From positions 6,101 to 48,217 of the forward strand of contig QZLH01000590.1 in NCBI GenBank assembly GCA_003833135.1: a stretch of DNA of 42,117 nucleotides. The letters run 5' to 3'. This document shows positions 1 to 42,117 of the stretch, piece by piece. Under the pieces are notes generated by a model. That model was given only the letters and a program-made list of their open reading frames with translations. It had not been told where the DNA came from and ran no database searches. The position numbers were made by a program, and so were the translations under genes. Position 1 is the first letter of the stretch. Every line of letters starts with the position of its first letter. Source of the stretch: Oehlia diaphana. Its lineage: Eukaryota; Glomeromycota; Glomeromycetes; Glomerales; Glomeraceae.

Positions 1-77
1 TTATTTTCTAAATCTGAACATCAAAAAACCAGTAGTTTGGCACGACATTTTTGGTTAATTAAAATTTCATATTAGGA

Positions 78-292
78 AACATGATGAAGATTATTCAACA
101 CATGATGAAAAAACTTCATGTTACATGGTGTAAAACGATGAAAAAATATGATCAACATGATGAAAAGTCGTCATGTCAACATGATGAAAAGTTATCATAA
201 AACATGATGAAAAGTCATCATGAAAACATGATGAAAAGTTATCATGAAACATGATGAACAATCATCATAAAACATGATGAAAAGTTATCAAC
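78..292. repeat. ATGATGAAAAG minisatellite, about 8 degenerate copies
   Basis: Tandem copies of a unit of about 24-26 bp built around ACATGATGAAAAGT followed by YATCATGA. Each unit carries CATGATGA and its near reverse complement TCATCATG, so single units can fold on themselves. Spacing is irregular and no long open frame crosses the block. It lies just left of the candidate first exons of the kinase gene; no function is visible. Confidence 0.85.
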
Positions 293-474
293 CTTTTGAC
301 CAGTACGGCTTGCCATAGTAATATAATAAACTGGTTTTGTTTGATATCAAAGAACCTGAAGGTAAATATTATATACAAAAACAAAATTTAAATATTAAGA
401 TTTTTATTTATTAAAAAACTTAATTATAAATAATCAAATATAATTAAACCAAAATTGCAATATAACAAAACTAG

Positions 475-525
475 TCTCCAGTAATATTAGTAATATTGAA
501 GAAATTAGCACCGGTGAATCTATAG
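475..525 (+). CDS. Candidate 5' exon of the kinase gene
   Basis: This exon is inferred. It follows an acceptor-like CTAG at 471-474 and ends at a GTATAT donor at 526. Of its three frames only one stays open to the donor, reading roughly VSSNISNIEEISTGESI, and it leaves one base (G525) to be completed downstream. A further candidate exon ends at G361 before a GTAAAT donor and reads LVLFDIKEPE; splicing 361 to 475 also keeps frame. No convincing ATG was found, so the true start is either in 1-360 or left of the window. The exon matters because its exit phase is the one needed to read the micro-exon array into the kinase. It could equally be non-coding. Confidence 0.35.
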   Translation, partial: SPVILVILKKLAPVNL

Positions 526-3500
526 GTATATCAAACAGGCTGAAATATTAAATTTTATTTATAAACAATTCAAATACTATCTAGGCTAACTATATTATAT
601 AAAAATTATATTAAATATTTAGCTCGTAAGTTAATATAATGAATTACTCATTATTTTTATTGTATTCCATATAACTAAATAATTTATATAATGATTAATA
701 ATACTGTAGTTAGTAAGTTATCAGTATTTAAATCTTTAGTCCTTTACTTTATTTATTCTACATAACATGCAAATAACTAAATTCTTTGTTTAAATAACTA
801 TTTAATAATTAATTATATTACAGATGGTAAGTTACAATATATATATTATTCTTATTTGTTTAATATTTTACATAATTCAACTAATTATATTCCTAATTTA
901 AATAACTAGATTGTAAGTAATATATATAATTTAAAGCAAATACTTTTAAGAATATTATCTTTATATTTAACTAATTAATAATTAAATAATACTACAGGGT
1001 GTAAGTTATATGATATCTATATTTATATTATTTATATAATTTAACTAATTTCTTTATTTAAAAAATTATTAAATAATATAGGGAGTAAGTTATTTATTTA
1101 TTATTATTATTACTTGTCATTATAATATTTATATATAATTTCAACTAATTAATTTCTTTATTTAAAAAATTATTTTGTAATTTAATTTAGTTGGTAAGTC
1201 ATAATTTATTTAATTCTATTATTACTTACTGTTATAATATTTACATATAATTTAAACTAACTAATTTCTTTAATTAATAGAGAGTAAGTTATAAGTTATT
1301 TATTTAATTCTATTATTACTTATTGTTATAATATTTATATATAATTTAAACTAACTAATTTCTTTATTTAATAGATCGTAAGTTATAAATTATTTATTTA
1401 GTTTTATTATTACTTATTGTTATAATATTTATATATAATTTCGACTAATTAATTTCTTTATTTAATAAATTATTAAATAATATAGGGAGTAAGTTATTTA
1501 TTTTATTTTATTATTACTTATTGTTATAATATTTACATATAATTTAAACTAATTTCTTTATTTAAAAATTATTTTGTAATTTAATTTAGTTGGTAAGTCA
1601 TAATTTATTTATTTAATTCTATTATTACTTATTGCTATAATATTTACATATAATTTAAACTAATTAATTTCTTTAATTAATAGAATGTAAGTTATAAGTT
1701 ATTTATTTATTTAATTCCATTATTACTTATTATTGTAATATTTACATATAATTTAAACTAACTAATTTCTTTATTAAAAAAATTATTTTGTACTTTTAGT
1801 TGGCAAGTCATAATTTATTTATTTAATTCCATTATTACTTATTGTTATAATATTTATATATAATTAAACTAATTAATTTCTTTATTTAATAGAACGTAAG
1901 TTATAAGCTATTTATTTAATTCTATTATTACTTATTGTTATAATATTTATATATAATTTAAACTAACTAATTTCTTTGTTAAAAAATTATTTTGTAATTT
2001 AATTTAGTTGGTAAGTCATAATTTATTTATTTAATTCTATTATTACTTATTGTTATAATATTTACACATAATTAAACTAACTAATTTCTTTAATTAATAG
2101 AGCGTAAGTTATAAGTTATTTATTTAATTCTATTATTACTTATTGTTATAATATTTACATATAATTATATAACTTAAACTAACTAATTCCTTTAATTAAT
2201 AGAACGTAAGTTATAAGTTATTTACTTAATTCTATTATTACTTATTATTATAATATTTTCATTTAATTTAAACTAGTAGCTAACTCTTTATTTAAAATAT
2301 TATTTTGTGATTAATTTAGTTGGTAAGTCATAATTTATTTTTTAATTCTATTATTACTTATTGTTATAATATTTACATAATTTAAACTAACTAATTTCTT
2401 TATTTAAAAAATTATTTTTAATTTAATTTAGTTGGTAAGTCATAATTTATTTATTTAATTCTATTATTACTTATTGTTATAATATTTACATAATAATTTA
2501 AACTAACTAATTTCTTTAATTAATAGAACGTAAGTTCTAAGTTATTTATTTAATTCTATTATTACTTATTGTTATATAATTTAAACTAACTAATTCTTTA
2601 TTTAAAAAATTATTAAATAATATAGGGAGTAATTTATTTATTTAATTTTATTATTACTTATTGTTATAATATTTACATATAATTTAGACTAACTAATTCC
2701 TTTATTTATTAGATCGTAAGTCATAATTTATTTATTTAATTCTATTATTACTTATTATTATAATATTTACATATAATTTAAACTAACTTATTTCTTTAAT
2801 TAATAGTACGTAAGTTATAAGTTATTTATTTAATTCTTATTGTTATAATATTTGCATATAATTTAAACTAACTAATTTCTTTATTTAAACATTATTAAAT
2901 AATATAGGGTGTAAGTATTTATTTAATTCTATTATTACTTATTGTTATAATATCTACATATAATTTAAACTAACTAATTCTTTATTTAAAAAATTATTTT
3001 TAATTTAATTTAGTTGGTAAGTCATAATTTATTTATTTAATTCTATTATTACTTATTGTTATAATATTTACATATAATTTAAACTAACTAATTTCTTTAA
3101 TTAATAGAGCGTAAGTTATAAGTTATTTATTTAATTCTATTATTACTTATTGTTATAATATTTATATATAATTTAAAATAACTAATTCTTTATTTAAAAA
3201 ATTATTTTTAATTTAATTTAGTTGGTAAGTCATAATTTATTTATTTAATTCTATTATTACTTATTGTTATTATATTTGCATATAATTTAAACTAACTAAT
3301 TTCTTTAATTAATAGAGCGTAAGTTATAAGTTATTTATTTAATTCTATTATTACTTATTGTTATAATATTTATATATAATTTAAAATAACTAATTCTTTA
3401 TTTAAAAAATTATTTTTAATTTAATTTAGTTGGTAAGTCATAATTTATTTATTTAATTCTATTATTACTTATTGTTATTATATTTGCATATAATTTAAAC

Positions 3501-5174
3501 TAACTAATTTCTTTAATTAATAGAGCGTAAGTTATAAGTTATTTATTTAATTCTATTATTACTTATTGTTATAATATTTATATTTAATTTAAACTAACTA
3601 ATTTCTTTATTTAAAAAATTATTTTTAATTTAATTTAGTTGGTAAGTCATAATTTATTTATTTAATTCTATTATTACTTATTGTTATAATATTTATATAT
3701 ATACAGTATATAAACTAACTAATTTCTTTAATTAATAGAACGTAAGTTATAAGTTATTTATTTAATTCTATTATTACTTATTGTTATAATATTTACATAT
3801 AATTTAAACTAACTAAATTAAAAAATTATTTAAATAATATAGTTTGTAAGTTATTTATTTAATTCTATTATTACTTATTATTATAATATTTACATAATAA
3901 TTTAAACTAACTAATTTCTTTATTTAATAGATCGTAAGTTATAAATTATTTATTTAGTTCTATTATTACTTATTGTTATAATATTTGCATATAATTTAAA
4001 CTAACTAATTTCTTTATTTAAAAAATTATTTTGTAATTTAATTTAGTTGGTAAGTCATAATTTATTTATTAATTCTTTTATTACTTATTGTTATAATATT
4101 TACATAATAATAATTTAAACTAACTAATTTCTTTAATTAAAAAATTATTAAATAATATAGTTCGTAAGTTATTTATTTAATTCTATTATTACTTATTGTT
4201 ATTATATTACATATAATTTAAACTAACTAATTTCTTTAATTAATAGAACGTAAGTTCTAAGTTATTTATTTAATTCTATTATACTAATATTTATATATAA
4301 TTTAAACTAACTAATTTCTTTATTTAAAAATTATTAAATAATATAGGGAGTAAGTTATTTATTTAATTCTATTATTACTTATTGCTATAATATTTACATA
4401 TAATTTAAACTGACTAATTTCTTTAATTAATAGAACGTTAGTTATAAGTTATTTATCTAATTCTATTATTACTTATGGTTATAATATTTACATATAATTT
4501 AAACTAACTAATTTCTTTATTTAATAGAACGTAAGTGATAAGTTATTTATTTAATTTTATATTACTTATTGTTATAATATTTACATTTAATTTAAACTAA
4601 CTAAATTTTTTATTTAATAGAACGTAAGTTATAAGTTGTTTATTTAATTCTGTTATTACTTATTGTTATATTATTTATATATAATTTAAACTAACTAATT
4701 CATTTATTTTATAGATTGTAAGTTATAAGTTATTTATTTAATTCTATTATTACTTATTGTTATAATATTTACATATAATTTAAACTACTTTATTTAAAAA
4801 TTATTTTGTAATTTAATTTAGTTGGTAAGTTATAAGTTATTTATTTCATTCTATTATCACTTATTGTTATAATATTTACATATAATTTAAACTAACTAAT
4901 TTTTTATTTAAAAAATTATTTACGATCTAGCTTGTAAGTATCTCTATTGCTATATATTTTGTATAATATTTATTTATTAACTGAATTCTTTTATTTAAAT
5001 ATATCTGTTACTTTAGTTGGTAAGTTGTAAATCATAGGTTATTATATGTATTTATATAAAAATCAAGACTTAGATTCCATTAAATTTCTATTTAAATTTT
5101 AGAGTAAGTAATAATTTATTTTGTATAAATTATAATACAATCTATAATATAAATTTTAATTATTTAATTTATAG
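526..5174 (+). repeat. Tandem intron array with 45 three-nt and one 1-nt putative micro-exons
   Basis: About 46 tandem units of roughly 80-115 bp. A typical unit has a GTAAGT donor, an AT-rich body with CTATTATTACTTATTG, a branch-like TTTAAACTAACTAATTTC, and an AG acceptor. Acceptor and next donor are always 3 nt apart. Triplets with their first base: CTC623, TTA710, ATG824, ATT910, GGT998, GGA1082, TTG1191, AGA1281, ATC1375, GGA1486, TTG1590, AAT1684, TTG1800, AAC1893, TTG2008, AGC2101, AAC2203, TTG2320, TTG2432, AAC2527, GGA2626, ATC2713, TAC2807, GGT2908, TTG3014, AGC3108, TTG3222, AGC3316, TTG3430, AGC3524, TTG3639, AAC3739, TTT3843, ATC3931, TTG4047, TTC4161, AAC4247, GGA4347, AAC4434, AAC4528, AAC4621, ATT4715, TTG4822, CTT4931, TTG5017; then a single A at 5103. 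Forty-two of the 45 donors are GTAAGT; the exceptions are GCAAGT (1803), GTAATT (2629) and GTTAGT (4437). The last intron is 5104-5174, ending TTTATAG at the kinase exon. The repeat and motifs are seen; splicing is inferred. Confidence 0.9.
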
Positions 5175-6474
5175 TTATGGGAAAAGTGGTAATGCAATTA
5201 TAGATGATTTTATTCTTAAAAAAAAAATAATATGGATTCCTTATAACAAATTTAAAAATGTTGAATATCTTAATGAAGGAGGATTTGGTACTATATACAA
5301 AGCTATTTGGTTAAAGAATGATGGAGATGGAGATAAAGAAGTAATTCTTAAATGTCACAAGAATTTAAATGAAAATTTAAATGAATTTTTGAAAGAAGTA
5401 TGATAGTATATTATTTTCTATTTTTAATTTAAAGAAAAATTTTTTTATATTAATAATTATTATTATTATTTATAGTGGGAATATCATATAAGTGTTATAG
5501 GTTCAAGCAATATTTTAAACGTTTATGGATTCACAGAAGATCCAGATACTTCAAAATATATGGTAGTACTTGATTATGCAAATAAAGGTAATTTAAGAGA
5601 AAATTTAATAAGAATAGTCAACAATAATTGGAATCAAAGATTGTATATGTTGTACGAAATTATTTCTGGACTTAGTAAGATCCATAAAGAAAATCTTATT
5701 CATTGTGATTTTCATGATGGCAATATTTTAAATCATAATAATAAGAATAAGGATAAAATTTATATTAGTGATTTAGGATTATGTCGACCTGTAAAATCGT
5801 TTTTGGAAAAGTATGATATTTACGGTGTTATATCATTTATGGCTCCTGAAGTTTTAAGAGGCAAACCTTATACTCCAGCTAGTGATATATATAGTTTCTC
5901 TATGATTATGTGGGAGTTTACATCTGGAATACCACCATTTAATAATAGAGCACATGATTTTCAACTTAGTTTAAGTATTTGTAAAGGTGAACGCCCTGAA
6001 ATTATTGAGAATACTCCACAATGTTATGTAGATTTAATGAAAAAATGTTGGAATGAAGATCCATTAAAAAGGCCATCTTCTAAAGAAGTATTAAAAAATA
6101 TTGAAAAATGGATTTTCCGTCCTGATGATGATAAAATTAATGAAGAATTAAAAAGCAACATTATGGAATTTATAAATGCACCAATTGGACATGACAATCT
6201 TGCTACTAAATCTCATCCTAAAGCATGTTTTACAAGTCGCTTACATGATTTTACTAGTAAAAAATTGAATGAAATTCTTGAAAGTGAAGATTCACAAGCT
6301 AGTGTAAAAGCAAATGAAATGCTAGATAGTGAATATTTGAATGATTATATAAAGGGTCTGGGGTCATTAGGTATGTACTATGATATATAAAAGAATTAAT
6401 CTTGCAAATTATATATGTGAAATTAATTATACTTAATATTTAATTATTTAGATATTAAAGCAGATGAAAATTAA
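5175..6474 (+). CDS. Protein kinase (tyrosine-kinase-like, Rhizophagus-expanded family), 5' end unresolved
   Basis: Kinase domain spread over exons 5175-5397, 5476-6370 and 6452-6474. Exon 1 opens in phase 2 with YGKSGNAIIDDFI, then WIPYNKF, the glycine loop EGGFGTIYKA and the ATP-binding Lys in VILKCH. After a 78-nt intron (GTATGA to TATAG) come the catalytic loop HCDFHDGN (HRD with Arg replaced by Cys; catalytic Asp and Asn kept), DLG in place of DFG, MAPE, and a C-lobe RPSSKEV. The tail resumes with SRLHDFTSKKLNEIL. The reading frame runs on to a stop at 6388, but GTATGT at 6371 and TTTAG at 6447-6451 give a better final exon, ending SLDIKADEN, which resembles tails of many Rhizophagus kinases. 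The first Met inside the domain (5560) cannot be the start because the glycine loop and Lys lie upstream of it. The frame enters from the micro-exon array. Probably a cytoplasmic Ser/Thr or dual-specificity signalling kinase; substrate unknown. Confidence 0.85.
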
Positions 6475-7425
6475 CTGATCATTGTTTGTTTTAAAAGAAT
6501 TTATAGTCTTTTTAAGTGATATTTGATATTACATATTCAAAGAAATTGCTTTTTATTTTATTCTTTTTAAATTTATTTAAACACTAAGGCTAGAGTAGTA
6601 AAATATTTTACAAGTTTCTTAGTTTGTAATTTATTTAATTCTTTTTTTTTTAGCTTATGTATTTATACTTAGAATTATTTAAACATTAAGATCAGAGTAG
6701 TAAATATTTTACAAGATTCTTAGTTTGTAATTTGAATAAATCTTTTTTTATAACTTATCCAATTATGATATAAATTATCAAAATAATAATATAAAACCAT
6801 TTCCAATGATAATGTAAAAAAAATTTTTATACTTATTCTAATAGCTGATTGTACTTAATTTATATTTATTTTAAATATTTGATAAGAAACTACATCAAGG
6901 ATATCTGCTGGATTATACAATGCATTTTTTTTTCTTGATAAACCAAAGATTTCTAACTTTATTTTATTTTTGATGTACAAGTATAAATGTATTTAAAATC
7001 TGCAGAGAAGAGTGGATTCACAGAGTTCAAGGTCATCACACGTGGATTGATATCGGGTGATTTGTAAAAATATTTTAATTAAATTATATTAATTTAATCA
7101 TATTTATTTTTACTCACTTAGGGTCTTAGGTTCAATTCTTAGGTAAGTAAATAAAAATTTCATAGGATCGCTGGAAGAATCTCGTCCTTAAAAGATCAAT
7201 GGGAATCGCTTTTTGGAACGTGTTGGGTATCGGACATTGTTCAAAATGGATATTTTCCAGATATATTATTTTTAGCATAATTTTCGCATAAAATCAAAGA
7301 ATGCACGTTATTTACTGTATCATTATCGACATGATGTGATCATCAAACTTGCGGAGATCCGTTAATAGATAAATATTGGACATATGTCCCAATAATGGTT
7401 TTGTACCACCATCTTATTTTTTCAT
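6475..7425. other. AT-rich intergenic region
   Basis: No gene seen. Two related AT-rich segments occur around 6585-6630 and 6685-6730, each with AGAGTAGTAAA, ATTTTACAAG and TTAGTTTGTAATTT, so a short local duplication is present just after the kinase gene. The rest holds scattered stops in all frames. Confidence 0.5.
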
Positions 7426-7626
7426 TGCCTGGGGCGTTCCATGACTTAGCGACTCGAGCACAGTTCAGAACTGAGAATAGAACCAAAACCAAAAACTGGT
7501 TTGGTTCTTTGGAACTGAGTCGTTCGACTCAAGCAGTTTGGTTCCGTTCAGAATATTGATATAATTTTTTAAGACCAATGAATCCATGAAGATCATTAAC
7601 ATCACACTAGTAATAAACTAGCAGTC

Positions 7627-7647
7627 ACCCGTTGCTTCGCATCAGGA
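7627..7647 (+). repeat. Dispersed repeat fragment, CCGTTGCTTCGCA core, copy 1
   Basis: ACCCGTTGCTTCGCATCAGG closely matches AACCTGTTGCTTCGCACCAG near 19958-19979. Both follow an ACTAGT-type sequence, suggesting the shared end of one mobile-element family. Confidence 0.5.
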
Positions 7648-8361
7648 CCAATAAGTTTGTTTAAATAGAAAATTTTAGTATCATAATGTAATACTAAGTA
7701 AATTAAAATGGTTACAGTAGTTTTTTGTTTATAATTAGGAATTTAATATGGTAATAATTAAAGAATAAAATAATATGCATCAAATTATATTTATAATATT
7801 AGAATGTTAATGATTTGACGTTTGAGTGTAGTATGAAATTTGAATTAATTAAGGAATTGTGAAAGTATAATTATCAATAAAAATTGATTAATTTTTTTAG
7901 AAGTATCTTCTAAAAAACTTTAATATTATGAAATATTACAAATATATTTATTAATTAATTATAAATTTTATAATTATTTCTTATTATTTATATTACGTTA
8001 ATCTTAGAACTATTCATTTCATTTATTATTATTCTTTTGATACTCATTTTACTCGATAAGTTATTAATTTAACTAAGCCATTTGAATTAAAATCTTTCTG
8101 GTGATTATTTAGAGAATTTCGGATATGGATTTGGTTATAATAACCTATTATTAAATCAATTAATTAATTATAAAATATTGTAAATATATTCAATTTTTTT
8201 AATTTGAAAATCAAACTATTTATCCAGCGTTCAATTTAATTGAAATAATCTTAATCATCTTTCTATCAACGTTGGTCAATTTTCCTACATGTCATATTGA
8301 TTTTTTAAAAAAAAATATAATTGTAAATATATTTAATATAATATTTTATGAATAAACGTAT

Positions 8362-8680
8362 TTGTAACAGCCTGTTACATATCTTATTTGTAACATCCTT
8401 TTTTTATTTTTTTTTTTAATAATAAATTTAGTGTGTTTTACAAATAAAATTTTTATATGCAAAATTTAATTTGGAAAACTTTTACTTAATGTACTTAAGA
8501 CAGTTTCATAGACAAAATTTTAAGCTATAAGCAGTTTCTTGAAATTTTATAAAAAATTCTTTTGTCTTTAATATTTACATGACTGATCTTTTGTTTTTGT
8601 TTATATTACGCCTGATCTTAAATTTTAAGTGGATAAAATTGGAAGTTGTTACAAATAAGACGCGTAACAGGATGTTACAA
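8362..8680. mobile_element. 319-bp MITE with 33-bp terminal inverted repeats
   Basis: The left end (8362-8394) and the reverse complement of the right end (8648-8680) match at 29 of 33 positions. They share TTGTAACA, CCTGTTAC and TCTTATTTGTAAC, differing at one internal base and in a 3-base block (ATA versus GCG). The left end also contains the internal palindrome GTAACAGCCTGTTAC. No open frame lies between the ends. A target-site duplication is not obvious because the flanks are AT-rich. The superfamily is not assigned. Confidence 0.85.
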
Positions 8681-9737
8681 TTAAATTTATCCATATTTTA
8701 TTTCTTTATTTAATAATGAAAAAAAGATAAAAAAAAAATTTGGGGGAAGAAAAAAGATAAAGAAAAAAAAGGATATCCGAAAAAAAATAAGTACCAAAAA
8801 AATTGACAATAATTCGGTCCAAAAAGAGTGAAAAAATTTTTTTTTAAAAATAACAATACCGGTCTAAAAAAAAAAGATCGAAAAAAAAATTAAAAATTCT
8901 AAATTGCATTAACCGAAATTGGGATATACAGTAAATCAATTATCATCCTTTTTAAATGGGAACGTAAAATTTTAAGAATTTCTATGCAGTTACAATATGA
9001 AATCAATGATTATCCGGTAATTTAATCACAATCCAGATTGTCCGATTTAGAGAAAATTTCGGATCTATTCAGAATTTCGGATTCAAACTAATAACTTAGT
9101 TTCAGAAATTATCATCTAGTGATCTAGACAAGCATTGTAGATAATCATTCATCTGGAATTTATCCACCTAAAAACATTATGTATTAGTGCATAAGAAGTT
9201 TCGAACTGACTCGAGCCGTTCTGTGAAACTGAACCGCTCAGAACCAGTTTTCCGGAACGGTTCTGCTCGGAACTGGTTCCTCTGTTCAAAAGAACCGGAA
9301 CTGAATCAATGGAACCGTCCCCATCCTTACTGGTTATAAATAATTACTAAATTCTTATTAAATAATTAATATTTGTACATTCATGTTATAACTTATAAGC
9401 ATCAAATAACATTTTATCACTAAAAGAAAAAACGTCTTCAAGATTATATTATAAATTTTGTATTTTTATTTATATTTACTTAAATATTTCCTAATTGACA
9501 TACGGTATATTGAATGGAAAGGAAAAAAAATCAAGAGAAGTAAAGAAAGAACATGTGAAAGGTGAAAAAACGCGTCGTGAAGAGGGGAACTAAGAAAAAT
9601 AGGGAAGGAAAAAAACGTGTGAAGGAAAAGAGAAATAACATGTGAAGTAAAGAAAAATTACACATAAACAGAAAAATTACAGATACAACAATTTATTGAT
9701 TTTATGAAAACTATTGTAATTTATGGGTGTATGACCG

Positions 9738-9826
9738 AGTTTAGAAGTTATGCACTTGCACGTAATAGCTTTAACGTTAACTCCAGCCAATTCGTATGTC
9801 TGTACATTAAGAAACCCAGCCATAAT
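9738..9826 (+). repeat. Dispersed repeat, copy 1 (pair with 27379-27483)
   Basis: The segment with TTAGAAGTTATGCACTTGCA, then TAACGTTAACTC and TGTACATTAA, occurs again at 27379-27483 in the same orientation with scattered changes. The short open frame at 9704-9904 overlaps it and is not supported as a gene. Confidence 0.7.
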
Positions 9827-10147
9827 AAATACATTTTCAACCTAATTTTACATATAATGCAGTCAAGAACTATAATTCTGGCTATAGGTACAGTACATTA
9901 CTGAAACCATTCTAATTCTAAATCCCAAAATCAAACTGCAATAATTTCACCTAATTAATAACCTCAATAAACAATTAATCATAATAATTAATGTGGCTCT
10001 TTTTCATCATAAGAAAAGGGCAAAAAGAATCGATTATATAAAAGGATGGTGTAATAATATATAAACCCTCAAAATTAAGGAATCCAAAGTGTATTTATAC
10101 CTTTTATGTTGTAGGTACCAATCAAACAAATATGTTAAATATTATTC

Positions 10148-10203
10148 AGTCTGACACCCCCGTGTCAGACTCATTATGAAAATATAAATGAATTTCATAA
10201 TGA
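10148..10203. repeat. Two adjacent perfect hairpins
   Basis: 10148-10157 (AGTCTGACAC) pairs perfectly with 10162-10171 around a CCCC loop. Sharing base 10171, the segment TCATTATGAAA (10171-10181) pairs perfectly with TTTCATAATGA (10193-10203) around an 11-nt loop. They may be transposon termini or a cruciform; no gene end is next to them. Confidence 0.8.
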
Positions 10204-10259
10204 AATAAAATAGAACACAATACTCAATATAACTAATAACCATCTTAACATTATCGTAA

Positions 10260-12720
10260 ACCATAATTTAACCCTGGATTGAATATACTTAACCACTTAC
10301 TTCCCTATAAGCCTTAGTTTAACGTCATTACAGAACTACCTTAATCTCCTAATGAACCTCCATTCTGGACCGCAGTAAATAAAACTACTTAAAAATCTTA
10401 CACTATAACTAAATATAATACTGCGCCCACAATTAATGAATTCACTAGGTAAGTACAGTCGCTACAACATCAATTATAGCGGTTTAACTCGCAATTATCA
10501 TCACACATATCGTTCCACAAGTAACAAGCCCAATCTTAATCAATTAATCGGGATCTACCTCTCCTTTATATTTTCCTTAAATTGACAATTTCCTGGAGAT
10601 GTCATTGGCAAATATTTTAAACGAATAAGGGAACTCCTTAAAGATATTATTGGTAGAATAACTTCTGATAATAATAGCAACAAAAAAACCAGAATGTTTA
10701 TCCGATTAGTTTTTATTTTCGATGTGACTTCTAAGATCTAGTTATGTCTAAATATCATTATCGATGTCAACTACATCTTACTGATAGAGCGTTGAGGAAC
10801 TCTTCCCGCCGATCATTCGGACCAAAAATTCCAGGACGAAAAAAAAGGCGGAAGAGTTCAACAGTGCTAATGGAAGTTATTTATTTTATGCATTTCAACA
10901 TCACTAACTGCTTGTTCAGTCCTTTACGAATATTTTGATATGAGGTTTAGAGAAAGTTTGTTAGAAGGTTTAAATTTTTTCGACAAAAAAGTTATTTTTC
11001 GCTGTGCTTTATGGTAGTAACCCAACAAAAGGCCAAGGTGGGCGAGGTGTTGCTCCAATAAAAATTTTGTCAGTAGACGATAACAGAGGCTTGGAAAAAT
11101 TACAAAAAACCGACCTTTAGATAATGAAAAAATTTTTTGGATAGTTTGGACATAGTGGTTTCTTGGGAATTTTTCGTCGACGCAGCAAAAATTTTGGACG
11201 CGAGGAACCAATTGGATTGTCAGGAAATATGATTTACTGTGGAACAAAGCCATAACCGCAGTAATCACGTGAGATGAACGGATTAAAAATCGAAGACGGG
11301 ACGCCCAGGTTTTATTGGACGGAAATTAGCACGATGAGGCAGGAGTTCTAAGCTTTCTTTTCCGTTTCACTGGGACCTACGCATTGAATCATTGGATATC
11401 TGGGATATCAGAAAGGAGAATACGGTATGATACGATAGAAAACTTATATCTCAAGTCTCTTATTTGCAGGAAAAAAATTTTTCGAGAATCAAGATTAAAA
11501 GTTTTCTGATCGTGGTTTCGGAGAATGGGGCTAAAAGTTTTAAGGAAGAGGTCGACCTATACACTAGTCACTGCTAATTTCTAGGCTTAGCGAGGGCTTC
11601 TTTTAATTTTAGTTCCTATTTGTATCTATTTAGTTAGTAGGAGTGGAAGATTTTAGTTTAGTTTAGTTTAGGGATAGGTTTGTATGTTCTTTTTTTTAGT
11701 GTTTTTTTCTTTGTATTAGACTAGATATATTTTTGTTATAAAGCCGTATCGTGTTAGGCACATGCGGTTCTAGGTATTTCGATGCTGGATACGCCTATCC
11801 TAATAAAGAAATGCATTACAAATTTTTTTTTAAAAAAAACATCTTACTGATACTAATACTAACGTCTCATCCACACTCTACACGTCACCTCAAGGATCCT
11901 CGACTTTACGAACAACAAATAACGAAAATGTTATCAAAACAAGCTAAGAAACATAAATCTAACGTCAAAGATATACACTTTGGAGATTTTATATAATCGC
12001 CAATTTTAGTCACCGTTTGGGCAAGAGTTATACGGTACGATAAGGAAGTAAATCAAACGATGGAATCGTCTTACGACCAGTATCCTTAAACAAGAACACC
12101 ATGACAATTCCTTAAAATTATTCCTCACATGACATGTGGAGAAGATCCGGGTGGTATAAGCCCACCGTCTGAGGAAAATTGGCTCAGAAGAATAAAGAAA
12201 CGTAACAAGAAAAGGAAGCGTTTACCTCATCTACCACCTGGTATACCAGGAATACGCATTTACTACCGAACAACTTATAACATCAATCTCTTTGACTACA
12301 AAGTACGCCGACGTTTCGACGTCAGTTCAATTCCTCAATATAACTGTGGGTACGACGTGCCTTACAACTTCGACAACATTACCTACAACAACGGTCCCAG
12401 ATACGACAAGATGTTACATCAACCGCTAATCTAACGCGTATTAGATTTCCCATCACGATCAATCTATTATTAATGCTCCGGAATTCTTCTTCCGAAGAAC
12501 TCCTCCTCCAGATAATGATTCACATATCACTGTTAGCAGCGACAACTCTTCTCACAAATCTGCCAACGACCACGTCGAGGCATCAAATTCCACAACATTA
12601 TTAGTCACTAACAATACACACAAATCCCTCATCGAGGATATCGATATGACACTTTACTCGCCGACTCCGGCGCACAATTTTTAAACAACACACGTTCAAA
12701 CCAATCACGGATCTTTGTTC
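10260..12720. other. Degenerate higher-GC island, probably decayed transposon
   Basis: This stretch is clearly richer in GC than its AT-rich flanks and has several short frames that stop or shift, as in a decayed coding element. Beyond the frame at 12129-12434, an open stretch of about 70 codons lies at 12440-12685 in a different frame, with DNDSHITVSSDNSSHKS, and ends at TAA near 12683. A TTTAG microsatellite lies at about 11650-11672. No reverse transcriptase, integrase or transposase motif was recognised. Confidence 0.4.
12129..12434 (+). pseudogene. Unrecognised basic ORF, probable fragment of a decayed element
   Basis: A 101-codon frame beginning MTCGEDPGGISPPSEENW, then a strongly basic run RRIKKRNKKRKR, a proline/glycine stretch LPPGIPGI, and a Tyr/Asn-rich end. 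Codon use is richer in GC than in the real genes of this window. The protein-like sequence continues after 12434 in another frame, which suggests a frameshifted remnant of a longer gene. No family was recognised. It may be non-coding chance, but the amino-acid composition is not what random AT-rich DNA gives. Confidence 0.3.
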
Positions 12721-12796
12721 ATATAAAAGGATAACTTGATATCGGTAATAAATAATTTAGCCAATTTATTAGAAACTTTGAATCTGAATTTGTATT

Positions 12797-12881
12797 ATTT
12801 ATTTCATAGGGAGTTGGGAATAATAGGGGTTTTTTCCCGAAGGGAAAAAATCCCTAATGTTCCCCTTCTCATGAAATAAAT
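12797..12881. repeat. 85-bp imperfect palindrome
   Basis: The outer arms ATTTATTTCAT (12797-12807) and ATGAAATAAAT (12871-12881) are perfect complements. The inner arms GGGGTTTTTTCCC and GGGAAAAAATCCC also pair, around a loop of a few bases near 12839-12842. The middle pairs imperfectly. It sits at the end of the higher-GC island and may be a small foldback element or a transcript-end hairpin. Confidence 0.8.
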
Positions 12882-13216
12882 GGGTAATCCCCTGGAGCGT
12901 GCCACACATTAAATATTAACTATTTTAAACTAAAATTAGTAATTTCCCGGCTATCTATATGAGGCCGGAAAATAGGTAAACGAAGATTCCCGGTCATTTA
13001 TAAACTCGCAATTTTAAAATTAGTATGCTTAGTGTGACAGGGGATTATTAAAATGTCGTGTAGTTACGCAATTTTTATTTTATTTTACTTTGTTTTTTTT
13101 TCAGTATAATTATTCATATGATAGAGAACATACAATTATATCGTCTATACTTATTAATCGTCTATTATATTAGATTAGATTATAAATAGGTAAATAAAAT
13201 TTTTTTCTAATAATAA

Positions 13217-14963
13217 TTATTCGATAAATAAAATACTTTTAACATGTTTCTTATATCTTTTGTATATTATAAATGCAGCTATTATAATAATAATAAACCC
13301 AAGTATACTACTAACGATGGCTATTATTATTACCAACTTAATATGCTTTGTATCTTGTGGAGAAGATTCCGTAGCAGGAGGTTCTGTAGCAGGAGGTTCT
13401 GAAGGTGATTGGCTTAAATTTTCTACCTGATCAAAATCGGCATAATCACCAATTTTATAAATCAAGATTTCATCACTAAGTACATTACCTTCCTTTGTAT
13501 AAACGAACCCTAAAAAAATATCAATCATAGTGAATTATAAGTTCAAAGTAAAAATATATATGTATCGGGTGAAAGTGGTGCAGACAGTAACATATTCGAA
13601 AAGCAGAGCAATTCGTTCAAAAAGAAAATTGAAAGGAAAGAAGGTGAAAGGCCATTACAGGGATAACACAAATTTGACAGTAAACAGTCATATTTTTCGT
13701 TCTGGACAAAAATAAAAAAAATAGTTATATTTACCGAAAGCAATAAGCATATGATCGCCAACTAAAGTTGCTGTATGACCTTTATAAGGAGCTCTAATGT
13801 ATATATCTTTATTACTATGATACCATTGGTATGTATTCACATCTAATACTTCATAATAAGTCTCTGCTGGATGTTTCGTAGTATTATCAGCGCCGCCAAA
13901 TATAATTATTCTTTTATCGTTTGCTTTTAAATATTCCAAAAAATTGAAACATTTAAATTAGCATATTAAAAATAATAATATAATTAATTACATTACTTAC
14001 TTAATATAGCTGTGTGAAATACTCTACTTTTTGGTGGATTTTTCGTTGGCTTTTTAAGTAAGAATAATATTTATTAAATATTCATTTTCTAAATTTGAAC
14101 ATTATGTAATTACATACCTGTTTTCTCCAATTATTCCTTACTGTATCATAAATATCTATCTATAAAAGAGTTAAATCAACTAATTAATTATAATTGTTAT
14201 TTTTTTTTTTAAAAAAATAATTAAGAAATTACTGGCTTACATTGCCCATATCTAATAATCCTGATGTGATATAAGGGTAAAAATTTCTACCAAAGCCTCC
14301 AATGTAAATAATAACACCAGAATCAGGTATGTAAGTTGCAGTATACCCATCTCTTGGAGTTAACGTAATATCATAGTCAATACTAAACCAAATTTTGTTA
14401 ACTGTATCGAAGGTGTCCATAGTGTTAAAATATTGAATAGGAACAAGCTCTTTTACACCACCATAAAGATATACTTTGCCATTATTATCTGTGACAGCGT
14501 TCATTGATGTTCTCCTTAAAGGTTCTTCACCAGAATTAATTGTAACGTATTGCCATACTTGTTTTGAGGTGTTAAATGATTGTAATACTTCACTAGCATA
14601 CTTAGATTGACTTCCCATATCTCCACCAAATAAGAAAAATGTATCTTTTGATATACCACCAACTGAAGTAGTCGCTCTATTATGCTCTGGTACTACACTA
14701 GCACTTAAATGATTTAAATCTTCAAATGGGCATCCTTCACTTTGATTAAACGATTTTGAAACATCAAGAGTAAAAAAATCGTTAGTATATATTGATAATT
14801 CTGTAAACCCTCCAAGAAAATATATTTTTTTTTCAACTAACGTTGCCGTATGAAAAGCTCTTTTCATAGGTACATATTGTTGACAATTTATAACATTAAT
14901 TTGAAAACTAATTAAATAAAAAATTATTTCTAACATACGAACTAATTTATTAAAAAGTTTCAT
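13217..14963 (-). CDS. Kelch-repeat membrane-anchored secreted protein (paralog A)
   Basis: Five exons, read on the minus strand: 14963-14241, 14159-14118, 14049-14001, 13923-13735, 13509-13217. Phases join cleanly to give 431 residues. Residues 1-27 form a signal peptide (hydrophobic LEIIFYLISF, likely cut after INVINC). Kelch blades follow with double-Gly strand ends: YFLGG near 48-52, FLFGG, VYLYGG, IIYIGG, IIIFGG, and a last HTATLVGDHMLIAFG, so about six blades and a likely beta-propeller. After a Pro/Ser/Thr linker with a duplicated PPATE comes one transmembrane helix (IIIAIVSSILGFIIIIIAAF) and a short basic tail. This suggests a type I surface or vesicle protein with a luminal or extracellular propeller; the ligand is unknown. 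A TATA-like element lies about 50 bp upstream. The fourth intron (13510-13734) is 225 nt, much longer than in the paralog at 25462-27054. Confidence 0.9.
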
Positions 14964-15010
14964 TTCGAAAAAAAAACAGAGAAATAAAAAGAACGGATTG
15001 AAGTCTAGAC

Positions 15011-15020
15011 ATATATAAAA
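15011..15020 (-). promoter_or_regulatory. TATA-like element of Kelch gene A
   Basis: On the minus strand TTTTATATAT lies about 50 bp upstream of the ATG. The same arrangement, an A-rich leader then AAGAACGGA and a TATATAAAAAT core on the plus strand, is found before the paralog near 27111. The conservation in both copies supports a core promoter. Confidence 0.5.
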
Positions 15021-15039
15021 ATATTCAATTTTAATTTAT

Positions 15040-15840
15040 GTATTTTATTTTTAATTATCGTGTGTAATAAATAACAGATTTATTTACACGAGAACATTGA
15101 ATTGTCAAAGTCTGCCGCAAATTACAGTATATTAATAATTGTAACAGGATGCATAATGTACTCTAAGTTACATAATTCAGGGGATCATCCGAAAACGGAT
15201 TTTTGTGAAGCAATAATAAAAAAAATTCTCCGTACAAATTCTAGAATTTCTGTGATCCACTAGGATCGTTCACTTAGGTTACAACCGGGTGAAAACGGAT
15301 AATATTCGTCTTTACCCGTTTAATATTTATGAGGGTTGACGGAAAAATCCTGAAAAATCTGAAAAATCTACATAATTTAATGTGAGCATCAAATTTGTGT
15401 AACGTGTGTAACGAATAACATTTTACGAGATTTCTCTTTTTTTTTTCTTTTTCTCAAGGCGAAACAAATAGATGGTATTCATCTTGCAATTATAAGAAAC
15501 AAGAATTAACTTGTTAGTAGTTATGAATCTTTTTAAGAAATTCTACTAACGCTAATTTACTAATTTACTTTATATTTTCAGTGAAGTAGTGAGGATTTAT
15601 ATCTATTAGCTTATATTAATTTTTTTTTTTTTTACTTTATTATAATTTATAATATGCTTTCCAATGTAGCAAAAAGCCGTAGCTAAATAATATTTTCATT
15701 TATTTGAACATCTTATTTGGTAACGAAAACACATTTCAATTATAATAAAAAAAAGGCATTTAAAGATTTTTAAAAAAAACTTTATTTTGTACCCGGATAT
15801 TATTTAGTAAAATGCTAAATTGATATAAACGGGGGACTAT
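15040..15840. other. AT-rich intergenic region upstream of Kelch gene A
   Basis: No gene seen. GATCATCCGAAAACGGATTT (15183-15202) and GGGTGAAAACGGATAA (about 15286-15301) are two similar motifs and resemble, in reverse, GGGTGATCCGGATCA near 19492. These may be remnants of ends of one element. Otherwise there are homopolymer tracts only. Confidence 0.4.
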
Positions 15841-15849
15841 TTTACGATC

Positions 15850-16050
15850 CATCTATTGTTGCCAAATATTAAAAAAAACTTCTTGCCACAAACGTTGAGA
15901 CGCAACAACATTGATAAAGACTTCGGAAAGGAAAGTGATAAGGAAGGAAAGAACGAGAGGAAAGGGAAAGGAAAAGAGCGAAGGAATACACACACACACT
16001 CGCCCACACACCCCACCCAACCCACACAACAAAGAGAAGACCTAACAAAT
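15850..16050 (+). repeat. Composite repeat, copy 1 (compact form)
   Basis: Order of parts: TCTATTGTTGCC, an A-run with AACTTCTTG, ACGTTGAGACGCAACAACAT, TTGATAAAG, a purine-rich GGAAAGG stretch of about 60 bp, then a CA-rich stretch (ACACACACAC, CCACCCAACCC) and AGAGAAGACCTA. The same order occurs on the opposite strand at 20420-21865. In both copies a short frame reads LRRNNID or LRCSNID followed by a Lys/Gly/Glu-rich run, so the unit may derive from a coding exon. Confidence 0.7.
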
Positions 16051-17255
16051 TACCGCACCTACACTAAGAGATCAATGTGTAAAAAATTAATTTTCATTTC
16101 CACAATTCCACTGTTCCAATATCCTACTATATAACTAGTACATTTATAAATAATATATACAATATACAATGTATTGCATAATAAAAATGGAAAAAGTGGA
16201 TATTCGGATCTGTAATGTATCCATAGATCAAATAAATATATATGTCCTAACGTCAATTTTAGTAATACTATAGTTGGCCTTAAGATATATCGAGCCAAAA
16301 ACGCTAAAAAAAGCCAAATGTCAAATACGTTATGCCTACGCAAATCAAAACTAATGTTTTTAATAATATGAGTAGTTCTGATGAAAATATTATTTTTTTT
16401 TCATCGTAAATAATATTGATTAATTGATTATAATTCCAAAATATGTAATTGTTTCAATATTTATTAAATCCATAATATGAGTTATCAGTAGTTATCTCTC
16501 ATTAATTATTTAATTACCAATTTCGTTCAACATGTTCAACATCCAGTTAAAGTCATTATTATAGGGTATAGTGTTATTATCTAGTACGTATGCCGGTCAC
16601 GAGCGACCATGAATAACCTGTTTGAATTTGGTGAAAAATCATTTTAGTTTATCTCACATGCCTTAAGACCCAAAATTTTATCAGAAATAATAAGTCTACT
16701 GAAATCATGAAACCACTAAAATCTCTTTGGCGCGATTAGGCAAATTCAACGTTTGGTTGCGCATAATCTAAGATAGATAAATCATAAAATACAGTAGTTA
16801 TCATAAACAACGAGACAATTTTTAGTCAGGTTACCTGAGTTTGTTTAAGACGAAAAGTCGAAAAGAAACAAAAGAGAAAGAATAACAAGTAAACATACCG
16901 GATAGCACGTACAGATAACACTCATCCCTAACATTCTCCAAACCAATATATACCACGTGAACTACGTAATCCACACAGACGATATTTTCACTGATTTCTG
17001 GTCTCAGCGGATTCGGTGTCCCAGTCCAAGCAATTTCTCTTTCATTGAACTTTCAATTCAGAGTCCTACGAGTTGTCAACTAACAGTCATGTGGAAGTTG
17101 AATCAACAATCCAATTTCAAATATAGAACTTTTGGCAAAATGGTTTGCTGCTATGCAAAATTTGACCGAATTGGCTTAACCAACTAGTGTAATGTATATG
17201 AATATAAAATATGAATATGAATTTTACAATTACATACTGTATATTATGGCCAAAT
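16050..17255. other. Intergenic, no supported gene
   Basis: AT-rich DNA with short frames only. The frame at 16957-17187 (76 codons) has no recognisable motif and is not supported. A small inverted repeat GGTC-ACGAGC-GACC occurs near 16596-16609. Confidence 0.4.
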
Positions 17256-17551
17256 ATAACCGACCTGATGGGTAGGTCTGAACCAACTAAAAATTTAAGT
17301 TGCAGCTTAATTCAACTTGATAATTTCAAGTTAATGATGGGGCCGATGCAAATTTTATTAGTTATTTTTTTTATTACATTATGTTATTAACAGTTAAGTA
17401 TTTAACAATTAAGTAATTAACATAATACATTAATACTCGTAATTTAGATAGGTTAGCTATAGGGTTTTCGTTGTTAGACGTCACCTCTATGTATTTTGTT
17501 AAATTATGCACTGATCCTAGTATAACATAATAAACGTATGCGTTGCTTACT

Positions 17552-17574
17552 GTTAATAATAATAATAATAATAA
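17552..17574. repeat. AAT microsatellite
   Basis: About seven AAT triplets in a row inside the hAT remnant. Confidence 0.9.
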
Positions 17575-17662
17575 TACTCGTAATTTAAAATATTTCCAAA
17601 GAATCTTGTAATTTTATTTATTCGTAATATTTGTATAATCACTAAAAATAAACTAAATACAT

Positions 17663-17870
17663 TTATGTTTTCTTATTACTATCTAATAGTGCTATCCAAG
17701 AATTTAAACACATGCAGGCTTCTATTGCATGATCACCTAATCTATTTCTTCTTCTGCTAATCAATTCTACAGATTCTGAAAAAGCTTGTTCGCTGGGAAC
17801 TGACGTTGCAGGTATACAAATATAATCACGAGCTATCTTTGCTAAAATTGGATATTGCATTCCACCATTC
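17663..17870 (-). pseudogene. hAT transposase C-terminal dimerisation domain, fragment
   Basis: The 65-codon frame reads YPILAKIARDYICIPATS, then VPSEQAFS, RRRNRL and MCLNSWI, the conserved order of the hAT C-terminal dimerisation domain (PxLxxxARDYL, PATSxxSExxFS, RNRL, ACMCLxSW). Just upstream on the minus strand an expected Trp-Trp pair (TGGTGG) is in another frame, so a frameshift breaks the link. No catalytic Asp-Asp-Glu region remains nearby. This is a dead fragment of a longer transposase. Confidence 0.85.
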
Positions 17871-18008
17871 GCAGGAATTTACGCTTTGAGATTCTATAGA
17901 AACTGCCAAATATTATTCAACTTCATTATGAAATAATAATTCTTCTTTTTTTGTACAATCCACTTCTCTAAATAAAAATTATCCAACTAGTAAGTCCACT
18001 GAAATGAT

Positions 18009-18270
18009 CTAAATGTTCTCCGCCCTTAGATTTTACTTGTTTTTCAAAATTATTAAATGCCATCTCAATTGATCCAGTACCCCCAAGGTTGAACTTCTAA
18101 ATGCTCTCGCCCTTCAATTTTACTCGTTTTTCAGAATTATTAACTGCCATCTCAATTGATCCAGTGTCCCCAGATTGAACTTCTAAATGTTCTCCGCCTT
18201 TCGATTTTACTTGTTTTTCAGAATTATTAAATGCCATCTCAATTGATCTAGTACCTCCAGGTTGAACTTT
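18009..18270 (-). repeat. Three tandem copies of an 86-bp coding repeat in the hAT remnant
   Basis: The segment that on the plus strand contains CTAAATGYTCTC, TTTTACTYGTTTTTCA, ATTATTAA and CATCTCAATTGATC is repeated about every 86-87 bp, starting near 18009, 18096 and 18182. In protein terms it gives repeated SIEMA-NNSEK-VK-KG. Because 86 is not a multiple of 3, the third copy falls out of frame, which ends the transposase frame. Confidence 0.8.
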
Positions 18271-18648
18271 TGAATGTTTATGTTTACATTCCCAGTGATA
18301 GTTAAGGGTAGTTGTAGCACATCCTGCAGAATAATTTTTACCACAAAAATTACATCTTGATTGGGAATGAACGCCATTATCATCATATAATTTTTCAAAA
18401 TATTGCCAAACGACACTTGGTGCACGAACTGGTATGAATTTTCTTTTAATTTTTGAGGAATCAAAAGATATTTCTCCATCAGTTTTTCGTTCCTCTATGT
18501 CAATTTCTTCTCTTTTATAACCAAATTTTTCTTCCTGATAATATTCATTTACATGAGATTTAAACCAAAAATCTAATATGTCATATAATTCACTTGCTAT
18601 TGATCTTTGATTTGGAATGGCATTCATACATCTATAATTATCGCTCAT
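18097..18648 (-). pseudogene. BED-finger N-terminal part of a hAT transposase
   Basis: 183-codon frame. A BED-type zinc finger is clear: SVVWQYFEKL, CNFCGKNYSAGCATTTLNYH and WECKHKH give the Cys-x2-Cys ... His-x(4-5)-His pattern after an aromatic lead-in (roughly residues 79-124). Before it lies an acidic region, after it the tandem SIEMA repeats, and then a stop caused by repeat drift. BED fingers in fungal hAT transposases bind element ends. The rest of the enzyme is missing, so this is non-functional as a transposase, though a small DNA-binding protein could still be made. Confidence 0.75.
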
Positions 18649-18904
18649 AATAGGATTTAGAATTGTTTATTGATTAGAAAAGACTAAATGTAAAATTTTA
18701 ATAAAGTACAAAAAAAAAAAACAAAGAAAAAAAATTTTTGTACGAAGAAAAAAAAAAGAAAAAAGTGTGGGAAAATATTTAAAATTGGGTGTAACATATG
18801 ACATCATTGATTGTAACTTCGTCAGCTTAGCTTGCATTGGCCCGACTTGTAAATTCAAGTGTTGGACCAAATCGGACTTTTAACAACACTATAATTTATT
18901 CGGA

Positions 18905-20420
18905 ATAACCTGACTTTAATATGATTATTTTTAAATATTTTTTTTTTTTTATTATTAAAGAACAATTTTTTAATGACTTGACTCAAAAATTTGAATAATT
19001 AACAGATTATAACTACTGAATATTAAAAGTGTCTGTAGCTACAATTAAAATGAATTTTATAAAAAAATTATCATTATAGTACATAATAAGCAAGAATAAT
19101 AATATTATTATTGTAACAATTCTCAACTCTAACGATCTTTAAATACAAAATAAAGAACAGACCTTTCTGATTTTTAATATATTAAGTTTAAATTCAAAAT
19201 CAACGTATTAAATATTATTTCTTATTCAAGAACGTTAATTTTTCGTTAAGTCGTGGGTTTTCCTATTGATATATATAATTTGAAATTTTGATATGAGATA
19301 GTTATATTTAAATTTTAATATTACAAAATTATATAATTAATACTTAGTATGAAACATTGTCACAAAATCATTAAGACCTTTTTCCTCACGAGAGCAAGTC
19401 GTATCACTGAGCTTTCTAAAGTTCCTGAGTATATTTAACAATCCGTGACTTATTTTTTTGCTAGATCATTTTTCAGCCGTTTTTATCCGCGGGTGATCCG
19501 GATCAGAGAGTATTATATATATTTGGACAATTACAGACATTTTATCGGTTATATAATCTTTTATTGAGTATTTGTTATGATTTTTTGTCATAAATTATGT
19601 GTTAATAACGAAACTATTTATATTTATAAATGTAATCTTATATTATTATTAAAAGAAATTAAAAAATAAATTGCATCCGAAAAATTTAACGAACGAGTGT
19701 AATTTCTAGAAGAAATTGACTTTGTAAATGATCAATGACATTTAAGATATATATACACTAATACGTTAATAAAACAAGAGATGTTCTAACTATTTCAATT
19801 GCTCATTAAGTCCTTCAAATAAAATAATTGCACAACTTTTTAATTTCGTTTTCGATATAACCCGAACTGTTTCATGACATATAGTTCACGACGTAAATAT
19901 CCACGATATATCAAAATGACGCAGATTTTATTTTTTTTTTTATTTCAAACTAGTTGTAACCTGTTGCTTCGCACCAGGATTTGGCTGGAATTATAATATC
20001 GACGCATTTTTTTTAATTTGTTTAACGTCACGTCCAATGGAAGTAATTTTGCACAATTTGGAATCTATTTATACAGGTAATCTAAACGTTACAAATTTTT
20101 TTAATTATATAGATTCATGTTATTCTTAGTTTATAAATGTATGTTAAAATTTTTTCTGACCATATTAATTGTCCGACACCCTTTTTGATTCTTTCTTTTT
20201 TTTTGTAACGATATATGTGACTATATAACTTTAAATGTCCGAACGATAAATATAATTACTCATATCGGTCATATGATACGCGACATTGATGTGGGTTTTG
20301 TCATGACTCATGAGTCATGAGTATATAATTTTTAAAATAATACAAATATGTCAGTTTTTTTTACCTTTCTTTTACTTTGTCTTCTTTTTTTTAGTCTGTT
20401 TTCTCTGTTTTCTCTCTGTC
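18905..20420. other. AT-rich intergenic region with repeat fragments
   Basis: No gene seen. It contains the second CCTGTTGCTTCGCACCAGG fragment at about 19958-19979 and the short palindrome TCATGACTCATGAGTCATGA near 20301-20320. Confidence 0.5.
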
Positions 20421-21865
20421 TAGGTCTTCTCTTTACTCTTAGGCCCCTGGCTTTTCTTTACGTCTTCCTTTAGGTATGTGGGTTGTTGTGTAGGTTTGTG
20501 TGTGGGTTTGTGCGTGGGTGGTGTATGTTTGTGTATTTCCTTGCTCTTTCCCTCTCGTTCTCCCTTTCCCTCTCGCTCTCCCTTTCCCTCTCGTTCTCCC
20601 TTTCCCTCTCGTTCTCCCTTTCCCACTCGTTCTCCCCTTTCCCTCTCGTTCTCCCTTTCCCTCTCGTTCTCCCCTTTCCCTCTCGTTCTCCCTTTCCCAC
20701 TCGTTCTTCCCTCTCCCACTCGTTCTCCCCTTTCCCACTCGTTCTCCCCTTTCCCACTCGTTCTCCCCTTTCCCACTCGTTCTCCCCTTTNNNNNNNNNN
20801 NNNNNNNNNNNNNNNNNNNNNNNNNNNNNNNNNNNNNNNNNNNNNNNNNNNNNNNNNNNNNNNNNNNNNNNNNNNNNNNNNNNNNNNNNNNNNNNNNNNN
20901 NNNNNNNNNNNNNNNNNNNNNNNNNNNNNNNNNNNNNNNNNNNNNNNNNNNNNNNNNNNNNNNNNNNNNNNNNNNNNNNNNNNNNNNNNNNNNNNNNNNN
21001 NNNNNNNNNNNNNNNNNNNNNNNNNNNNNNNNNNNNNNNNNNNNNNNNNNNNNNNNNNNNNNNNNNNNNNNNNNNNNNNNNNNNNNNNNNNNNNNNNNNN
21101 NNNNNNNNNNNNNNNNNNNNNNNNNNNNNNNNNNNNNNNNNNNNNNNNNNNNNNNNNNNNNNNNNNNNNNNNNNNNNNNNNNNNNNNNNNNNNNNNNNNN
21201 NNNNNNNNNNNNNNNNNNNNNNNNNNNNNNNNNNNNNNNNNNNNNNNNNNNNNNNNNNNNNNNNNNNNNNNNNNNNNNNNNNNNNNNNNNNNNNNNNNNN
21301 NNNNNNNNNNNNNNNNNNNNNNNNNNNNNNNNNNNNNNNNNNNNNNNNNNNNNNNNNNNNNNNNNNNNNNNNNNNNNNNNNNNNNNNNNNNNNNNNNNNN
21401 NNNNNNNNNNNNNNNNNNNNNNNNNNNNNNNNNNNNNNNNNNNNNNNNNNNNNNNNNNNNNNNNNNNNNNNNNNNNNNNNNNNNNNNNNNNNNNNNNNNN
21501 NNNNNNNNNNNNNNNNNNNNNNNNNNNNNNNNNNNNNNNNNNNNNNNNNNNNNNNNNNNNNNNNNNNNNNNNNNNNNNNNNNNNNNNNNNNNNNNNNNNN
21601 NNNNNNNNNNNNNNNNNNNNNNNNNNNNNNNNNNNNNNNNNNNNNNNNNNNNNNCGTTCTCCCCTTTCCCTCTCGTTTTCCCCTTTCCCTCTCGCTCGTT
21701 CTCCCTTTCCCTCTCGTTTTCCCTTTCGTTTTCCCTTTCCCACTCGTTCTCCCCTCTCCCACTCGTTCTCCCTTTCCCTCTCGTTCTCCCCTTTCCCCCC
21801 TGATCAATGTTGCTGCACCTCAACGTGGTGATCAGGTGACAACAAGTTTTTTTAAAAGACTTGGC
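20420..21865 (-). repeat. Composite repeat, copy 2, expanded into a pyrimidine/purine minisatellite
   Basis: On the minus strand this has the same order as the copy at 15850-16050: TTCTATTTGTTGC, an A-run with AACTTGTTG, ACGTTGAGGTGCAGCAACAT, TTGATCAG, a purine tract, a CA-rich stretch and AGAGAAGACCTA. The purine tract, about 60 bp in copy 1, is here at least 390 sequenced bases of an 18-19 bp unit (plus strand CTCGTTCTCCCTTTCCC) plus an 864-base gap. All six frames are open through it because the unit lacks stop codons. These frames are artefacts, not genes. Confidence 0.85.
20791..21654. other. Assembly gap (864 N)
   Basis: Run of N inside the minisatellite. Sequence on both sides is the same 18-19 bp repeat, so the gap very probably holds more of it; the true length is unknown. 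Confidence 0.98.
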
Positions 21866-23100
21866 TAAGTCAGCAACAAATAGAATTACATATTGCATAA
21901 GTCATAAATCGATTTGTTCACTTTATTAAAAACATATAGCTAAATAAATAATTTGATATATATAATTTTTTAAGACTATTTGATTCTGAATTATTGTGCA
22001 AAGTTTTTCCATAATAACATTCTTAGGACTAGCACGTTGAAGAAATTTTAACATTCAAATTTAACAATGATTTTTATATGTTTTAAAAATCCTTTCAATC
22101 ATATTCCTTTTTTTTTGTAACACTGATAACTTGTTATTTTTTGTAATCAATTAATGTTGTAATAAAAAAGATCCAGAGTAAATAAACGTGACTGACTTTA
22201 ACGGTTACCGTTTTCCTAGTCTAACCAAATGTGCATTCTAAATTAAAGAAAAAATTGTCAATCAATATTATCATATTCCTGTGAATTATGCTTCCATCCA
22301 GGTGTTATTTTCCAATTGTATTGTATGTTATTAACCCAGTTATTTGATTTATACATTTTGAATATTAAAGTTAGCACCGTGAATTTACATCGCTACTAAT
22401 GAATAATTAGCCAAGTATATTACTATTCAATTTTTACATTTAAAAATGGCTAAAGAATCACCGTTTTACCTAAAAAAACTTTGATATAATGGTCTTTAAA
22501 ATAAAAATTTCGAATAATTACGTTGACAACTGTAGACACAATCTCAATATACGATGTACTGAATTTTGATTAACCGAAGCTTTTAGGTTCGTTTTATTAC
22601 ATCTTTTATTATATGAATATAGAAAACCAATAAAAATAAAATAAGAAAAAGCTACAGTATCAACTATATGTTAACGCCAGTAAACATAAATAATTCCCAA
22701 TGGTACAGCACTCTTTACTAGGCAGTTTCTACACTTATTATAGCTAAAGTTCAATTGTTTTAGATTTTAATTCGCAATTTACAATTAACAATCAATAATA
22801 ATGTGTTTTCCGTACCGAATTTTACTTATTAACTTTCTGTATATAAAAAATTTTCGATTTACCGAATCGTCCATATATCGAAGTTTTGATCCTGCTAGCG
22901 GATTTCGTTATATCGAGATTACATTGTATTATATGATTAATTTATCAATGATCAGTTGGATCATACTATGATTTCGCTAGACTAATTTTACAATATTGAA
23001 CGATGTAAATATAAATATCAGTGATAATTAATAATTAATATAGCCACCGAACAACTAATGTAATTATCCAATTTATTAAATTTATTAGGGCTTAAATACC
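21866..23100. other. AT-rich intergenic region
   Basis: No gene, long repeat or RNA was recognised; stops are frequent in all frames. Confidence 0.5.
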
Positions 23101-23357
23101 AAATCCAGAAGATCAGAAGGACGACTCAATCGGTTCGGTTTCGGAACGTGTCGGAACGTGTCGAATCGATGGCCAAAAACTGGTTTGGAACGGAGTTTGG
23201 AACCGAACCGATCAAAACCGGTTCTGATACGGTTTTTATAAAATGAAATAATATAATTCTTCTTATGATTTAATTATGATTTAAAACAAATTAGTTCAAA
23301 AAAAAAACGATATTTGAAATAATAAATTTTATTAAATGTTTTCTTTATTATTATTAA

Positions 23358-23987
23358 ATACCGTATAGCGCTGCATATACATATACTGTAGTACCCGGTA
23401 CTATTCAAGAATGTCCGCTTAGATTGAATAGTACCCGGGGGTACTATAGGAGGAGGGGATTGCTATAAAAAGGGGGTACATTGGAAGGGTACTAATTATG
23501 TGATAATAGAATTAAGTAATCAAAAGAACTTTAACGATTTTTCAATTCAATTTTCCGTTAATATTAAATAAAAACTTCAAAATGTAAAATGTAAAAAATT
23601 CTGATGAATTCAAATTACCATGATTCAGATCATATTTGTTATTGCGAACAAGAAACAAATTACGTTAACGTGTGGGATTAATAATGGGTGGCTTTGATTA
23701 CTAAGTTGATGATTCGTTAATAATTTTTTTTTTAATAATTTTGTCAGCTAAAATTTTATTACAATTAAATAAATTAAATAAAGTATATGTATATGTAGTA
23801 CATAAATTTTGATTAATACCGGTACTTTTTTATGATTAGTATCCGGGTACTATTCAAAATCAAATTTTGATTAGTACCGGGGTAATTAGTACCGGGGTAT
23901 TTTTCAAAAATACCCGAATGTGAATTTGAATTACTATTTGAAGGGGTACTATTACAGGGAGGTGCTGTATGCAGCGCTATACGGTAT
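23358..23987. mobile_element. 630-bp MITE with 20-bp perfect terminal inverted repeats
   Basis: ATACCGTATAGCGCTGCATA at 23358-23377 is the exact reverse complement of 23968-23987. Internally there are many copies of GTACCCGGTACTATTCA-like motifs in both orientations (for example near 23391, 23425, 23850, 23880), many themselves palindromic, so the single strand could fold extensively. No protein is coded. It appears inserted in the hAT remnant; AT-rich flanks hide a target duplication. Confidence 0.88.
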
Positions 23988-24159
23988 TATCTTTATTTAT
24001 TATTAAATGTTCGTTAATATGATTTAGTTATATACAGTTAAAGAATAATGTTCGCTATTTACAATGTTATTGTTATCAGTTATTGTTATTGTTACTGTTA
24101 ATTGTTCGCTATTTATAGTAACATTATTAAGTTTTATTTCACTGTTCAATTATTTACGG

Positions 24160-24363
24160 TTAAAGAATAAAATTTACATAATTATCTATCCACTTTTCGC
24201 ACATAAACTTGTCCTCGCCGTCTCTGGTAATAAACGATTCCGAGTCTTTGTAATCGCATTTTCGGCGATCGAAAACGCGACGCTCGTTGCTTGTATTTGT
24301 TAGATAGTCTCGAGCCATCTTACTTAAAACTGGAAACTCGTTTAAATGAGCTTGCCACCACAA
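24160..24363 (-). pseudogene. hAT dimerisation-domain remnant
   Basis: The frame begins WWQAHLNEFPVLSKMARDYL, the typical start of the hAT C-terminal dimerisation domain, then degenerates: the expected PATS/SERxFS part is reduced to TSNERRVF, and the last part SFITRDGEDKFMCEKWIDN is a corrupted RNRL...MCxKSWI region. It is a short broken piece of a transposase, different in sequence from the one at 17663. Confidence 0.75.
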
Positions 24364-24699
24364 ATGAGGTTGTTCAAGATAATGGCTTAAGTTATTTCAA
24401 TAGAAAAGAAGTGAATTTTGAATTTTTCTTGATTATCGATATTTAGTTAAACGTATATTGACAAGTATTAATTTAGTATACTACATTTTAAATTTTATTG
24501 TTTGGTAAAATAAGTCGAACAGAACCGGTTTTAAACCGACTTTGAGAGTCGACTCTCAGAGTCGACTCTCCTCTCATGGAACCGTTTGTTCCTTTCGCGC
24601 TGCTCGGTTCGGCTCAAAATGGTTCCGACATTCGGCTTCAAAACCGATTCAAGTCACACCATTTGGAAACTTTTTTCCATCCCTATGTATAACACAAGC

Positions 24700-25461
24700 C
24701 CGACTCTCAAATTCATAATCCCGAACGTTCCTGCAAAATCCTGATACTTATTATCCTGAAACTCATCTTTTTTGAATTTTTTTTAGACGCAATAATTTTA
24801 TACCTTGTAATGATTAATAATTCTATTATTATGTAATAATTTTAAAATATTGCGCAAGAATTAACGTCTTTATTGTAAAAAATAATACAAATCTATTATA
24901 ATAAACCGGATAAATCGATTATATTAAAACGTTTGATAAATTTCCAACCCGGTTATAAATCCGAACCGATTAAATCCGATTATAAATCCGGATATCGATA
25001 TAAAATTAATATTTTTTTGTTTATTAATATGTCGCAAAATTGAGTAATAATTAAAATATTTTTTTTTATATACTTTGCAAAATTTAATGAATTATTATTA
25101 ATGTTATGTTAGAATTTATGTTATTTAATAAAAATGTAATGTTTTGTATAATATAAATATATAATTTTTTTTAATATATTTTTTTATTCATGAGAATATT
25201 AAGTGTCAGAATAATGAGTATCGGGATTTTGAATTTTCTAGATTATGATTTGTTAGGATTTGTGAACGTCGGATTTCTTAGTAAAGAATGATAAATAAAT
25301 AATGACGCAAATTTTTTGCGATGATATCATTTGTTATTTATTAAATTAATATAAAAAAATTTTGAACTTTTTATAACTATACAAAAGAAATTGTTAAATT
25401 TCGTGGGGTTAATTTTAATTTAAATAAATAAATAAATAGTCACGTTATTTTATACAAATAA
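24700..25461. other. AT-rich intergenic region downstream of Kelch gene B
   Basis: No gene seen. Repeated ATAAATCCGAACCG or ATAAATCCGGAT motifs occur at about 24955-24995. Otherwise only A and T runs. Confidence 0.5.
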
Positions 25462-27054
25462 TTATTCGATGAATAAAATGTCATTTTTCTCATTTGGATA
25501 TTTTCTAAAAACTATAAATAAAGCTATCATAAAAGTAACAAATCCTAATGTACCAACAGAAATAGCTATTATTTGTATCGTTGTGATTTTTGTATTTGAT
25601 GAATGAGAATGGTTCTCTATAATAGGTCGTTCGAAACCTTCTACCAGATCAAAATCTGCATTTTCACCAATTTTATAAATCAAGATTTTATCACTACGAG
25701 CATTACCGTGTTTTGTATAAGCGAAACCTAGAAAAAAAAAATCAAACATAATAAATTATAAATTAGTATATATTTTTCATATAATAACAAAAAAGGAAAA
25801 AATAATATACTCAACCAAAAGAAATAAACATATAATCGTCAACTAAAGTTGCTGTATGGCCTTTATAAGGAGCTCCAAGATAAGTATCCTTATTACTATG
25901 GTACCATTCGTATGTATTTACATTTAATACTTCATAATAAGAATCTGCTGGATGTTTTGTAGTATAATCAGCGCCGCCAAATAAAATTATTCTTCTATCC
26001 TTTGCTTTTAAATATTCCAAAAAATAATTAGCATAATAAAATAAATAAATAAATAGAGATATTATCAATAATAAATTCAATACTTACTTAATACAGCTGA
26101 GTGAAATACTCTACTACTCGGTGGATCACTTGTTAACTTTTTTAAGAATGAATAATATATTTAACAAATATATTTTTGGATTTTCTGAAAATTATATAAT
26201 TACATACCTGTTGTCTCCAATTATTATTTATTGTATCATAAATATCTAACTATAAAAAGGGGATAAATCAACTAATTATTTATCATTGTCATTATTTTTT
26301 AAAAGTTTATAAAAAATTTATACAATTGACATACTTTGCCTATATCTATTAACCCCGCTGTGGTGAAAGCGTCACTACTTTTGCCAAAACCTCCTATATA
26401 AATAATAGAACTGGTTTCAGGTATGAAAGTAGCAGTATAACCATCTCTTGGAGTTGGAGCTGATGCAAAGTTAATACTAAGCCAAACTTTGTTAATTGTA
26501 TCAAAAGTATTCATTACGTTATAATATTGAATAGGACTAAGCTCCTTTGCCCCACCAAAAAGGTATGCTTTGCCATTACTATCTGTAGCAGCATTACTTG
26601 ACGTCCTTCTCATAGGTTCTTTACCAACATTAGTTGTCACAGTTTGCCATGTTTTTTCTGAAGTACTAAATGATTGCACTACTTCATTAGCATAATCAGT
26701 ATAATTTCCCATATGTCCATCAAACAAAAATATTGTATCCTTTGATTCCCCACCAACTGAAGTTGTTGCTCTATTATGTTCTGGTACACCAGTACTTAAA
26801 TAATTTAAATCTTCATATGGAAGTCCTTCACTTTGATTAAACGATTTTGAAACATCAAGAGTAAAAAAATCGTTTGTATATTTTGCAAAATCTGTATAAC
26901 CACCAAGAAAATAAATTTTATTTCCAACCAGCGTCGCCGTATGAAAAGATCTTTTCATAGGTACATATTGTTGACAATTTATAACATTAATGTGATAACT
27001 AATCAGACATAAAATAATTCCTAATATTCGAATTAATTTATTAAAAAGTCTCAT
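25462..27054 (-). CDS. Kelch-repeat membrane-anchored secreted protein (paralog B)
   Basis: Five exons on the minus strand: 27054-26335, 26249-26208, 26136-26088, 26004-25816, 25727-25462, giving 421 residues. Exons 2, 3 and 4 have exactly the same lengths (42, 49, 189 nt) and phases as in paralog A. A signal peptide ends at INVINC (about residue 27). Kelch strands include YFLGG, AYLFGG, IIYIGG and IILFGGADYTTKHPA. A single transmembrane helix (IIAISVGTLGFVTFMIALFIVF) sits near the C-terminus with a short tail ending ILFIE, as in paralog A. The Pro-rich PPATE linker of paralog A is absent. The donor of intron 4 must be GTTGAG (25815-25810), a weak site; reading through it meets TGA at once. 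Intron 4 is 88 nt here. Likely a surface or secretory-pathway propeller protein with unknown ligand, from a duplication about 12 kb apart. Confidence 0.9.
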
Positions 27055-27110
27055 TTCGAAAAAAAAAAAAAAATAAAGAAAAAAAAAAGAACGGACTTAA
27101 TGTCCGATGT

Positions 27111-27120
27111 ATATAAAAAT
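27111..27120 (-). promoter_or_regulatory. TATA-like element of Kelch gene B
   Basis: ATATAAAAAT on the plus strand (ATTTTTATAT on the minus strand) lies about 57 bp upstream of the ATG, at the same place and with the same A-rich leader and AAGAACGGA motif as before paralog A. Confidence 0.5.
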
Positions 27121-27378
27121 AGCAGAATATTTTTATTTCGTGTAACAACAAAATTATTATTATTTAGATTAAAATAGAAATTTTCGGATTTCCCGTTTCC
27201 TTATTAGCAGATTGTAAAAATAAAATTCATTTATAAATTTAAAAATTCATTTATGAATGAAAAAAAAAAAAGTTAACAAGGAATATTTTTAAATTTTATT
27301 GTTTATATGGTGTATTAAAAGAAACATTTGTAAGTAACTTGTCAGAAAATTGTCACTGAGAATTGCCTTTTTTGGTGT

Positions 27379-27483
27379 AGCTTAGAAGTTATGCACTTGC
27401 ACGTGATAGCTGTAACGTTAACTCTGGCCAGTTTGTACATTAATATCGTACACCCACTGTATATTAAGGAACCCCAATAATAG
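27379..27483 (+). repeat. Dispersed repeat, copy 2 (pair with 9738-9826)
   Basis: CTTAGAAGTTATGCACTTGC, TAACGTTAACTC and a TACATTAA region repeat the segment at 9738-9826. A near-duplicate GTATATTAAGGAACCCCA follows. Confidence 0.7.
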
Positions 27484-29189
27484 AAAGGAATTAATACTTG
27501 ATTTCACGTTATTTTACTAAAAACAAAAACGGAAACCATTGAGAGTCCGTCGCTTAATACGCTTAATAGTAACAATAATATATATATATATATAAATGGT
27601 TACAAAAATGTGACAAAGTGTTACAAAATGTGTTGCTAAAAATAAAGCGTTACAAAAAATGTGATACAAAACATAAAAGGAAATAAGCAGGGGCTAAATT
27701 AGAGTGACGTAGATGGAAGGAAGGAAAATACATGGGTAAAACCGGTACTACAAATTTATCCAATAAATAGTCCTTCGCTACGCTCCGGACAATCAATAAA
27801 AATGCGCTGGACATTTTCCTGACAGCCTAACGCTGGCAGTTTGATCACGTGTTCGTGCATAACTCTGCATAACATTGGCCAAACTTGTCAGGCAAATGTC
27901 TTTCAGGAAATCATCCGCCGGGAAATCGTGCCGTAACCAAAAGATAAATAATCATATTGTGTATGAAAACGTATTTTAAATTAAATCTGGAAGATTCGTT
28001 AAATGGACGTCTGTACACAAGCCAATCTAGAAAGGAAAATTCTTGATGGCAATTTTTTTATTTCGAAAAGTGAGAACTACAAAAAATCCTAAAAAACTTT
28101 TTCGAAAAGTGTTAGAACTCCAAAAAATCTTGAAACCTTTTTCAGGAAAATACACTATTATCAAATAAATGCAATATAAGACAATAATTGGTTGCTTATT
28201 ATTTGAAGGCTGAATTTAAAATCGGGAATATACTGTATATCCACCTCTTTTATTTTTAAATGAATAACCAAAAATGCTTTTGCCAATGTACAGTATTACC
28301 AAATACCAAACATCATTGATAATATTAGGTAGGACACGAAAAATATTATATTCCACAGATCCAATATCTTATGTAATAATAAAGTTATTATTTATAAATG
28401 GTATATACAATGCATAAAAAAAAGAAATAATTATTGTCAGAATAAATAAGCTGTATTTGATGTCACAGTAGGCCCTTACCGGATAATCTATTTATCCGTG
28501 AACACAGACCCTCACATTAAAACCATGACCACTACGCAAGGACACAACTATATCAATTATATGATTATGACAATGTCTATCAGGAAAGTCGTCATTTATA
28601 GATAATCTAGTTTTTTTTTTAATTATTCTCCTACACATTAATGTGTATTTATATTTCTGAATCACTTTTTTAAAAATAAATTAAATAAAATAAGCAAAGT
28701 CATAAAAAATCAAACAATGCAATAAATAATAATACGCAGTTTAATAAAATTATAGGAGATTATACAATAATTTTGCGTTCTAGAAAAATATATTATGAAA
28801 TTCGATTAATACTGCTACGATACGGATTCACTTCTTGCAAACACTTAAAATTATTAGAGTATGACGCCAAATTTACCAATCTTTTCTGTTTTTAAACTTC
28901 ATTTACTTCATTTGAATTCGTGTGGTGTAACAAATATTACGATTAACTTTTTTGGTCGCTCAGTTCTTTAACAATGCCACAATAACAATCCGTAGTAAAA
29001 AAAAAAAATCAAATTTTAAATTTTTTTATTGATAATTCAAAAATATGCAATTGTTTCTAACGCTAGATCCTAAATGTATTTATTAGACAAAGGCTTAGTG
29101 TGTCACAATAAGATTGATACTTAATAAAACCTTATTGGTGAACTTTGCACTACTTTGATGTATTTAAAATCAAGAATCTAACAACAACA

Positions 29190-29190
<1 letters not shown>
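27484..29190. other. Intergenic region with microsatellite and repeat debris
   Basis: A TA microsatellite lies at about 27578-27594, followed by several GTTACAAAAAATGTG-like direct repeats up to 27670. The 27760-27960 part is richer in GC, with paired CTGACAGCC / TGTCAGGCA motifs, and looks like a transposon fragment. No open frame is supported. Confidence 0.45.

Positions 29191-29220
<30 letters not shown>
29191..29220. repeat. Poly-A tract of 30 bases upstream of the CYTH gene
   Basis: Thirty uninterrupted A residues 40 bp before the ATG at 29261, preceded by ACAACAACAC. It lies in the likely promoter or 5' UTR. Confidence 0.95.
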
Positions 29221-29222
<2 letters not shown>

Positions 29223-29260
29223 ATTCGACAATTAAAAAATCTCTTCAAAAATTATTAATA

Positions 29261-30070
29261 ATGAATAATCTATTTACTAAGAGAGGAATATTATATAAAA
29301 TTCCTCTCGCCCAATATATAAAAAATGCAATGAAACAACAAAAACTTTATAATACACAACAGAATCATTTTGAAGTAGAACGAAAATTCAAATTTGATGG
29401 TTCAAAAGTTATTTTGTTGGAAAAAAATAACGGAAAAAAACTTTTTGATAATGTCACTTTTATCTCTGAAAAATCATTTACTGACGTTTATTACGATAAT
29501 CAATCGGAAAATTATCCATTAACCACAAATGATATTTGGCTTCGTAATCGGGATAACAAATGGGAATGCAAAACACCTGTTAATTTAACCGCTTCAATGG
29601 ATTCTTATCATGAACTTGATGATACCAATATCATTAAAGAATTTCTTGATAAAAAATTGGATGTTAATAAAAGACGGTCAGAAAATATTCATTATAATAA
29701 AGAAGAATTTAAAGATTTTTTATTTAAAAAATACAATCTCACGCCAATTTGTACGATAATTACTCAACGTCGTAACTATCTTCTTAATAATAAATTTACT
29801 ATGGTTTTGGATACCGCAGACTTTGGACATTCGGTCGGTGAAATTGAATTGATAGTTGAATCTCAGGACAAGGTACAAGACGCAGAAAAAAGAATTGCAC
29901 TTTTTATGAAAGAACATGATTGGTTTTTTGAAACTGATGGTATAGTGATGGGTAAATTATTAGCATATATCTCTAGATTTAACAAGAAACAATGGGAATG
30001 CATGAATAATTCCAACATGCTTAAGAAAAAATTATTCCCGGAAACCTTGGATAATGTTGTAACTAAGTAA
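29261..30070 (+). CDS. CYTH-domain triphosphatase, thiamine-triphosphatase-like
   Basis: Intronless frame of 269 residues. The core follows the triphosphate tunnel fold: EVERK at 38-42 (ExExK signature), DVYYD at 75-79, IWLRNR at 92-97, WECK at 101-104, TQRRNY at 168-173, VLDTADFGHSVGEIE at 182-196, and GKLLAYISRF near 231-240. The order and wording, especially LDTADFG-x2-VGE-x-E and KL-x2-Y, match animal thiamine triphosphatase (THTPA), which hydrolyses thiamine triphosphate to the diphosphate with Mg2+; other CYTH proteins use tripolyphosphate or make cAMP. About 37 extra residues precede the core; they hold several basic residues and could be an organelle-targeting or leader segment. The gene is convergent with the viperin gene, stops 183 bp apart. 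The exact substrate is inferred. Confidence 0.85.
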   Translation: MNNLFTKRGILYKIPLAQYIKNAMKQQKLYNTQQNHFEVERKFKFDGSKVILLEKNNGKKLFDNVTFISEKSFTDVYYDNQSENYPLTTNDIWLRNRDNKWECKTPVNLTASMDSYHELDDTNIIKEFLDKKLDVNKRRSENIHYNKEEFKDFLFKKYNLTPICTIITQRRNYLLNNKFTMVLDTADFGHSVGEIELIVESQDKVQDAEKRIALFMKEHDWFFETDGIVMGKLLAYISRFNKKQWECMNNSNMLKKKLFPETLDNVVTK

Positions 30071-30253
30071 AGAGGAAAAAAAAAATTTTTTATTATAAAT
30101 AAATATATAATAAACTCATGATAATAATAAAATGATAAAAATAATAATAAAAATAATATATATATATAAAATATAAAAATATATACAAAATATGATAAAC
30201 ATTTAAATAAAAAAAAAATTTACAATAATTGTAATAATTGTTCATTTTACATT
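30071..30253. terminator. Shared 3' region between convergent CYTH and viperin genes
   Basis: A short A/T-only spacer separates the two stop codons. AATAAA-like signals are present for both directions (for example ATAAATAAATATATAATAAA near 30095-30114 on plus). The two mRNAs probably overlap or end within this spacer. Confidence 0.45.
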
Positions 30254-31279
30254 TCACCATTCAAGCTCTTTAGCTTGGTTGTTACCACAAACATTCGAAG
30301 GTTGTTTTGACCAATCATAAATTCCAGATCTTCCGATAAATGCTTCTTGATCCCATCCAGCTTGCATCAATGCTTTTTCAACAGGTACGTCTAATATTGA
30401 TTCACTAGGAGTCTTTTCGTTATTGGTACAATTTAAAAATCGTAAATATTCATCAAGAATCAAGTAAGAATTCTTCATAAGATTATTTGGTTCGGGTACT
30501 AAACATTTTTGTTTCGAATGTCGCTGAATAAATTCCTCAAATTCTTGATCGGTTACTACAAATTCGCGAGCATCTCTCAATGTACCCTCACCACCTCCAT
30601 TTTCATTTTCTAAAATTAACACTTGAAAGCATTTCCATCGAAATGGTGCAATTTGTAAAATATTTTCATTCATATCTTCTGATTTATTGTAAGCATTTAC
30701 TACCGTATTTAACTTAAATTTAATCCCAAATTCACGACACCAACGAGAAATGTCGCTTAACTTTTCAACGTGCTTTCCAGTTCCCCTTCCAATTTTTTTA
30801 TTAACTGATTCATCAAAAGAGTCACAAGAAATTGCGAGAATGTCTATATAATCTTTATTTCGTTGTAAAAATTCGTATTTAATTTTACTCCCATTACTAA
30901 CAATAGAGGCTGATTCTACTTTTAATACTTGCTTACAAAAACGTAATAATTCTTCAAGATATTTCGGATATAAAAATGGTTCTCCACCGGCAAAATTGAT
31001 CTTCTTCATACCTTCATCTGCAAGTTTTCTTAAACCAGATTTTGCATCTTCAATTGGAGCCAAATATGATGTTTTTGCGGTATGAAAACAAAAACCACAT
31101 TCATAATTACATTTGCGTGTGAAATGATAATTCACGGATAATGGTACTTTTTTATTGTTTTGACTCAAAATATTTTCTGTTTTCTTTGAGGAACATTGAA
31201 TTTTGTTTTTTTTTTTATTAAAAACATTATAAACAATGTATGTTATGATAAGCGCAAAAAATGTAAAAAAAGGTAACAT
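30254..31279 (-). CDS. Viperin-like radical SAM enzyme (RSAD2 family)
   Basis: Intronless, 341 residues (human viperin is 361). Residues 3-20 form a hydrophobic helix followed by NKKKNK, like the membrane-binding N-terminus of animal viperins on ER and lipid droplets. The radical SAM motif CNYECGFC (Cys57, Cys61, Cys64) binds the 4Fe-4S cluster after SVNYHFTRK; INFAGGEPFL at 94-103 is the SAM-binding GGEP loop. SNGS, LAISCDSFDE and KLNTVV also match the family. The C-terminus ends ELEW, fitting the [LIM]-[DES]-[WF] tail by which clients bind the cytosolic iron-sulfur targeting complex. Known members convert CTP (some UTP or GTP) to the 3'-deoxy-3',4'-didehydro nucleotide, an antiviral chain terminator; the substrate here is not proven. 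Convergent with the CYTH gene. Homopolymer-rich DNA lies upstream; no defined promoter was recognised. Confidence 0.93.
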   Translation of the reverse strand: MLPFFTFFALIITYIVYNVFNKKKNKIQCSSKKTENILSQNNKKVPLSVNYHFTRKCNYECGFCFHTAKTSYLAPIEDAKSGLRKLADEGMKKINFAGGEPFLYPKYLEELLRFCKQVLKVESASIVSNGSKIKYEFLQRNKDYIDILAISCDSFDESVNKKIGRGTGKHVEKLSDISRWCREFGIKFKLNTVVNAYNKSEDMNENILQIAPFRWKCFQVLILENENGGGEGTLRDAREFVVTDQEFEEFIQRHSKQKCLVPEPNNLMKNSYLILDEYLRFLNCTNNEKTPSESILDVPVEKALMQAGWDQEAFIGRSGIYDWSKQPSNVCGNNQAKELEW

Positions 31280-33797
31280 TATTGAGAAGATGAGATGTAG
31301 AATATTTAGGGTAAAAAAAAATTTTTTTTTTTTTTTGGTTTTTTTTTTTACCTTTTTGTTTTTTTCTTCATTTTTCGCAATTTTTTTATAAATAAAGGAA
31401 GGTCACGGGTACGACGAGTGACAAAATGAACAAGGAGTTAAGACTCCGTTGTAAAATACAAATTTGGAAACAAAAGCACTTGCGAGCGATATTACGGAGA
31501 CCTTTATGATAATTTAAGTTAATTTAAAATTACAAATTCAAAAACAGATAAATTAAAAAAGAACCCATGATTACAATTTACTAATTTGGAAACAAAAAAT
31601 TCCCTTATTAATAAATTAAAAAATTATTATCAACTGATTTTCAAATCTATAAAAAAGTTCGATTGTACTCACTTCTATACAGAGAACATTTGGGCTAAAA
31701 GGCTAAATTAATAATTTATGATTTAACCACCTTTGATTGTTTAATTACTTCATTTGAATAATTATTTCGTATAAATTTTTTCATTGTTTTGATTCAAAAA
31801 CTCATAAAAGTTCATTAAGCAATCTTTATTCTTTTGGTAATACCCAATAAAATTATGTTGTGTTAGGGTTATACTATTAACTATTGTGCTATTAAGAAAG
31901 GATATATTGTATTATTATAATTGTTTTGCTTTGATCATTTCTATTAAAAGTAATAATAAATCAACCTTACAATAATTAATCTAACCAATATTTAACAAGC
32001 AATTAATAAATAATTTTGACTGGTTCATGACAATTTTCCTGCATAATTTCATCATATTAAGACAAAGACAAAAATAATAAAATTCCCAAGGCAATTCTAA
32101 ATTTCCATAAATATGATCTTCTGTAGTACCGCGTTTTTAAACTGTAACACATGATCATGTGTTTTTAGCCATATTGATGAGATTATGCAATTATATGATG
32201 CAAACCCATTTGAAATTATATTACGAGAGAATTTGATCTATTTAGAAGAATTTATCTATCTAATAATACTCACACATATGATAAATTCTGGAAATCGAAG
32301 ATATTCCATTTCGATGAAACAAATGTCTAATGAAAATAATCGCACGTGCGTTATTTTTTTCATAATGCAAAAAATAAAGCTTTTCCTAATATATTATGAA
32401 TATATATAACGAATAAAATTCTAACAAATTTTTCTATTTTTAGTTTAATTATTATTATTTAGAACCTGTATGATTAAAAGTTCCAAATTTTTAATCCTTT
32501 TGTGAGCTCTTTTGTATACGAATGATTATTCATCAACCCGCGATTTATTCCATTGAATTTACTAAGCGGAGATAATTTTCAAATCTAGGTCTCTTTGTGG
32601 GATCGTCTGCCATTAGCTCCGTATCTATTTAGATACTTAAAAGTCACGAATACCTTAAGAATGAATAAAACGACGTAAATAGAACAATAATTTTTGATAT
32701 AGAGTGATTGATCGATGAGACCCGTTTCATTACACTTTTCCTTCTGGAGTCCAAAATGATCATGTTTAATGAGAAATTCTCTCGACACATGATCCTTAAT
32801 CCTCACTAGTGGGCAGTGGCTAAAAGTGAGATATTAATTGTATTAATATTTTGCTTGGATACAGAAGATAGGCACTAATTTAATTTACGAAATTGATCAT
32901 GAAATATTTTTGATCGATCTTCGACAATTTCTTGATGGTGCATTGTCTGTTAAATTATGATAAGAAAGGTAAGATTTAGAATATTTAAAATTAATTATAG
33001 CACAGCGTAGATGAAAATGTAACGATAGCTATCAAAAGTTAACAAAAGTTTCGATTGAATTTTTGTGTCAGGCGTCAATATAGAGTTGCGATCCGCCAAT
33101 ACATTCAGCCATTTTACTCAATAAAAAGAATTTTTTTTTTTTTTTTTTTTGAGATATCTTATGAATTTCTATCAATACATAATATAATAAAAAAAAATTG
33201 TCTTCAAAAATAAAAGTAGAGAAAAAATTAAAACGGATTGAAATTCATTTATTTTCTCTTTTTTTTTGTAATTTTTTAAACTACTAGATTGTGCATTGGG
33301 ATGCAGTCTTATAATATATAAAAAAGATTTAATCTTTATATTAATAAAATCTGTGTATAATTGCCAAAAAGTGAATTCATCCAGATCGTATCTCTAACGT
33401 CAATAAGTTAATTTTCTCTCTTTATTCTGAGGTAAATAAGGACTAATCCTATATTCATCTTATAAATATTTTGAAGAAAAGTATTAAATATTAGCATCAG
33501 GTGATTAATTTATTTATATAATTTATCTGAAAATACGGCAGCGATGACTGATTAACATGATTGATTACTTTCATCATAAACAGATTTCAAATTTACGTTA
33601 GACAAATAATAACATTGGTCAACGATTCAAAAATACAATCTCGCAAGATTTCGATCGCGCAAGATTTCTGATCATTAAATTTTCAACGATCAATAATTTA
33701 ATTAACTCGTCAATTTTATTTAATAAATAGTAATAAACACATCAAGTGGTAAATATAAAATATAAATTCTATAGAAATTGTCAATTATTATTTTTTT
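31280..33797. other. AT-rich intergenic region between viperin and lipase genes
   Basis: The first 100 bp are long T runs on plus (A on the viperin sense strand). Another T run lies at about 33129-33150. Short frames such as 32185-32409 and 32585-32806 have no recognisable motif. TCTCGCAAGATTTCGATCGC and CGCAAGATTTCTGATC form a short local direct repeat near 33640-33675. Confidence 0.5.
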
Positions 33798-35634
33798 TTA
33801 ATTTTTTGTTTTTTCTAAACCACCAATTTGACCTGGTGAACCAACAATAACACGTTCAATAGTACCTTCACAAATGGCACGTACATAATCACCAGGGAAA
33901 TGATCATTAATGAAAAATGGAAATCTAAAAAAAAAGGTAAATATGGTATATATTAAAATACATTAAATATAATTTTTTAAGCATTATTAACAAAAATTTT
34001 CTTTAAAAATTATTTAACCTACATTATTCTGTAGAAAATTCTAAGCCAACATTCATTTCTCATTCTTCTGATTACTTTAAGATTTAGGAGACCAGAAAGA
34101 TGTAAATAAGAAATTCTACGTATAGGGATAGGTATATTCGTAACAGGATCAGGAGGATACAAATATATTGAAAATGATGCGTCAATAAACACCAAATTTC
34201 CAGGCGGTCTTGAATAAGGATGCCATCTTGGAATCCGAGGAACCACATCTGTTAAAAAAAAAAAGTTATTATAAATGAAATTTCAATAAATAAATTACAT
34301 AATAATTTATCAAATATAATACCGTTATTGTAAGCGTGATGAAACATTTTCTTTCCGAGTTCAGGACCAAATGCTTTTGCAAAATTTATATCTCCTACAT
34401 TCGGTTGACCATAGGTATATATACCAGCAAAGATATCAAGTAATGGACTATCATCTTTTAATAATTTAGCCAAGAAGACAGTAGCCAATCCACCACCCAA
34501 ACTGTGTCCCGTGATGTATAAATGTTTTTTTGATTTTTGTTGTCTAATATTATTCAGACCTTCATCCCCATTTTCTGAATCATTATTACATAATTTGGAT
34601 ATCCATCTTGCAGCCTGACTATATGCACTAACGAATCTCGCATCTTCACCTAAATATCTATGATCAACGGGATCATGTACATGAGTGATCAAACTTTGAA
34701 ATGCAAAGAATACTAATGTTTTCAATGCGCTAAATATAGTTTCAATGGTTTTAACCAAAGAAGTATTTGATAATTCTATAATGGTTTGTGATTGAGAACG
34801 AGGTAATTCATCCATTGATGAATCTTCCCCGATCGCTTCAAAAAATCCTTCATGTACTAATCCAATTAGACCTCGACTAGATGATTCAATTTTACAAAGG
34901 AGAGCTCTTATGTCAGTTAAACAATTTTGTATATTAAAGGGGTTCGTACCTCTAAATACTAAAATAATATTGTCATCTTTTTCAACTATGTATCCACAAA
35001 CATTCTTATAAGCTATGGGTTTAAATGAATTCATATCATAGCCAGCTTTTTCTAATTCGTATTTAATAATTGGAACGTCCTCGTAAGCAATTTTAGATGC
35101 AATAGCTAATGACAATGCTAATTTTTTATTATATTTCGGAAAATTATCACCATATAATTTCTTTTTCTCTTCTACTTCCTCATCTTTTTCAAATAGTCCT
35201 AATGGTTGAAAATCTGTATCAGAAGCATTAATAGGAGTATAATGAAAACCCGTCCCTTCATGAATACCGCTTGCTCTGGATAAAATCGTCCTTATCAATA
35301 CATCACTTATCAATAATACTAAAAACCAAAAAAAGAATACTGCTCTAATATACCATGATATTATTGGTCCTATTACTTTTGATTGATTCAAATAATTTGC
35401 TATCGGTGATAGAAATTTACTAGTTCCACTTAATAATTTCAAAAATATTACAACACAATATTTAAGAAAATGTATCCATAAGAATATTATAAATCCAAAT
35501 AACAATATTGTTTTGAATAAAACTATACTACTCCAAAAATAATATTTATTTCCATAAATTGCTGTTACTAAAATTGGTAAAATTGATATCGTTAATACTA
35601 TACTCCAATATAACCTATTCAGTCCTTTCGCCAT
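33798..35634 (-). CDS. Class 3 lipase with N-terminal membrane helices
   Basis: Three exons on the minus strand: 35634-34323, 34248-34023, 33924-33798; 554 residues. Residues about 9-28, 33-68 and 91-114 are strongly hydrophobic, giving roughly three membrane helices before a cytosolic or luminal catalytic domain. The lipase core shows VFRGTNPF (oxyanion region, 226-233), GHSLGG with nucleophile Ser378, YGQPNVGD at 408-415, the catalytic Asp in the D-VVPRIP motif (first residue of exon 2, about 438), and INDHFPGDYV with the likely catalytic His near 521. Phase and conserved motifs decide the splicing: intron 1 starts G|GTATTA, and intron 2 uses GTAGGT at 34022, because extending past it meets a stop. 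The family hydrolyses acylglycerols or phospholipids; related membrane lipases act in lipid turnover. Substrate not known. The M16 gene starts 1.1 kb away, divergently. Confidence 0.9.
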
Positions 35635-36773
35635 GTTTTATCTTAATAATGATCTCAAAAAATTTGAAATTCCTGAACGGTTAAATATGTTTTTGTTTGC
35701 GATCTTCAGTGGTACAAATTGTTATTGTTCACAAGTTGTTCATGTGATTTAGGGTAATCCTTGGCTAATCCTTATTTAAAAATTCTTCATTTTGCGCAAG
35801 AACTCACTAAAACATGTGATTAAGTGATCGTTACACTATGAAATCCTTCTCTCCTTCTTTCAGTGATAGATCAGGTTCATCCCCTATAAAGCCCAAAAAG
35901 ATTCTAATAAAAATTTGAACCTACTTTCACAAAACAAATGATTGTTAAAGTATGAAAAGTTCAAAGCATAAAAGTGCCATTGAAGACTGGTATTGATTAT
36001 TTGAAAAATTAACTTTAATAATGGCATTAAAGAAATTGTCAAAATTGGAAAAAAAGGGGGATTAAAGGGATTAAATAAATGTATGCTAATGTAAGTAAAT
36101 CAGATCTACGGTACCTTTTCAACGGATAAATATTTTTCTCCAAAACCGATAAATATCTTTCGGTTTTTATACGTTCATTTGTTCCGAAACGGATAAAATA
36201 TAACTACTGTTCAATGAAAAGTTTGGGCGCGCATTTTAATAATTAAAAATGATCTCAATTTGGTAGTATCGTAAACTGAAGACTGAAGTTCTTCCCTTTG
36301 TATTGATTTTCTTAATTAAGATGTTAATATAATAAAACTTTTTGAAACACAATCAAATGAAAATCAGATTTTATGAAAAAAAAAAAATTTTTTTTTTTCA
36401 AATGAATTAATTATTTTGGTCGTTGTTATTGTGGTACCTTAGTTTTTTTTTTTAAACAAACAATATTAATGATAATCTATATTATGACCCCATTTATGGG
36501 AAACTAAACCGGTTTTTAATTGTTAAATTTAGGTAATGTCATTTATTATTTTTGATACCCAAAGATTGAAATGATAAGTGAATAATTTTTATAAATAAGA
36601 GAAAAAATCCCGAATTTTTTTTTTTTTTACATTAAAATTATTTCTTTATCAAGTTAAAAAGAAGTAAGTTTTTTTGTTAAAAAAAAAAATAAGGAGGATG
36701 TTCAAATCGAAAAAATCACATTAACAAATACCAAAATTAGACTGATCTGCGACCCTTCACGTATAATTAGATA
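35635..36773. promoter_or_regulatory. Divergent promoter region between lipase and M16 genes
   Basis: 1.1 kb without a gene, bounded by two start codons facing outwards, so it must hold both promoters. Three related motifs AACGGATAAAT, AACCGATAAAT and AACGGATAAAA lie within about 80 bp (36121-36200) with TCTTTCGG between, a possible factor-binding cluster. A and T runs fill the 150 bp before the M16 ATG. Confidence 0.4.
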
Positions 36774-39700
36774 ATGGCAACGACTTCAACCTTCAAAAAT
36801 CTTCCATCAAACTTTACAATTTCAGAAGACAAAAGTCATGCAGTATTATCGGTTCCCATTGAACAATCAGATAATGATGATAGATCTTATAAACTTATTA
36901 GATTAAGTAATGAACTAGAAGCATTACTTATTCATGATGCTAATACTGATAAATCAAGTGCTTCTTTGGACGTTAATGTCGGTCATTTCTGTGACCCTGT
37001 AAGTACAGTATTTTGGAATAAAGATTTTCCACCGATTCTAGTATGATTCTAAAAAGGTTATTGTTTTTTTTTTCTAGGAAAGTTTATTAGGACTTGCACA
37101 TTTTTGTGAACATTTATTATTTATGGGAACTGAAAAATATCCAAAAGAAAATGAATATTTAGATTATCTATCACAACATAATGGAAATGCAAATGCTTTT
37201 ACTAGTACCAATGATACTAATTATCATTTTGGTGTTGGACCTGAATTTTTGGAAGGTGCTTTGGATAGGTTTGCTCAATTTTTTATAGCACCGTTATTTG
37301 ATCCAAATTGTGTTGATAGAGAAATCTGCGCGGTTGATTCCGGTATTTAAATTTTTTTTTGGGGTGCTCAACATCTTTTCTTTAGATAATTTACTTATAA
37401 TTTTCCTGATTTTAGAGAACAATAAGAATTTGCAATTAGATGGTTGGAGACTCCATCAATTAGAAAAATCATTATCAAACCCAAAACATCCTTATTCAAA
37501 ATTCGGTACAGGAAATTTGGAAACACTTAAAGAAAATCCAATTAAACAAGGATTAAATATTAGAGATGAATTATTAAAATTTCATGAAAAATATTATTCC
37601 GAAAATATTATGAAATTGGTCGTACTTGGTAAAGAATCATTAGATCAACTTACTCAATGGGTTATTGAAAAATTTTCTGCTATTAAAAATAAAAATGTTC
37701 CAATACCTACTTTTGATGGACATCCGTTAACCGAGAATGAATTATTGGTACGTCAAATACGTCAAATTATATATCTGATATATTATATATATATATATAT
37801 TACAGTATATATATCTTTAAAAAAAAGTATATGAAACAAATAATAATATTTATGTATCTAAATTTTATAGAAACAAGTTTTTGCTAAACCCGTAAAGATA
37901 ATCGCAGCTTAAGAATAAAGTTTCCGTTTCCAGATCTAAGATCATTATATCGCTTTATGGTACGTGCGTAAAATAAGCTCATTCATTTTTCTAAAAAAAA
38001 ATTTAATTTATAAATTTTATATATAATATATATATATATAAAAATAGCCTGAAAGATATTTGAGTCATTTGATTGGACATGAAGGAAGCGGATCGTTATT
38101 TACTTTGTTGAAAAAGAAAGGATGGATAAATTCTTTAAGCGCCTATTACCAAGGAGATATTGGATTTGGATTTTTCATAGTTTCAATAGATCTTACTGAA
38201 TCTGGATTGGGTAATTATTTTAATTTAATTCCAATTCATTTACTGTTCATCATGTTTAACACGTCTAACATATTTATTATATTTCAATAGCTAATTATGA
38301 AGATGTAGTAGTGCACGTATTTCAATATATTGAAATGTTGAAACAAGTTGGAATTCAAGAATGGACTTATCATGAAGTAAATTTTTAATAATAATATTTA
38401 TTTATCACGCGTAATATCTTATTAATATAATTGAATTTTTAGATTAAAAAAATACGTGAAATTTCATTTAGATTCAGTGAAAAATATGCACCAATAGGAT
38501 ATACTACAAATTTATCTATGATTATGCAAAATCCTTACCCAAGAGAATGGATTCTTAGTACATCTTTAATCAGAGAATTTGATTCAAAATTAATTAATGA
38601 ATTACTTGATTTACTTCGAGATGATAATTTTGTTCTTAGATTATCCAGTCAATCTTTTACTGGATTAGATCAAAAAGAGAAGTGGTATGGAACTGAATAT
38701 AAAGTAGAACCTTTAAGTGATAACCTTATTCAGGTAAACTTATTATTTTTCACATTTTTTTTATAATTATTTTTTTTTATTTATTCTTTTTCTTTATTAT
38801 TACCGATAGGCTTTAAAGAATATTACGACACATTCTGAATTGAAATTACCGGAAATTAATGAATTCATTCCAACCGATTTTGAAACACACAAGAAAGAAA
38901 TTTCGACGGTAAGTTTTAAGCTAAATTATATAATTTGAATTTAATTATTTAATACTTTTTTATTTAATTTATTTAAATGAAATTAGCCTGCCAAAAGACC
39001 AGATATAATCAAAGATACGCAAATTAGTCGATTATGGTATAAAAAAGACGATACATTTTGGGTTCCAAAAGCCAATATTTATGTTTTGTTGAATAGGTAT
39101 ATTTTATAACATATTAACATAATTTACAACATGTTAACGCAATGATTTTTTACTAAAATATTTCTTTATTTCCTTTTTAACAGCCCACTTGCTTATGCCA
39201 CACCATTATATCACGTTAAAACTCGGCTTTATTCCGAATTAATTAAAGATGCTTTAAATGAATATTTATACAATGCTCGAATGGCAGGTGTATATTATGG
39301 TATTAGTTATCGGCCTCAAGGGTTATCATTATCAATAAGCGGATATAATGATAAATTACCGGTTTTATTAGAAAAAGTTGTAAATAAAATGAAAAATCTC
39401 AAGGTTGATCCTGAAAGATTTTCATTAATCAAAGAAAAAACTCAAAGATCATATAAAAATTTTCTATTGAATTCTCCATATCAACATTCAGTATACTATT
39501 TAGATTATTTAACGATTGATCGTCTTTGGTTAAATGAGGAAAAGTTAGAAGCATTAGAAAGTATTAAATATGAAGATATAGAAATGTTTTATCCAAAATT
39601 ACTTGATCAATTATATATTGAAACATTAATTCATGGTAATATATTAAAGGATAATGCAATTAAAATATCCCAAACAATTGAAGAGATTCTTCAACCAAAA

Positions 39701-40782
39701 GCTCTTTTACCATCACAATCAATTAGATCAAGATCAATAATGATTCCAAAAGGAAAAAAATTTACATATCAAAGAGATGTTTTTGATTCAGATAACGTTA
39801 ATTCTGCTGTTGAATATTATATACAAATTTGTGATTTTACGAATAGAGAGTTAAGGGCAAGATCGAATATAATGTCTAAACTCGCTCATGAGCCTTGTTT
39901 TGATCAATTGAGAACAAAAGAACAATTAGGTAGGTTAAAATGAAGAGATTTTTGGGAAATTTGTGGTTTAATTTATTAACAAATTTTTTCTTTAATTCTA
40001 GGTTATTTGGTTTTTAGTGGACTAAGAATTGAATCAGGATCTACTGGATTAAGAATTAGAGTACAAAGTATAAAAGATACCGTTCATTTGGAAAATAGAA
40101 TCGAAAATTTCTTGTATGGATTACAGGTATAATAACGACTTGTTTTCTTCATTGTAATCATTTATTATTATTATTATTATTTTTTTTTTTTTTAAAAACC
40201 ATTTTGTTATTAGAAAATAATTGAAGATATGTCAGAACAAGAATATCAAACGAGAGTTCAAGCATTAATTGATAGGAAACTAGAAAAACCTAAAAATTTA
40301 ACACAAGAAACTTCTAAACATTGGGGTCAAATTAGCTCCGGATATTATGATTTTGAACAAGGTAAACAAGAATCTCTGAATCTCTGCACCTTACCGAAAT
40401 CTAAATCTGATACTTAAAAAAAAAAAATTAAAAATTTTCTTCCGGCTTTCTAATTTTAGATGTTAAGGATGTAGAAGAGATACGTAAAGTCTCAAAACAA
40501 GATCTTTTGGAATTTTATAAGAAATTTATTAGTCCAGATTCACCACGTCATAAAAAACTTTCGGTGCATTTAAGGTCACAAAAGTTGAATAAATCAAATG
40601 ATATTGTAAACGGAGAGAAAAAAGGGGATAATGAGGAAGTGAAATCCGAAGAGTTAGAATTGGAATTGAAAGGTTATAATGAAATCATTAATGATATGGT
40701 ATTATGGAAAAGTCGAATGAACTTGGGTCCATCTGCGACTCCTGTTGATGATGATATAATTAGTAAAGCGAGAGTCATTTAA
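36774..40782 (+). CDS. STE23: Insulysin / Ste23-type M16 zinc metalloprotease, frame broken in exon 4
   Basis: Thirteen exons: 36774-36998, 37078-37342, 37416-37747, 37871-37959, 38048-38210, 38291-38376, 38443-38733, 38810-38908, 38987-39096, 39184-39929, 40002-40126, 40214-40361, 40460-40782; about 1000 residues with intact frame, near the 1019 of human insulin-degrading enzyme. The inverted zinc motif HFCEH (83-87; Glu86 catalytic) and third ligand Glu164 in AVDSENN are spaced as in IDE (77 residues from the second His). Further family marks: [64 protein letters not shown]. In yeast Ste23 cleaves a-factor precursor; the family degrades small peptides in a closed chamber. Exon 4 is 89 nt where 90 are needed: KQVFAKPV is followed by a shift of one base before [14 protein letters not shown], giving a stop (TAA at about 37910) if read straight. 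All other exons join in phase. Sequencing error or recent mutation cannot be told apart here. Confidence 0.92.
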
Positions 40783-40905
40783 GTGTGCCACTTGAAGACG
40801 TAGATAGTACCCGCTTTTATTCGGAGTTGTAGATTGCATGTACGTTAATTATATCCTTATTAATTTATGTACTGTATTGTATGATGTATTATAATTTATT
40901 TATTA

Positions 40906-40911
40906 AATAAA
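40906..40911 (+). terminator. AATAAA polyadenylation signal of the M16 gene
   Basis: A canonical AATAAA lies about 125 bp after the stop codon, in an AT-rich 3' UTR with TTTATTTATTAAATAAATAA around it. Confidence 0.5.
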
Positions 40912-40929
40912 TAATGGGTGTATAATATT

Positions 40930-41973
40930 AACTCTCGTGACTTGATTTATAATATTGTCGCGATCTGGTTGAAACGGTATGCGGACGAACCTTGATCCTA
41001 TACTTATTTATAGTTATAAATTCTGATTAATTTACATCTAAATGTGTATACAGTAGGCCCGGCAATGTTCAAAATTGGATGTGCGGAATGTGCACTCCGC
41101 ACAAACTATGGCAATGATTTCTTAATAGTAGCGCACATTATTCAATTTTGCTTAGTAATATGGTATATAGCGTACATCATTTGTAAAAATTCTCACACAA
41201 TCAAAAATTACCATGTGTCTGAGCACGGTTTCCTTTTGAATTTTGAACACTGCAGTAGGGTCAGGTGATTACATAACTCCAGCCAGAATTTTCCAAAAAG
41301 GAAATATTTTTTTTGACGAATCATATTTCATACCACGCCCCCTGTGAAGTTGTAAATTCTTTTTACGTTTTTTTGGGATTTTTTCAGTTGAAAAATCAAA
41401 AGGATTATTGTAAATTGTATCATTTGTTAAAATTTAGTTACTTATAGAAAGTAAGAAAGTACATAAGTACATAATGTCATAAGTACACAAGTATATAATC
41501 ATCCTTCTTCTCGTTATACAATATTATATAATTTTGAATTCACATTCGTCGTTTTACTCATTTATCAAGAAAAGTAACTATTTCAGTATTTCCAGATATA
41601 TTTTCTATATTTAAAATTTTTATTATTAGAAAATCCCAAGTTCTAATGGACCAATCTAATGCATTAGGTTGCTGGATTTTTATAATTTCTCAATATGGTC
41701 CTAACACTATTTGACTAATAAAGTAAACAACACTGTGCTTACGTTTTCATAAAATAATATAAATTATAATTGTCATTTAAAGTTTAAACATTTTTTTTTT
41801 TTTTTTTTTACAATATTAACATTTAATATTGTACTCTACGGGGAACAACACTTTTTACCACGTTACCATGTGATATATAAATATGTAAATAATGTAATTT
41901 GTATATATAGTATAATTTATTATATTACAGTAAAATTTATTTATTTTTTTTTTTTTTTTTTAAAAAAATTAAA

Positions 41974-42041
<68 letters not shown>

Positions 42042-42117
42042 TGTAAAAATAAGAATCAAGAAACTTTTACAAAAAAAAACTAGTTTAAAAATGCACGGCG
42101 AAAAAAAATTTTATAGG
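40930..42117. other. AT-rich end of the window, possible transposon fragment
   Basis: No gene supported. GTGCGGA (41081-41087) pairs with TCCGCAC (41096-41102) around an 8-nt loop, in a short higher-GC block beginning CAGTAGGCCCGG; CAGTAGGCCC also occurs near 28467, so the two may share an element end. Related AGTACATAAG/AGTACACAAG direct repeats lie at 41457-41492. Long mixed T and A tracts fill about 41940-42037. Confidence 0.45.

Follow-up and report, generated by a model that had tools for sequence, protein, structure and literature searches.

A predicted array of three-nucleotide micro-exons closed by a single-nucleotide exon in a kinase gene of Oehlia diaphana

The window analysed here is a stretch of 42,117 nucleotides from Oehlia diaphana (contig QZLH01000590.1, positions 6,101 to 48,217, forward strand). 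At positions 526-5174 of this window 47 intron-like stretches enclose 45 three-nucleotide segments and a final one-nucleotide segment at 5103. Judged from the sequence, these 46 segments are very probably micro-exons that are joined in order, with nearly all of them included. The array is also probably one case of a class of coding tandem repeat found throughout the genome, with one intron and three coding nucleotides per unit; in this class protein segments of up to at least 65 residues would be built from near-consecutive one-codon exons by a ratcheting spliceosome, in a phase-locked frame, with a 1-nt exon closing the array in the kinases. The features of the window gene, all on the forward strand, are as follows.

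335..361, +, relic of exon 2 (27 nt in the gene family); acceptor GG at 333-334 where paralogs read AG; intact donor GTAAAT at 362 (by-eye comparison with the upstream regions of C602, C182 and C722)
475..525, +, coding exon 3, 51 nt, both ends in phase 1, reading SSNISNIEEISTGESI + G, donor GTATAT (homologous stretch in the annotated R. irregularis proteins P0020 and P0063)
526..622, +, first intron, before the array (from the sequence)
623..5019, +, 45 predicted three-nucleotide micro-exons with introns of 81-114 nt between them (parse and spacing test)
Triplets 1-9 (first base), +: 623 CTC, 710 TTA, 824 ATG, 910 ATT, 998 GGT, 1082 GGA, 1191 TTG, 1281 AGA, 1375 ATC
Triplets 10-18, +: 1486 GGA, 1590 TTG, 1684 AAT, 1800 TTG, 1893 AAC, 2008 TTG, 2101 AGC, 2203 AAC, 2320 TTG
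Triplets 19-27, +: 2432 TTG, 2527 AAC, 2626 GGA, 2713 ATC, 2807 TAC, 2908 GGT, 3014 TTG, 3108 AGC, 3222 TTG
Triplets 28-36, +: 3316 AGC, 3430 TTG, 3524 AGC, 3639 TTG, 3739 AAC, 3843 TTT, 3931 ATC, 4047 TTG, 4161 TTC
Triplets 37-45, +: 4247 AAC, 4347 GGA, 4434 AAC, 4528 AAC, 4621 AAC, 4715 ATT, 4822 TTG, 4931 CTT, 5017 TTG
5103..5103, +, predicted single-nucleotide exon A between AG at 5101-5102 and GTAAGT at 5104, leading from phase 1 to phase 2
5104..5174, +, last array intron, acceptor TATAG
5175..5397, +, first kinase exon, starting in phase 2 with T TAT GGG AAA AGT..., donor GTATGA (annotated homologs share the junction LKE|WEY)
5476..6370, +, main kinase exon, PF07714 (E=2.5e-33), donor GTATGT at 6371
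6452..6474, +, last coding exon, ending ...DIKADEN followed by TAA (C-terminus identical in P0005)

The parse between 525 and 5175 runs from the triplet at 623-625 to that at 5017-5019 and then to the one 1-nt unit at 5103, without a missing unit (every interval is at most 114 nt). All 46 micro-exon units have a YAG acceptor and a GT or GC donor, the donor being GTAAGT in 43. The 45 introns from micro-exon to micro-exon measure 81-114 nt (mean 96.6, sd 10.5), the range of about 81-114 nt given in the preliminary description, and 40 of them carry a CTRAY motif 15-60 nt upstream of the acceptor, in line with the CTAAC-type branch motif it had reported for most units. Its count of GTAAGT in 42 of the 45 triplet units was recovered, as was the fixed distance of 3 nt between AG and GT in these units. 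When any spacing between 0 and 12 nt was allowed, GTAAGT was found at AG+3 in 42 cases, at 1 nt in six and never at 0, 2 or 4-12 nt; five of the six are AGA or AGC triplets already counted at AG+3, and the sixth is the true 1-nt unit, AG-A-GTAAGT, the last of the 43 GTAAGT motifs in the array. In 500 trials with Markov-1 controls, spacing 3 occurred 0.04 times on average and at most once. The earlier reading as an array of 3-nt micro-exons thus stands for the 45 triplets and has to be amended for the last unit, a 1-nt exon that the reading frame needs. The 45 window introns were also aligned with MAFFT; the result was uninformative at the ends and was left out of the evidence.

The need for this exon follows from the flanking exons. 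Since the upstream exons leave off in phase 1 and the kinase exon is entered in phase 2, only the conserved 1-nt exon reconciles the two frames: without it the window frame stops after ...VMGKVVMQL, and with it the frame is open to the natural stop. Read in phase 1, each triplet completes one codon with two bases and opens the following one with its third. For the window the predicted insert between 525 and 5175 is 136 nt; C54, an intact member of the family, has nine triplets plus A (28 nt), and C531 has 28 triplets. A reading in phase 0, with the triplets as codons, was dropped: phase 1 is set by the flanking exons, and under phase 0 neighbours would not be coupled. It does count against the phase 1 reading that stop triplets are few in phase 0 as well (5/553), the set of triplets in use being narrow. 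The array contributes about 46 of the 441 residues predicted between the start of exon 3 and the stop.

The strongest indication that the triplets are translated comes from the codons formed across their junctions. Codons spanning consecutive micro-exons (lag 1) contain 0 stops in 495 junctions against 18.9 expected, a value as low in 0 of 3000 shuffles, in a test run on the parser's own triplet output. Junctions that skip one unit (lag 2) contain 13 stops in 437 (16.9 expected, P = 0.14), and at lags 3, 4, 5 and 6 there are 14/384, 17/339, 11/302 and 9/269 stops against 15.0, 13.3, 12.0 and 10.9 expected. The junctions are not independent, as the units are related by duplication, a weakness that the lag controls share; with duplicate triplet pairs collapsed the counts are 0/265 at lag 1 and 12/254 at lag 2. 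Taken by set, phase 1 stops number 0/222 (7.7 expected), 0/118 in the held-out set (4.0 expected) and 0/162 in the third set (7.0 expected), and the first set has 4 stops at lag 2 against 7.4 expected (P = 0.09). In the DNA the distance between neighbouring units is about 97 nt; that stops are avoided at lag 1 only, over such a distance, is best explained if nearly every micro-exon is spliced in order and translated.

Two other fates of the transcript bear on these counts. If the units served as ratchet points for the removal of one long intron, the triplets would never enter the mature mRNA; AG-N3-GTAAGT does resemble the juxtaposed acceptor-donor ratchet points of recursive splicing (in the accessible text of PMC8605326), but the spacing is 3 or, once, 1, a zero-nucleotide junction being absent from the array, the phase-1 upstream exon joined directly to the phase-2 kinase exon would be out of frame, and the lag-1 effect would have no cause. 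We regard such removal without inclusion as very improbable. Combinatorial alternative splicing, in which subsets of the micro-exons yield many protein variants, is improbable to a lesser degree: the triplets are all frame-neutral, so any subset is in frame provided that the 1-nt exon is used, and schistosome micro-exon genes are described as a system of protein variation in the part of PMC5825161 available, but stops at skip junctions are near expectation, and skipped forms are thus apparently not protected by selection. The lag 2 count is slightly below expectation, so a unit may now and then be skipped. For ordered inclusion of nearly every unit, conservation of the splice signals is a further argument.

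Conservation was measured in 20 kinase-anchored loci that were selected irrespective of the array. The mean pairwise identity is 0.974 for AG-TTG-GTAAGT and 0.978 for AG-A-GTAAGT, compared with 0.877 for the kinase exon part. Intron-body identity is 0.577 and 0.438 with gaps counted, or 0.763 and 0.742 on the columns present in the window. At both sites the spacing is constant in 20/20 loci and the intron lengths vary (69-89 and 68-91). The sequence AG-A-GTAAG[TC] is present in 19 of the 20 aligned loci; at the remaining locus the acceptor of the 1-nt exon reads AA instead of AG, and in C37 this exon is G, not A, with its length kept. In a satellite or minisatellite lying within one large intron, with splice-like motifs as functionless inherited copies, no position would be under constraint, whereas the core stands at 0.97-0.98 identity against 0.44-0.58 for the body. 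The interior is indeed a tandem repeat with a recent 208-bp two-unit amplification, but the motifs are more similar than the kinase exon while the bodies diverge, arrays in other genes keep the 3-nt spacing with bodies that differ by eye, triplets about 97 nt apart avoid stops jointly, and the frame depends on the 1-nt exon; a satellite origin of the pattern is hardly credible.

The recurrence of the arrays also supports splicing in order. Chains of at least three units occur in the short flanks of 25 of 30 kinase loci including the window's own, that is in 24 of 29 paralogs; in 5/30 loci no chain of three was found in the short flank examined. The number of triplets ranges from 7 to 65 in nine merged loci, and with the exon length left free from 0 to 12 nt the parser returned 3 nt in 189 of 205 units in nine loci (45 of 51 in the window), the remainder being mostly terminal 1-nt units and calls in flanking exons. 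Some findings weigh against the reading: besides the loci without a chain, some arrays have breaks, with 6 of 238 intervals longer than 125 nt in nine genes, and C722 and C1374 lack the kinase exon junction. Genome-wide, the two-unit pattern with 3-nt spacing has 1353 matches against 33 in the reversed control, and with 4-nt spacing, the alternative-spacing control used, 3 matches against 11; the three-unit pattern has 798 against 11. With TT placed in front, the three-unit pattern was found in 8 stretches in 257 Gb of prokaryote genomes and had zero matches in viral contigs. The class also includes other genes: genes at C38 carry such chains, one of them open from an in-frame ATG to a stop through 31 micro-exons in phase 1, and a Sel1-repeat gene has a micro-exon chain in phase 1 too. 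The preliminary reading of tandem introns with 3-nt micro-exons that feed into a kinase gene is thus supported by the conserved motif and spacing, the recurrence of the arrays and the absence of stops at neighbour junctions.

Adjacent units resemble each other and two-unit repeats of 208 bp (about 90% matches) are present, a pattern that tandem duplication of [intron + 3 nt] units fits, and such duplication is likely how the arrays grow. The proposed origin by duplication of an [intron + codon] unit thus keeps its duplication; its codon has to be given up, as the phase 1 triplets straddle codons. Gain or loss of a unit is frame-neutral, so that the copy number of the repeat can drift. Introner-like elements that insert with a target duplication of 3 bp could also yield constant 3-nt exons, but units next to each other are tandem copies showing a higher-order period of 208 bp, the bodies differ between arrays by eye, and the triplets vary among units and do not represent one duplicated target; judged from the tandem arrays examined, repeated insertion is most unlikely and is not needed to account for the array.

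Under the preferred reading the protein would receive about 46 residues in front of its kinase domain, one codon's worth per splice. An acceptor and a donor 3 nt apart would not be usable simultaneously, which implies sequential removal of the introns; being short, these are presumably recognised by intron definition, and the strong intronic donors would make up for the missing exon sequence. Each splice would leave 3 nt and present the next GTAAGT, much as in recursive splicing except that a codon is deposited. Arrays may grow and shrink as [intron + 3 nt] units are duplicated in tandem or deleted, with selection removing stops and broken splice sites while the copy number drifts. As a guess, the N-terminal stretch encoded by the array may serve as a linker of variable length or sequence before the kinase domain.

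The 5' end of the window copy may be damaged. Exon 1, with its ATG, was not found; immediately upstream lies a CATGATGAAAAG repeat followed by N, and about 2.6 kb upstream reads N. Exon 2 has lost its acceptor (GG for AG). The family could therefore work as described with the window copy a decaying member whose 5' end is lost, a possibility that deserves some weight but is the less likely one: beginning with exon 3 the frame stays open across 46 micro-exons to the stop, skipping exon 2 would not shift the frame, and the N stretch may contain exon 1.

It counts against the reading that current gene models pass over the array; the jgi and ena protein entries P0032, P0100, P0108, P0109 and P0110 start at or inside the main kinase exon and contain no array sequence. 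In a protein search for array-encoded peptides three candidates gave two matches, neither covering the array part, and a second search gave none. Structured intron RNA, in the manner of a snoRNA host gene, was considered and rejected, with zero Rfam matches at E <= 1 in positions 1-7000.

Micro-exon genes, single-nucleotide exons and recursive splicing are already known. The micro-exon genes (MEGs) of Schistosoma share runs of very short symmetric exons that keep the frame whether included or skipped; the accessible sections of the two sources give exons of 6-36 bp (PMC5825161) or 3-81 bp (PMC10526429), about 80% of the coding region in micro-exons, introns of up to 5 kbp and secreted or exposed proteins. 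In the window gene, by contrast, the exons are of 3 nt almost throughout, the introns are about 97 nt long and the units are tandem repeats; the array makes up about a tenth of the protein, not most of the coding region as in MEGs, and the PF07714 protein kinase domain would argue against a secreted or exposed product. Single-nucleotide exons are described, in the portions of the papers at hand, for Arabidopsis APC11 (PMC4674806) and Fusarium CYP621A (PMC12940212), where the gene is likewise unreadable without the exon; that of CYP621A links a phase-1 boundary with a phase-2 one, on the same principle as AG-A-GTAAGT in the window. Both are lone, RNA-supported exons in otherwise ordinary genes, whereas the 1-nt exon predicted here stands at the end of an array and is conserved throughout a family of kinase genes. 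Ratchet points share the acceptor directly before the donor used in the next step, but according to the accessible text they resemble 0-nt exons, lie mostly in long introns and leave nothing behind (PMC8605326), where here 3 nt would stay per step. Aphid bicycle and megacycle genes also have many micro-exons in nearly uniform phase; as far as the available part of the source goes, bicycle genes differ in having about 17 exons on average, nearly all in phase 2, and in encoding putative effectors, and the exons of the one megacycle gene with more than 100 micro-exons (about 2000 residues) are not one codon long (PMC9168663). Plant micro-exons of at most 15 nt are likewise very short and missed by annotation, and the accessible text on them mentions no arrays (PMC8831610, PMC12409088). 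A literature search, with subscription papers and preprints outside its scope, returned no description of dozens of consecutive 3-nt exons.

The lower size limit of exons, the sharing of a few nucleotides by acceptor and donor, and recursive splicing are usually studied on single exceptional exons. If transcripts confirm the arrays, one genome would offer more than 1000 adjacent pairs of 3-nt exons, graded array lengths and natural 1-nt exons, and the order of splicing, the accuracy of each step and the price of carrying dozens of introns would become measurable. Even in series, exons would then face no practical lower size limit, protein would be written by a minisatellite by way of introns, and tandem duplication would be a route by which a protein is lengthened one residue at a time. 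The ragged or partial N-termini of annotated Rhizophagus kinase-group proteins would also be explained.

The part of the window that separates exon 3 (475-525) from the kinase exon starting at 5175 contains 45 triplets plus a lone nucleotide, and each of these predicted micro-exons is bordered by YAG and a GT or GC donor. The preliminary description had put the AG-to-GT distance at 3 nt in every triplet unit, and in the array 42 of the 43 GTAAGT motifs do lie exactly 3 nt after AG, the remaining one 1 nt after AG; a Markov-1 control gives an expectation of 0.04 GTAAGT at the AG+3 spacing. Among the best 120 of 1363 database matches to the kinase exon (5476-6390), all organism-named ones are from Rhizophagus species, and the kinase predicted for the paralog on contig C531 of the same 108.8 Mb genome is identical in 356 of 356 residues to the annotated Rhizophagus diaphanus protein P0010; the DNA therefore probably comes from this arbuscular mycorrhizal fungus or from a very near relative. 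Because the window copy has no visible exon 1 and has lost the acceptor of exon 2, the functional case, as predicted from sequence, leans less on this copy than on the gene family. The 2.6 kb preceding the window consist of N. At 60-300 a CATGATGAAAAGT-type tandem repeat lies immediately 5' of the array gene, where paralogs carry further exons. Other features noted in the window:

14229-15035 and 26299-27096, minus strand, two similar kelch-repeat reading frames about 12 kb apart, with alike N-terminal hydrophobic stretches
18008-18278, tandem repeat with an 87-bp unit in 3.1 copies, which overlaps a BED zinc-finger reading frame at the frame's end
20791-21654, the sole N run of the window (864 N), flanked by CTTTCCC/CGTTCTCC repeat stretches
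29168-30067, reading frame of a CYTH-domain protein
30254-31399, minus strand, radical SAM protein (PF04055, E=1.5e-19; CNYECGFCFHT motif), which may resemble viperin-like enzymes
34252-35634, class 3 lipase reading frame
39146-39940, M16 peptidase reading frame

If successive triplets are spliced together in phase 1, a junction codon takes one base from the end of a triplet and two from the beginning of its successor, at a distance of about 97 nt in the DNA; expected stops were obtained by shuffling triplets inside chains. In nine genes (set 1) 0 of 222 junctions form a stop versus 7.7 expected, with 0 of 5000 shuffles as low, and phase 2 gives 50 stops versus 39.6. A held-out set of 21 other kinase loci (set 2) yields 0 of 118 versus 4.0 (P = 0.007), and in phase 2 19 versus 20.9. 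Set 3 comprises C17, C30, C37, C46, a Sel1 gene and two arrays on C38, including 6- and 9-nt units and excluding C13 and part of C17, which overlap with set 2; here 0 of 162 are stops versus 7.0 expected, a value reached by none of 5000 shuffles. With sets 1 and 2 pooled, none of 97 T-ending triplets is followed by AA, AG or GA, as against 52 of 243 other triplets (P = 4e-9); after trimming of the common array ends the T-ending count is 0 of 65 (P = 1e-6).

Junctions at greater distance were compared in pure-triplet chains (553 triplets in 58 chains, cut at intervals >125 nt and at non-triplet units, with some parsing errors possible at weak-donor units). Neighbouring triplets (lag 1) give 0 stops in 495 junctions versus 18.9 expected, with 0 of 3000 shuffles as low. 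The junctions that would form if one unit were skipped (lag 2) give 13 of 437 versus 16.9 (P = 0.14), followed by 14 of 384 versus 15.0 at lag 3, 17 of 339 versus 13.3 at lag 4, 11 of 302 versus 12.0 at lag 5 and 9 of 269 versus 10.9 at lag 6. Neighbours read in reverse order contain 20 stops in 495, and with repeated triplet pairs collapsed the counts are 0 of 265 at neighbours and 12 of 254 at lag 2. Clear stop protection is limited to immediate neighbours. This avoidance would be explained if almost all units were spliced in order and the product translated; we know of no DNA-level process giving it at neighbouring triplets only. Stop triplets in phase 0 are also few (5 of 553), and the small variety of triplets in use suffices to explain that.

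The ATG exon ends in phase 1 in C54, C602 and C531 (in C182 and C1374 by eye), further upstream exons both begin and end in phase 1, and the intact kinase exon starts in phase 2. The triplets leave the phase unchanged; the 1-nt exon can bridge this gap. Read with all 46 micro-exons, the frame of the window stays open from exon 3 across the kinase up to ...DIKADEN and its stop codon; omission of the single A makes it terminate inside the kinase exon. Before the kinase exon of C37 (locus L053) the 1-nt exon is G instead of A, with frame and length unchanged, and at locus L022 its acceptor is lost. For Fusarium CYP621A (PMC12940212) the same mismatch of phase 1 to phase 2 is described as likewise solved by a 1-nt exon, there with read support.

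For alignment, 420 nt 5' of the kinase glycine loop were taken from 30 loci chosen blind to the array, of which 20 were usable; in nine the loop pattern was not found and one had too short a flank. Across the 20 loci the splice-site cores AG-TTG-GTAAGT and AG-A-GTAAGT have mean pairwise identities of 0.974 and 0.978, and the included part of the kinase exon reaches 0.877. The two intron bodies score 0.577 and 0.438 when gaps count as differences, or 0.763 and 0.742 when restricted to window-present columns. The fixed AG-to-GT distance proposed earlier despite varying introns extends to the paralogs: it is 3 in 20/20 loci at the TTG unit and 1 in 20/20 at the 1-nt exon, including one locus with AA for AG. 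Intron lengths range over 69-89 and 68-91 nt, and the free drift of spacing named in advance as evidence against the micro-exon reading is not seen among these paralogous loci. A satellite under free drift would be expected to show the reverse of this pattern.

The kinase loci are the best 30 of 151 genome matches, with the window itself ranked first. Chains of at least three units occur in the short flank of 25 of the 30; the short flanks of L002, L003, L017, L024 and L027 contain no such chain, and each ends in a 1-nt unit under a looser parse. Upstream DNA was taken for eight paralogs and the window, whose own upstream stretch is N, and the nine merged loci carry 7 to 65 triplets, the maximum being at C268, whose array has one 255-nt break and starts right at the border of the retrieved DNA. 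The opening order CTC-(TTA/TTG)-(ATG/ATA/TTG)-ATT-GGT is common to C587 (the window's contig), C531, C722 and C182; at C602 the first triplet is CCC. C30, with a kinase identity of only 64%, starts with CTC-TTG-AAA-ATT-GGT and keeps the 1-nt exon. The end is commonly CTT-TTG-A and the interior varies; because ends are common and interiors differ, the array seems to predate the split of the paralogs, with its interior changing within each. In the merged loci of C722 and C1374, probably damaged family members, the last units lead into unlike or acidic-repeat sequence without a kinase exon junction.

The 3-nt arrays are no local accident, as the genome contains 1353 adjacent pairs of 3-nt units (33 in a reversed-pattern control) and 3 adjacent pairs of 4-nt units (control 11). 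At C66 an array adjoins a Sel1-repeat exon, and genes at C38 also carry arrays; by eye the intron bodies look unrelated in both. Phase-1 boundaries flank the array of the Sel1 gene on both sides, part of it being N; the Pfam run for the C66 gene used its next reading frame. Beside the Sel1-repeat exon (L070, C66:43500-50500), one unit near 4434-4445 reads ATAAGT among GTAAGT neighbours, apparently a recently dead donor. One C38 gene has a single open frame from an in-frame ATG, which may be the gene start, to a stop across 31 predicted micro-exons, of which 30 are triplets and one measures 6 nt, and a further exon of 9 nt; phase 1 applies throughout. The arrays of the C38 loci L071 and L072 differ from the others in their intron body and include occasional exons of 6 and 9 nt, and L072 also has a kinase C-terminal reading frame shortly 5' of its array. 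Like L072, L030 has a few micro-exons of these larger sizes (6 or 9 nt).

On general principles of splicing, an acceptor and a donor 3 nt apart should not be able to be engaged simultaneously, and for this reason the introns of the array would be recognised by intron definition and spliced out in succession. Triplet donors are exactly GTAAGT in 205 of 238 cases (nine genes), whereas in the window gene the larger exons have GTATAT, GTAAAT or GTATGA; strong array donors are as expected if recognition is borne by the intronic side alone. Among the origins considered beforehand, tandem duplication of an intron plus 3-nt unit is the likely mode of growth, because a 208-bp two-unit block is repeated at 2836-4243 (6.7 copies, 90% matches); in the protein predicted for the window gene these repeats show up as successive EL dipeptides.

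The array was missed because annotations of the homologs start raggedly and bypass the micro-exons. P0010 starts at an ATG within an array intron (by eye), and P0001, P0003 and P0006 are flagged partial. P0020 links the exon-3 homolog to a point within the kinase exon, and P0063 translates through the last array intron as far as the donor of the 1-nt exon (own translation); these gene models by others also connect upstream exons with the kinase. The ingredients, spliceosomal introns and micro-exons, are already known; searches of open full-text papers brought up no array of 3-nt exons, in which the coding repeat would be made of an intron and three nucleotides.
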